From Zarea fungicola (lineage: Eukaryota; Ascomycota; Sordariomycetes; Hypocreales; Cordycipitaceae): DNA of 64,000 nt. A program made the position numbers and the translations under genes. Under the pieces are notes generated by a model. That model did no database searches, had not been told where the DNA came from, and saw nothing but the letters and a program-made list of their open reading frames with translations. The stretch's first letter is position 1, and every line of letters begins with the position of its first letter. The DNA is taken from contig FWCC01000066.1 of assembly GCA_900169235.1 (NCBI GenBank), positions 62,001-126,000 on the forward strand, read 5' to 3'. Of this stretch, positions 1 through 64,000 are shown piece by piece.

Positions 1-1823
1 ACAGAAACCTCTGGGTTCGCCGCAAGGTGGACCTTTAGTTCGGTGGCTTCCGTGGTAATCAGGTTGAACCTCTCTCCCGAGTTGGTGTGGTAGTATAGTT
101 GATGAGTTTGGATACGCATGGCGCCATCCAAAGAATAATGCATATCCTCAAGCGGGGAGTGAGATGATTCGACGTCGAGAGATATGGAGGATATGGAGGA
201 TACAATGAGATCAAAATCATTTGGATCATCCGTCCGTTCGAGAGCCTTGAGCTTGATGCGGAGGACGGGTTCATGCATGGAAAACTTCATGTTTGCCTTT
301 GGAAGGAATCGTGACATGAGACTGCCGTGCGCCTCACGTTGGGGCCGTGGAGGCTTCGGTCTGGGCTGCAAAAGGGCAATCAGGAGCGGCAGGTGGGTGG
401 GATCCAGGTCGACAGAAGGTGATGTGACAACAGAGTTGGCGAACAAAATGTTTGCGTTTTTTTCTTCGACGCTGCCAAGTGTATCGTCAGACAGCTGCAC
501 GGTCTTGGATGGGAGAGTAGTGCGGATGGTTGTCGTGGCCATTGGCACGTAAAGGAGGCGATCTGATTTTCCGTTGCCGTCATCAATGCCCACAGAGAGG
601 GAGAGGGCAGCGGCAAGCCCTTCATGGGCGACATCCTTGGCGGGAAAGTACATTCTGTGTGAAGGCGAATTTGGATCCAGTCTGTGAAGATCGACGCCAA
701 CCTCCTTCATGGCAGCGCTCAGCAAGACTGGCTGAGCATTTGGCTGTACTGAGTGCACCCTCTTGTTGACGCTGATGAAGCTAACAGTAAACTGTACTTC
801 TTTGATTCCATGAAGAATGGAGTTGAAGAACTGATGCGAGCCAGCCGCAGGTTTAGGTTCTTCTTGGCCGTTTTCGTCCGTTTCTTGAATATCTGATTTC
901 TGTCGCGGAGTAGGGATCGGGATGTCAACGGACTCTTTGGGTTCATAAAAGGTGGCTCGGCGACGACATCGCTTGTAGAGCGACATGCAGAGTGCCAAGT
1001 CGTCGTATGGTATGTGGACACGTCCAAGCTTGAGTGCAACCGTGGCATCGCGCAGGCCTTCTCTGGAGTGGTGGAGGAAGCCATGGATGTTGAGGAAAGC
1101 ATTGTCGAGAATTTCCATCGACTCGTTGCCATCGGCGGTAAACAGAACACTGCGGACCGTGATGATCCATTCCGCCTGGTGCCCCTGCTTATGGTTGCTC
1201 GACTTTTGATGAAAAAACCGGGCGCGATCGACCTTTTTATTTCTCGTGTCGACCGCCAATGTAAAGCTGCCGATTTGGATATTGCCCACATCGACGACGT
1301 GAATTGTCGAATTCGTAGCGACGACATCAACCATTCGAAGCCACTTGACCATGCGGTGCAGTTTTTTGATCTTGTCTTTTATATTCGAGAGCTGCTGCCA
1401 AGGGTCGCGTCGAGGGGAAGCCTCGGTTTCTTGTCGCATCGAAGGAGGCTTCTTCGGGGTATCGCTCTTGGCCGACTCGGATTCGCTGCCTGTAACATCC
1501 GTCTCCTCGCGGCCAGCACCACTACTGTCCGAAGGCTTGGTTCCTCCCAGCTCCTGAACATTGACTGTAACGACGAGCTCGTTGAGAACCAGACTCAGCC
1601 AGGTGGGCTGCGCAAAGGTTGGGCGATGGATGTTGAAGCCCAAGCCGCGAATCTCGACGGTACAGCCATCTTTGGGGGTATAAGCGAGTCGTCGGAGAGA
1701 AAGGTATCCTATGCGCTGGATCGAAACACCTGTAAGGATTCGGATAACGGCGAAGAAGACAAAAGAGGACAAGTAGAGAAGGACGACGACACCGAGGAGA
1801 AAGGTCGGGCTGAGGAGAGCCAT
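1..1823 (-). CDS. fmp27: FMP27/BLTP2 (Hobbit) family lipid-transfer protein, N-terminal part, cut by the window edge
   Basis: The minus strand is open from the ATG at 1823 to the left edge: 607 codons, no stop and no need for an intron. The protein starts with a hydrophobic anchor (about residues 5-27, LLGVVVLLYLSSFVFFAVIR), followed by a long region of beta-strand character in the style of bridge-like lipid-transfer proteins (for example RIGYLSLRRLAYTPKDGCTV). Family members in yeast, fly and human are about 2,200-2,800 aa and sit at ER-plasma membrane contacts, where a hydrophobic groove carries phospholipids; only about a quarter would be in this window. A charged, Ser-rich linker lies at about residues 100-140. 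The call rests on the N-terminal anchor and overall style recognised from memory. Other RBG-type proteins such as Csf1 or Vps13 look less like it. Confidence 0.8.
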   Translation of the reverse strand, partial: MALLSPTFLLGVVVLLYLSSFVFFAVIRILTGVSIQRIGYLSLRRLAYTPKDGCTVEIRGLGFNIHRPTFAQPTWLSLVLNELVVTVNVQELGGTKPSDSSGAGREETDVTGSESESAKSDTPKKPPSMRQETEASPRRDPWQQLSNIKDKIKKLHRMVKWLRMVDVVATNSTIHVVDVGNIQIGSFTLAVDTRNKKVDRARFFHQKSSNHKQGHQAEWIITVRSVLFTADGNESMEILDNAFLNIHGFLHHSREGLRDATVALKLGRVHIPYDDLALCMSLYKRCRRRATFYEPKESVDIPIPTPRQKSDIQETDENGQEEPKPAAGSHQFFNSILHGIKEVQFTVSFISVNKRVHSVQPNAQPVLLSAAMKEVGVDLHRLDPNSPSHRMYFPAKDVAHEGLAAALSLSVGIDDGNGKSDRLLYVPMATTTIRTTLPSKTVQLSDDTLGSVEEKNANILFANSVVTSPSVDLDPTHLPLLIALLQPRPKPPRPQREAHGSLMSRFLPKANMKFSMHEPVLRIKLKALERTDDPNDFDLIVSSISSISLDVESSHSPLEDMHYSLDGAMRIQTHQLYYHTNSGERFNLITTEATELKVHLAANPEVS

Positions 1824-3271
1824 GGCTTGCGACGGGCCCTGAGCGACAGAGGCTTTATATTGGCAATGCTGGTTCTTGTCGTGCCAGAGGAAACCAGTGA
1901 CAGTACCAAGGGGGCACACACTGGTGCTTGGACCAATATAAGAATCCTCCGCAAACGCTCTACTGGTAGAAAGCTTGAGGCGCAGTGCAAGTCATGGCTA
2001 ATGTGGACAGTCAGTCGAAGGCGCAGAGGGCGGTGAAATCGCGGCGAGGCGGTGGCGCAAGAGGTATTCCGAACAAAGCTGGAGCTCCTGAAGCTCTGTC
2101 GCAGGTGTGTGCTAGTACCGAGTTCGTAAAGCGGAGCGACGAGTCTAAAGGCGCAGATCCCGGCCGAGAGATTAGCAGGAGAGGATCAGACAGAGTGGTC
2201 ACAGAGTGGTCACAGAGTGGTCGTGTCGTCCAAGGAGACCCGTCCCGAAGGCTCCGGTGGGTATAGGCCAGTATTGCAAGCTGCTGTACGGTCGACCAGA
2301 CTGGGCGAAGTGAATTGCGGCGGCGATTGTTTTGGCGGCAAGGTTTGAGACTTGTTGGGGAATGGTGACAATGAAGAAACAAAAGGGTTGGCGGGCGTTT
2401 AGTGGTCAGCCGTCAAGACGGCCTGGGCAGAGGTGAGACAGCAGGAGGAGGAGGGCAGCTCTCAGTACGGAGTAGCCTGTGCGGCTTGGCAGCTTGAGGC
2501 TTGAGCACTGGTACGTACAGGGTTAGTGGCTGCATAGATCCATGATCAGTGGCTGAGGCCTGAGGGACAGGCGGGTCCAGCACCATAGTGGCAGTGGATA
2601 GTGGTGTTGTTGTGCCAGCAAGCTTCCAACGCCCCCATCCAGCCGCCATCTTGCCCCAATAATGCCCGACACTGCTCAAGCTTTCCCTGTGGAATCACTC
2701 CAGTCTGCCCCCAGCCCCCCCCCCCCCCCAACCGCTGTAAGTTGCAACGTTGGCGCGGGCCGCTGGCTCACCACTCCAGCCGATGATGTTGCGGGGCACA
2801 AAGTACCTGTTGTCTGGACTGGTATGAATGGCGAAATTGGCACAGATGTTATGTGGCGCTACAGAGAATGCCAGTCGAATTCTTGTAAACATCAATATTG
2901 ACGGTTGCTATTATTTTCGAAATTCTAAAGCTTCTTTCTTGTCTCTGCAACGACCTTGACTGCTGGGCAGAGAGTACGGATAGGTAGTCTGGTCCATTTC
3001 AGAACTGCAGTTATAGTTGTGACGTCTTTGACGATATGCATTGTCGGCGCTAGCCCATTCACAGTCAAAAAGGCTTGCCTGGAATATATTGCCGTGCAAC
3101 CACATTTGATCCATGTCTAATTGGAGAATTTCATGAGCCACCAGCCAGGGCTTATCTCAATGTATACATTGCATCTGTATGTGGAGTTTACATGCTCTTG
3201 CTATATTCATCACACACCGTGTCCCAATACTCATACACAACCCATTCACCATTCACCATTCACCACCCACC
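1824..3271. other. Intergenic region upstream of FMP27 and downstream of the Tim17-like gene
   Basis: No gene is supported. The segment next to 1823 should hold the FMP27 promoter and 5' UTR; the part next to 3271 should hold the 3' UTR of the Tim17-like gene. It contains three perfect 11-bp direct repeats (2190-2222), a run of 15 C (2715-2729) and one TACGGAGTA motif (2466-2474). The open frames here are low-complexity and unconvincing. Confidence 0.6.
2190..2222. repeat. Three perfect 11-bp tandem repeats
   Basis: The unit ACAGAGTGGTC is repeated three times head to tail, about 370 bp upstream of the FMP27 start codon. Read on the gene's strand the unit is GACCACTCTGT. It may be a protein-binding array or a minisatellite; nothing in the sequence decides this. 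Confidence 0.8.
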
Positions 3272-4040
3272 TCAATTCTCCTCTCGAGAACCTACCCTCT
3301 CCGCCTCCTGTGCCTTGTGCTGCATTGCCCTCAGTTCTGCGATGCGGTCGTCGATTAATGAAATGTCCACGTCAAGCTTGAGCTTCTTTTCTCTCATCAT
3401 GTCCATGTACTCTTCGTCTGTGAGCTTCCTAAGCGGGTTGAATCGGGACCAGAATCCGCCGCCACTGTCCGTCTTTGGTTTCAGTTTTGATGCCTCGTAG
3501 CGGTGCACAAGCATCTGCCCTCCAGCGCCCATCAGACCCCAGATGAGCATGGCTGGTAATATTTTTGTAGGGCCGCCTTGTTTGGTTAGCAGGAATGCGC
3601 AACACTGTTGGCTAGGGAGGAGAGCATACGTAAAAGTCCCGATACGGCCCCTGTTGTTGTTCCAGCAATGGCACTGATAATAACTCTGTCAGAGGACTGC
3701 ATCATATCTGGAGCGCCCCATGTGCGCATGGCCAGGCTTCTGGTAACTGTTTTCACTGTTGTTAGCGGCCGGGACAGTTGTGCCTGGGGGCTGGTGGCAG
3801 AGGCCTACACCAAAAAGTACCGCCAAGGGTAAACCATTGTATGCCAGTGACTATGCCACTGGCAACAGGACTTGTGTCTCTGGCAATGGCTCCTCCGACG
3901 CCCGCCAAAACACCCGCAGTTCCTGTCCATACTCCGACCTTGAATGGCGGCACAACTAGATCAATCAGCTCTGGGGAGAAGAAGCCGCGTCTTTTGCGCT
4001 GCGCAAGGCTTTGAGGTTCTTGAGGTGGAAGCGATGCCAT
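3272..4040 (-). CDS. Tim17/Tim22/Tim23-like mitochondrial inner-membrane protein
   Basis: Three exons join cleanly: 4040-3821, 3746-3630 and 3576-3272, giving 213 aa. Intron 1 (3747-3820) has donor GTACTT and branch GCTAAC. Intron 2 (3577-3629) has donor GTATGC and branch GCTAAC. The middle of the protein has Gly/Ala-rich membrane helices with small-residue spacing (TGTAGVLAGVGGAIARDTSP, ISAIAGTTTGAVSGLLR, MLIWGLMGAGGQML), typical of the Tim17 superfamily. The C-terminus is a charged helix (NPLRKLTDEEYMDMM onward). Tim17-like proteins are translocase subunits or respiratory-complex subunits and assembly factors of the inner membrane; which of these roles applies cannot be decided. There is no cleavable presequence, as expected for the family. 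The exact acceptor of intron 1 is uncertain by 9 nt (AG at 3756 or 3747), but both choices keep frame. Confidence 0.7.
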
Positions 4041-4905
4041 GATGGATGGGAAAAGGGACTGGTAGATGACGCGGATACACCAAACAGCAGCTGATGCTGG
4101 GTGTTAAAATTAGAAATAAAAAGAAGCGCAAAAATAAAAGACGCCGAATGAAATGAAAAGCTAATATACAGGACGACGAAAGGAAGCGTGGCACTCGGGT
4201 CGATGTGAAAGACGGCTTGCCTACATGACTGAAGCTGAAGACCTTGAAAATCAGGGTCGAATCTTGCACTGTGTCGCACTGTGTCGCACTGTACCACCAC
4301 AGACTGCTGGTACCGCAGACTACTCCGTACTAACTAGCACAATAGAGATACAATATCAATATGCACGTAAAGAGTGCCCCGCCAAATTTGAGGGGTCAGC
4401 AAGGACAATGCTGGCTGTGGCTCAACCAAGGCCCAGGTGTGGCTCAGGCAAGGTGGCAGGTGGCTAGGCAGTTGAAGCCACCAAAAATATTTCGCCCGCT
4501 AACCCCCAACCAGTCTAGCGCCTCCCACTCAACCACCACTCTCGCGGGTGAAAATTGCGGCGGCCCTCTCCTTGTGGCCTGAGAGGCCCTGCTGGCTGCT
4601 GCTAACGACTAGTAGGTGCTGTGCGTGGTGTGGCCCGGCCCTTGGTGGCCTCGTCTTTTTTCCCACGTTCGAGCAATTTTCGTCTCGTCAACCCCAGACA
4701 CGGTAACGCTATCGGGGTCCCATAACTATCGCCCTACCTCCAACTGTCGTCAATTCTGGCCGGTCGTCTTTATTGCGCTCGCCAGTTCCTGACCATTTTC
4801 TCCATTTCCCGCAGGAGCTGCTTCGGTCGGCTTCTCGCCTAACCTTGGTCACCTTCGCGCACCGGTTCACCTAATCCGCTGCGCGTGGTTATTTAAACCG
4901 CAATC
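4041..4905. other. Divergent intergenic region between the Tim17-like gene and eIF4B
   Basis: Holds the two 5' UTRs and promoters. Visible structure: a 10-bp repeat, GCACTGTGTC, 2.7 copies at 4266-4292, and TACTCCGTA at 4321-4329. The stretch before the eIF4B start is pyrimidine-rich, as is common for translation genes in fungi. No ORF of interest is present. Confidence 0.6.
4266..4292. repeat. 10-bp tandem repeat, 2.7 copies
   Basis: GCACTGTGTC occurs twice, then GCACTGT, in the presumed 5' region of the Tim17-like gene (about 230 bp upstream of its ATG). Confidence 0.75.
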
Positions 4906-7016
4906 ATGCGTTGGTCGCCCCTCATGCTGAGCCTCTTGTATCGTTTTCATGCTAATTTTGTGTTTGTATAGCTCCCAAAAAGAAGCAACAACAGACCATG
5001 TCCCTGGGGGACTTTATGAATGATTCTGGTGCGTCCGTCCGCCGCCGGCCAACAACCAGCGCAACCACTCACCACTCACCCAAAAACATGCTGACATATC
5101 GAATAGGTTTTGGTGGTGGCTCTTGGGCTGATGAAGTTGAGGAGACCTACGGTAAGCAACGGCTCTACAGACTACCCCCCCGTCTTGTGTGCGCCTATAC
5201 TAACAGTCTCCAGTCACTGGTACGGTTCATGCGATATCTGGGTCGCCGCACCCGCACTGATGGAAACTAACATGAGAAATAGTAGGTACCCAGCCTCTCC
5301 CTGCGAGCGACCGACCCCGCCCTGGTGGCGGCAGCGGCGGTGGTGCTTCTTCGACCTGGCAGGACCGAGGTACGTACATTTGACTCAGTAGTCCAAAATC
5401 CTATAAGCCCTTGTCTGACCCGGCTCTAGGCTATTCTGTTCGCGAGAGCTTTCCTACGACCATTCCTGAGCGTCCTCCCTACACCGCTCATCTCGGAAAC
5501 CTCTCTTACGATGCGACGGTTGAATCCGTCACTGATTTCTTCGCTGGTAGCGAAATTGTCAGCGTCCGAATCATTGAGGACCGCGAACTCCAGCGTCCCA
5601 AGGGTTTCGGCTATGTTGAGTTTACTGATGTCGAGGGCCTGAAGAAGGCCTTGGACCTCGATGGCGAGTCCTTCCAGGGCCGCATGATTAAGATCAAGAT
5701 TGCTGATCCTCGTATGTGCCCCTCTCTCCAAAAAGTCCTGCCAGCTGCAAAATAGTCCTGTCAGCCTCGCTAATATCAAAAAAATAGCTCGTGGTGGTGA
5801 TAGCCGCATGGACTCTTCCCGCGATCTTAGCGATTGGACTCGCAAAGGTCCTCTGCCCGACCTTCCCGGCCGTAATAACCGCCAGCCCTCCGAGTTTGGT
5901 GGTGACCGCCCTGAGCGTGGCGAGCGCAGAATGCGCGACCCTGCTCTCGACTCCAACCGTGGCCCTGCTCGTGAGATGAACTGGGAGCGTCGTGGACCTC
6001 TTTCCCCTCTCCCCGGTCAGGAGTTTGGATCTGGTCCTCACGACGGCGGCCGCCCTCCCCGCCCCGCGCCCGAGGGCATGGGTGAGCGCAGCGAATCGTT
6101 CCGTGGAGGACGCCCTGATCGCGCCGAGAGATCCGAGAGACCTGAGAGAGTTGAGCGAAGCCCTACTGCCGCCGAAAAGGATTTCCAATGGCGCAGCCGC
6201 ATGCGCCCGGATGCCGAAAAATCGTCACCTGCTCAGGAGGGAGGTGAGGAGCCGGCCGCTGCTGCTCCGGCCGCTCCCCCGGCCCCCGCTGGCCGTCCCC
6301 GTCTGAACCTCCAGAAGCGAACAGTCACCGAATCCTCCGAAGTCACCACGCCCAGCGGTGATGCCAAGGCCAGCCCCTTTGGCGCCGCTCGCCCCATCGA
6401 CACAGCTGCCCGCGAGCGTGCGGTTGAGGAGAAGCGCCAGCAGGCCATTCAGGAGAAGCGTGAGGCCGACAAGAAGGCCAAGGAGGAACAGCGCCAGGCT
6501 AAGCAGGCTGCTAAGGAGGCCGAGACTGAGGCCGATGCTGAAGCTGCCTCTGAGAGCCAGGATGCTGAGCCCGAGAGCCAGGATGCTGCTGCTGCTACCG
6601 AGGAGGGTGCTGCCGACAGCGAGCCCAAGAATGATGAGGAGAAGCAGGTCGACGCCGAGAACAAGCTCCCCGTGCGCAGCCGTGAGCCTCGTGAGCAGCG
6701 CGAGCCCCGTGAGCCCCGGGACGGTGTTCCCAACTACAAATCAAGAGCGGCCGAGGGTGGCAACTGGAGATCTGCCTCTGGCGACCAGCGTGGTGGCCGA
6801 GGTGGTGGCCGCGGTGGCCGTGGCGGCCGTGATGCTCGCGATGGCCGTGAGCCCCGTGACGGTGCTCCCCGCGGCGCCCGCAACGACACCCGTGGACCTC
6901 GCTCCAACGGCGCCAGTGCCCAGCCGAGCGGTTCTCCTTCGGAAGCCGGTGAGGCTACTGTTGACGAGGATGGCTGGACCACGGTACCCAAGAAGGGACG
7001 TCAGGGACGCCCATGA
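4906..7016 (+). CDS. tif3: Translation initiation factor eIF4B (Tif3)
   Basis: Seven exons: 4906-4909, 4972-5028, 5107-5151, 5214-5219, 5286-5369, 5430-5711 and 5788-7016. The sum is 1,707 nt, 568 aa, in frame throughout. The order is an N-terminal FGGGSWADEVEETY box, one RRM (about residues 76-155: YTAHLGNLSYDATVESV with RNP1-like KGFGYVEF), the RGGDSRMDSSRDLSDWTRKGP segment, then long charged Arg/Asp/Glu/Ala-rich and RGG regions, ending DEDGWTTVPKKGRQGRP. eIF4B stimulates eIF4A helicase and mRNA recruitment to the 40S subunit in the cytosol. Oddities are a 4-nt coding first exon (ATGC, donor GTTGGT, branch GCTAAT) and a 6-nt microexon, TCACTG, between two well-formed introns. The ATG at 4998 would be an alternative start if the first exon is wrong. 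Identity is certain; the first exon is less so. Confidence 0.93.
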
Positions 7017-8195
7017 AGAGGGGAAGAAGAGAGGCACTAAAAAAACAATGCAAAAAGGAAGAGATTGTACATTTAGCCTTTTTTCCCCCATATTTTCTCC
7101 TGTTCTTTTTTTTTCATTTCCTTTTTTGATTTCACGACTATAGAATGAGGAGAGGGCCTGTCCCATGGAAAAAGGGAAGACTCCTGCTATCTTTTTTTCA
7201 GACAGAAAAAAGTTTTTTCATTTGGTTGCTGCATCTCAACAGCAACACAAATCACACCCAGCAAAAAAAAAAGACAAAACAGATTTTTACTTTATTTGAA
7301 GCGTGTCTTTTTTGTTATGAGTTGAAACGTTTTATTACGAGCCGGAAAAGGGAAAGGGGGAAAGAAGAGCGAAAAAGCATTCATTAACATGACAATGATT
7401 TGTACTTGACTTTTTTTCTATTCCTCTTTTTTTTCTCACGGACGACGGACAACGATCAATGATCAACGACCAAAATGACGAATTTTCTTGTGTTCTGAAT
7501 GAGAGCGCTGAATAGGAAGGAAGTCTGAGAGATGAGGGTAGGCTGGGTATTGTCTTGGGATGGATTTAATTTTGCAATGGGCAGGCAGAGATGGAGGGAA
7601 AGAAAAAACACATGGGGGCCGAGCTATTGAGAAGAAAAGGCTTACAGAACCCAATTGATTTCTTTTTATTTCTTTTTACTTTTATCATCGTCTGGCTCCG
7701 GTTCAACTCTTTCCTTTTCACGTAGTGGTGAGGTACAATGAATGATGTGCATCGAAACATTGCATGTCCTCAGTTGTTGGGCTGTTGAGGCTTGTGTCAG
7801 CGTAGGCAAAGATGTCAAGTCCTTATAAGCAAGTATGGACTCTTTTCTACTTTTTAATCACCCTTCACCGGGGATCTTTTGGAGTGCGAAAAGTCTACAT
7901 GTTCGAGTGGATGATGATGCTAACTGGGCAAAACGGGTGAGGTCGAGTCTGTCACTTTTGCACAGAATGACGGTGCTTTGTTGTTTCTTTATTTCTTTTA
8001 TTTTTGTTTAAATTTTGTTGTTTTCACTTTCCTCGTGACAAAAACCATGACCCAATATGCAGTGCATGCATGTTAAACGAGAAATCCCAAATTTGACAGA
8101 GACTTGAACCATATACATGAAGCAACATGAAGTAACACGAAGCAAGAAGAATAAAACCTAGTCCACCTACACTACCCTCCAATTAGGCTCATCCC
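7017..8195. other. Convergent intergenic region, 3' UTRs of eIF4B and CYP504
   Basis: T- and A-rich sequence with homopolymer runs, typical of fungal 3' UTR DNA. No coding potential was seen; the short ORFs here are low-complexity. Confidence 0.6.
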
Positions 8196-9978
8196 TTACA
8201 GATCTTTGGTACGCTCATCCGCCTCGGCAAGCCACTGCCTCAGCTGGACCGTGTCTCTGGGCCGGAGCTTCATCTTGAACGGCTTCGGGTCCAGCGTCAG
8301 CGACGTGGGCGTGTTGTTGCAGTCGAGGCAGTGGATGATGGGCCGGTCCGCGGGGTCGTCGGCCTGCGTGAGGTGAAACGCCGTGATGATGCGAATGTAC
8401 GCCGTGAACAGCTCGCGGTTGGCGAGGTGCGAGCCGGCGCACATGCGGGATCCCGCACCGTACGAGTAGTGCGGCGTGCCGACCTCTGTGTCGTTGAGGA
8501 AGCGCTCGACGACGAACTGGTCGGCCATTTTGAAGCGGTCCTCGTCGTAATCAGCTGCGTATGCGTTCTGTCATTCACTTTTTGTTAATCTTCAAAGGCA
8601 GTTGCGTGTGTTTTTAATATTTCATCATCTCTTCTTTTTTTGCGTACCATGAAAAATGTCGTGCCGGCAGGAATGACGGTGCCTTGGTAGGGAATGTCCT
8701 TGATATTGGTGCGAGGCAGGCAGATGGGGATGACGGTGAAGAAGCGCAGCGTCTCCTTGACCAGGGCGGTGACGTAGGGGACTTTCTCCTCGACGAGGCA
8801 CTTCTCCCAGGCTTCCCCGTTGGGGTACACCTCTTGGATGGCGGCGAGGGCCTTGGCTTGGACGGCTTGGCCGGCAGGCGTGGACAGGTATGCGAGGCCC
8901 ATGATGAGGGTTCCCGGGACGGTGTCAAGACCAGCAGACACCATTGTGAGACAAATGGATTTGAGTTCAGCTAGAAAAGGCAACATGTATTAATAAATAA
9001 TCTCCAAATTTGCATCTTTTCTTGGTGATGAAACCTACCCTGGTTCAGCTTAGCATCAGGGTCCTTGAGAATGTTGCCAGTAATGCACGGCTTATCCGTG
9101 CCGTCTGCAATGCGCTTCTGCAGATCCGTCAACATGTCGCCCAGATACTTGTCGCGGCGCGCGCGAAACTCCTGCGCCTCCGTGTTCTGCTTGTTCCAGA
9201 TGCGGAGCAGGGGGACATAGTCCTGCCAGTTGTTGCTCGTGGAGCGAAAGTTGGAAATCATGCGCTCGACGTACGTAATCTCGTGCAGCAGCGAGCTGTC
9301 CACGGAGCCGTCGATGCGGAAGCCGTAGTTGAGGGTCAGCGAGGTGTTGAGGGCGAAGCGCGACATGTACGCTATGGGGTCGACGTCGACGCGCCCGCCC
9401 TCGCAGTCCTGGAGGAGCTCGCGGATGCTCGCCGCGGACTCGAGATCAAGGATGGGCATGTAGGACTGTACGGCTGGCCGGTTGAGGGCGGTGGCGGCGG
9501 CCTTGCGGCGCTTCTTGCATGACTCGTCCCATGGGGAGGTTCCAATGGTAAAGCCTTGCGAGGTGGACACGACAGAGTGGAAGGTGTGAAAGGTTGGGCG
9601 GGAGATGAGGGAGGATTGGTGCGTGATCCAAAAGTGCTTGACGGCGTCGTAGGAGTTGACAAAGATGATGCGCTAAAGGGTTTCTCGCGTGTTAGACAAG
9701 ATTTTCGGGAGCACTTGATGCCGTCTTTTGGCTTGGTGGTGGTATCATGAACTCACTCGGTTCCCTAGACGAGTTTGAAAGACGGGACCATACTTGGCCG
9801 CCCATTTCTGCGCGACGCGAGCATGGTCAGTGCCGAGCTGTATAAGGTTGCCAAAGATAGGAACGCCGGGGATCTCGGGGAGGTCCTTGATCTTGGGTGT
9901 GTCTGTTGCGTTGAGGAATTTCAAAAAGAAGTACACAGCCGCGATGGCCGCGATTCCAATGACTTCATATGACGCCAT
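8196..9978 (-). CDS. phacA: Cytochrome P450 CYP504 family, phenylacetate hydroxylase type (PhacA-like)
   Basis: Four exons: 9978-9757, 9672-9039, 8970-8648 and 8567-8196, 516 aa, all junctions canonical and in frame. The N-terminal anchor (MASYEVIGIAAIAAVYFFLK) is followed by LPEIPGVPIFGNLIQLG. Later come the I-helix SAGLDTVPG, ExxR in KETLRFF and the haem loop YSYGAGSRMCAG (Cys436). PRPTFHTFHSVV-like and PWDESCKKRRKAAATALNRP stretches match the Aspergillus phenylacetate 2-hydroxylase family as I know it. The family hydroxylates phenylacetate, or 3-hydroxyphenylacetate (PhacB), at the ring ortho position, feeding homogentisate catabolism; it acts at the ER with a P450 reductase. No other homogentisate-pathway gene is nearby. 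PhacA versus PhacB cannot be settled from sequence reading alone. Confidence 0.88.
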
Positions 9979-10806
9979 AATTCTTTGTGCGTGTGAGGGG
10001 TTGTGTGAGTGTGAGTGAGTTGTCTCGACTTGGGCTAGCCAATACGAGACAGTTGGACAAGGTACAGCTCAGCTATCGGTCAGTGTTGTGATGGCCTTGT
10101 GCAGCACGAACGAATAACAAATGCTTCAGATGCAAGGCAAAGTAACATGAATCATATCAAGATGCAGATAAACAGAAAAAAAAAAAGGAGGGCGGTAGAG
10201 GCCACCGGTGGCGGCGGTTGGAATATTTATGTCTAATAGCTAGACTACGGTTGGCCAAAGTTCGTTCCGGGACGCAGTTGCCGCAAGCCCCTCTCCTAGT
10301 AAAAAGAAAAATAAATCATGTCAGGACGGCTAAGTAGCAATCAGGAAAATGTTTAGTGAGCGGCTAACCTTTTCCTCCAGTCAGAGTTTCGTAAACTAGC
10401 TCTAGGGCATAAAAATCTCCGACTAACAGCGTCCGTATCCCAGACTGCATGGGAGGCGCTTTGGCTGGGGGAAGCTAAACTCCAGAAGTGGGCAAAGCCA
10501 ACGCGGGGTGTGTGGGGGCCTTTGATTCCGGTCGGAATACAATTTTCAATGTCCACTTTTGCAAGTTTCTTGTTTCAATTCCGTCAGCCGATCCCTTTCT
10601 ATATCGTACCCCATACGTGGAGGAGGTAGGAGGCGGGTTAGGGTGACGGAGGAGTTGAGACGAATGGTTTACCTCGGCCGAGAGTAAGGGCTCATGTCGG
10701 AATAAATTACAAGAAAAAAGAATGGACTCTCGCTAGTTCCTACGCAAAAGTACAGTTTGCCGATGAGATGCCGTCTGATCGATGCAACTCTCTCTGGCTT
10801 ATTTTC
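9979..10806. other. Intergenic region upstream of CYP504
   Basis: Promoter and 5' UTR of the CYP504 gene on the right-hand side, 3' side of the next minus-strand gene. It contains a 13-A run near 10178. No further gene was seen. Confidence 0.5.
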
Positions 10807-11457
10807 TCATCGTCCTGAGGAATACAGAGACAAGCAAGTAACCCAGACCATCAAATCAAACTCTCGGCCGTGGTCCACATTGATTTGTAAATTTCCACAC
10901 TTGCCCATCTGCGTGGTTGTTGTGAAGATGGCGAGGATAACTCCACTATCCGCCTTCGCGTCTGCTTCTCCCCCAGCTAGACTCGTCTCTGTAAGTTTCC
11001 AGTTGCGCGTGCTGAGCGGCGGCCTGGTCATGCCGTCGACAACCACACTGCGCGTTCTCGTCCATACCAGCGCTATGCGTCCTCGGTGCTGCCCTCCCTC
11101 CTCGCTGGCAATGTCCATGGCCCAAGTGTGCTTCTTGCCCGACGAGTGCTCCATATGGAGCTCCTCCCAATGCATGTCTTGGGCTTTCTTGTTTGTGGCT
11201 GCAGTGCGATCCTCATCGTCGTCACCGCCGCCGCCCAAGCCAATCTTGAAGTGCTTGGGAAATGGCGGCAGGTGAGACACGGCCACGATGGGGTGCTCAG
11301 CGTCGGGGCCGTCGTGTATGACGATGAAGGGACTTTTGCCGATTGCTGGGCGAAGTCGTGCAAAGACTTGTTCATTTTTCAAGCTATCCCGCCCAGGGCC
11401 AGTGATTGTGTATTGATTTTTGAGTGCGGGTTTGGTGATGGTGTATATGCGAGACAT
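10807..11457 (-). CDS. Uncharacterised 216-aa protein, possibly a tubby/LURP-like fold
   Basis: One uninterrupted frame of 216 aa from MSRIYTITKPALKNQYTITG to SLYSSGR. No signal peptide or membrane segment. It has a beta-rich look with short alternating hydrophobic strands (SPFIVIHD, HPIVAVSHLP, GVILAIFTTTTQMGKCGNLQI, EFDLMVWVTCLSLY) and a Gly/Asp insert at about residue 95. The closing pattern, a basic strand followed by an acidic-hydrophobic strand, reminds me of fungal proteins with tubby C-terminal-like (LURP-one-related) folds, but that is a guess from style, not a motif match. Reading-frame integrity and codon use support it being real. No role can be assigned. Confidence 0.65.
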   Translation of the reverse strand: MSRIYTITKPALKNQYTITGPGRDSLKNEQVFARLRPAIGKSPFIVIHDGPDAEHPIVAVSHLPPFPKHFKIGLGGGGDDDEDRTAATNKKAQDMHWEELHMEHSSGKKHTWAMDIASEEGGQHRGRIALVWTRTRSVVVDGMTRPPLSTRNWKLTETSLAGGEADAKADSGVILAIFTTTTQMGKCGNLQINVDHGREFDLMVWVTCLSLYSSGR

Positions 11458-12527
11458 GTTACGTAGCTTACGGGTGGAGGGGAAGCAAATTTGAGCTGTC
11501 TGTTGATTGAATAAACTAATGCAATAAACTCACTGTAATCTTGTTCTTGTATCAGTCATAAATAATAGGTAATTTCAAGCATGTCCTGCTTGCTGTCTTA
11601 TACATGACCCGTGAGACGTCACTGGTGCTGGAGAGTAGCAGCTTTCAGCCTCACAGAGCACAAAGCACAGCTGACGAGCGCCACCAAAACTCGCATTTGT
11701 GTGCGCTATGATTTTGATCTCAATACGATCCTTACGGGCCTATATGTGGCGTCGCAAATTAAAGTACGGAAAACGTGGCATGACGACACTGACAGGCATG
11801 ATTCATCTTGAAGAGCGCTACCTTGCTGCGAGACTTGCAATAAGAGACACTACACTTGAACTCTGGATTTTTAATAATTTTTAATTAACTATTTCTTGGT
11901 GTTGGTGCTATTTATTCTGAACGATTAAGCTATTGTTGTGATCGCCGAGTATGCGGGCGCATGCACGTTGCTATTGTCGCAGTTGTGGCTGCCGCCAATG
12001 TGACAATGGGCTAAATAAGAGGCAAAGAAATAGCCCCAACAAAAGCCCAAAATCAACCCAAAGTGGTTCAACATGGAATGATGGATACTGATGAATAGTC
12101 ATATAAACATACTCATGTAATGTGTTTATTCAGAGATCCCGACAGACAACACTCTTCCCCAAACCAGCCTACCCTAGAGCATCTGACCCGCTTGGACCCT
12201 TCCTCTTCATCACCGACACTCCACGCACCCCGAAATCAAGACCCAACAACAGTCCAAGCACGCTGCAAGGATCAATCAATCGTTTTCTTAGCTCGCCCCG
12301 GTTGGTCCAGCTGCTTGGTTACTAGTGTCATCCGTCCCATTGCTAGTCGCCCGTCGAGCCATCCATCCATCATCCCACCCACAGCTGCACTAGCCAACCC
12401 GCCTCAGTTTGTCTGTTTCGTCCACCCACACCCACCCATACAGATCGCATTGACTCTGAAGCGCCCGCCACGCATGACGGGAAACCAATGAAGACGGGGT
12501 ACTGCCCCTGATTGGAAGGAATACAAG
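11458..12527. other. Intergenic region, shared promoter zone of the 216-aa protein and Tao3/PAG1
   Basis: About 1 kb between divergent genes. The right half is C- and CA-rich (from about 12130), as is usual for the 5' leader of a large fungal gene. ORFs here have no recognisable content. Confidence 0.5.
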
Positions 12528-15500
12528 ATGGGTGAGTTTGGATGAGAAAACGAGCTGCGCGGTCGAGACGGGAATTGGCCTTGGCTTCCCTTTTGCCTCT
12601 CCTTCACTTTGGTCTCTCCAGAATAGCTGCTACACGTGCCTGGGGCGAAAACCAAGCCGTTGAATCGGTGGCGCACTGATGAGCGCTACGGCGACAGGCG
12701 CGACGCTTTTTCATGTCGCCTGTCCAAGTGGCTGCTGCAAAACACACCCTCATCTCTGTCCTGTTCTCTCCGGTTTGCTAACTCATCATCCCTCCTTCGC
12801 TGCAGCTCCGTCGCAACCGCCCCCCGATCCTGCACAGGAGCAGCTGCCGCCACCGAAACCGAAATATCACACCTCCTCGCGCTCTGCTTCGCGCCTCGAC
12901 GACGATGAGCGATCCTGGGAGCAGACCATCCGCCTAGTATCCCCCGAACCGATTCTGTCGCCGCCGCCCATTGCCCACTCGCGAGAGTCCTCGGCCGAAA
13001 AGGTCCCTCGCCTCCCGGCCTCCCTCGCCTCGCCCCGGGCCGCCGCTGGCCTGGGCGTTCGTCAAAACATCGATGCCACGCGGGCCGCTGCCTACGGACA
13101 CCACCGGCAGACCTCCATCGTGCACGGCATGCAGCACTCGAGAAACGGTAGCATCGCCAGCTCCACGTCCGGTCCCTTGAGCCCCCAGATGATTGCTGCC
13201 GCCGGTGCCGGCCTCGACATGGACTCCGTCACCGCCAGGATGGACGCTGTCGCGACAGCCAACAACCCCGGCATCCCGGCCGGCATTCCCTCGCCTGCGG
13301 CCATTGAGAAATCTGCCTCGACCACTGACGTGCCTGGCTTGGGCGCTACGCAGCGCACTACAAAGTCCCGGCGAGACCACCCGAATCACCATTCCCACTC
13401 CTCCCGACATCGTGACGAGCAAAAGACGGTTGGCGAGTACGCCCTCCACGTTCTCTTTACCTCCTTTATCGCACAGGCCGAAGAGAAACTCAACGAATGC
13501 ATCACCGTGCCTTTTGACCCAGAGCCCAATGTGGAACAGATTTGCGGTCTCGGCGTGGATCCCGCCTTTGACCAGCTCATTGTTGCCCTGGGCCACATTG
13601 CCAGCCCCAGACCAAAGGCACTCATCGACTCCATGATGCTATGGCGCAAAAGCAAGAGTGACGCCGCCAACGATGCGCGCAGCCAGCTGCAGCAGTCGCG
13701 AGGCAACCAGCCTGGCACCCCACTGATCCGACGAAATACGGAACCGGTTGGCGCAAACTCGACAGAAGGATCGCTGCCCGTCGGTGTCTCGCCCAGTAAC
13801 AAGCAAGAATTTGTTGCCCAGCAAGAGCGTCGGTCGACCGTCTCCATCTATATTCTCTGCCGTGTTCTCGTCGAAGTCATCTGCCAGAGCAACCTCGCCT
13901 CCATCACCCCCGAGATGGAGGACAAACTGGAGAGCATCATTTTTGGACAGCTAAAAATGGCCGATACCGAACAGCTGGTCGTCTCGCCCCTCAAAATGGC
14001 CAACTGGAACCTCTTTGCCCAGCTTCTCGGCTACATGAGCGAAATCAACTTTTCGGGAATCACGCGCCGTTTCATAGAAGACTTGAATGCATGTCTACTT
14101 GTCAGAAGTCCAACATCTACGACGGGTCGCGACACAGAAGGCAAGATTGATCTTGTCCTCGGCGGGATGAAGCACTTGCGCGTCAAGGTATCACCAGAAG
14201 ACGCATGGGAGCAGTCTTGCAATTTCCTCATCGCCCTGGGTCGCCTATTCAGCAAATCCCATGGCCAAAGGGTTAAGTCCGCCTTTTGTCAGGTGCTTGA
14301 TATGCTTCTGCGTCCCATTGCTGCCAAGGCGAGTAACAGCCATCTGATGCATCCCAAGTGGGCAGAGGTACTCTCTGCCATTGGGCCACGCCTGGCACTA
14401 TTGCATGTAAAACCAAGGCACTGGGGTGTTGCCTTTCCCCTCACAGCCACCCTTCTCTGCTGCTCGCCCCCAGAGAGCTTCACATCGCAATGGTTGCAGC
14501 TGATTATGCCTCTGCAAACCAAAATCAAGGACAGGTTTACGAAGGCTCTGTGCCTACAAGTCATCTCCCGCCTCGTCTGGACGTACCTGTATCGCACGAA
14601 TGACAGCCAAACAAGTGCCGCGCGGAAATTGGATGAAGTTATGCGCTTGGTTCTACCCTCTTCCAAGCGCGGTCTGGTGGCCGCTGATGCTGCTGTCACG
14701 GAGCCGCTTATCCAGCTTATCCGAATTATTGGATTTAAATACCCCGAATTTTGCTTCCGTACCATCATCTTTCCTCTAATCAACGCGGATCAGTTTATGC
14801 ACAACAAGGAGCTCAAGGTGGAGCAACTTGATCCCGACAGAATTGTGATTGGTATTCGCGCCTTTCTCATCATCATGTCGGATTTGGAAAAAGGCGAGCA
14901 AGGCCGTCCCCCGTTTCCGCAGACTTTTGAAGCCACATCAAGTCTGGAGAGAGTTCCTGCATCTCCAACTATGTCGATGCGCACAAGATCACCTGCCAGC
15001 CCAACAGTGCCTCAAAAGAAGGAGACCATATCGAGACCCGTGCTCACGTCTGTTCTCACAGACGGCGTACGCGAGTACTACCTCAGATTTTGTGAGGTGC
15101 TTGGAAAAATTACTATAATATGCGACAACACTTTCGGCGGACAAGCAGCCCTCGACGAAAAGTTTAGTAGCCCCGGTCCCAAAACACCAATCTCCGAGTC
15201 ATTTACATTTTCTCGCAAAGACGATAGCCAAACGGTCAACGACCAGAAGCACGCATTCTACGAACTCCTCCATGTCGCCGTGCAGGCCCTGCCCCGGTGT
15301 CTTCCTGGTGACATACCTTTTAATACACTCATCAATCTTCTCTGTACTGGTACAGCGCATGTTCAATTCAACATTGCCGACTCGTCAGCCACGTCATTAA
15401 AGGCCATTGCCAAGCATGCACATGCCCAGCAGGTTACCATGGGATTTGCGCGTTTCATCTTCAATTTCGACGATCGCTATTCCACCATGTCTGATGGTGG

Positions 15501-18500
15501 AATGCTTGGCCCCGGGCATATTGAAAATACACTGCGGCTCTATGTCGAACTGCTTCAAATTTGGATAGAAGAAATCCGGCAAAAGACGAGAGACGCTGCA
15601 TCTGGACAAGGGGACGGCAAGGGAACGGACCAAAGGGCATTGCAGCTGGACTTGTCCGGTATCTGGGCGGAAGTTGATCAAGCAGAGGCCCACGGGCTCT
15701 TCTTCCTTTGCTCGCAATCTCGACGTGTGCGCCACTTTGCCATCACGGTCTTGAGATCAATTACCGAATTTGACAAGGCACTTGGGAAAGACGCCTCTGG
15801 CGACAAGGACACGGTCCGACTCATCGACATTCTAGAAAACGACTCGATCCAGGTTATGAACTTTAATGAAGAAAGCCTTTCGGTGGCAGAGCGGAGTCGG
15901 CTGCAGCGTGGATTGCAAAACAGCAACAGCAAAGGAGCCGTCGTTGAGCTATGCACCAGCGATATCTCGTACGACGCAACGCTATGGTTCAAGATTGTGC
16001 CAAATCTCATTCGCATCTTTTTCGAGCGGTGCCCGTTTGCAGTCACAATCTGCCGCGACTTGGTCTGCGACCGAATTATCCAGATGTACAAGCCAATTGT
16101 ATATCTCTCGGAGCCCTCGCGCGGTCTTTACTATGGCGCGGAATCCGGCATCCAGCGTCTAGGCAACCGCTCCGCGGCTGCTCACCCAGAAGTCATGATT
16201 GAGCAATGGAAACTCTACTTGATATTCGCCTGCACAACCATGGCTGACCCTGGAGCCCTACCCGCGCCGACAAAACCCCAGGATCTGCAGCATACTCGAA
16301 AAGGCTCACGGCACGCATCGACCGATAAGATCGTGACGGCCCGAACGCTGTTCAAGTATCTCATCCCTTTACTGTCCGTCTCATCGGCGTCGGTGCGCGA
16401 TGCCGTCGTCGTGGCCATGGGGTCGATCAATATCCATATTTACAGATCCTTGCTGGAGGAGCTGCAAGGTCAGGTTGCTCGATGCAACGACGAGGCCAGG
16501 GCCAGGATCCATCAACGAACAAACAGCAGCCCGCGCCGAAATAAAAAGATGGATCTTCTACGAACCGAAATCACGCACGTGTTCAGACTGACATCGTATT
16601 TCCTGAAAGACGAAAGAATATATGAAAACGAATTTTTCCTCACGACGCTGACGACATATGCCAAGGATTTAAAGCTGTTCCTCATGGACGGTGAGGTGCA
16701 GATGGACTGGGACTTTCAGAAGCTCCGGCAACATTACTGTGGGCTGATGGAGAGTCTCTTTGAGGGCATCAACCGAACCAAGGACCCTTCGCGGTGGATG
16801 ACGTTTGAATCGCGAAAGTCTGCGTTTTCGTTGATGGAAGACTGGTGCGGATTCTCGCCAAACCAGAGCCAGATACGCGCCAGAGAGGATACCATGAGGC
16901 AGTCGATTATTGATCAACAGCTCATGGGAGAACGAGGCACAGTAACGGCCGCTATGGAAATCGAAAAGCGAAACCTGAGAAATGCTGCCCTGAGTGCCAT
17001 GGCGGCACTCTGCTCAGGCCCAGTCACATTCACTACGGAGAGCGGCGTTACGCTGCAATTTGATGTGCGCCGCATGCTGGCTTGGGTCGAGGCCATTTTC
17101 AACTCTGGTAGCGACCGGATGAACGCAACCGGCCAGCTGGCACTGAAGAACCTTGTCATTCACAATAGAGACTATCCATATATGTTGGAACACTGCATTG
17201 CGAGATGCTATCTTGCTGCCGGCCCCAAGGTACTGGAGAGCTACTTCATGGTCACCATGGACGTACTTCAAGAGTGCCCCGAGTACCCCTGTCCCTTCTG
17301 GAAGATGCTTGGCCTCTGCCTCTTCACCCTCGGAAATGAGCAGAGCGAAATTCGCTCCAAGTCGGCGGCTGCGCTCCGCTCACTGGATAGACAACAGCGC
17401 AACGCCAAGATTCGCGACTTTGACATTAGCATTGCCGACAAGACACAGGCCGTATACAAACTGGCACAGTTTGAAATTTCCAAGCGACTCGCAAACTCGT
17501 ATACAGAGCTGGCGTTCCACATAGTGTCCGAGTTTACTCTGTATTTCAAAGATTTACAGCCGCATGCGCAGCGAAATGTCGTGGCCGTCATCCTACCTTG
17601 GATCCAGACAATAGAGCTGAAACTGGACCCGAATGGAGGCCCGACCGCTCAGTCATACGTCTTGCTGGCAAATCTCCTGGAGATTACAATCAAATCGAGT
17701 GGTGCTCTGCATAACGAGGTGCAAGCACTCTGGCAAGCCCTCGCCACCGGCCCGCACCCGGGAAATGTGCGCCTCGTCCTCGACTTTATCATGCAGCTGT
17801 GCCTCGAACGACGAGAGCAAAATTTTGTTGAATTTGCCAAACAAATCGTCGTCTTTTTGTCAACCACGAGTGGCACGCCTGGCATCAAGGTTGTCGAGTT
17901 TTTGCTTCTGCAAATCACACCCAAGGCCATGGTGCCGAATGAGAAGCGTGACTCGATCCCGCCACCGCCAGATGTGAGCGCCCTTCCGTACTGCGCGGAC
18001 CTTAACGAGGCTCTACCAGTCGGAACCAAGCAAGCAGGATTCTCGCTAGGACAACTGTCCCTGATTCTGCTGGTCGACTTGATGGTTGCGCCAGTTCACC
18101 TCGCCCCAGAAAACATTCCTCCGCTGCTTCATGTCGTCACGGTGCTGTGGGATCACTACACGCCCCTCGTGCAAGAACAAGCCCGTGAAATGCTTGTTCA
18201 TCTGATCCACGAGCTGGTTCTCTCCACGGTGGACGAAACTCTTCACGACACTGGGAAGGAAGCGATAGAAGAATTGATTGATTTGATTCGTGGTCACGAC
18301 AGAGCTGTTGTTTGGGGCTACGAGGACAGCAATGGCAAGGTGGATGAGCAAGACAACAAGGTTCCACCAAGTATGGAGTATCTCACGGCAGAGGTACTTC
18401 GTACATTTGAATCGGCATATCCCGGAATCAAGGAGCAATGGGGACGACTTTCACTGACCTGGGCCACGTCATGCCCTGTGCGCCATCTGGCATGCCGCTC

Positions 18501-20625
18501 GTTTCAAATCTTTCGCTGCGTCCTGACGTCTTTGGACCAGTACATGTTGGGAGACATGCTGGCGCGGCTTTCTAATACGATTGCTGATGAGGACCCCGAG
18601 ATCCAGTCCTTCTCCATGGAGATCTTGACAACCCTGAAAACCCTCATTGTCAAGCTAGAGTCTGACAAGCTGCTTACCTTTCCCCAGCTCTTTTGGACAA
18701 CATGTGCCTGTCTGGAATCCATCAATGAGCGAGAGTTCAAAGAAGCGGTTGATATGCTGAGTGAGCTAGTCGCCAAGATTGACCTGCGCTCTCCCAACGT
18801 CCGTCGCCTTATTGCAGACGGGCAGCCGCCTCGCTGGGATGGTCCGTTTGATGGCCTGCAGCCTCTGCTTCACAAGGGCCTCCGTTCGTCACTCTGCTGG
18901 CAGTCAACGCTGGCCATTATGGAGCAGCTCGTGATGCTGCCGACCGACCCGCTCATTGGAGACGACCAACGCCTCTTCTTTACGCTCCTGGCCAACTTCC
19001 CGCGCTTCCTCCACGAGCTGGACCAGCGCGCCCTTCCTGTGGATGATGTCTTGCAGACGGCGCAAATCTTGCTGGCCGAAGCAGACAGACAGGGCCTCGA
19101 GGGCATCGTACTTGTCATGGACGACTTTATCAATGGACACCTCCACAGTAGCGGCGACCTCTTGACGGTGATGTTTGGCGCTCTCAAGGAGTACTACCTT
19201 CCGCAGCTCGACTTCAAGATGATGACCTTTTTGCTAAGCTTGCTGACAAACTCGATTACGTGGGTCAAGGTGCACACGATGCGCATCCTGTGTGTCGCCA
19301 TTCCAGAAGTCGACATGCGCAACCCTGAGCTGGCTGGCCATGGTTCCGACCTCATCTCGCCACTGCTCCGCCTGCTGCAGACTGACTTGTGCATGAATGC
19401 GCTGGAAGTGCTGGATAACATCATGACGGTTTCAGGCAGCCACATGGACAAGCAGCACCTGCGGATGAGCATGACGCGGGCCACTTCCAAGGGCATTCGC
19501 AAAGAGTACGAGCGCACGCAGAGTCTCTTTGGCATCCCCGAAGCCTCAGGCTGGGCGATTCCCGTGCCGGCCAAGAAGACGGAGGCGACGCGCGCCAACA
19601 TTCACGCCGCGTTTTACATGTGCCAGAGCGCCGAGGGGTCGTCGACCGAAGCCACCCCGTCGGCCGGCGTGGAATTCCACAATGACGACAACGACCTGGC
19701 GTATGGATACTTTGAGGCGCCCGAGCGGACGGCGACAATGCTCTCCGACGATGGACGCGGTGCGGCCGCTGATGCGCTGGCCGGGGACCTGGTCACCAAG
19801 CTTGACAGCCTGGATGACTTTTTCGACGAGCCGTCGAGCCCGCCGACGGACGATGACGGGCACTCTTCGCGCACGGTGACGGAATATGACGATCCAGAGC
19901 CGTCGTTTGGCGGCTCGGACACGCAGCAGCTGTACGACGAGCAGATCCTGCCCATTCTGCACCAGGCGTCCAACAGCCACAACGCGTCCTTCCAGAACGG
20001 GTTTGCGGATAGTCGCCCCCCTCCGCTGCCGGTGGCCATGTCAAGGGAGTCGAGCACGAACGCGATGAACCCTGGCGCGTTTAGCATGGGGATGACTTCG
20101 CCGCATGGGCAGCCGCGTCCGGGTCTGCACCTGCGCTCGATTACGTCGCCGTCGGCGCCCGCCTCGTACTACCCGCACCAGAACCACCACTTCTACAACA
20201 ACAACAACAACAACAACGCCATGATGGCGGGTGCGGGTGACGTGACGTCGGATGAGGAATATTTTTCCGGTGGCGGGTTCTCTGACGCAGAGGATGAGCG
20301 GGGGCCGCCGGGTGCGACAGCGTCGAATATCGGGAGCGTCTTCTTCCTTGAGAACATGGTGACGCAACAGCCGTCGAAGCCACCCTCTGACGGACTGCCC
20401 GCTCTACCCCTGGTTTCCAATGGTGGCGGTGGCGGTGGAGGTGGTAGCAATGGAAATGGTGCCAGCGGTCCCAAGGGTCATCTCCGGCGACTGACGAGTC
20501 GTTCCCGAGACGCTGGTGGTGGTGGTGGTGGGCGTGACAGGACGCCGCCGCTGCCGACGCCGTCCAAGATGCCGGGGACGAACGCGGGCATGATGTTTCC
20601 TGGAGGCCAGCAGGACGTTTTATAG
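12528..20625 (+). CDS. tao3: Cell morphogenesis scaffold Tao3/PAG1/Mor2 (Furry family)
   Basis: Exon 1 is ATGG at 12528-12531, then a 274-bp intron (donor GTGAGT, branch TTGCTAACTC, acceptor CTGCAG), then one exon 12806-20625. The protein is 2,607 aa and begins MAPSQPPPDPAQEQLPPPKP. The reading frame also runs upstream to an ATG at 12679, but that segment lies within the intron and lacks conservation-like character. The body is a long HEAT/Armadillo-like repeat protein (for example ILCRVLVEVICQSNLASITP), with MOR2-PAG1 N-terminal, middle and C-terminal regions as in yeast Tao3 and fly Furry. These proteins bind NDR kinase-Mob complexes (Cbk1/COT-1) in the RAM/MOR network and control polarised growth and septation. 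The C-terminal 350 residues are disordered, with an Asn run (codons near 20196-20217) and Gly runs. Length fits the family. Confidence 0.93.
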
Positions 20626-21254
20626 AGGCAACTCTCTGGCGGTCTACTTGGTTGATGATGCATTGGTGTTTTCCTTTGGATAAGGATTTGAAGCAATTTT
20701 TTTTGCGCTTGTACAAAAAACCACATACAGAAAAAAGGCGCATATTTTGTTTATTCGGATGTATTATAACGCAAGAAAAAAAAAGGCCACGAGACTTACA
20801 TTAAATAGGGAAGGGCGTATTAGCAGAGGAGTTGAGGATGTAATGTTTACTATTTGCAGGGAATTTTAAAAGAAGAAAAGTTGAGGGCTTTTAATAAAAG
20901 ATGTAAAATCGTGCTGAAATTTCAAGTCTAAAATGAAGAATTGAGTCGTGCCAAGTGTAGAGCTGTATTGTGGAAAGTATGATGTATCCTGATGAACGCC
21001 AGCCAAGAGAATATAACAAAGAAAATGCGAAAAAAACAAAAAAAAAAAAAACAAAAAAAAATAAAGCCAAAATCCTAGCAGTTGACTCCAATGCCACTGT
21101 TCGTTTGGGGGGTATTGTGTGTATGTATGGAGAGCGTCCACGCTCCCGCCGAGCCAAAACCCCAACTCCAGAATGGAAAGAAAAGAGAAAAAGAGAACAA
21201 GTCCCGTGAAGAGGGGAAAGCCTTTCAGAGAACAAGTAGGAAGCGCTCGTCGCC
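20626..21254. other. Convergent 3' region of Tao3/PAG1 and Dim1
   Basis: A-rich with long A runs around 21030-21065; consistent with two 3' UTRs. No gene was seen. Confidence 0.55.
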
Positions 21255-21766
21255 TTAGTATCGGTGACGCGTAGAGTAGTCTTTGGGACTGATGACCAGA
21301 CCGCGACCCTTTTTGGCGCCGCGATAGACCGTCTCGATAATGTCAATGAGCTCCTGCTTGTCCTCGAGGACCCAGTTGAGTTTGTTGTTGTTGCCGGTGC
21401 CGAAATCGACCATCATGTGTTTATTGCGGAAGAAGAACATGATGGTACAAGGGTCGTAGAGTTCTATTTGCATGCCAAGTTAGTATTTTTTTTTTTTTCA
21501 TCCAATACTTTTTGGATTTCTTTGCTAATGGGAAAGTACGCACCGTACATCTGATTGAAATCAGGCACTTGATCAATATCGGCGACATACACCACAGCAA
21601 AACCCTTTACTTTTTCGGCAATCTTGTAGAGGACCTCGTCCTGGCGCATACAATCAGGATCCCAGTCGCGGCCGAAGCGGATGACGACGAGGCGCTCGTC
21701 TTCGGAGAGAATGGCCTGGTCGACGTGCCAGCCAGAGTTGAGATGGGGGATGACGACGGAGCCCAT
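21255..21766 (-). CDS. dib1: U5 snRNP spliceosomal protein Dim1/Dib1
   Basis: Two exons, 21766-21544 and 21463-21255, joined across an 80-bp intron (donor GTGCGT), giving 143 aa, the exact family length. The protein is a thioredoxin-fold protein that lacks the CxxC pair. Recognisable segments are LNSGWHVDQAILSEDERLVV, RFGRDWDPDCMRQDE, YVADIDQVPDFNQMYELYDP, FFFRNKHMMVDFGTGNNNK and the end YRGAKKGRGLVISPKDYSTR. It is an essential component of the U4/U6.U5 tri-snRNP in the nucleus and is removed during spliceosome activation. This family is almost invariant across eukaryotes, so identity is secure. Confidence 0.98.
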
Positions 21767-22125
21767 TGTGTGCGGGTGGTGGGAGCGAGGTTTATCTTGA
21801 TATCTCGATCTTGTCTTTTGTGTTGGTTTCTGTATGCTTCTTTGGGTTTTCGTCTGGTCGTCTTGCCGTCTTGTCTATCGTGTTTGTCGTTGAAAATGAA
21901 GGTCTACCCTGTGAGAGGTGGTGGTTGAAAAAGATTTGGCGGGGTGGTTAAGTTGGTGCCTGGGCGCGGCTGGAGTTGCCGCCCCGCTAATGACGCTTCA
22001 ACTCGGTTTAGCGAATATCATCTTGTAGTCTGTCGCTTGTATGTCCTTCATCTAAATGTTTGCATATATGCCCTTATTTCAACAAAAATAGGTTTCCAGT
22101 TACTGTTGTAGCTCTTCTCTAGAAA
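21767..22125. other. Divergent promoter region between Dim1 and the Rrg7-like gene
   Basis: A 359-bp bidirectional spacer, T-rich on the Dim1 side. No distinct TATA box or repeat was picked out. Confidence 0.5.
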
Positions 22126-23108
22126 ATGTTTTGTTTAAGTAATCCATCTGCCCGGCGGGAGTTTATAAGGCTAGCTACGCGTCAGGTCCAGCGCAGCAAA
22201 AGATGGAAATCAGAGACCAACCCGACACAGGGGGAACAACACCTAGGACAGCAACAACAGCAGCAGCAACANNNNNNNNNNNNNNNNNNNNNNNNNNNNN
22301 NNNNNNNNNNNNNNNNNNNNNNNNNNNNNNNNNNNNNNNNNNNCAGCAGCAACAACAGCAGCAGCACCAACAGCAACAGCAGCAACAACAGCAACAGCAG
22401 CAACAACAGCAACAGCAGCAACAGCAGCAACAACAGCAACAGCAGCAACAACTCATATACCCGGCACCCACGACGACGCAGCACACGGATCTTGCCTCTT
22501 TTCACGCCTACGCAAAGCGTACCGGCCTCGACGCCAAATCCACCGTCTACGTCGGCACGCACTATGAGTACCTCGTCGCCGCCCACCTCACCCGGTACGG
22601 ATTCCACCTCCGACGCATTGGTGGCGCGCGCGATCGCGGGACCGACCTGATCGGGACATGGACGATACCTGCTGCGTCATCGTCCTCTACTTCTTCCTCG
22701 TCACTGCCCCCGCAGCCGCACCCACTCAAAGTTCTTGTCCAGTGTAAGGCTGGTGTCGGCCAACGTGTCGCGCCCCAGCACATTCGTGAGCTCGAGGGTG
22801 CATTTGCAGGGGCGCCGCCCGGATGGCGAACGACAGCCGCCCCATCAGGCCAGGGGAGTGGTGTAGTGGCCGTCATGGTTTGCGAGAGGCCGGCGACAAA
22901 GGGCGTGCGCGAAGCGCTGTCGCACAGCCAATGGCCGATGATGTTTGTGCTTTGTCAAAGCGGCGGCGCCGTGAGGCAAATGCTGTGGAACAAAAAGGCA
23001 GAGGAACAGCTGGGGCTGCAAGGGCTGGGGGTTGGGATGAGGCATGTTGGGGACGAAACGGAGCTGGTACTGATGCGCAAGGGTAAGATGCTGCCGTTTG
23101 TGGAATAG
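22126..23108 (+). CDS. rrg7: Rrg7-like mitochondrial PD-(D/E)XK protein (DUF2034) with a gapped polyQ tract
   Basis: The C-terminal domain after the polyglutamine tract reads VYVGTHYEYLVAAHLTRYGF, RRIGGARDRGTDLIGTW, KVLVQCKAGVGQRVAPQHI. This is a restriction-endonuclease-like core (Glu of YEYL, Asp of GTDLIG, Gln-x-Lys of VQCK). It matches the yeast Rrg7 family (required for respiratory growth, mitochondrial, DUF2034), whose biochemical role is not established. The ATG at 22126 gives a basic, Ser-rich, acid-poor N-terminus (RREFIRLATRQVQRSKRWKS), plausible as a mitochondrial presequence, leading into Q residues before the N run. The upstream Q frame and the downstream Q frame are offset by one base across the N run, so the exact CDS cannot be written. 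The ATG at 22203 is in the downstream frame but reads TTAAAT rather than Q before the gap. Confidence 0.72.
22272..22343. other. Assembly gap or masked run (72 N) inside CAG/CAA repeat
   Basis: 72 consecutive N flanked on both sides by interrupted CAG/CAA triplets that continue to about 22450. The true repeat length is unknown. Reading-frame comparison says the real length should be 1 modulo 3, not 72. Confidence 0.95.
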
Positions 23109-23440
23109 GGGATGCGTCGATTTCTGCACATGTGTCCTGGAAGAAGCTTTGCCACGGCCGAGATTTACGGATTCATAGCCTCGTCGGTCGTTGGCTGCCA
23201 TGCAAGTCTGAGAATGAGGCCGCCGTCCTGGGTATACGCACAACCCTCCCGAGCGGCTGGGAGTCTACGAAATGGGACTCCCATCTCCGAGATGTCCAGG
23301 TAGCATACAAGAAAACATTTACATGACCGTACGTGAGTGGCGTTTTGTAGAGGGAAAATGACTAGGGCATACAATGAGAATAAACATAGGCAATCACATC
23401 AATGGCTGGGTACCAAAAGATTCGTCGGAGTGAGCTGCCA
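23109..23440. other. Convergent intergenic region after the Rrg7-like gene
   Basis: 332 bp between convergent genes. It contains AATAAAC near 23380, a possible poly(A) signal on the plus strand. No gene was seen. Confidence 0.5.
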
Positions 23441-25189
23441 TTAATCTGCAGGGAAGTTCCAATAACCTAGCCTCGAAAAGTCGAATTCATTCTCTTGCAC
23501 GCAGCTCGGATGGAAGTGATCCTCGTCGTTTCCCATTGGCCACATGGCAGTGAACATTACCTCGTCCGCCCGACACGGACTGACCTTTTTGAACTCTGTC
23601 CAACTGAGCTTTTGCATCAGCTGCCGAATCGTGACCCGCCCTTCTTCGACCGCATTGTCGAGCCTTTCACTCGTCCTTGATGTGTTTACTCGGTAGCGCT
23701 GAGATTCGCGATCCGGCGAAGCATCCAGCAAGCCTGCCCTGATCAAAAACAGCACCTTGCATATGCCATGACTCACTGTCTCTATCGCTGTATATAATAA
23801 CTCGTCTTCCAGCTTCCATTGATTCTTTGAATTTAATGCGGGTAGTAGAAAGTGGCTTGTACAGCGCGAAACCTCTTCGGTGGTAGACAGTGGTGGTGGG
23901 CCGCTGTCGTCGTCTATTGAAGGCATTGAGGATGTATCGCCAGATAATCTCGGGGCGTCCACATAAGTTAGAGTTGCCGACTCAATTTCTTCTACAAAGT
24001 CGTAAGTAGAACAATCCGGCGATGCCATTAGCACAAATCGCCTCGACAAGCGCTTGACAATCGAGTCTGTCACGGCCCGCCAATCCACTGTAAATCGTCT
24101 CGGCCATGTACAAGCACGCGCAACATGATTCTTGACCGCGCTCAAGTCATTCTGTACAGCTGAACCGAATCGAGGCAAATCAGGCCGACCAGGGTCAGTA
24201 TTTGTGATGTTGATCGGAAACAGCCAACCGGACACAATGGATGAAAAGTCGATCCTGAGGCGACCATCACCAATACCATCATAACGCTCGGCAGCGGCTC
24301 TTGCCAGGCGAAAAAGCTGGTGCCTTTCATCGCCCAGCTTGTCTTGAGGGTAGAATGTGCGGCGCGCAGAAAGAAAGTCGAGCCCTTTGCTGAAATCACA
24401 ATAGAGCACCTCGAAACCAACCTCCATCCTGACGACGCCGTCATAGCCCCAGTCTCCAAGCATATCGCAGAGCATATTTGCTCGCCTCTCTTCCCCAAGA
24501 TCAAAGTCTTCAGTTATGTTTCCTATCCTGTCCTCACAAAGGACAAGGTCCTGAGAATCGAGCGTGCCCATGCCAGTCTTTGCGGCGGCCATTCCGTCCA
24601 AATAAAGCACTCGCAGATCACGCGCCGCCTGGTAAGTTTGAAGATACCCGCGAAGGTTTCGGCAGCCATCCGGTGGACATTCTGGAACACCCCTAGCCCC
24701 GACCGAACGGCCACGGCGGGGGTCGCGATCGTGAGGCATGATGTGTTCGGAGACTACATTACTCCGCAGAGGTCTTTGCGCTGCTGCGTGGCCATGACCA
24801 ATCGGCCGTGCCAGACCTGTTTCAGGCCGCGGGGGAAAGTTCCGATGAGACGATGCAAAGGCTTCCGCGTGCTCGACTTCGAAAGACAGCCACTCTACCC
24901 GAGTCGGCGCCTGATTAGTGTGGTCTCCATGGTAGAGCAATGTTCCAGCGGGAATGATTGCAGGGAAAAATCCAAGCCCATTATGATTCAATGATGAGCC
25001 CCATTGCCGTCCAGCGCTGTTAAGCTGGTTGAAGATGTAATGAGCATGCTTGACTGCGCTCGCGGAGTCTGGCACGAGTACACGGTCTGAGCTTTGGGCC
25101 TGTTCGTGGCTGTGAGGTGCAGCAGCTTCGGTCCGGACTGCTGCTTTGAAGAGAATGAACAGACCCAGGACCGGTGTTGGAATGATCAT
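23441..25189 (-). CDS. Large secreted protein of unknown function
   Basis: One uninterrupted frame of 582 aa. The N-terminus (MIIPTPVLGLFILFKAAVRT, then EAAAPHSH) is a signal peptide with likely cleavage near residue 23. The mature part has recurrent features such as AGTLLYHGDHTNQAPTRVEW, LRVLYLDGMAAAKTGMGTLD and SQDLVLCEDRIGN, several Cys residues and a Ser/Pro-rich stretch near residue 420. I have a weak memory of similar YLDGMAAGKTxMGTLDxQD-type proteins being common in fungal secretomes, but know no function or domain name. It opens the accessory block and ends 332 bp from the Rrg7-like gene. Codon use looks normal for the window. The start codon is the only good one ahead of the signal peptide. 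Confidence 0.75.
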   Translation of the reverse strand: MIIPTPVLGLFILFKAAVRTEAAAPHSHEQAQSSDRVLVPDSASAVKHAHYIFNQLNSAGRQWGSSLNHNGLGFFPAIIPAGTLLYHGDHTNQAPTRVEWLSFEVEHAEAFASSHRNFPPRPETGLARPIGHGHAAAQRPLRSNVVSEHIMPHDRDPRRGRSVGARGVPECPPDGCRNLRGYLQTYQAARDLRVLYLDGMAAAKTGMGTLDSQDLVLCEDRIGNITEDFDLGEERRANMLCDMLGDWGYDGVVRMEVGFEVLYCDFSKGLDFLSARRTFYPQDKLGDERHQLFRLARAAAERYDGIGDGRLRIDFSSIVSGWLFPINITNTDPGRPDLPRFGSAVQNDLSAVKNHVARACTWPRRFTVDWRAVTDSIVKRLSRRFVLMASPDCSTYDFVEEIESATLTYVDAPRLSGDTSSMPSIDDDSGPPPLSTTEEVSRCTSHFLLPALNSKNQWKLEDELLYTAIETVSHGICKVLFLIRAGLLDASPDRESQRYRVNTSRTSERLDNAVEEGRVTIRQLMQKLSWTEFKKVSPCRADEVMFTAMWPMGNDEDHFHPSCVQENEFDFSRLGYWNFPAD

Positions 25190-25866
25190 CGTGGCGGGCA
25201 GCAGAATGATGCAGCTTTTCCAACCTGTACGCCGTGTGGCTCGAAAGAGAAGCGCTACGCACTCAAAGCCCGAGGTCAGGCGAAAGCAGGGCGCACAAGG
25301 TAAACAATAACGTCACTGGGGTAGTGCGGCCATTATCGCCGGCTCGTCCCGCCAACGCATAATTCGCCGTCTCACAACTACGGCTTTCACATAACGAATC
25401 CGTTACTTTCTGCGACATCGCCGATCCTACCTATAGCCGATTTCATTTCAGCGGAAATCGTCTGCGTTGCCAGCTAGCCACAGCTGAAAAGATGCGCTGA
25501 AATGTCTCACATCATTATGGACTGGCGAGTGAAACCGCGCAAGGATGGGTGTTTTATGACGTGGAGCACATGAGTGCTGCCAGAGCTGGAGCTTGGGCTG
25601 CTCTCCAGGCTGGTCTACGATTTCTCTTGAGTAACGCAGCACGAGTAGGCTGAACGTGAGTCCACCACTGATTGGCTACCAAGTTCTTTTCTCGTATGCC
25701 TGTTGTTCAATATTTCAATTCCCAACTCCAATACTATTTTCTCAAGCGAGGGCCAGCATCTGTCTTTGCTCAGATGATAGCAACTAAAACCGAGCAACCG
25801 CGAGGGCCTAACTAGCAGAACTCGGCCGCCTATACACCAGTTTCGCGCAGACAAAAAGTCGTACAG
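25190..25866. other. Divergent intergenic region
   Basis: 677 bp between the secreted unknown protein and the arylsulfotransferase-like gene; two promoters are expected. No repeat or ORF of note. Confidence 0.5.
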
Positions 25867-27737
25867 ATGACCTCCAAAATCCTTTCCATCACAATTGCAG
25901 CAATCTATGCTTTATTTCTTGCCGATACATCTACCGCTGATGTGCCATTATTTACTGATATCGGCAGGTATACTGCGCTCGTCAACGCTTTCAATGGCCT
26001 TCCCATGCAGACCTTCCGCTCCTCCGACATTATCGCCCCTGTTTTCATGGTCAACTCGTGGGACAAGAAAAATGTCGACACCGCATCGCACATGTTTCTG
26101 GGTAGAATGTACGGTCCGGGGAAATCTGGGCCGATGATCTTCGATACCCGAGATCTGAGCCTTGTCTACGCAGATGAGCAGTATTACAAGTCAATGCACT
26201 CGGATGTCAGAGTTATCAACGGCACGAGCTACCTGACTGCATGGGTGATGGGAGAGAAAAACGCCATGTACTGTCTTGTATATGACGAGACGTACAGAAT
26301 AAAGTATAATGTCTCAGCGCAGGGTATGGAGGGCGACATGCATGAGCTACAAGTTACGCCACAAGGCACGGCCATCTTATCAACCTATTCCTCCAGGCCG
26401 TTTGATTGTTCTCCAGTTGGTGGACCAAAGTCCTGCGCCTTGCGTGACAGTGGCTTTCAAGAGATTGACCTGAACAGCAACGCTGTGATTTTTAATTGGT
26501 CAGCATCAGCTCACTTCGAGATCTGGGAGTCATACGCAAAGTTCAATAATACCTATGACAGATACAGCGGCTTGGGTTACGACTTTTTCCACATCAACTC
26601 AGTTGAAAAGGTCAGTTACATCAACTTCGCTCCAGCGACAGCTCAGGCCGTATTCTGACTCTTCATTTTAGACTGTGAATGGAAACTACCTGGTGTCAAG
26701 CCGGAACCTTTGTCTCCTGGTACTCATTAGTGGTAGGGATGGCAGCATTATCTGGCGCCTTGGCGGCCGGGATAACGAATTTTCTGATCTGAGCAATGGC
26801 ACTGCCTTTAACTTCTGCTGGCAGCATGACGCACGGCTACACCACAACGAGAGCCAAATCACACTCTTCGATAACCATATCAATGAAACTGCTTACTGCA
26901 GGGGCAAATGCCATACGCGTGGCCTAGTACTTGAGATAGATTCAGATAAACTGACGGCCCGATGTGTCCGCGAATACTTCCACCCCGAGAGTATTAACTC
27001 TGAAGCCATGGGCAGCCTGCAAGTTCTCGAGACCGGAAATGTGTTGCTTGCATTTGGGTTCAACCCTGCAATCGTGGAATACACTATTGACGGAACGCCC
27101 GTCATGTCCATTCAGCTGGGAAATATTGGTGTTGGCGCTCAAGGAAACAACGGAGTTTACCGTGCTAGCAAATACAACTGGACAGGCAAGCCGACATGGC
27201 CACCGAGTGTCGCACTCGATACCCCCGAAAATGGAATGATGAATACCACTATATATTTGTCGTGGAATGGTGCGACAGATGTTGCTTCATGGTCTGTTGT
27301 AAGTGCTATCCCGCCGCTCGTTGCCTTGCGCTGACCTCCAGTTCGCTTCAAACGACTCTTCAACTATTTGGAGAGAAGGAAGCGTGATTGCACAGCATGA
27401 GCGATCGGGATTTGAAACGAAAATCTGTTTTGACAACGAAAACAGCTTCAATTATATTGGCGCTGCTGCTCTGTCTGCCCGTGGCACTACCCTTGGCCGT
27501 ACAGCCGTTATCGACATGAAACTCGGTGATTCCTCCAACCTCTACGATGCAAGATACAATTCTTTTGTCTATACCTTGGCTGGTAATTTAAAGCTATGTA
27601 GAATTTGTTTTGGCGCGGGTTTACTGGCAATGTTCTTTCTGTTATTTGCGTGCATCCGGGCACGCTATGAGAGGCAAAGAGTAGATGCACTGATCCTCAA
27701 TGAGAGAGCCGTCTCACATTCACTACCGGCAAAATAA
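25867..27737 (+). CDS. Arylsulfotransferase-family (ASST-like) secreted or membrane protein
   Basis: Three exons: 25867-26610, 26672-27298 and 27342-27737, giving 588 aa. Donors are GTCAGT and GTAAGT, acceptors TTTTAG and CTCCAG. It has an N-terminal signal peptide (SITIAAIYALFLADTSTADV), a beta-propeller-like body with the fungal Arylsulfotran_2 signature (SGRDGSIIWRLGGRDNEFSD, WQHDARLHHNESQITLFDNH, GSLQVLETGNVLLAFGFNP), many N-glycosylation sequons, and a C-terminal membrane helix (LCRICFGAGLLAMFFLLFAC) with a short basic tail. Bacterial ASST moves sulfate between phenols without PAPS. The catalytic activity of the fungal branch is not established, so substrate is unknown. It would sit in the secretory pathway or cell surface, body outside. 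It converges with the NRPS-like gene, 115 bp apart. Confidence 0.85.
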
Positions 27738-27852
27738 ACATGGAATATAGCAATAAGTGGTTACAGAACACATCTGAATACAGATTCAAATTTAGCAGAA
27801 TAAAAGCTGACCATTGGACCGTCGTTGCGGTGGTGAAAGAGTCTTTGCATCT

Positions 27853-30693
27853 CTACAGAGCACACGCCTCCAATCGCGATTGGAGGATTGCTGCAACTGC
27901 GGGTGCATTCTGCGGACTCAGCAGGGTATAGTGGCTGCCGTCCAACTGATGAAACTTCAAATTTTGAGTGAAATCAGCCCAATGCGACAGCTTCGTTTGC
28001 AGCCACTGGTCCCTGGTCTGGGCAACCTCCTCGATCGGGTGTCCGTAGAGCACCTCAATCATCTGGACACTTCCACTGGGCTCATAGGCCTGCGCTATTT
28101 TGTGAGAATTACACGCCAAATCTACCCATGTTTGCAGTCGACGTTTATCCAGCCCTAGGGTTTCAAGTCGCTGCGCGGAAGCAAAGGTCAAGAGCATCTC
28201 CACTAACCGCGTCTTTTCCACCTCACCACCGTCCCTGAAGCCGTGTGCCGACTTCTGCGTCTCAGTTATGTATGAAATTTCCTGTTCGGGACTCTGAAAG
28301 ACATCCAGGAAGCGGGAAATCATGATGAGTGTTTTGCCCCAGGATGCCTGTAGCATGCGGTTTCTGATGTGTGGAGGCTGGTCAATAATCACCAAAACCG
28401 GTGTCTCATGCCCGTCATGTTGCAGCAGCTTGGCAATCTCAAAAGCAACTGTTCCGCCATACGAGTATCCGGCAATGGCATACGGGCCATCTGGCTGCAC
28501 TTTCTGTATCGCCTTTTTATAGCAGCCAATCATTTCGTCAAGGCTTGTGAAGGGCGTTTCGCCGTCGAACCCGCGCGCTCGGAGAGCATACACCGGACGG
28601 TCAACAAAATACTTGGCTAGATGAATAAATATGAGTACTTCTCCCACTCCAGGATGAACGAGCCAGAGAGGAGTCTTTGTTCCTACGCTGCGGAGAGTTA
28701 CAACTGGGTCGTAGATGGCGTCGTCCGTAGATCTCGGAGACTCCAGGACAGCTGCGAGTCTGTGTATAGTAGAGAAGTTGATAATTGTAGCTATTGAGAT
28801 GTTTTTGTGTAATTTTTGTTGCAGCTTCCACCTCAGCTGGGTCAGTTCCAGAGACGAGATACCAAGCATGAACAAGTCTTCGTGGACTCCAATGTCCTGT
28901 TGGCTACTGTCGAAAATCGCAGTGGCAATTCCATGCACAAGCTTTTCCATGGCAGTCAATGATGAAGAAGTACAACGCTCACGGGCATTGGCAAGCAACT
29001 CATTGTCTCGTTGTATTTCTGCGTCGTATGCGCCCGCTTCGAAGGCTGCTCTGATTCTGGCTCGAGACAGTTTTCCAAGAGTTGATTTGAGCAACAGAGT
29101 TTCTGTAAGTGGCAAGACTCTATGCGGCCGTACATAGTAGGTGCTCATAATGGTAGCACAAATCGATTTGAAGGCGTTTAAGCGCATCGTCGCATCGCTA
29201 GGGTCAAAGCTAGGCAAGTAGACCACGCATAAAGTCTCGGAAGCGGCACCTGCAACTCGATATGGAAAGACAGCAGTGTATGACGGAGCCACGGCTCCGA
29301 TATTCGTACTTTCAATTGCCTGTTCAATCGCATGTGGATAGTGCTTGACGCCATTGATGTTGATAGCTTCCGTAGTGCGGCCTACCAAGTGCAGGCTTCC
29401 CCGTTGATCTACGAAGGCCAAGTCTCCGGTGACGAACCAGCCGTCTGATGTGAACGCTCTGGCGGTTTCCTCGGGACTGTTGAAATACCCACCAAAGACA
29501 TTGGTGCCGCGAATCTCCAAGCGACCAGTTTCATGGGCCTTGCATACGCGCCCGTCCCCAACTGCAGTGACGCGCCTGTCCACGCCGAAGATGGCGTAGC
29601 CCACGGAGGCAAATTCCCGACCGCCTTCAAGATCACTGTCTGGGCACCCTTTGCTGTAGATGCTCCCTGCGCAGGTTTCTGTCATTCCGAACCCGGGTCG
29701 GAGGAAGCCAGCAGGCGCACCGAGCGCGCCAAAGGCACGGACAACTGCTGAGCAAAGACCAGTTGGGATGGCTTCGCCGCCAGTGATCAAACAGCGCATA
29801 GAGGATAGACCTTGCAGACCCTCACGGGCACCGATGGACGTAGACTTCAAAATTGGCTCCAGGGCCGCCTTTACGCTGGCGAGAAATGAACTCGGCGCAA
29901 AGGCGTACGCGACTGAGTGACGCTGGAGCAGACGGAGAAAAACGAGCGGGTCGGCCATCAAATCGTGAGCCTGTGCGTGGACCTGATCTGAGCCAAGGGC
30001 AAGCGCTTGCAGGTGTATCTCGGTGAGATTCGCAACATGGTCCATGCCGACCCAATTGAAGAAGACGTCGTTACTATCCATGCAATGATATGTCGACTTG
30101 CTCCTCAGCGAGGCGATGATTTGATCATGTCGCAGGATGACTGCTTTCGCATACCCCGTGCTACCAGAGGTGAGCATGAGCACAGCTATGTCAGCTGAAA
30201 TAGCGTTCACATCTTGGCGGCTGAGGCTCGCAGTGATGCTGGTGGTCATGTTTGGACTTTTGTTCGCCACGATGTCTTCAATGGTGTAAATCTTCCAGCC
30301 CGGTAGATCAAGAAACTCAGGGACAAGACTCTGCGTGGTGATGACAATTGGTTTCTGCAGCAGGCTCTGTAAGTGCTGAATGTGCTTCCGTCGCTGATCG
30401 AGATCCCTGCTGAACGGCGTCGAAATCGCGGGTACCTGGTCTGCTGCAATAACAGCCCACAGCCATTGGACATGGTCCATGTGATTGTCTAGGTGAAGGA
30501 GTACAACGCCCCGCGATGCTGTTGAAAGCTGTCTCACCAAGTGACTTAATCTGAAGGCATAGCTTGCAAGTTGTGCATAAGTTATTTTCGTCGGAAGTGC
30601 TATTTCGCCTGGTGCGTATATGAACAGACCCTTGTCGGGCGACAAGCGTGCTGTCCTTTCTAGCGTTTCCAGTAAATGGTTTGGCATGCGCAT
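27853..30693 (-). CDS. Single-module NRPS-like enzyme, adenylation-thiolation-thioesterase
   Basis: One intronless frame of 946 aa. The adenylation domain (about 1-555) has A3 LTSGSTGYAKAV (174-185), the GFGMTET loop (334-340), a DGWFVTGDLAF-type motif (417-427) and A10 with Lys541 in STLGKLSRAR. The thiolation domain (about 575-650) has the carrier Ser614 in LGISSLE, a variant of LGGxSL. The thioesterase (about 670-940) has GYSYGG (Ser744) and a late His in GSHYTLLS. There is no condensation domain. This is the layout of fungal synthetases that activate aryl-2-keto acids and dimerise them to quinones, furanones or aspulvinones (TdiA, AtrA, MelA and relatives). The substrate cannot be read from the sequence alone. 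Flanking sulfotransferase-type genes on both sides suggest a tailored phenolic product; that is inference. Confidence 0.92.
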   Translation of the reverse strand: MRMPNHLLETLERTARLSPDKGLFIYAPGEIALPTKITYAQLASYAFRLSHLVRQLSTASRGVVLLHLDNHMDHVQWLWAVIAADQVPAISTPFSRDLDQRRKHIQHLQSLLQKPIVITTQSLVPEFLDLPGWKIYTIEDIVANKSPNMTTSITASLSRQDVNAISADIAVLMLTSGSTGYAKAVILRHDQIIASLRSKSTYHCMDSNDVFFNWVGMDHVANLTEIHLQALALGSDQVHAQAHDLMADPLVFLRLLQRHSVAYAFAPSSFLASVKAALEPILKSTSIGAREGLQGLSSMRCLITGGEAIPTGLCSAVVRAFGALGAPAGFLRPGFGMTETCAGSIYSKGCPDSDLEGGREFASVGYAIFGVDRRVTAVGDGRVCKAHETGRLEIRGTNVFGGYFNSPEETARAFTSDGWFVTGDLAFVDQRGSLHLVGRTTEAININGVKHYPHAIEQAIESTNIGAVAPSYTAVFPYRVAGAASETLCVVYLPSFDPSDATMRLNAFKSICATIMSTYYVRPHRVLPLTETLLLKSTLGKLSRARIRAAFEAGAYDAEIQRDNELLANARERCTSSSLTAMEKLVHGIATAIFDSSQQDIGVHEDLFMLGISSLELTQLRWKLQQKLHKNISIATIINFSTIHRLAAVLESPRSTDDAIYDPVVTLRSVGTKTPLWLVHPGVGEVLIFIHLAKYFVDRPVYALRARGFDGETPFTSLDEMIGCYKKAIQKVQPDGPYAIAGYSYGGTVAFEIAKLLQHDGHETPVLVIIDQPPHIRNRMLQASWGKTLIMISRFLDVFQSPEQEISYITETQKSAHGFRDGGEVEKTRLVEMLLTFASAQRLETLGLDKRRLQTWVDLACNSHKIAQAYEPSGSVQMIEVLYGHPIEEVAQTRDQWLQTKLSHWADFTQNLKFHQLDGSHYTLLSPQNAPAVAAILQSRLEACAL

Positions 30694-31114
30694 GACGAGT
30701 AGATGGACTAGAAAGCCTAACCCAATCTTTGCAAATTTTTAATTCTTGAGGGAGGGAGTTTTAAATAGGTGCTGCCGGTTTATTATGCCAAGCCTCACTT
30801 TATATACCTACAATTCTTGCAGAGGATGTTTTGTCTTAGCCACAGTTACGTGGCGCCCTGGTGCTCTTTCTCTGTTCTGGCTGTATGAATGCACATCACT
30901 TGCGGCCCATTTCCTGGTTCCTGAGACAGGAAACAGTTAGTGTAACTGGTTCTTTTGTACTGCCTTTGCTTGCTTATAACTAAGTTGACTATCAGTTGAG
31001 CGATGCCTTCCAGAGGTAACTTGCTGAATGCCACTAAGACATATCATCTACGTGGTTTCCCTGGTCGCACAAGAAGCATGCTGGGTAGTACCATTGTATT
31101 ATCCTAACTAACCA
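30694..31114. other. Promoter region of the NRPS-like gene
   Basis: 421 bp between two minus-strand genes. A TATA-like element lies at 30759-30767; the rest shows no structure. Confidence 0.5.
30759..30767 (-). promoter_or_regulatory. TATA-like box of the NRPS-like gene
   Basis: TATTTAAAA on the minus strand, 66 bp before the ATG. Position and sequence fit a core promoter; not proven. Confidence 0.45.
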
Positions 31115-31996
31115 CTAAATTGATCCTCGCAAGAACATTCTGGCTGTTAAGTAACTCCCATAACCTACGGATACCATGGTGCACACTCTCCCAACTAGGA
31201 TCATGGCATTTTCATTAGCCCGAGTAATTGATTTTGCTAGTCTGCGATTTCTTTTCGCCAGGTACCCAGCTCGCTCGTTGATGTGTGGAAATGGTTCTGG
31301 AAAGATTTCACCGGTGTTTTGATCCTTTTTAGTTGGAATTGGCACGCCAAGGTGCTCGCAAATTGGACCCCAGCCGTCTTTGATGGTATACTCGATATAT
31401 CGATGGGCGGGGATTTTCTCACGGAATTCTGTGTAACGCTCCTTGAACCAGGCTATGGCCTTATTCTTCTCTCTCCGATGACTGAAAGGCATAGAGAGCG
31501 CCGCCATGACTTGAACAAACAAGAGCCAGTTTCTCATCTGAGGGTCGAAAAGGCGTATGTAGAGCTGGGCAAGCTTGTGGCGGAGACCGGTAGGCTCCAT
31601 GGTCTCGGCTACACTACTGAGTACACTTTCATACCAGCTCTCTGGATCGCGGTTGAGAATGATGACCTTTGCCTCGGGATAGAGCTCAGCCAGCTCGCAG
31701 CTGAAAACAGCCGTAGGCATATCACAACACGCCTGTGAGAAGCCCAAGAGCTTATCCCAATCTTGCCTTGTGAATTGACCTTTGTTTGCGTACTTGGCTT
31801 CAAAAGCGCGAATCCACTGCGCCGGATGATCCTCAATGTGCTCGGAGACGGCCATCATATGATAACAGTCATTGAAGCCAAGCCGTCTAAGAGCGGATCT
31901 CATACTTAGCGTACCCGTTCGATGAAGGCCACAAACAATGACCCGCATAGGGACGGCGCGGGCATCATGGCCAATGCCTTGAGTGTCGGGCATCAT
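31115..31996 (-). CDS. PAPS-dependent-type sulfotransferase family protein (Sulfotransfer_4)
   Basis: From the MM at 31996 the frame encodes 293 aa; the frame stays open to an ATG at 32128 (337 aa), but the extra segment looks non-coding. The 5'-phosphosulfate-binding loop is GLHRTGTLSM (residues 23-32), and the 3'-phosphate-binding segment is VIILNRDPESWYESVLSS. The middle (YHMMAVSEHIEDHPAQWIRA, DMPTAVFSCELAELYPEAKV) is typical of the fungal and animal family often misnamed NAD-epimerase. A C-terminal hydrophobic segment (AMILVGRVCTMVSVGYGSYL) could be a membrane tail. The family is assumed to transfer sulfate from PAPS; the substrate is unknown. It lies between the NRPS-like gene and UstYa, in the same orientation as both, so either pathway could use it. 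Confidence 0.82.
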   Translation of the reverse strand: MMPDTQGIGHDARAVPMRVIVCGLHRTGTLSMRSALRRLGFNDCYHMMAVSEHIEDHPAQWIRAFEAKYANKGQFTRQDWDKLLGFSQACCDMPTAVFSCELAELYPEAKVIILNRDPESWYESVLSSVAETMEPTGLRHKLAQLYIRLFDPQMRNWLLFVQVMAALSMPFSHRREKNKAIAWFKERYTEFREKIPAHRYIEYTIKDGWGPICEHLGVPIPTKKDQNTGEIFPEPFPHINERAGYLAKRNRRLAKSITRANENAMILVGRVCTMVSVGYGSYLTARMFLRGSI

Positions 31997-33366
31997 GTGT
32001 AGCAAATATGCCAAGCCAGTCTTGCGAGGCACGAAAATAATGGCCGTAGATACCGTCGAAATATCTCGGGAATTATGTGCGTGGGCGCTGAAGATGATGC
32101 AGGACGACAGCATTGGTGTGATGGGCATAGGTCAGTAGTACGGTGCCGCACAACGGGTTACTGCCCAGCCGTGAGGAGGCATGTCTAAAACATGCATAAA
32201 ATCATTACGCATACTACTGGATTCATAGTTATACCCAGATAAAAAAGAATGCTTTTCTGGGGGCTTGGCAAAAGCTGCCTCGGCAATGTCATTACTAGAT
32301 TAGAAAGGGTATGGTCCTGGCACTACTGGTATAACTGCAAGAAGTAATTATGTAGTCTCTGAATTAACGCTCTGTATTGTGTTTAAAATTTGCCAGTTGG
32401 CGTAGCGGAACAGGGAATCGTTACAAAGACGGGTATTGTCGATCCGAGACCCGACGTGTCTCAGACAAGGCAATTTGAGTGACTTGATCATTTTATTTGT
32501 CCACGATGATACTGGGCGGTGTACGGAATATCGCTCGGCTGAGACAGTCTCGAGCCAACGCATTTCAGCTCTGTCTTGTTATACTTTGTCGGAGGCGGAT
32601 ACGGGGGCAGCCCGGCCCGGCCCGGCCCTGGTACTGATCCGCCCAGCAACTCTCGTGGGTGGCACTACGTAGTGCGATGATGCAGCACCATGGGTCAATA
32701 ATGGCTTATATGGAAGCGCTAAGTCGGTCAGACTTTCCCTCAGCCCCTCCGACCCAATAAGAGCAACTATACGGAGTAACTTTCGCTCTTTTGGCTTTGA
32801 CGCGCATGGCTGTGGCTGGCTGTGCACATACTGGCAAGAGTTGCCGCTCTCGTTAAATGATGGCTCCGGCCCCCGCTGGTGAGATGCTTCCGGTCTCGGC
32901 TGGATACGAGACAGATACGGGGATCGTCATCTGAGATGCAGCACCAACACTAATTTTGGTGGCGTACTGTACGGCCGGGGAAAGCAACGCAACTACCATC
33001 AGCCGAAGCCACAGGCGCCAATGACAAGAAAAGAAAAGAGTTATTTCGCATAAAAGTTTGAGAATTTATGCATTCCTCCCTGCTTGGCACGCGCTCGGCG
33101 TTTCAACTTCTTGTCTTGTGGATTGACGTAGTCACTCTTTCACACCGCACTTTGCGCTGCAGAGTTCTAAATCAGGGACTCCAGCTAGGGATATTGTGGA
33201 CAAATACGAGGGAAGCAAAGCGCGAGCGAGAGCAGAGAACTACAGACGGCCTGGTTCAAGGTAAGTTATCACAATTTCCAGGCCCGGGCGGAAATCGGTG
33301 TACGTTTGCAGCATCTTTGGGTTCTTTCGCCAAAATTGCTTCTACCTGATGTGCATACAGTGCTCT
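31997..33366. other. Intergenic region between the sulfotransferase and UstYa
   Basis: About 1.4 kb without a supportable gene. Contains a short GGCCC-type repeat (three copies of CCCGG, near 32611-32626) and TACGGAGTA at 32770-32778. The ORFs present have no recognisable content. Confidence 0.5.
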
Positions 33367-34370
33367 CTAATCTACAATAATTTCACCATATTTGTCATTC
33401 TCAATCTGGTTCGTTTGTACCCAAGCATTGATTGCATCCATATCGCGGCACTGCACGTCTACATCCCAGCGAACAAAAGCTGATTTTGCACGCTCCTCCG
33501 TGTTCATATGTAGATAATCCTCGGCATAGCGACGAGTTCCAGAATCATCCACGTACGTGAAATTCTGTCTCCACCAATATACTAGCGAGGTATCACCATG
33601 ACAAAGCAGGCTTTGTCGAACAACATCGAGGCAGTGTCCTTTAGGCCTTGTTAGACACGGTCGTTGGGATGGGAAGTGTAACGTACCAACGTGATGTAAC
33701 ACCATTTCGCGAGCCTCATCCGGATAGTAGTGGTCAATGTGGAACGCTTTCCGGAGCCTGTTCAGGCAGTGCATTTGATGGTAAACACCCAGCCCATATG
33801 CGCCGTATCCCAAGTCCTTAAACATCTCAACACTCTCTGGCAGTCCCAGGGTTTCGGCATCTTCCAGAGAGATCTTGATCATACGATCATTTTCTTTTTT
33901 CAGGAATCACGGTTGTTAGCCGGTCGTATTGGGACGCTGCCTCAATAGTGAACTGCTCACCTCGAAGCCAACCCTCCCAGGCGTTGTCTACTTCATCTGA
34001 TGGAGGTGACTGAAAAAGCTTGCTCGGTTCATATTTTGTGTTGATGAAACGTTCTGCACCTCCAGCACGAACAGGTGCTTATGACATCATTAGCTTTTGC
34101 TCCACATGGAGCTGTCAAAGACTTACAATATGCTGCCGTAGAGACGCTGGCATAATGCTTCGCGTTATATAGTAGCGATGTTCCGAGGGCAACGCCGAGT
34201 ATGAGGCTGCAAAATGGCCAAAACTTGAACTGGAAACTGCCATTCTGATTGCCAGCAAGATGGCGATGAGGATGCTCAAACTCGGATGTCAGCGGCTCTG
34301 ACTCTTCTTTACTTTGAGCAACGTCCTGCTCTGTGACTGAGTGACTGAATGGATGAAACGACTTCATCAT
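33367..34370 (-). CDS. UstYa-family (DUF3328) oxidase of RiPP/mycotoxin biosynthesis
   Basis: Four exons: 34370-34127, 34077-33961, 33893-33687 and 33638-33367, 279 aa; all donors (GTAAGT, GTGAGC, GTACGT) and branch points (GCTAAT, GGCTAAC, TCTAAC) are good. The N-terminal cytosolic part is acidic. One membrane helix follows (about 49-68, KFWPFCSLILGVALGTSLLY), then a lumenal domain with SPPSDEVDNAWEGW, the first HxxHC (158-162, YHQMHCLNRLRKAF) and the second HxxHC (187-191, HVGHCLDVVRQSLLCHGDTS). These paired motifs define the UstYa family, whose members crosslink or hydroxylate Tyr/Phe-containing core peptides (ustiloxin, phomopsin, asperipin) and also occur in other mycotoxin clusters. Its divergent neighbour is a repeat-peptide precursor, which strongly supports a RiPP role. 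An in-frame ATG at 34400 would add 10 residues. The last intron is 48 nt and in frame, so retention would not break the protein. Confidence 0.93.
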
Positions 34371-35144
34371 GTTTGCAAAAGAGTGGCAATTAACTTGCAA
34401 CGCCCGATTTGTTGTTTTGAGAAGCTGGTTGGAAGGGAGAAGCGAAAACGCTTGGGGTTTGGAACGACGCTACGTCCAGCCTAGTCGTCACCCGCGAGCT
34501 GCGGATAAACTGAACTTGCATAAATACCAATCGAATGCCGAGACCGGGGGCACCTGTCTTAATTTGAGCAAAGCGACAGCTAACAAAACATGCAGATGGC
34601 TCAGCTTGCCTCTGAAGGACAAAGATCGGCAGAATAAGCAATTGCGGGTTCACATCTTGCCGCTGTGATCGACTAGACTGCGGAATATCGCCGACCTTAC
34701 CCGCTCCTCGCCAATTCACATGGCTCGCAAGAGAAACATCTTTGCCAATATTGAGACCATCTTCGTCTACCATCTTTTGAACACGAGGTTGTCAGCCTTT
34801 TGACCAGGCTTCTTATGGGGCCGGTCATGGTCCTGCCCATCAGTCGTGCTGCTGTGCGCCGCCGCTGAACGGCGGGATTGATGATGAATATGACACGATG
34901 CATGTCTCATTCAAACATAAAGCTCCCTCATACACTGTAATTTTGAAGAAGAACTGAATTAAGTATGATACGCTGCACCTCCGGGCTATCGGATGATGAG
35001 TGGAGTAATGATCATGCGACGGATTACATGAAGTGCGCAGTAGTACATATAAAGACTAGAGCTTCATCCATCTCCTTCAAATTGGTCACTACTTACAAAC
35101 TATATCGTTCAACGTACTACATCTAACCAAACTCTACCTTCACA
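34371..35144. promoter_or_regulatory. Bidirectional promoter region between UstYa and the repeat-peptide precursor
   Basis: 774 bp separate the two divergent start codons. On the precursor side there is ATATAAAG at 35047-35054. On the UstYa side GGTATTTATG (minus strand, near 34520-34529) is a weaker TATA candidate about 150 bp from the ATG. Shared control of enzyme and precursor is likely but not shown. Confidence 0.55.
35047..35054 (+). promoter_or_regulatory. TATA box of the repeat-peptide precursor
   Basis: ATATAAAG, 90 bp ahead of the ATG, followed by a C/A/T-rich leader, the usual form of a strongly expressed fungal secreted-peptide gene. Confidence 0.6.
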
Positions 35145-35488
35145 ATGCATTTCACCAACAGCGTTTCTGTTCTGCTCTGCACTCTCGTCACTTTTGGAGC
35201 ATCCGCTCCTTATACTCCGGTGAAATACTTTGGCGAGGCTGCGCGCCGCGATGANNNNNNNNNNNNNNNNNNNNNNNNNNNNNNNNNNNNNNNNNNNNNN
35301 NNNNNNNNNNNNNNNNNNNNNNNNNNNNNNNNNNNNNNGTTGACGAAGCTGTTGCCAAGCGTTACACGCCCGTCAAGTACTTCGGCGAGGCTGCGCGCCG
35401 CGACGAGGCTGATGAGTCTACCACTGCCAAGCGCTACACCCCTGTGAAGTACTTCGGTGAGGCGGCTCGTCGCGACGAGACTCAGTAG
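35145..35488 (+). CDS. Secreted Kex2-type repeat-peptide precursor, candidate dikaritin RiPP precursor
   Basis: The ATG at 35145 opens a signal peptide (MHFTNSVSVLLCTLVTFGAS, cleavage near residue 21). The first copy of YTPVKYFGEAARRD follows at once. After an 84-N gap come two more identical copies, each preceded by Lys-Arg, with the linker DEADESTTAKR between them; the stop is TAG at 35486. Copies 2 and 3 are spaced exactly 72 nt. Each core is thus flanked by dibasic sites (KR before, RR after), as for Kex2/KexB processing. The layout (signal peptide, acidic linkers, KR-separated identical cores, Tyr in the core, divergent UstYa) matches dikaritin precursors such as those of ustiloxin, asperipin and epichloecyclin. 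It is not a Trp/Cys-type mating pheromone. The frames on the two sides of the gap are offset by one base, so the gap size is wrong or there is a frame break. The product is not identified. Confidence 0.85.
35211..35485 (+). repeat. Tandem 72-bp coding repeats of the precursor, three visible copies
   Basis: Core copies begin at 35211, 35363 and 35435. The second and third are exactly 72 nt apart; the first to second distance (152, including 84 N) leaves room for about one more unit. All visible differences between copies in the core are synonymous. Confidence 0.85.
35255..35338. other. Assembly gap or masked run (84 N) inside the precursor repeats
   Basis: 84 N directly after the first repeat copy. 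The reading frame requires a true length of 1 modulo 3. The number of hidden repeat copies is therefore unknown. Confidence 0.95.
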
Positions 35489-36443
35489 TTGCCTCCGCCA
35501 CATTAATTTATGAGAGCACAACACATACAGTGTAAGTGTGTGTCCTGATCTGCCTAAGTCTAAGAATGACGAGTGCTGACGGATGTCACAAACTTTGGCA
35601 GCCAAGACGCAGGGCTGACGAGACACATGGGAAACACACTTGAGAGCTTTTATGCAGGGAGGAACTCATATTGCTTATGATTGACAATCAGTGCATGAGC
35701 AATGCACAAAGTATCTCTGCTTTGCCTGGTGGAAAGGATAGGTAGACTCAATAATCAAGTGATGATGATATCACTGCAAATCTCAATGTCCATGCCTAAA
35801 CTTGCATTCTCAGCCAGTAGCAATGTATCGCACAGCGAAACGACTAAAAAAGACACTGCCTGCAGCAACACGTCCATCCGGCGAACAAATTGGCGGAATT
35901 TGTGTCATAGCCGACAATGTTCTCGGGGGCAGGGCAAATTGAAGGGCCGATATCGTACCTCTGAGGTCGTCCTAGTGTGACACGGGTATGTTCCAGCCTG
36001 AGACCCCGAGCACACCGCAATGCAAAGCCGGCGCACCTTGTCCGCCTGCGGCGCTTCTCACCATAAAATTGGTACAACCAGCTGATAAAATGTATCCTCT
36101 CCTGCTACGGAACAGTGATTGCGCTATATTCCTTCCGAGATATTTTGTACGCCGTCTTTGTCGATCAGCGGCTCGACCCGCGCCGTGGATCGCGACAATT
36201 GCCTGTCTCGGCAGAGGTCCAGCTGACAGAGAGCCGAGTATGTGTTGTCAATTATGTCTTAAATTGTTTCACTACAGACAGCAAGTCAATGTGCAGAGGG
36301 ATTATGCTCTACCCAATGAAACTTTGCTTTGCTTTCCTCGCCCTTGGGTCCCTTTCATCCATTTGTTGGGCTATTGAAAGAAGCCGGAGCTGCGATACCT
36401 TGCATTCTGCGTATGGCTTCTGCTCATCAACTATCCAAAGACT
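35489..36443. other. Intergenic region between the precursor and the SET-domain gene
   Basis: 955 bp. A frame with a good-looking signal peptide starts at 36304/36316 (MKLCFAFLALGSLSSICWA) in a different frame from the SET gene and could be its true 5' exon, but no clean splice to it was found. The first 500 bp show nothing. Confidence 0.45.
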
Positions 36444-37853
36444 ATGCAAGCCATACGCAAAATATTCGCCACTCTCGCTGTGGCATTCTCCGCCCCAATC
36501 CAACAAGCCTTTGCAGCTGCTGAACAGAATTTGGGCTCGATCCAGCAGAAAGTTTGCCTTTCTAGCCGTCTACCTCGAGATTGTCAATGGCCTATCGAGT
36601 TCTGCCAAGCTGTTTATACAGCACCAGAAAACTCGCACAGTGAACTGTCCTTTACGCAGCATGCCTGTGCAGATCAATACTGCGTGTACACGGACACTCA
36701 GTTCTCCGAGGGGAGGGGCATCTCCATAATAACAACAGCAGATGCTCTCCATAGTTCAGCAGCGGCACAGAGGTCACAAACTCGAGGCGGAAATGAAGCT
36801 GTGGTCAAGATTGCAGTCGACGCTTTCGAAACGATGGAAATCGCTGGGAAGGGGATCGGGCTGGCTGCAAGGCGTCCTCTTAAGCGAGGCGAGCTGATTG
36901 TCTCGGAGTCACCACCGCTCATCGTGCATTTGGGAACGCAGGAAGATATGTCGGAAGAAATGAGATTAGAGATGCAAAGGGCTGCAGTTGCGGCTCTTCC
37001 CCCGGCTACAAAAGCACAGGTCTTAGAGTTGATGGCAAACGATGAACAAGATGCGATTGAGGCTAGACTACAGGTCAACGCCTTTGCAATCCCGCTGAAT
37101 AGGACCGTAGAACACCAGGCAATGTTTATACAGTCGTCTGTACGTACCTAATGAGAGCCTGTTGTTGAAATATACTAACGCACGAGCAGAGATTCAATCA
37201 CGCGTGCCGCCCAAAGTGAGATTTGCCATGCGAGCCGCCTACCGAGATCTGAAAATTAACAATCCGCATAGTTGCTTCTACAAGTTCGATGCTCACACCC
37301 TGACCCAAAGCATTTACACTCTCCGAGATATCGACGTGGGCGAGGAGCTTACACTTTCCTGCACGTTACGCCGCCTGGCACCTCCTGAGATACATACTAA
37401 TATTGCGTGCACACAGACTTCAACCCTGTCGAAATTGCAGAGGAAAGGCAACGAGCTGTTGAGCCCTGGGGTTTCAGATGTTCTTGTGCCGCATGCGCAC
37501 TTCCACCTGAAACCAGGCAGGCTTCTGACGCGACGATTCGTCTAATTCATCAATATACCAAGGAATTAAAAGACTGGTCAGATCAAAGTCGGGGCACACC
37601 AGAGATGGCAGAATCTCTTATTGAGCTCTACCGCAAAGAAGGCCTCTTCTGTACTATCGCAGATGGTTACCGATTAGCAGCTTATGCATATAGCGCAGTG
37701 AGAGACAAGCACAATTCCTTCAAAGCTGCACATGAAGCTCTAGGGTATGGCTTGCAAACATGGGGCGACACAGATACAAAGAGGATGGATGTTTTACAGT
37801 TGATGCTTGAGCCAGAGGGTCACTGGACCTGGAACATGAGAGCAGGTGCATAA
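36444..37853 (+). CDS. Secreted or lumenal SET-domain protein
   Basis: Proposed exons are 36444-37139, 37190-37215, 37272-37360 and 37417-37853 (415 aa). The N-terminus has a signal peptide ending near AFAAAEQN. SET-family landmarks are YTDTQFSEGRGISIITTADA, GKGIGLAARRPLKRGELIVS, RFNHACRPN (spliced), CFYKFDAHTLTQSIYTLRD, VGEELTLSY (spliced) and the post-SET Cys pair in WGFRCSCAACALPPETRQAS. SET proteins methylate lysine; this subfamily is common and often has signal peptides in ascomycetes, with unknown targets. The first two introns are canonical. The third has a good branch point (TACTAAT) and acceptor (CACACAG), but the GT donor at 37365 breaks the frame; only a GC donor at 37361 keeps it, giving SY then FNPVE and losing two usually present residues. 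So this may be a GC-AG intron or a decaying copy. The 5' end is also uncertain. Confidence 0.65.
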
Positions 37854-38101
37854 TGCGCTGCTCATGATGAGGCAGTCCTGACACACGCCGTTGTAGCTAC
37901 GTTTTCTGACCAATCAACTCAATCACAACTATGGGATATTCCTGCTCTGCGTGACAATAATATAGGATAGCTAGCTGGGCTTTATCTCTAGCTCAATGTA
38001 CCTATTATAATGTCTATGTTAAAGAAGAATTGACTAATTGAAAGCCAGCATTCACAGGCTCAATTGAGCCGGGGAAGCACGGGAAGCGACAGATCCCTTG
38101 C

Positions 38102-38632
38102 CTAGTCATCCCACATGGCCGCCTTGGCCGTGTCCGAGGCCTTGGCCCGCTGCTCCTCCTCAGCCCGCTCCGCATCTCTGCGCTTCCTCTCCTGCTCCCG
38201 CACCGCCTTTTGATACGCGCGCTGCTCGTCCGTCTGCTTCGGCGCCTTGAGGCCCAGCCCCGCCGCAATGAGTCGCCGCGCCACGGCGTCCGTCTTTTCC
38301 GGCCGGCGACGGTCAGCAGACTGTGCGGCAGACTCGCTCCGTGGATTGGGGCCGCCGCTGCTACTCCAATGATCTGGTGGCCCGTCAATAAAGTGAGTAG
38401 CTGTGGATGACTTTGGGGGAGGCGGTGATGCCGGCGTGTCCTTGGAGGCTATTGTCGCCGTGGGCGTTGCTGGCGCCGGGGAGGAGTCGTTGTCGTCAGA
38501 GGACACGTCTTCGTCCTCCCAGGAATCGGCGATTTCTTTCTTTGGCTTGGCGTCTCTGGCGGGATTGGCTTTTTTCAAGGTGAGATTGGAGAGCTTGGAG
38601 CTCACATCGTCTTTTTTAGAGGTGTGAGCCAT
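38102..38632 (-). CDS. Short charged protein of unknown function
   Basis: One frame of 176 aa. It begins MAHTSKKDDVSSKLSNLTLK, has an acidic SWEDEDVSSDDNDSSPAP patch, a Ser/Pro/Thr-rich disordered middle and a C-terminal charged helix (EQRAYQKAVREQERKRRDAE, then RAEEEQRAKA) ending in KAAMWDD. It is probably cytosolic or nuclear and largely disordered with one coiled-coil segment. I recognise no family; the acidic opening is loosely like eIF3j, but the C-terminus does not fit. Codon bias is strong and the frame is clean, which supports a real gene of housekeeping style inside the accessory block. Confidence 0.7.
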   Translation of the reverse strand: MAHTSKKDDVSSKLSNLTLKKANPARDAKPKKEIADSWEDEDVSSDDNDSSPAPATPTATIASKDTPASPPPPKSSTATHFIDGPPDHWSSSGGPNPRSESAAQSADRRRPEKTDAVARRLIAAGLGLKAPKQTDEQRAYQKAVREQERKRRDAERAEEEQRAKASDTAKAAMWDD

Positions 38633-40456
38633 CGGTTGAATAGAAGAGCGATTGATATCCCTCCAGGGACAAGACGAGATATGGATAGCGGGAGGGGGGG
38701 GGGATATTTTGCCGCTCTGATACAGGCGTGTCTCAGAGACAGGAGTAGCTGATTGATGTATTATAAGAGATCAGATCCAAGGTTTTTTCAGCGTTGATCT
38801 TCAGTAGTAGATGGCTTCGAAAATGCACGTTGTTAATGTCCTCTTGAACTCTGCCGCGGTTGGAGCCCAGCCGTGCCAGGATGCTTCAGTGGAGCTAAAG
38901 AGCCACTTGAAGCCTAGCGGCTCCGGCACACCAGAGCCTGCCAGCTATATGATTGATTAGATGCACAACAGTCGTTACTATAATGTGAAAGAATGAGCAA
39001 GTCATACCCATAAGCACTCAGAGCTAGGAAATCCTCTGGAAACCCTGGCTGCGCGATCAATAAACCTCGCGTGCGTCGCTTTCACACCTAGACGAGACAA
39101 ACCGCATGCTTGAGACATGGCCTGCGCAAGGGCTCCTGTTTACAACGTTATGACTGTCAGAAAGTCACAACACAACTCACAGATAATTAACATGGGCTCT
39201 GTAAACTGCCATAGTGTATGGACCCAGTGCCACTTGTCAGCCACGCAGAGAGAAGGGGAAAGGAGAATAAAAAGGTGGTAGTTTAGAGCAAGAAAATGAT
39301 ATCAAAGGTTCAAGGAGGTTTGTGGACGTCTTCGCCAAAGGTGCAACAGATGTGAGAGTTTGTCCTGGTTTACTGAGGGAGAGGATGACATGGAGCCACC
39401 TCAGTGAGACGACAATGCTGCCATTCTGTGCATGTGTGAACGAAATGGCGCGACGAACACGATTATCAATCATCAAGTTCTTTCGGCAGCCATATCGGGT
39501 GCCTTATTCGGACGGATGCTCAGGCCGTTGTCCAGGAAGCGCATTACTTGCCCACAGAGGCACCATCCGTTCTTCGGTATTTTTGTCGGCATTTCTTTGT
39601 ACCGCAATTGCATATTGGAACTCCGCTGAATGGGTCCTTCTGTCGGCGAGTAATCTAAAATTTCTCGGCAAGCGAGGGCTGCGCCGATGTGAATCCCGCT
39701 GTTCCCGCTATTACTGGTGTCTGGACTGCCGAGCGGCCCCCAAATTAGGAAGTATGAGACAAACTATCGTTCAAGCTCAACAGGAAGGTCAATTTGGCGG
39801 AAACTATTGAAGCAAATATACAAAATGACGTGGTTCTGGCCTGCCTATTGCCTGAGCCTATTCTCGCCGTACTTCAGTCATGGCGTCTCAAGTGCTAAGC
39901 TACATTTGGCATGAAATGAGCTTAAAACAGCAGTAAAAGACATTGGTAAGAAATTTGTAACTATCCTGGACATCAGATATTTTACCTTTACCCGCTTAAC
40001 ACGCCACGTAGATGCATCTAGGCGTGGCTGACGCTCAGGCACCAGTAGTAAATCTCTCAAACTAATCTCTCCAGATGAGGCATTCGTCGGCTTGTTCTGC
40101 GCTCACCGACGAATGATTCAATTGTTACGGCCATGCCGCGTTTTGATCCGCTGAACTGCAGAGGCAGAATAAGCGAGCTTGAGAGCAGCCCCAGTGGTGA
40201 TGAACTATGCGCATGCCGGTGCATCAGTTCCTCCGTATGTGGTTGGGGCGTTGATACATTGCATTGCCGTTATGAATTAATGATCACTAATACATTGATA
40301 ATAGAATTTGGCTTTGGACTCTACGCTCGTTGATTAGTTTAAATACAAAGCGAAAGTTCGCCGTTATCTGAGACAATACACGATCGGCACTGCGATTCGA
40401 TTCTTCACAGAGTTCTTCTTTCTATTATTTAATAAAATATCATTTTCGCTCTTGAA
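38633..40456. other. Intergenic region, 1.8 kb, without a firm gene
   Basis: Begins with G runs (near 38691-38702). A weak two-exon frame of 84 aa lies on the minus strand (39118-39008 and 38944-38801). Plus-strand frames at 39322-39810 and 39432-39629 have no recognisable content. The last 200 bp are AT-rich and should hold the promoter of the solute-binding protein gene. Confidence 0.45.
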
Positions 40457-41693
40457 ATGTACATGCTGAGGAAGTTACAGGTTGCAGTGCTTGCAGCAGG
40501 ACTCTGCGGCCACTCTGTTGTCCTTGCGAGCAGGACGCAGATTGAGACACGCTCCATTAATGACATCTACAAGGCCGCGCAAGCTGAAAGCGGAACTCTC
40601 AATGTCTATTTTGGTGGTAGCTGTACGTTTTACCACGAAAAATTATACCTCTGTTAATAGAAATAAAACTGACCCTATCTTACAGCGCAGGCAGCGGCAG
40701 CACCGATGCTGGCAGCGTTTAAGGGTCAATTCCCTGACGTCCCGATAAACATTACTGCAGAGCTGTCGAAATACGCCGATTCGAGAATTGACCGCAGCTA
40801 TATTGATGGAAAGCCATTTATTGACGTGGCCCTCTTGCAGACGGTGCAGGACTTTGCTCGCTGGGACAAAGAGCTGCGACTGCTACACTACAAGCCTGCC
40901 AACTTTGACGACATTAACCTTGCCATTACGGACATTGAGGGCGCTCATTTTCCCGTCGGCTACAGTATGCACACAAAACAACAAGCCTAGACACAGCTTG
41001 GGAGTAATCACTAACATGGAAACAGATCAATTCGGCCCATTTTACTATGATTCCACTTTGGTGCCAGACGCGATGGTCCCAAAGACGTATGCGGATGTCT
41101 TGAATCCCTACTGGAAGGGCAAAATGGTATTGACCTACCCCAACGACGACGACGGTGTGCTATTTATGTTTTCCCTCATCATCCAGCGCTACGGCTTTCA
41201 GTGGCTCGACAGTCTCCTGCAGCAGGACATCATGTGGGTGCGCGGAGCGTCTGCCGCCACGGGTGCCATTATCAGCAACCACAACAACGGCGGCAATGGT
41301 TCGCGCATCCTCACATTCTCTGGCCTGGGCGGGTTCACCCCATCAACTTCGTTCCTCAAAGTGCAGCAGCCCTCGGCCCCAGACCGATTCATGACCTGGG
41401 CGCAGCAGGCGGCCATCTTTGCCAGCACGCCGCGCCCCGAAAGCGCCAAGCTCTTTGCAAACTTCTTGCTGAGTGATATCTGGCAGAAGCCCATTGCAGC
41501 GGGTGGTGCACCGTCGATTCGGACGTCTCTCACTGGTGCTAATAATGTGTTTGCGGCCAACAACACTGAGCCCAGTGGGTACATGGTCTTCATGACGAAC
41601 CGAGAGGAGGTTGAGTGGTGGAGAATGCAGATGGAGACTTATATTGGCCTCGCAGTAGGTCCGGACCCGGCCACTCCTACTGGTAGCGCGTAA
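40457..41693 (+). CDS. Secreted ABC-type solute-binding protein (bacterial Fe3+/family 1 type)
   Basis: Three exons: 40457-40622, 40686-40964 and 41026-41693, 370 aa. Introns are 63 and 61 bp with GTACGT and GTATGC donors and ACTGAC and CACTAAC branches. The signal peptide is LRKLQVAVLAAGLCGHSVVL. The mature protein has the periplasmic-binding-protein layout: ESGTLNVYFGGS at the start, DVALLQTVQDFARWDKEL, GPFYYDSTLVPDAMVPKTYA, DVLNPYWKGKMVLTYPNDDD, WVRGASAATGAIISNHNNGG, PESAKLFANFLLSDIWQKP. In bacteria these deliver iron or small anions to an importer; fungi have no such importer, so the role here is unknown (ligand capture or signalling at the surface). Introns and signal peptide show it is adapted to a fungal genome, so any transfer is not recent. 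Confidence 0.85.
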
Positions 41694-41873
41694 TCCGATG
41701 TAATTCTTGAATGCCAATTGGACAAAAAGATGGCTGTCAGATCCATCATGGTGTCAGAGTCGCGAGACATTGGGCTGTCTTGTGTCTGATGGAACAGCGA
41801 TTACAGTAGAATAGATGCATCATTAAACAACATAAAACTATAGAATAACCAAAACACTTGCTTGCCTGGTCAA

Positions 41874-43376
41874 CTAGGACCAAACTGTGCTTGACCGAAT
41901 ATCACCCCACCACGCATGCATAATGTCGCGCCAGTACAGCCGCCGCGGCAGCCACTGCTTTGCATCCCCGACCTTGGGAACGATGCTCTGGCCCTTTTTC
42001 ACGTACGTCGACTGCAGATAGAAGAACGGCTGCGGCTTCATGGTCTTGCGCTCCTGCTCCGTCTGGCGCGGGCAGATGGACGTGTTGCCGCTGGCCGCCA
42101 CCTCGGCGATGATGCGGCTCGCGAGCTGCGCCGCCGCGTCCGCGCCGAGCGTCCAGCTGGCGTCGACGTAGCCAAACGCGAAGAACAGGTTCGGCACGCC
42201 CTCCAGCATGGAGCCCTTCCAGACGTAGCGGTCCGGCACGTCGACGCGCGCGCCGTCGACGCTCAGCGCCGCCTTGCCGAGCAGCGCCAGCTTCAGGCCC
42301 GTCGCCGTGACGATGATGTCCGGGTTCAGCTCCTCGCCCGACACGAGCTTGATGCTGCGCGCCGTGACGGCCGCAATCTCGCCCGTCGTGACGCTGCCCT
42401 TGCCGCTGCGCAGCGCGCGGAAGAAGTCGGCGTCCGGGCAGAGGCACATGCGCTGGTCCCAGGGGTTGTAGCGCGGGACAAAGTCCGGGTCCAGCGCGGT
42501 GCCCTTGGGGAGCTCGCCCTTTGTGCGGCGCAGGATGGCGCGGCGCGCGAGGCCGGGCAGGTTGCGGCAGAAGAAGATGAGGAGGAAGGCGGAGACGACC
42601 CATTTGAAGCGGATGATGGGGTTGGCGAGGCGGACGGGGAGAAGGGCCTTTGTGATCTTCTCAAAGAGGCCCTCGCCCGGCACGGAGATGATGTAGCTGG
42701 GCGAACGCTGCAGCATGGTGACGTGCGAGACCTTGTCGGCGACGGAGGGAACGAGCGTAATAGCAGTAGCGCCAGAGCCGATAATGACCATGTTCTTGCC
42801 CGTGTAGTCGAGATCCTCGGGCCAGAACTGCGGGTGCACGACGGGGCCTTTGAAGTTGTCGATGCCGGGAATGACGGTTTGCAGTGGCTCATCGTAGTCG
42901 TAGTAGCCCGTGCCCACCATTGTGAAGCGGCCGCGAACGGCTACAGTCTTTTTGCCGTTCTCGCAAGTCAGAGTCCAGAACTTGGCGTTGGTGTCAAAGT
43001 CGAGGCTCTTGACCTTGTGGTTGAACTTGATGTTCTTGTCAATGCCTTGTTCCTGGATCGCCTCACGGAGATATTCTAGGATCAGATCTGCTTGCGCAAT
43101 AGATTTTGAGGACTTCCATGGCTTCCAAGGGAAGCTAAATGTGTAGAGATCAGAATCTGAGCGAAGGCCTGCTGACATGTTAGAATGCGTCGTTACTTTT
43201 CTCGGCCGCGGTGACTCACCAGGATATTTGAATAGACTCCATGTTCCGCCAATCTCACTGCGCGCTTCCAAGATGCAGTATGTGAGGTTTGGGTTGCGCT
43301 CTTTTAGTCGATAGGCGAAATTGATGCCGGAAATGCCGGCGCCAATGATGACGACGTCGTAGTCTTGAACCGCCAT
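41874..43376 (-). CDS. Class B flavin monooxygenase, Baeyer-Villiger type
   Basis: Two exons, 43376-43220 and 43168-41874, joined across a 51-bp in-frame intron (donor GTGAGT, branch TCTAACATG, acceptor CAGCAG) that restores KYPGLRSDSDLYTFSFPW. The mature frame is 483 aa. Visible motifs are an FAD-binding GAGISG, the BVMO fingerprint FKGPVVHPQFWP (FxGxxxHxxxW), an NADPH-binding GSGATA and the late ATGLKL. Such enzymes insert oxygen into ketones or oxidise N/S atoms using NADPH and FAD in the cytosol. It is a plausible tailoring or detoxifying enzyme of this accessory block. Its 3' half (about 42050-42700) is very GC-rich compared with its AT-rich surroundings. If the intron is retained the frame stays open (500 aa), but the conserved motif would be split. 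Confidence 0.88.
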   Translation of the reverse strand: MAVQDYDVVIIGAGISGINFAYRLKERNPNLTYCILEARSEIGGTWSLFKYPGESPRPRKVTTHSNMSAGLRSDSDLYTFSFPWKPWKSSKSIAQADLILEYLREAIQEQGIDKNIKFNHKVKSLDFDTNAKFWTLTCENGKKTVAVRGRFTMVGTGYYDYDEPLQTVIPGIDNFKGPVVHPQFWPEDLDYTGKNMVIIGSGATAITLVPSVADKVSHVTMLQRSPSYIISVPGEGLFEKITKALLPVRLANPIIRFKWVVSAFLLIFFCRNLPGLARRAILRRTKGELPKGTALDPDFVPRYNPWDQRMCLCPDADFFRALRSGKGSVTTGEIAAVTARSIKLVSGEELNPDIIVTATGLKLALLGKAALSVDGARVDVPDRYVWKGSMLEGVPNLFFAFGYVDASWTLGADAAAQLASRIIAEVAASGNTSICPRQTEQERKTMKPQPFFYLQSTYVKKGQSIVPKVGDAKQWLPRRLYWRDIMHAWWGDIRSSTVWS

Positions 43377-44850
43377 TGTCCCAATTGGTCAGCAGCGAGA
43401 AGAAGCCGCTAGCAAGGCTGTAATGATGTGCTTGGCTCCTCAATCAGCAGTACAGTCAGTCAAGGTCAAAAGCTGCGGTTAGAGAGAATAGCAGAGGTTC
43501 CCATTTAAATTATTCAAGGCAGCGATGAATGGAGGAAGATCAGAAAGAAGACCCGAGGTGTACCGCCCCTTTTCTATCATGGCTTGCGGCTCGGCTTGCG
43601 GCTTGCGCAAAACAGGGGATGGACCAATTAGTTCCCCGTCGCGCCGGCCGAGCAGATTGCCAAGCCTCATATCAAAACTTTTCAGCTGGCAACCTGTGAG
43701 TGGGGCGAAAGACGTCAAAAATACTGTTTTTGTACGGAGTAACTGGTACAGACAATTGATATAGGCAGGAAGGAGGTCAACAGTTTAGCTGTTTTGCAGG
43801 TATAGTTCGCCGGCAAGTCAGCAACCAGCCAGCAGGCCAACGGCTAGCTAAACTCAATCTGCCTGGCATTATGGTAAACTCATATCTGACTAACTAATAG
43901 CCGAGAACCTTAAAGCTACCAGATTAACCTCGAGTTAGGCATACTAAACGTTTGGGAAGGCTGTGCTTCTACATGCTGCCTTAAAGGAATCTCTTTGCCA
44001 TACCTACAATTGCTCGTTGGGCAGTTTCAACTTGTTGAGATGTTATTATAATCCTTCAGGCGCCAGGCCCGCCCCCGCACAGCGGATCTGCATGCGGACC
44101 TGGTCAAGCCTCAAAATCCCTCCGGCTCCGGAGGGGGTGCCATGGTGCCTCGGCGCTGCAGACAAGGCTGGCCTTAAGTAGCCACGGTAGCGCGGCTTTC
44201 CAACTGCCGCTCAAGCGTCAACCGAGGCAGCGAAATAATCAGCCATGTTTAAGATAATGGCATCATGTCCGCCCTAGCAGTAGATAACATCTGATCCAGG
44301 CTAGCCGACCGCGGCTTTTCTGCAGTTGAAAGGATTTAAAGTGTCTTTATTTTTGCTCATATAATTAGAATAGAACACGTAGCAGTGAAATAGTTGCTAG
44401 ATAAACTGTGTTATAAAGTTTATAACGGGCTGCTTTAGTGGTATTATTAGCTCCTCGTGTGTACTGTTAGCCAAGGCTGGCATTATTTAGCTGCTTCAAA
44501 ACGATTTAAACATATATTTTATTTCCAGCCAGCTACCGCCTACCTTTTACTCCAAACAATGAAATGCTTTTGTAGTAGTTTACAGGTTACTGACGACAGG
44601 ACCGGTCATTCTCGTCGAACTGCATGTCACTCGCCATGCTTTCAAGTACGCGGTATAATAAAACAATATCAAATTATTGAGAGCAACTAATCCATCTAAT
44701 CATATCACAGAATTGTACATAATCCAGAATCAATATGCACCGTTGCATTAGCCCCATGATATGCCTCAGTTCCCCTGTTCCATTCTCGATCCCTTCCACA
44801 TTAGTCATCTTCCAAAACATAGCGTACAAGCGAGATACTACTTTCTGTAT
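43377..44850. other. AT-rich intergenic region, 1.5 kb
   Basis: No gene is supported. Contains TACGGAGTA at 43733-43741. From about 44330 to 44750 it is strongly AT-rich with many TA steps, as in RIP-mutated or relic DNA, but no transposon similarity can be seen by eye. Confidence 0.45.
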
Positions 44851-45629
44851 TTAGAGAGCATGAATAGCAGCGCCGCCGAGAGCGACAGCAAGAGCATAGA
44901 AGCTGTTGACCATGTTGTTTGCGGCGGCATTAGAGGTGGGAACAGAAGCGCTGCTGGTCGTCGTCGTGGGAGCACGTGTCGTGCTGGCAGTGCCTGACGA
45001 TGCCTGGCTGTGGCTTGTTGTAGCAGTGGTGGTCGCAGCAGAGGATGACTTGGCGGTAGTGCTGGCAGAAGCTGTGGTAGAGGTAGTGGCAGAAGCTGTG
45101 GTAGAGGTAGTAGCAGCGGATGTCGAGGTGGCAGTGGCGGTACTACTCATGGTGTTGCTTGTTAGTAGTCCTCAGTTCAAGCCATGTTATTATTGAAGGA
45201 TGAGTATTACCCAGAAGTGGGAGTGCAATCCTCGATAATAGACAGAGTCTGCTCCACGTTGTCCAGCTTGGCTCCAATTTCGCAAATGAATTGGTTGTAT
45301 CCGTTACACTCAACAGCAAAGGTATTGAGGAGGGCAAAGACTTCACTGGTAGAGCCAGTGGCACCGTCGTTGCAGCCAGTGCTTGGGTCGTTGAAGCACT
45401 TCTCGATCGCGGTCCAACTGTTGGATGGAATTGGACAGAAGCAGTCTGTAAAGTCTTTTTCTGTTCCAGGGCAGGCTGCCTCGATGGGGTGAATGCATGC
45501 GTAGCATGCGTCAGACAGTCGTGCAAGGCAGGGGCCGTCCTGGATCTCGTTGCAGAAGACTGGGTAGCTCTCATCCCAGGCCAAGGCCTTGAGGGTGAGA
45601 GTGCTGAGAACGATTGTGTGCCAGAGCAT
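44851..45629 (-). CDS. Cys-rich secreted protein with Ser/Thr stalk and GPI-anchor signal
   Basis: Two exons, 45629-45211 and 45157-44851 (53-bp intron, branch CTAAC), give 241 aa. A signal peptide (MLWHTIVLSTLTLKALAWDE) leads into a domain with 12 cysteines (for example CLARLSDACYACIHPIEAAC, CFCPIPSNSWTAIEKCFNDP), then a Ser/Thr/Ala-rich stalk (about 75 residues, likely O-glycosylated), then a GPI-type end: small residues SNAAANN and a hydrophobic tail SFYALAVALGGAAIHAL. Such proteins sit on the outer cell wall or plasma membrane and act as adhesins, structural mannoproteins or effectors. The Cys pattern is not a clear CFEM domain (eight Cys expected), so the family is left open. Confidence 0.85.
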
Positions 45630-48600
45630 TATTACGAGGTATTAGACTGTTGGTTGTAATTGGAGTAAAAAGATGAGTAAAGACTGAATGATGTGTTTGG
45701 GTTGATAATGCTTGGCACGATGCCGGGATGCACGTCCTTTATATCTTCTTCCCTGGACATGGAGTGTGTGCTCCGTGGGCAACGCCGTAATTTGGCCACT
45801 TCGGTGTTCTTCCATTACCTCCCAGTGGCCTCCAACCTAAACGAACGGTCGAAAAAGCCATACTCAGGTACAGCTCCTTCTTGTTGCAGATCGAGAGGCA
45901 GCCATCTCACAGTACCCCAACTTGGACCCTCGTACACCACCCTTGTCGCACCAGCCACAAAGAGCGATACCCACATGAGTACCCTTGTTCTGGGGTCGCT
46001 GTCCAAGTTAACTGCGTGAAATTACAGTTTATTCAGCCTCGCGTAAAATTAGCAACCGCCGGATCCTGTTGGGGGCAGGCAACTGCTGTCAGTTGTAGCT
46101 GAGTCTCTTGGTGCGGGATCTACGATGGATGTAACTCGAACTAGACATTGTTGCGAGGCTCTAGAAACGGACACTGGCAGAAACTGTCTCCGTTCAATCT
46201 ATGTCAAAGAAATTCACGGTGGATGCAGGCGAAGATACTTCATGCAGGTGATTGGCTAATTCCGCCTTGTAAACCGGTTAGCTTCAACCAACTGAAATCT
46301 AGACTCTTACAGATCAACAGCACAGGGCAGTGACGTCTCAACAAGGAACAAGATGTGCACACATAGACTACCAATTTACAGCACCGAAGCCACAAAGCCG
46401 GGGGCTGAGAAATAGGCCGGCCCTCTGCCCAATGCATGCTAGACAATGCTATCAATCGGGCAAGTCAAGCTTTTCTATCTAACGAATGGCGTCGTGGCCC
46501 CCTGCGGGTGGACCGACCACGTCTAGGTCCCTACCGTACGACTGGATCCAAAATACAATGGTGCTGCATTAAAACCGTTCGCCAGTTTTCTTTTGAGGTG
46601 GCAAAACCCCGACAATAACGGAAGTTCCGGAGGACCGACGCGACGCGAAGTGGCTACACCTGAGACAAGAACGTGTTAGCGTATGCAGCTTCATTCGGAT
46701 ACAATTGGTCGAGGCCTCCTCATCTTTGCTTTAGACTAATATTAGGAAATTGGACAATGATCTGTTCAAGTACCAGAAATGTATCATCTTCTTCGGCTAG
46801 AAAGCTTGAAAGTTACAAAGTTCAAAGCGTGCAGCTTCCATGCCACTTGCCACGAGTGCAGTTTACGCCGATATGACAAACTGGAATGTCCATTGCGTAG
46901 ATGCCGTCCTGAAAGTATGAGCTTCGTTGGTACTCTATTAAGCTTCAATGCCACAGTGTTATGCTTAATCACGCCAATACTTGCTTGCAGAATAATTTGT
47001 GCTGGAGCATGGCAACTCGTACCGCGTCAGTAAATCGGCCAGCAACGCCGACACCCGACAAATTGGCCGTGCCGGCAAATTAATTATGCTGTTGGAATTT
47101 AGCCAGAACTGTATTTTTAAACCTCTGCCGCTTTCCGGTGATGATCATTTTACGAGATGCCAAATACACGATAGCTTGGTTCAAGGACAGTCCTAATTCG
47201 GAATGGTGGGCGCCACCAAGTATCCGACGTCCAAGCTGAGATGTATTTTTTTATACATGTGCAACGTCACTTTGCAGTTGTTTTACGACGGTTGCTTCTT
47301 CAATTATGTACTGGCACTGGTAAAGATGGTTCAGTGCTGCTGAGCTATCACTGGCCAGAAGTTGGGTGAAATAAGTGACGGCGGGTTACGCAGGGCAGAT
47401 GCTAGACACTCCTTTTGAGTAACATGCACCGACATTAGATTTGAATGTAGTTTTGATCGGTAAATACTAATAATTGTATCATCAGCGGACTTTGATTCGA
47501 AGAGTATGTTCTCGTCTTCTGAGTAGTTGCATTTCTGCAGTGGGAAGAGAGCGGCAAGTGTAGTCCTAAGTTCTAACAGCACGATACGGCTCCCTCCCCG
47601 GTATCAGCTTCGTTTTGGTCATTTTATATCTACGTATAGTCTCATTGGAGTACTTTGAAAGCTTATATTCAAGTTTTACTGTTTTTTTAACAGTCAGGTC
47701 AAAATAACAGTGCTCCCAGCCGCGAGGATGCCACGCGATATACCCCAACGCCACATACTCCTGTATTCACTGCCACGGATAACAGACGATTAAACAGACT
47801 TCAGGGGTTAACTAAGCATCCAATTACCAGCCTTGTGTGATTAGCTGCCCGTATTCCGCCTCATCAGTTCAGCTTCGTGGACGTCAGACTAGTTTATTAC
47901 ATGCCTTATAGCAGCAGTGTGGTTGGGATGGCAGTATTACCGTAAACTCCGAGATGTATGCCGCCAAACTAACCACTGTGGCTTTAGAAAGGGGTAATTC
48001 AGACGGCTGATTGCCTGGTTGTATCATGTCAGTATCAAACTCGCTCACGCCGTTTGTGGTGGTGGTCGTAGGTGGTCCTGTACGTTGGCTTATCCTTGTA
48101 CTTCAACTGCCTCAATAAGCTTTCGACTGACGGTGCCGTGCTCGAATCACTGATGATCATGAACGTGTATGGTCTTGATCGAAATCGAATATTGATGTTG
48201 CATCCAAGGTGACTCCCGCCAACAATTTCCGTCGCATCCAGTCCGCCTTCACCAACCAGGTTTGTCTAACCCGGTGAGCCTTGTGGCTCAGTTGACCTCA
48301 ATTGCAGGCAGATTAGGATCGCCGTCTCTGTTCTAATTCTGATCAAAGCCCTTAATACTGTCATCTCCACTGTTCCGCCGAAATGTGGCTGCAACCAACC
48401 GGGCGGGTGACCTTGCCGCCATTGCCATTTACACCCCCTTGGGCTTGGGCTGGGCCATCCCATTGGATTTGGCAATGAGCTGCTCTGTGCTTCAGAATTG
48501 AGCCTTGGCTAAATTTATCTGCCTCGTATTTTGCTTCCGAGGCATCCTTCCCAAGTCCAACATACCCAACGTTCTCTGCATCGAAGTTATAGACCTGTTT

Positions 48601-49965
48601 AGCCGGCTTCCGTTATCTACATTGTTCTATCAACCAGGGCCTATTCACTTTGGAGGCCTGCTGCGATTATCAGTACAACTTGATGTGAGAATCATTCCCT
48701 CCCAAGAGTTTCAAGGCAGGAGTCTGCAACTTTAGTAGTTAAGGTTGACCGAACTCTGAAGAGGCGACATCGAAACATCAAAAGCGGCATCATTATGGAC
48801 TTTTGGCTACCGTAAGACAGTTCATACTACCATGCGAGCATAAAATTACAAGTACAGAAGCCAATTTACGGGGCATTCCTGGTAGACTGGATCGCTCTTT
48901 CTGGTTGGCGTAGCCTGCGTAGCTTAAGCCAGCAGTACAAAACCTCCAACCTACACTTTAACAAGGGTTGAACGACCAGAATCCTCCAAAGAGGCAGTCA
49001 AACTGGCTGCGAGTTGTCTCTATCACACACATTATTGCCGTATCCTTATCATTGGCACGTTGGAGTGTTCCTACCAACGCTTGGTACTGAGTGCCCAAGG
49101 GGAGTTTCCCACATCCATGTGTTGCCAGATCTTCTTTGCCGGGAAAGCCGTATGAAGCAATCTCTATTTGGGAAGAAACAGGATAAGTACAGTAGCTGCG
49201 AGCAGTAATAAATAATCAACAATAGTAAGTCGTGTCAGCGTGAGGATTTACGGGGTATTCATCCGTGTATGGCCTTCTTTTCCGTACATGAATTAATAGG
49301 AAATTTTAAACTTTTTTTTTTAGATTTGGTTATTAATGTTTCAAGTATTGCGTAGCAGGACGTGCGTATTGGTATAACACCATACATTGTCCTTGTTTCG
49401 GCACCAGCAGCCGGAATGTCTCGGCTGACTGACCTCTTTGACCGATACAAACTGCAACTGGATGTTTATACTTCTGATATCAGGTTTAAATTAAAGAAAG
49501 TCTTCAATATTTACTATTTTCAAAGTTCTATCACTATACAGCATGTAAAATGGCATGTTATGCTCCTAAATAAAACTACTCGCGGACATGTAGGGTAGCT
49601 CATCACCACTTCTCGAGCCGATCTTTAACCGGTGGAAGCTTCTGTGGAAATTTATGCGGCTTGCTCCGTGCAGCTCCGCCGAACTCGCCGTTGCATTATT
49701 AAGTCAATCTCTAGGCACATGCGGCTACGTAGCACGCCACTTCATCATCCTGACAACGGCATGCGCCTACCTTTGAGCCCAATCTCCATCATCACCGGCT
49801 CGCTGCTCATTTGCGACAATTCATTCCTCTCCTCGACGCCCATTGGAACGCTGTAGCTTGTGTCTTCCTGTCCCCTGGCTCCGAGCTCCCCCGAGCCCAA
49901 CGCAACGTCGAGTGCTCCGAGCTAGCTCTCGGAGCTCGTCCCATTCGCACACAACAGCCGCAACC
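45630..49965. other. 4.3-kb gene-free region between the accessory block and Lon
   Basis: Apart from the promoter of the Cys-rich gene on the left and the Lon promoter on the right, no gene is supported. ORFs are all under 90 aa and lack signal peptides, motifs or splice partners. Sequence is moderately AT-rich and unique by eye, with no long repeat or terminal inverted repeat found. Confidence 0.5.
45737..45745 (-). promoter_or_regulatory. TATA box of the Cys-rich GPI protein
   Basis: GATATAAAG on the minus strand, about 110 bp before the ATG. Confidence 0.55.
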
Positions 49966-52900
49966 ATGATTCCGCGATCTCGCGTCTCTGGGCGCATCCT
50001 ACTGGAGCGCTCAGCAGCCCGCGTCGTATCCTCATCTGCGTCCCGACCGAGTACCACGCGAGCAGTGGCTGGCTTCCCTGCCGTTGCCTACTATACCCAG
50101 CAGCACGTCTGTGCTCGGAGATTACACCCTTCGCCTGTTCAACAGCGGATGCCCCATTCCCTGACCTTTTCTACCTCGACCGCGCTTGGCAGAGAAAAGG
50201 ACAAGCCTAGCAAGTTCTTTGACTCGTCCGCCGAGCCAGAGTCGACCGAGCCTCTGTCCGAGGAAGAGGTCAAAGCCAACCTCGAGAACAAGAAGAAGGA
50301 CGCTGCCGCCGCCGCGACCGAAAATGCCGCGAACGAGCCCGCCGAATCAAGCGCGGAGGTCAATGCTTCTGCCAAGAACGAGAATAGCGCCTCGCAAGGG
50401 CAGGATAACAAAGCCGGCAGCAGTGCTTCTGGCGCAGCTGGTGCTGGTTCCGGAGATGGCTCCGGAGACGGCGGTAAGCGCGGGCGAAAGTCGTCAGAAA
50501 AGGCACTGCAAAAGCCCGTCGTTCCAGATGTCTACCCCCAAGTGCTAGCGATCCCCATTGCCCGCCGTCCACTGTTCCCCGGCTTCTACAAGGCCATCAC
50601 CATCAAGGATCCCGATGTGGCCACCGCCATCACCGAATCGATTAAGCGCGGCCAGCCATACGTCGGTGCCTTCCTCTTCAAGGATGAAAACGAGGATTCA
50701 GACGTAATCCGGAACGTGGATGACGTGTATGATGTCGGTGTCTTTGCTCAGATTACCAGCGCTTTCCCCATCCACGGGCAAGAAGGTGCTCTCACTGCCA
50801 TTCTATACCCCCACCGCCGAATCAAGCTCTCTAGCCTTGTACCGCCGACGACTACGCAACAGAACCTCGAAGAGAAGAAGGTGGAGACGAAAAAGGAGCC
50901 CGAGGTGCCGGAACCGATCCCGGCCAAGCCAGCTACGGAAGACGGGCCAGTGACAGACAAGAAGGGTGATGTGGTCGCAAGCTTCGAGGAGACTGCCGTT
51001 GACAAGAAGCCCGACCAGGTGGCTGAGAAATACGAGCCGACTTCGTTCCTGAAAAAATACCCCGTCAGCCTGGTCAATGTCGAGAACCTGGCCGACGAGC
51101 CATACGACCCCAAAAGCCCAGTTATCCGAGCCGTTACCAACGAGATTGTCAACGTGTTCAAGGAGGTTGCCACTATGAATAATTTGTTCAGGGACCAGAT
51201 TTCAACCTTTTCCATGAGCCAGTCTACTGGCAATGTAACGTCTGAGCCTGCCAAGCTGGCTGATTTCGCGGCGGCGGTGTCTTCTGGTGAGCAAACGGAG
51301 CTCCAGGAGGTTCTAGCCTGCATGAATGTTGAAGAGCGCATGCAAAAGGCCCTGATTGTGCTCAAGAAGGAGCTCATGAACGCGCAGCTACAGTCCAAAA
51401 TCACCAAAGACGTGGAAAGCAAGATCAGCAAGCGCCAGCGTGAATATTGGCTGATGGAACAGATGAAGGGAATCCGCCGCGAACTTGGTCTCGAGTCTGA
51501 CGGCAAAGACAAGCTCGTTGAAAAGTTCAAAGAAAAGGCAAACAAGCTCGCCATGCCCGACGCTGTTCGCAAGGTGTTTGACGAAGAGGTTACCAAGCTC
51601 GCCCACCTGGAAACTGCCGCTTCAGAATTCAATGTTACGAGAAATTATCTGGACTGGCTGACCCAGATCCCCTGGGGCCAGAGGAGTGCGGAGAACTTTG
51701 GCATACCCAACGCCGTCAAGGTCCTTGATGAGGATCATTATGGTCTTCAGGACGTCAAGGACCGAATTCTCGAGTTTATCGCTGTCGGCAAGCTTCGCGG
51801 CTCGGTGGAGGGCAAGATTCTCTGCTTTGTCGGTCCTCCAGGTGTCGGAAAGACGAGTATCGGCAAGTCTATTGCCCGTGCTCTGAACCGCGAATACTAC
51901 CGCTTCAGTGTTGGTGGTCTCACAGACGTGGCTGAAATCAAGGGTCACCGCAGAACCTACGTCGGTGCCCTGCCCGGTCGCATCATCCAGGCTCTGAAGA
52001 AGTGCCAGACGGAAAACCCCCTCATTCTCATCGATGAGGTGGACAAGATTGGCCGCGGCTACCAGGGCGACCCTTCATCTGCTCTCCTGGAACTACTGGA
52101 CCCTGAGCAGAACAGCTCATTCCTTGACCACTACATGGATGTGCCTGTTGACCTGTCCAAGGTTCTCTTTGTCTGCACTGCGAACATGACTGATACGATT
52201 CCCCGACCTCTGCTGGACCGCATGGAGCTGATTACCTTGTCTGGCTACGTTGCGGACGAGAAGAAGGCGATTGCCAACAAGTACCTGGCACCTGCGGCCA
52301 AGGAAGCCGCGGGTCTCAAGGACGCCAAGGTTATCCTCACCGATGAGGCTGTCGAAGAGCTGATCAAGGCCTACTGCCGTGAATCCGGCGTACGCAATCT
52401 CAAGAAGCAGATTGAAAAGGTCTACCGCAAGTCTGCCCTCAAGATTGTGCAGGATCTTGGCGAGGAGGCCGTCCCGGAAGAGGAGGCACTCACGGAAGAG
52501 GGCAAGGCCGCTGCTGAGGAGTCGGCCAGCAAGTCTCAAGAGACGCCCGACGCTGACGGCAAGGAGCAGCCGAGCACACAGGCCACGGAGAAGGAGACTG
52601 CCGAGAAGCCGCGCGTGGCGCTCAAAGTGCCGGACTCGGTCGAAGTATACATCAAGAAGGACAACCTCACAGACTACATTGGACCGCCCGTGTTTACGTC
52701 GGACCGCCTCTACGAGGTGAGCCCTGCCGGTGTGGCCATGGGCCTGGCGTGGACGCAGATGGGCGGCGCGGCCATGTACATTGAGTCGATCCTGCAGGCA
52801 CCGCTCCGCCAGAGCACGCGGCCCGGCATGGAGATTACGGGCAACCTCAAGTCGGTGATGAAGGAGTCGACGTCGATTGCGTACTCGTTTGCCAAGTCCT

Positions 52901-53349
52901 TCATGGTGAGCAAGTTCCCGGACAATGACTTTTTTGACAAGGCCAAGATGCACCTACACGTGCCCGACGGCGCGGTGCCCAAGGACGGGCCTTCGGCCGG
53001 CATCACCATGGCGACGTCGCTGCTCTCGCTCGCGCTGGAGACGCCGGTGAACCCGACGGTGGCCATGACGGGCGAGCTGACGCTGACGGGCAAGGTGCTG
53101 CGCATCGGCGGCCTGCGGGAGAAGACGGTGGCGGCGCGGCGCGCGGGCTGCACGACCATCATCTTCCCCAAGGACTGCATGTCGGACTGGCTGGAGCTGC
53201 CCGCGACGATTAAAGAAGGAATCGAGGGCCACCCTGTGGAGTGGTACTCGCAGGTGTTTGACATTGTCTTTCCCGATCTGGACCGCGCGGCGGCGAACAA
53301 GAGCCGAGTGGTGCAGGACGGCAAGAAGGATGCCGAGCGCGACGACTAG
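49966..53349 (+). CDS. pim1: Mitochondrial Lon protease (PIM1)
   Basis: One intronless frame. The first true ATG is at 49966 (context CAACCATGAT), giving 1,127 aa. The N-terminus (MIPRSRVSGRILLERSAARV) is Arg-rich and acid-poor, a typical presequence. A charged linker (about 80-180) precedes the Lon substrate-binding domain (from about 190, VLAIPIARRPLFPGFYKAIT), which carries a Glu/Lys-rich insertion near 305-360. The AAA+ module has Walker A GPPGVGKT (623-630) and Walker B LILIDEVD (Asp690, Glu691). A second acidic insertion (about 835-885) separates it from the serine protease domain with Ser1010 (KDGPSAGITM) and Lys1043 (TGKVLRIGGLREK), the catalytic dyad. It degrades misfolded matrix proteins and maintains mtDNA. 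All key residues are present; identity is secure. Confidence 0.97.
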   Translation: MIPRSRVSGRILLERSAARVVSSSASRPSTTRAVAGFPAVAYYTQQHVCARRLHPSPVQQRMPHSLTFSTSTALGREKDKPSKFFDSSAEPESTEPLSEEEVKANLENKKKDAAAAATENAANEPAESSAEVNASAKNENSASQGQDNKAGSSASGAAGAGSGDGSGDGGKRGRKSSEKALQKPVVPDVYPQVLAIPIARRPLFPGFYKAITIKDPDVATAITESIKRGQPYVGAFLFKDENEDSDVIRNVDDVYDVGVFAQITSAFPIHGQEGALTAILYPHRRIKLSSLVPPTTTQQNLEEKKVETKKEPEVPEPIPAKPATEDGPVTDKKGDVVASFEETAVDKKPDQVAEKYEPTSFLKKYPVSLVNVENLADEPYDPKSPVIRAVTNEIVNVFKEVATMNNLFRDQISTFSMSQSTGNVTSEPAKLADFAAAVSSGEQTELQEVLACMNVEERMQKALIVLKKELMNAQLQSKITKDVESKISKRQREYWLMEQMKGIRRELGLESDGKDKLVEKFKEKANKLAMPDAVRKVFDEEVTKLAHLETAASEFNVTRNYLDWLTQIPWGQRSAENFGIPNAVKVLDEDHYGLQDVKDRILEFIAVGKLRGSVEGKILCFVGPPGVGKTSIGKSIARALNREYYRFSVGGLTDVAEIKGHRRTYVGALPGRIIQALKKCQTENPLILIDEVDKIGRGYQGDPSSALLELLDPEQNSSFLDHYMDVPVDLSKVLFVCTANMTDTIPRPLLDRMELITLSGYVADEKKAIANKYLAPAAKEAAGLKDAKVILTDEAVEELIKAYCRESGVRNLKKQIEKVYRKSALKIVQDLGEEAVPEEEALTEEGKAAAEESASKSQETPDADGKEQPSTQATEKETAEKPRVALKVPDSVEVYIKKDNLTDYIGPPVFTSDRLYEVSPAGVAMGLAWTQMGGAAMYIESILQAPLRQSTRPGMEITGNLKSVMKESTSIAYSFAKSFMVSKFPDNDFFDKAKMHLHVPDGAVPKDGPSAGITMATSLLSLALETPVNPTVAMTGELTLTGKVLRIGGLREKTVAARRAGCTTIIFPKDCMSDWLELPATIKEGIEGHPVEWYSQVFDIVFPDLDRAAANKSRVVQDGKKDAERDD

Positions 53350-53928
53350 ATGGGGGGGCGCAAAGTGTGTATACATATGCACTCTCTCTTTTCTACCAAG
53401 TTAAAGAGGCCCTTTTGTTTTGCGAATTTGCAAATGACACAATTTTAATGACATAAAAATCACCACACTGTACGATAGATATATTGGAGGCCTTGGGCGG
53501 ATAAAAGGAAGTGGTTGCACACAGCAGAGTCCAGTGTATTTTTTTTTTCATCTTCTTTGTTTTTCTCATTAGAAGACGCATATCATGTAAATGGTTTATA
53601 AAAGAAATACACAAAAATACACAAGTAACTATACACAAGTAACTATACACAAGTATATCATTTTGGCATAGAAATATGGGAGAGTAGCACAAGAAACTGA
53701 CGTTTTGGCGGGGGGGAGCACAACGTTTGATGTACGTGTTGTGTAGGTATGCCGCATCATTCTGTGCTACCCAAAACGCCGGGATGAGAACGACGTCGTT
53801 ATCATTCTGAGCATAAGAAAGGGAAGAAGAATAAGACTTGAAATGTTTATACTATAGAATCAAAACAAGAGCGAAAAAGGGAATCTAGGAGAAGAAAAGA
53901 AAGAAGCAATGATGAGAAGCAGTGTTGT

Positions 53929-54092
53929 CTATTGTATGCTGAGTGTTAGTAGTTCATCTTGGCAATCAAATACACACTTCTCTACATGTCGATGGCACAT
54001 TCGGAAATATCTATTGTATGCTGAGTTTTAGTAGTTCATCTTGGCCATCAAATACACACTTCTCGACATGTTGATGGCACATTCGGAAATAT
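53929..54092. repeat. 82-bp tandem duplication
   Basis: Two head-to-tail copies (53929-54010 and 54011-54092) that differ at about four positions. Both begin CTATTGTATGCTGAGT and end GGCACATTCGGAAATAT. Non-coding, 580 bp downstream of Lon. Confidence 0.9.
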
Positions 54093-56631
54093 CAATTGAA
54101 GCTTAGGTGATATTGGCCGTCCCTCTTTCGTCCTGGAATGACAGCTACAGATTCAGGTGCACGGACTACGGAATGCTTCCAACCCACATAATACGAGTGT
54201 TCCAGAAGCTGGGGACGATGTGATACAACTGCTGGGGATGTTATGATGACTCCGCCACCAGCATCACGATGGCCAAAAAGGGAGCTCTGAGACAGAGATG
54301 AAAAAAAGCAAAGAAAGACTGCGGGAGGTGCCAAGAACGGTATCCGCCTTGCGAGTTGAGAAACAAGCTTTGAAAAATGTTTTGGAAGAATGGGCTTGTT
54401 GGCTTGGTTGGGCGGCGGTGACTGGATTCTTGACCGCCTCGGTTGGCCATTGCATCTGCAAGGCGTTTCGTCTGTTTTAGTTTATTTCCATTTTTTGCCT
54501 TGCGAGCCGTGGGACGGGGCGTCGGACTCGACAATCTTTAGGGCAAGGTCAATTTTGCCAATCAGGGCTAATTTTTTTTTTTCCTTTGTGAAGTTTGTTC
54601 TCTCGAGACAATAACAAACAAAAAGGCTGATCGTCAAAAGGGACCAAAACCTCCTGAGCAACGATGCGCCACTTTATGCAGGCATACCCGACCTTGGAGT
54701 GGTTGCCCCTGCACAGGAACCCAAGAACTCGCAAAAGAGCCTTGTGGAGACCAAAAGAGGAAAAGCGACGTCAATATTCCGTCGCAAGTGCATCCATAGT
54801 TGGTATCCATGCATCGAGGTGGTATTCTTGCTAGATGTGCAGTTTGTAGTGTGGTCGCGAAGGCCAAGGGCAGACGAGGTGTGGTGGAAGTCTGACGTGT
54901 TGAATCTCACACCAACCACATCAGCCATCTGGCTAAATTAGTGTGCTAAAATGGGCATGCGGCGCCCACCTGCTCATGCAATGCTTCCCGATGCGCCATT
55001 GGGCATTCATAGGAGCGGCCTTGACGGGACGTGTTGCATCTGATGGGATGAGTAGCGGCAGGCAGAGTACGGAGTAATGCAAGAGAATAGGCAGGTGCAT
55101 GAACCCCGAATTGCAGATGCAGCTCTGCGGATGCTGGCCATGACGATATTGGCGTGAGTTGTGTGTTTGGATGGCAGCGCTGCAGCGTACGAGGCGAGGC
55201 AGTAGTAGTCAGCCGGAACTGGTTGTCTGCATGGCTACGAAGGCAAGGCCGTGGGCCAAGACATTCCATCTTGGGTTTTGCTTCTTGTCCTCGGTGTAAA
55301 GGTGATCTGCGCGGGCGCTAGTGAGGGCGCTTTGGGTGCCCAAGTGCCGAGGGGTCCATGGCGGGAAGGCTGTAGTAGTCATAAAGGGCCAAAGGGCGTA
55401 TCAAAGTATCAAGGTCAGGACATCTGTAGCAATGCCTGCTGGTATGGCCATGTATGGAGTATTCCGTTCTAGTTTACAAATCGAGATTCCATGCATAATG
55501 TCTGAGCCGCGAGTTCATTCATAAATTTCATACTGGACCAGTTGTGCTGCATGACTTTGGCGCGGGGTACGAGCTAGAGATGCAATATATTGAATGGCGT
55601 CAGCTAGAGCGGCGTCGATGCGAGCAACTTTCGGACCGAGATGGTATAGCTGTAGTTGTTGCAATGCAAGCAAGGTAAGTGTCAGGTCATCCCACATAAG
55701 CACGTCGTTTGCGGCAAGCTGCAAGTTGCGAGCTACTGGGGGATATTTCTGGCGGGCTCGTTTGGTCGTTTGGTCGTTTGGTCTGGTTACAGGCGCCGAG
55801 ATGGAAGGTTTGTTGCGTTTCAGTACATCATGAGACCCAAGGGGTCGGAATGGTATGCGAGACTTGGTAGAGCGAGTCTTGTAGAGAGGGTGCAGAAGAT
55901 GTGTAACACATCGTGGCTTTGATGGTGGAGCAGGAGTGGTCGGGAAGGATAGATGAAGGAAGCCGGGCCATTTCTCCGTATCTGATTAGTATCTGATTAG
56001 CAGTTGTTGCACGGCTGGGCAGACTGTGGATAATAAAAATAACAAGAGTCATTGGGCAGGGGTGGTGGTTGGTGAGGCGGCGGGTTTCCACCCGTCGCAG
56101 CTGTGGCTTTTTTAATTTTTTGATTGGAGGAGAGGAAGGCTGGTTTAAAGTGTCGGCGGTGGTGTAGCAAATGCAGCTCCAATATCTTGCATGGGAAGAG
56201 GGTCCTGGATGGACGGGATGAATTGGTGAAGAGGGTGGAGATGAATTTGGTACATATGCCATGGTGGTGATGGATGTTGCTCGAGGTGGCGACGTTTGCA
56301 GGAGGCCTTTTGGACCTTTGCCAGTAACGTATAACTTGGTAGAGGTGCAGAGTCGAGGTGCAGATAATTTAGTGGTGCAGGAGTCCAATGTGCAGTGTCC
56401 AGTGACAAGAAGCCACTGAAGCCACCAGAATGGAAGTGGTGTTGGCGCTGGGAGAGCAATAGCGGACCAGCAGCACTGGAAAGTGTTGGTGGCTTCGTTT
56501 TAGCGTCGTCTGTGGGCGGTTTTAGCGGCCTGGAAGAACTGCTACAGCACCCAGCAGCACCCAAGGGCAAAAGTGTCTCTCGGGGAGGATCCGTTTTAAT
56601 TGGGCGTTACTAGTCCCTACAGGTAGTAGCC

Positions 56632-56655
56632 TGCCACTGCCACTGCCACTGCCAC
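56632..56655. repeat. Hexanucleotide repeat TGCCAC x4
   Basis: Four perfect copies of TGCCAC in intergenic DNA. Confidence 0.9.
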
Positions 56656-56744
56656 TGAATACCAGTACCAGCAAGTTACGTGCTGCCACTCCATACAGTT
56701 CTCCAGCCACCTTGTAAATGCCAGTTGTGCCTGGCCTTTTCCTT

Positions 56745-56771
56745 CCTTTGCTGCCTTTGCTGCCTTTGCTG
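56745..56771. repeat. 9-bp repeat CCTTTGCTG x3
   Basis: Three perfect copies in intergenic DNA, followed by a partial fourth. Confidence 0.9.
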
Positions 56772-57980
56772 CCTTTCCAGCCCTCGTTACCATTTCCTGC
56801 CATTACCGTGATCCCCGCCACTTTGGCCACTTGCCACCTTCATTCCTGTCAGTCTACTCCGTATTGTCCTCGCTCTCAGCCATCTCCCGTCACTCACAAA
56901 TCCTACTACTGGTAGGTCGTGAATAAAAACCCCAAGCAACTTTAGGCCTGCTCCACCCCTCCACACAAGCTTGCTCAAGCTCGCTCGCACGCACGTTTTC
57001 ACGTCTTCACGCTCCACGCACGCCCTGCGCCTTCACGCTACACGCCTCCTCCCCGCCCAAATAGGAGGGTACCTGACTCCCGTCTTGATTCTCCCGCTGT
57101 AACCACACTACTTTTGGACATGTTCCATGTACACTGCACTACCTTGCCGGCCTCATGCAAGCCTCTGTCAAGCCTCTGTCACCAGCCAGTCACTCACTAA
57201 AATAACTAGTTAATACTGAGAGGTAGGTAACTGGTTGATGATTGACAGTCTTGCTTTCTTTTTGCGTTGCCCCCAAATCTAAACTCGTTTACTCCGTGCT
57301 CCCTCCGTACGCACCTATTCACATTCCTCGTCTTTGCATATTTGCTTTGCCGCACAAACTTGCAACATTTTATTTCTCGGCTACTGGCACAAAATAAAAA
57401 TAAAAGGCGCCTAGTCTAACCGTCAGCGGTCCCGTCTGTCCACTTCTTCTCCAGACCCCGGCCAGGGGAAATATACGGTCAGCGATTTCTGCTTCTGCCT
57501 GGGCCTTTTTCTTCCTCGCCCGAGCGCCTAATCTAGCGGCACCGCACACAATCTTAATTTTTTTGGCCGTCTTCTCCTGCTCTACCTCCTTCTCTTGTGT
57601 AGTTCCTCTTTTCTGTCTCGCCGCCTCCGATATTGATTCCTCGCCTCCTCGTTTGTATGGCAGCTTTCTGCGTCGAGTCATCGCCTAATTTCCTCCCTCT
57701 CCGCTGACTGTCTTCTTACGTTGCCTCTGTCGCCACCCCTGTTCGTCGACTCACCAAGATATTGCTCGCACCGGTTCACATGCTCAAACAGCCCATGAAT
57801 CACGCCGTCTGTCGCCTTGTGCACCAATAAAATAGTCGTTTAATCACCGTCGTTCGCCAGAAGCACGTCCCTGCTGCCTCGTCATTTCGCCCACGTCCGC
57901 CCGTCGTCACCCCTTTGCCCGCTCCAGGTCCTTTTCGTCGCAAGCTTGCCGTCCCTCTGTCTCTCGGCGCGCTGCCCGTC

Positions 57981-60900
57981 ATGGCGGCCCAATCTGACCA
58001 TGGCCCCAAATCCTCTCCAGTATATGAAGCCGATCAGGCCATGCTGCGACTCCTTCAGCAACAGCATGCCCGTCATATGCCCCAACCTCTGCCGCCGCCG
58101 TCCTTGTCGTCCACTACAACCCTCACTCCCAACAGCAGCAGCAACAATAGTACCACTACCACTACCAACAACACTATCAACACCACTTCCAACACCACCA
58201 ACAACACTGCCAACACCGCTTCCAGCACCAACAGCAGCAACAACACCAACACAAACAATACCAACAATAACAACACCAACAACACCAACACCAACAACAC
58301 CAACACCACCGACACCGCTACCCACCGCAGCCCCGTGGCTTTTGCACCTGCAGAAAGCCAAGACGCTGTCCGCAGACCCGCCAGGGAGGTAGTCCCTTGC
58401 CTGCCAAGATCCCAGACCCTCAAGCGTCAGCAGTCTGAGCGCAGAGACAACTTGACTCCGGCAGAAATGCTCCCCCAGGAGCGCCGAGTCCCTTCTTCCG
58501 ACGTCAAATCACCCTTCAGCTTCGCCACCTCGGGCCGTGATGTCGCCCACTCCTTTGCTACCCCGAGCGCATATGGTTCCGCCTACGGCTCTGCCTATGA
58601 CCACTACAGCGACCTCGCCTTTTCCGCCACATCATCCCCCATTGACATGGAGCACGCCGACGACCACGACGACTTCCCCCCCGACGACGAACCACCCAGG
58701 AAGGCGCCCATCCCCGTACCCACGCCCGACTTTTCCAAGGGCGTCGTTCTCATCCCGGGCACCAATCTGCCAGACACCACCAACATGCCCCCTGACGAGT
58801 ATGACGCTCTCATTCAATCCGAACTCGAGAATGTTTGGATCCTAAACCTCAGCATGCACTTCCGTGACCGCTCCAAGAGGGAAAAGTTCTTTGTCACCTA
58901 TCGCGAAAGAGACACCATCTGGCGCCGCGTCACCATTTCTTTGGACTATCGACTCGCCCCCCCGGATTCCCTCGAGGGCGAGCTCTCCACCATGAAGCTC
59001 CAGAGAGACAAGAGCGCCAAGATATACGAGGCCATCCGTGATTCCTTGCCCGACATTCAATTCTACGACACGGCCACAAACCTCAAGCTGCAAACCAGCG
59101 ACGGACGCTTGCACGTACATGTCGTCGAGGATGGTAATGTGAGTAACCCCCAAATGACTGCCCTCTGCACTAATCCCACTAACCAATTTAATTTAATATC
59201 TAGGAAAAAATTGACTATCCCCGAGCTGATGGTCTGCAGTATTTGAATTGTTGGCTCGTCAAGGAAAGTGACATTGCCTTTGACTCTCACATCTCTGGCT
59301 TTGTCTACAAGGTTCGTGTCAACGGTGAAGTCTTTGTCAAGAAGGAAGTGCCCGGCAGCGAGACAGTCGAGGAATTCCTCTACGAAATCCATGCCCTGCA
59401 CAGCCTACAGTTCTCTAATAATGTCATTCGATTCCGGGGTCTCGTCACCGATGACGAGGGCAAGCACGTCAAGGCCCTACTCATCGACTACTCCTCCAAG
59501 GGCGCCCTCGCCGACAGAATCTACGACGAGTGCAAGCAGCACTATCTTGGGATCCCATGGCGCAAACGCGAGCGCTGGGCCCGTCAGATTATCCAAGGAC
59601 TCGCTGACATCCATGAGTCGGGCTTTGTCCAGGGCGACCTGACCCTTACCAACGTCGTCATTGACGAAAAGGATGACGCAAGAATCATCGACGTCAACCG
59701 CCGTGGTTGTCCGCTCAACTGGGAGCCCCCCGAGGTCAAGGTCCTCACCGACAATAATCAACGCATCTCACTCTACGTCGGCGTCAAGTCGGATCTTTTC
59801 CAGCTCGGCATGGTTCTCTGGGCTCTTGCCATGGAGGAAGACGAACCCGAGCACCAGGGCAGGCCTCTACTTCTCGGGCCCGAGGTCAACATTCCGGACT
59901 GGTATCGTCAAATCACAGAGATCTGCCTCAGCCACGACCCACGATCTCGCCTACAGGCCACGCAGCTGCTCACCATGATTCCGGACCCAACCTTGGCCCC
60001 CGCCTATAGCCGCGTCGCCTCCCGGCCCGCCGTGGAGCAGAGCTCTTCCCCCCGTGAGCTTTCTGGCGAAACTGCGCGCAACAGCGAAACCAAGGACAGC
60101 CTGAAGATTTTCCCAACTCGTGGTCGGTCGCCGCCGAGCCCCATGCCCAGCGACTCTTCCCGTCAGCAGAAAACCGGCTGGGCTGCAAATCTGTCGATCC
60201 CGGCCTCGTACGACGATGTGGCGGCCCGAGCCAAGAGCTACCTGGAGGCCAACCTACAAAGGAACTCGATGCCAACTCCGGAATATGATTTGCTGAGCGC
60301 ACAACCCACCAATTTGGACCGAACCAGATCAAGGGAAGCAGAACGGAGCTTCCTCGACGATGCAAGCAAGGCTTCTGCAACTCCACCAGCATCCATGTCG
60401 GCAGTCGGCCCTCCCAAGGAAGTAAGCTACTTGCCCTCGGCCGACAGCGGTATATTTATGCCTACAATCAACGACGAAACGGTCCTCAAACTTGGAAGCA
60501 CCGCGCAGCCCACCACTCTTACGCAAACAATTCACACCGAGTTGCTCAATGACTTGCAGTGCAATGGGGCAGCAAAGTCTGCACTGCAGGCGATTCTCGG
60601 CCTGAATGGCGCCAGCTCTTCCACCTTTACCCGGGATGCCGCCGAGCTCGACGACAATGCGAGCGTGACGGCAGCATCCTGGATATCGCGCACCTCCACT
60701 CCAGATGGCGAGATGGATGGTGAAATGGACGGCGGCGCACAGCTTGGACGAAGCGACACTGCGTTTAGCGCCATTGATACGCATTTTGCGCGACCCGCAT
60801 ACCCGGACACGTCCAAACCCGCCATGACCACCGTGATTGACACACCAGTCACCACTCTCGAAAACCACTTTCTACATAAGCCAAACGGCACCCTTGCCGG

Positions 60901-61021
60901 TCTTGGAACTGGGCATGGTATGGCCGCCCCTCTACTCGCCGACCTGAACCCCGATATACACTTTGACAGCGCCCTGTGGCCCGATGCCACGCGACGGTTC
61001 ATGACTGGCGCAAAATCTTGA
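57981..61021 (+). CDS. Atypical protein kinase-like protein with long disordered arms
   Basis: Two exons, 57981-59138 and 59204-61021, 991 aa (donor GTGAGT, branch CACTAACC). The first true ATG is 57981 (MAAQSDHGPKSSPVYEADQ). Residues about 50-114 are an Asn/Thr/Ser low-complexity tract. Residues about 290-390 form a conserved-looking N-domain (DEYDALIQSELENVWILNLS, HFRDRSKREKFFVTYRERD, TIWRRVTISLDYRLAPPDSL). The kinase-like domain (about 410-680) keeps a Lys (VFVKKE, 432/433), a helix-C Glu (FLYEIHAL) and the catalytic-loop Asp and Asn (GDLTLTN, 531 and 536), but HRD is replaced by VQGD and DFG by DVN (549-551). The C-terminal third is disordered and Ser/Pro-rich. It is either a divergent active kinase or a pseudokinase. 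Partner and pathway are unknown; no membrane segment is present. Confidence 0.85.
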
Positions 61022-62018
61022 AATTTTTCTTCTTCTTTCACATTGTTACGGCATTCATTGTTATGGCGTTGGAACTGAGATCAAAGCAACATACGATAAT
61101 TGTAACACCATTTTGCGACATACCAATGTATAGGTAGAATGACCACCAACCACCACATGCTCGGCGGGCAACTGTTTTTGAGCGTAAATTTTCTTTTTTT
61201 TTTGTCACTTTTGGCATATGATATGATGAAATGAACGGACCATGATATTGCTAGATTTTGCGCGCGTTTATTTTCAGGATTATACCATATTACTTTTTAG
61301 TAGCTATTACTATTACTTTACACACGCACCAGCTTGCCATTTTCTTTTGTTTTTACCAATAAAATTTATTATTATTTTAATTTCTTGAAATTTGGATGTG
61401 TCGGTACGTGAATCTATATCAGAAATGTCTGTTGAACATGATTGAACAACGCCAGAGGACGGCAAGGCGGGAGGACGGGAGGACGGCAAGGCGGGACGTG
61501 CCGCACTCCACACATTCGCATGGTTCCCGAGGTGGGCAGATCATTACTCAATGTGACTATTTAATATGCCTCATGTAAACTATATAGCGCAACCACAGAG
61601 TGGTGTGATTCGATGCATAAAAATATGTACACACGCTGTGATGGGGGGTAAACTTGTACGGGGATTAAATTCTGCCATGGAATTTATGGATGTGCCCTTT
61701 TTTGTTCGCTTGGGTGGGAAGCCTCGTAAGCCGGGCTGAATTTTCACAAATCGTCTTTCTTCATCTCGTTTCTTATTCGTATGCCTCTCTGTGCCTTATT
61801 TGTCTGTCCTGTTCTTCATGTAGCTTATTGAATTAATGTAACTAATTGATATAGTTGAAATCACTAATGAATGCCAATACCGATGGATGCCAATTAAACC
61901 AGCTCCTCAAAGGAAAGGAAAGAAAAGAAAAAAAAGCGAAGGAACTGATATTGTAGACAATTTTAAAGCAATGCTGTAGAAAACTATATTATGCCTATCC
62001 TTTCCAGGTCCTTATATT
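61022..62018. other. Convergent intergenic region
   Basis: 3' UTRs of the kinase-like gene and of the 172-aa gene. AT-rich, with a G-rich imperfect repeat around 61456-61497 (GGACGGCAAGGCGGGA twice, with an extra GGACGG between). No gene was seen. Confidence 0.5.
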
Positions 62019-62537
62019 TTAGTTCTCGGTCCAATACAACGTCGGCACCAAAGTTGGGTTGCTTTGGTAAAGCACCTCCATGACGGCATCATAGTCAAAC
62101 TCGCCCTTTTTGAAGTTATCAACGACGACCTTTGCGTCCTTTGTGTATTTCGCGTCGGCAGCGACAAACTCTGATTCCCACCAGTCCTCATCCAGGATGA
62201 GCGGGAGGTAGTTCTCGCCGCTCGTCGGGTCGTTGATGCCCTCCAAAAAGGTTGCAAATTTGGCATACGACTTATCTGGCTGAAGCCAGTACACCAGGCC
62301 CTGCTTTTCTTTGCGCAGGATCAGAGACTTGTACTCTTCGTCAAACTCGAGGTATTTGTCAGGTCGGCTTCGTGCCTCCAGCATCTCCTCTCGGTTGGCA
62401 GGGAACAGCCAGCTTCTCTTGTCGCCGAAAAAGAAGATTGCGTTGTCGAGCACCTCGGCGGGTATGGTTTTGTACTGCTTTGAGAGAAAGGTTGCGCTCA
62501 GAAAGATGTAGCGGCGCTTGTCGAGCAAATCAGCCAT
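62019..62537 (-). CDS. Uncharacterised 172-aa soluble protein
   Basis: One frame of 172 aa from MADLLDKRRYIFLSATFLSK to PTLVPTLYWTEN. It is rich in aromatic and charged residues (LDNAIFFFGDKRSWLFPANR, GLVYWLQPDKSYAKFATFLE, LILDEDWWESEFVAADAKYT), without signal peptide or membrane helix, so it looks like a compact cytosolic domain. I do not recognise the family. The segment LPLILDEDWWESEF is distinctive and would be a good search probe. The clean frame and well-placed ATG (context TCAGCCATGAT on the complement) support a real gene. Confidence 0.72.
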   Translation of the reverse strand: MADLLDKRRYIFLSATFLSKQYKTIPAEVLDNAIFFFGDKRSWLFPANREEMLEARSRPDKYLEFDEEYKSLILRKEKQGLVYWLQPDKSYAKFATFLEGINDPTSGENYLPLILDEDWWESEFVAADAKYTKDAKVVVDNFKKGEFDYDAVMEVLYQSNPTLVPTLYWTEN

Positions 62538-63721
62538 GATGACGGGTTTCTTTGGTCAATGTAGCGACTAGTTTGTCAAGTTTTAAAGAAGGTCTTGGGA
62601 TGCAAAAAGTGTAGTCCCTGAATCACTTTACAGGAGAGAGGTGCCGGGATATAGAGGCCTATTTATAGAGAATTTGAGTTGTAACATACAGCCAAGTAAT
62701 GGGTCATCCTATACGCAAAGTATCATGTGAGAGCTGCTTCTTGCATGGCTACTGTAACGTATGTGACGTGGCCGTTTTTTCTTTTTTTTAACGGGGGAGA
62801 GGGGCCCTCTTGTGCGAACGTGCCTTTTACATCATCAGATGCTGTTGTGAAACATGATGTGACAGCTTCTTTCCTTTTCTCCTTGTTCCCCTCCTTTTTT
62901 GCTTTTTTCTTTCTCCTTTTCTCTCTCTCTTTTCAAAACCAGGACAGTACTGCTTCGTAATGAAATGCAAAAAACTTGAGGCTTGTCGGGTAGAAAGCCG
63001 GTTGGAAAACCGTATTTTGCCTGCCTGATTCAGTAGTAGAAGTCTCTTTGCCATATATAGCACGGAGTAGATATTCCAGCTTTGGTATTCTGGGAGGGGT
63101 TTTGATGCTTGGAAACTCCAGCTTAGCGCTTATTCGCAACTCCATCATGACAATGGTTGGCGAAGCACAATGCTCGAGTTTCAGCTCCTGCAGTGACGCC
63201 ACATCTTGGCCTATTTGAGTTCTGCTTGCGGCACTGCATATAGTTTAGTGTCTCCATTGGAAGAGAATCTGTCCGATCACTACGCTCATTTTGCTGTACG
63301 CATTCTACTGCATAAATTATTTACTTGTATTGGAAGGAGATAGGCAGATATAATATGCGCCCGCTTCTTTTTTCTTAGCCAAACAACAATATTGCACTAT
63401 ACGTAGAAAAAGCTCTGTATAGCGCTCCAAAATGGTCCCATGCTTGACATTCTGGTCCAAAAATGGAGACATAAAATGTTAAAAAAAAAAAAAAAAGGCG
63501 TACTGGCCAATTTCAGGAGACTCTAGTCCGTAGGAGAAGTTTGACGGGACCCTGAAATTCTGATATCTAGTCCTATGTACTAGGATAATTACAGAATCAC
63601 TTTATAGAAATTCGGCACGGGGTGGCAACAATGATCAAGTACGTACACATATTACTTTACACCACGCATTCTTCCGTTTATTATCAAGCAAGACATTGAG
63701 TTTAATTTAAAATAGGCTATA
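62538..63721. other. Intergenic region near the right edge
   Basis: Promoter side of the 172-aa gene and 3' side of the edge gene. It contains a strong pyrimidine tract (about 62870-62938), an A run (63480-63496) and a near-match of the TACGGAGTA motif (63060-63070). No gene was accepted. Confidence 0.5.
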
Positions 63722-64000
63722 CTACGAGTTTGCGTCCCATGCCCTTGTTCCCATTATCCCAACGACAATTGTCGCTGCAGTCAACCACCAACTTGCAATC
63801 CCAAATGCACTTTGAATGTCCTGCTTCAAGATCGCCCAGAGGATACCAAACAGTAAGCTGCCAAGGACAAAAAGTACTCCTATAATTACAAATATTTTTA
63901 TGACATCCCAGCCTTCCTTATAGCATACACCCCATGCCTCTATTGACTCTACATCCTCTGCCTTGACAATTCCGCTGGTTCTCTTTGGAAATTGTCGCAA
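63722..64000 (-). CDS. C-terminal part of a two-TM membrane protein, cut by the window edge
   Basis: The frame is open at the right edge and ends at TAG (63722-63724); 92 residues are visible. After RTSGIVKAEDVESIEAWGVC come KEGWDVIKIFVIIGVLFVLG and a second helix (SWWLTAATIVVGIMGTRAWD) around a loop with ILKQDIQSAFGIA. The pattern 'KEGWD - helix - FGILWA - QxxFGIASWW - helix' is frequent at the C-terminus of large uncharacterised proteins of filamentous fungi as I remember them; no function is known to me. The N-terminus lies outside the window. Confidence 0.65.
   Translation of the reverse strand: MRQFPKRTSGIVKAEDVESIEAWGVCYKEGWDVIKIFVIIGVLFVLGSLLFGILWAILKQDIQSAFGIASWWLTAATIVVGIMGTRAWDANS

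What the first reader, a model, noticed from the sequence alone, without database searches (positions are those of the whole stretch)
33367..35488. Candidate new dikaritin-type RiPP locus: UstYa oxidase divergent to a Kex2 repeat precursor
Seen: a four-exon UstYa with both HxxHC motifs (158-162, 187-191) and a membrane anchor, divergent by 774 bp from a secreted precursor with identical Tyr-containing cores separated by Lys-Arg. Known: in ustiloxin, phomopsin, asperipin-2a and epichloecyclin pathways, such pairs make crosslinked cyclic peptides. Inferred: this pair makes a peptide from the core YTPVKYFGEAA, which I do not recognise from any described dikaritin.
Basis: partly seen in the sequence, partly recalled or inferred. 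Interest (0 to 1): 0.92.

Follow-up and report, generated by a model that had tools for sequence, protein, structure and literature searches.

The report
Fungal repeat peptide beside UstYa oxidase
An unnamed fungus carries, back to back, a gene for a secreted protein made of identical short tyrosine-containing peptides and a gene for the kind of oxidase that ties such peptides into rings; it is a credible new example of a well-known arrangement, with a peptide sequence we could not find elsewhere.

Summary
A four-exon UstYa-family gene (window 34370-33367, minus strand, 279 aa, one hydrophobic anchor, both HxxHC motifs) is divergent by 774 bp from a small secreted-type repeat protein (ATG 35145, stop 35488) with three visible identical copies of YTPVKYFGEAARRD, which differ from each other only at third codon positions. 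The UstYa is 41-50% identical to 12 aligned homologs from Aspergillus, Arthroderma, Epichloe, Penicillium and others. Two word-based protein searches found no relative of the precursor, and a PMC text search did not find the core. In the same genome 9 of 28 UstYa neighbourhoods read hold a dibasic-repeat precursor (19 do not), and in 8 of these 9 the nearest UstYa match is divergent. This is thus one of at least nine such pairs in one fungus: a new member of a known kind (dikaritin-type RiPP). Cross-linking, expression and co-occurrence in other species are not shown. No second UstYa or tyrosinase lies beside it.

The parts
33367..34370 (-). UstYa-family oxidase gene, 4 exons (34370-34127, 34077-33961, 33893-33687, 33638-33367), 279 aa
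   Evidence: gene model; Pfam PF11807 on the open frame over exons 3-4 (E 4.3e-20); 12 colinear homologs
33639..33686 (-). Intron 3 (48 nt); its removal creates the second HxxHC motif HVGHC
   Evidence: alignment
34371..35144 (.). 774-bp divergent intergenic region, presumed shared promoter region
   Evidence: length; function inferred
35145..35488 (+). Secreted-type Kex2 repeat precursor (KEP); interrupted by an N run; frames either side differ as assembled
35145..35207 (+). Signal-peptide-like N terminus MHFTNSVSVLLCTLVTFGASA
   Evidence: sequence; judged by eye, no signal-peptide predictor run
35211..35252 (+). Visible repeat copy 1, YTPVKYFGEAARRD (follows the signal-like start)
35255..35338 (.). 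Run of 84 N inside the precursor
35363..35404 (+). Visible repeat copy, after Lys-Arg
35435..35476 (+). Last repeat copy, after Lys-Arg
31115..32131 (-). Neighbour: Sulfotransfer_4 gene, 1.2 kb beyond the UstYa; possible but unproven member
   Evidence: Pfam PF17784 E 1.1e-57; distance

Best explanation
The pair is a dikaritin-type RiPP module. The repeat protein enters the secretory pathway, Kex2 cuts after Lys-Arg (and probably after Arg-Arg), exopeptidases trim the basic residues, and the membrane-anchored UstYa enzyme, using its two HxxHC motifs, oxidises the tyrosine-containing core YTPVKYFGEAA, most likely forming one or more side-chain cross-links from Tyr1 and/or Tyr6. Shown: gene structure, motifs, repeats, third-position-only divergence of the copies, and recurrence of the arrangement in this genome. 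Inferred: processing, cross-linking, co-expression, secretion of the product, and that the precursor is intact across the N run.
For: UstYa open with both HxxHC motifs, Pfam PF11807, 12 colinear homologs. Copies of the repeat differ only at third codon positions. 774 bp apart, divergent. In the same genome 9 of 28 UstYa neighbourhoods read hold a dibasic-repeat precursor, and the nearest UstYa match is divergent in 8 of 9 (binomial 1e-4 against 1/4; 7 of 8 without the window, 4e-4). One of them (L014) also has a tyrosinase fragment at the contig end, as ustiloxin clusters have a tyrosinase (PMC12048977). The closest exon matches to this UstYa elsewhere in the genome, in L005 and L004, lie beside repeat precursors. 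Pheromone-type repeat proteins almost never have a UstYa neighbour (PMC7329392).
Against: N run and frame mismatch leave the precursor unproven as a working gene. No relative of the precursor found, so co-occurrence with the UstYa elsewhere is untested. No second UstYa in the window and no tyrosinase on the contig; no methyltransferase in the 30 ORFs scanned. 19 of 28 UstYa neighbourhoods showed no repeat precursor in my scan, and UstYa-family enzymes also serve non-RiPP pathways (PMC12048977); an NRPS-like gene lies 2.6 kb beyond the UstYa. Two of the nine repeat units (L006, L011) have no Tyr. The control for neighbourhood enrichment is small (0 of 8 stretches; Fisher p 0.07).
Confidence: 0.75

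Rival explanations
1. The repeat protein yields a linear secreted peptide (signal, effector or surface peptide), and the UstYa next to it belongs to another pathway, for example that of the neighbouring NRPS-like gene.
For: UstYa-family enzymes also occur in polyketide and nonribosomal clusters (PMC12048977, passages); an AMP-binding/PP-binding/thioesterase gene lies at 27853-30738; 78% of surveyed repeat precursors have no UstYa neighbour (PMC7329392); 19 of 28 UstYa neighbourhoods read here showed no repeat precursor.
Against: Immediate divergent adjacency, which recurs with different precursors in this genome; Tyr-containing core.
Confidence: 0.15
2. The locus is a decayed or unexpressed remnant: UstYa is intact but the precursor is broken.
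For: Frames on the two sides of the N run do not join as assembled.
Against: Gap lengths in draft assemblies can be estimates (general knowledge); the differences among the visible copies are all at synonymous third positions; UstYa is open with GT..AG introns.
Confidence: 0.08
3. The precursor is a mating pheromone of the alpha-factor type.
For: Signal peptide plus Kex2 repeats is also the plan of alpha-type pheromone precursors (PMC7329392).
Against: No Pfam pheromone match at E <= 1 for the C-terminal piece; 100% of 227 yeast-type and 98.6% of 216 fungal pheromone-type repeat proteins lack a UstYa neighbour (PMC7329392).
Confidence: 0.02

Closest known systems
Ustiloxin / phomopsin precursor-UstYa systems (dikaritins)
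   Same: Secreted repeat precursor with Kex2 sites, UstYa-family enzyme(s) with two HxxHC motifs nearby, core that begins with Tyr
   Different: Core YTPVKYFGEAA is longer than the tetrapeptide YXIX cores (passages of PMC7329392) and has no Ile; one UstYa seen rather than several; no tyrosinase on the contig and no methyltransferase among the ORFs scanned
Asperipin-2a system
   Same: UstYa-family oxidase; core cross-linked through more than one Tyr in asperipin (PMC9233826), and two Tyr in the core here
   Different: Different core; four genes are responsible for asperipin-2a (PMC10512285), two are recognised here; counterparts of the other two were not specifically searched for
Epichloecyclins (GigA)
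   Same: Repeat precursor, probable Kex2 processing, Tyr in the core, UstYa-family enzyme (passages of PMC9233826 and PMC12048977)
   Different: Epichloecyclin cores vary within the precursor and have an N-terminal Ile; here the visible cores are identical and start with Tyr
Victorin
   Same: Multi-core precursor, probably Kex2-processed (PMC9233826); counted among dikaritins (PMC10512285)
   Different: Victorin is cyclised through a C-terminal Phe and chlorinated; here the core ends in Ala, and no halogenation gene was looked for

Membership tests
Dikaritin (broad definition: KEP precursor plus UstYa homolog, PMC10512285) | Precursor with ER signal peptide | tested here: inconclusive
   Signal-like N terminus seen by eye; no predictor run
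Dikaritin (broad definition: KEP precursor plus UstYa homolog, PMC10512285) | Repeated cores separated by Kex2 sites | tested here: met
   Three visible identical copies, Lys-Arg before two of them, Arg-Arg after the core in each; N run leaves the total unknown
Dikaritin (broad definition: KEP precursor plus UstYa homolog, PMC10512285) | UstYa/DUF3328 gene close to the precursor | tested here: met
   PF11807, 774 bp, divergent
Dikaritin (broad definition: KEP precursor plus UstYa homolog, PMC10512285) | Two HxxHC motifs in the UstYa protein | tested here: met
   HQMHC 159-163, HVGHC 188-192
Dikaritin (broad definition: KEP precursor plus UstYa homolog, PMC10512285) | Cross-linked cyclic product from the core | not testable with these tools
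   Needs LC-MS/MS or NMR
Dikaritin (strict five-gene definition attributed to Ding et al. in PMC12048977) | Multiple DUF3328 proteins in the cluster | tested here: not met
   One UstYa match in the window; the next on the contig is 170 kb away (C191:265976)
Dikaritin (strict five-gene definition attributed to Ding et al. in PMC12048977) | Tyrosinase | tested here: not met
   No PF00264 match listed on contig C191
Dikaritin (strict five-gene definition attributed to Ding et al. in PMC12048977) | Methyltransferase; transporter or peptidase | tested here: inconclusive
   None among 30 of the 98 stop-to-stop ORFs of 130 aa or more scanned with Pfam, apart from a Lon protease 14 kb away; genes of short exons could be missed
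Fungal alpha-type pheromone precursor | Pheromone motif in the repeat (Pfam MF_alpha) | tested here: not met
   No such match at E <= 1 for the C-terminal piece

The most novel reading that the evidence does not exclude
The divergent UstYa/precursor pair is a self-contained two-gene module that this fungus has multiplied into a repertoire of at least nine differently sequenced modules, in which a single UstYa plus housekeeping Kex2 and exopeptidases suffice at this locus; here the tyrosine peptide may also be sulfated by the adjacent Sulfotransfer_4 gene, a neighbourhood seen at one other UstYa gene of the genome.
Probability: 0.12. Interest if true: 0.6.

Novelty: new member of a known kind. 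Interest (0 to 1): 0.42.

Why it matters
Only five dikaritins had been reported by December 2022 (PMC10512285, passages), although 1758 repeat precursors with a UstYa neighbour were counted (PMC7329392). A locus with one precursor, one recognised oxidase and, as far as visible, a single repeated core is a simple case in which to ask what a lone UstYa enzyme does, and the nine pairs in one genome give an internal comparison set of cores.

Tried and rejected
Homolog search for the precursor: the C-terminal piece with the N run read as X (24 candidates, none at E <= 10) and the C-terminal piece padded with X to reach longer precursors (276 candidates, none at E <= 10). Both need shared 5-residue words and a length window, so diverged precursors would be missed. 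Text search for the core (0 papers), for six locus tags of UstYa homologs (0 papers) and for six of the other cores (19 papers listed, all matching one term only, DILYNN, and unrelated by title). PDB search with the UstYa alignment: 12 weak matches, best E 0.011, none named as a UstYa-type enzyme. AlphaFold of the subfamily (P0006 with 14 homologs, not the window's own protein) gave mean pLDDT 61; the two motifs fall in two helices (150-172, 184-202; motif positions), but I did not run a fold search on so weak a model. Sigma-70 promoter scan of the intergenic region (nothing; not suited to a fungus). The PDB search with the window's Lon protease, meant as a hint to the taxon, named no organisms and gave none.

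Repeat scan, rows dropped before counting, by my judgement, because they had no signal-like start, were basic-rich low-complexity, or were another frame or strand of a counted repeat: L004 7842-8204 and 2049-2438 (the latter scores as signal-like but overlaps the counted array in another frame); L008 9251-9841 and 6481-6618; L009 6225-6371; L012 9122-9250 and 9073-9639; L014 3488-3790; L023 6618-7097; L029 5219-5407 (the counted frame is 5223-5393); window 19549-20040. L011 was picked up in a wrong frame; the counted frame has Lys-Lys, a weaker Kex2 site (recalled). In L010, L023 and L029 the signal-like start lies upstream in another frame and needs an intron that I did not model. The threshold was chosen by me; the shuffle control (0 hits in 3 rounds) used plain base shuffles and is weak. 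Orientations and distances are between UstYa exon matches and stop-to-stop ORFs, not between start codons, except in the window; in L006 the divergent and the convergent UstYa are almost equally near (948 and 963 bp).

The sulfotransferase link is post hoc: among the matches listed, two PF17784 genes lie within 3 kb of a UstYa match, 0.12 expected with rough gene numbers (36 and 24).

Full report
What is there. Introns, gene content (MOR2-PAG1, mitochondrial-type Lon, NRPS-like, UstYa) and the UstYa relatives, whose named sources are ascomycete fungi (taxonomy recalled), point to a filamentous ascomycete, but I could not name it. On the minus strand a four-exon gene (34370-34127, 34077-33961, 33893-33687, 33638-33367) encodes a 279-residue UstYa-family protein with one hydrophobic stretch (about 48-71) and the motifs HQMHC (159-163) and HVGHC (188-192). 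The second motif appears only when the 48-nt third intron is taken out; read through, the frame stays open but shows PKGHC instead. The homologs settle this: aligned with 12 of the 20 homologs other than the window's own product, the spliced protein is colinear and 41-50% identical, and the first motif is kept in 13 of 13 rows and the second in 12 of 13 (P0012 has a gap there). I left P0008 (477 residues, with a C-terminal extension) and P0015-P0021 out of that alignment. The intron positions of the homologs were not seen.

The precursor. From ATG 35145, 774 bp from the UstYa start, a protein with a signal-like start runs straight into YTPVKYFGEAARRD; after an N run two more copies of these 14 residues stand at 35363 and 35435, each after Lys-Arg, and the protein ends at 35488. 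The three copies differ from each other at 7, 10 and 7 of 42 bases, every one a third codon position, which is strong evidence for a translated, constrained peptide. Between the first and the second visible copy lie 84 N. ATG to stop is 344 nt, so the two sides are not in one frame as assembled; the N run may have an estimated length, or the gene may be damaged. What the N run hides is unknown and I did not infer it.

Is it more than chance? In this genome PF11807 has 55 exon-level matches, which I grouped by hand into the window and 34 further stretches of up to 10 kb. By my scan 9 of the 28 hold a short protein of dibasic-separated repeats: the window; L004 (DILYFMPVGWG-KR and a variant, 3 copies); L005 (DILYNN[PG]AGWG-KR, 7); L006 (EFLNILDKKDEDDKW and a variant, 3, Lys-Lys-Arg); L010 (EPYGAYGNW-KR and variants, 5); L011 (DPHKVDPHNRFW, 6, Lys-Lys); L014 (HKYSVSAK and a variant, 3); L023 (PDYIAYGA-KR and a variant, 10); L029 (SVYKSYMAD...KR, 3). 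19 of 28 hold none that I could see. Two control stretches (L030, L031) and the rest of the window, counted as six tiles, hold none with a signal-like start; the window rest has one dropped row. With so few controls the enrichment itself is only suggestive (Fisher p 0.07). More telling is orientation: in 8 of 9 loci the nearest UstYa exon match is divergent to the precursor, and in L005 the farther of two is; one in four is expected for random orientation (binomial 1e-4; 7 of 8 without the window, 4e-4; 6 of 7 if the near-tie L006 is also set aside, 1.3e-3). Seven of the nine repeat units contain Tyr; those of L006 and L011 do not. The best matches to the window's UstYa elsewhere in the genome are exons in L005 (33% identity) and L004 (43%), both beside repeat precursors; the homologs in other fungi are closer.

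How it most likely works. Dikaritin precursors go to the Golgi, are cut by Kex2 and trimmed, and the cores are cross-linked by UstYa-family enzymes (passages of PMC9233826; PMC10512285; PMC12048977). The same reading fits here: Kex2 at Lys-Arg frees each copy with its acidic spacer, a cut at Arg-Arg and trimming leave YTPVKYFGEAA, and Tyr1 or Tyr6 is joined to another residue. In ustiloxins and phomopsins the N-terminal Tyr is linked to an internal Ile; this core has no Ile, so the partner would have to be another residue. The ring, its position and its size are inference. UstYa enzymes can also desaturate residues (phomopsins, PMC10512285) and have been linked to hydroxylation and chlorination (PMC12048977), so a linear oxidised product is possible too.

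The neighbourhood. Beyond the UstYa lie a Sulfotransfer_4 gene (31118-32131), an NRPS-like gene with AMP-binding, carrier and thioesterase domains (27856-30738) and an arylsulfotransferase-like gene in two pieces (25816-27331); on the other side a SET-like gene (pieces between 36378 and 37542, Pfam matches below the cut-off, E 0.024 and 0.096) and an FMO-like gene (41877-43388). No tyrosinase match lies on this contig and no second UstYa match in the window. Another Sulfotransfer_4 gene lies beside the UstYa at C439:91791-92459 (C439:90661-91379), where my scan saw no repeat precursor (L003). Whether these genes belong to the module is open.

What is known, and what is new. Repeat precursors were surveyed in 1461 fungal genomes: 7878 in all, 1758 (22%) with a DUF3328 neighbour, at a mean distance of 3.09 genes, and 2560 without any homolog (PMC7329392, abstract and passages). 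An orphan core beside a UstYa gene is thus what one expects in a fungus not sampled before. By the broad definition (KEP plus UstYa homolog, PMC10512285) this is a dikaritin-type locus; by the older five-gene definition quoted in PMC12048977 it is not, since a tyrosinase and multiple UstYa proteins are lacking. The core letters were in none of the 5.39 million PMC papers searched; supplements and most subscription papers were not searched, so a listing in a supplementary table cannot be excluded.

Verdict. It is a good candidate, one among at least nine in the same genome, and not a new kind of system.

Noticed in passing
L004, L005, L006, L010, L011, L014, L023, L029 (same genome): Eight further dibasic-repeat precursors beside UstYa genes, with different cores; L004 and L005 share a DILY...GWG-KR plan; L010 and L023 share a Y-x-A-Y-G motif; L006 and L011 have no Tyr in the repeat unit.
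   Followed up: partly
L014 3543-3845 and C157:123776-123859: HKYSVSAK repeat precursor, UstYa and a tyrosinase fragment at a contig end, an ustiloxin-like gene set.
   Followed up: no
C43:24646-25254 and C43:18097-18719: The genome's strongest tyrosinase match lies about 6 kb from a UstYa gene; no repeat precursor was seen in L026, which ends at C43:24999 and so cuts the tyrosinase.
   Followed up: no
window 35255-35338 and 22272-22343: Two N runs in the window; the second lies inside the ORF with an RRG7 domain (22143-23108).
   Followed up: no
window 31115-32131 and C439:90661-91379: Sulfotransfer_4 genes adjacent to UstYa genes at two separate loci.
   Followed up: partly
window 27853-30738: Single-module NRPS-like gene (AMP-binding, carrier, thioesterase), probably a separate metabolite pathway.
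   Followed up: no
P0008: Cladobotryum mycophilum UstYa relative of 477 residues with a long C-terminal extension, a fusion or a merged gene model.
   Followed up: no
window 40749-41693: ORF with a weak match (E 1.3e-6) to a bacterial solute-binding domain (PF13343).
   Followed up: no
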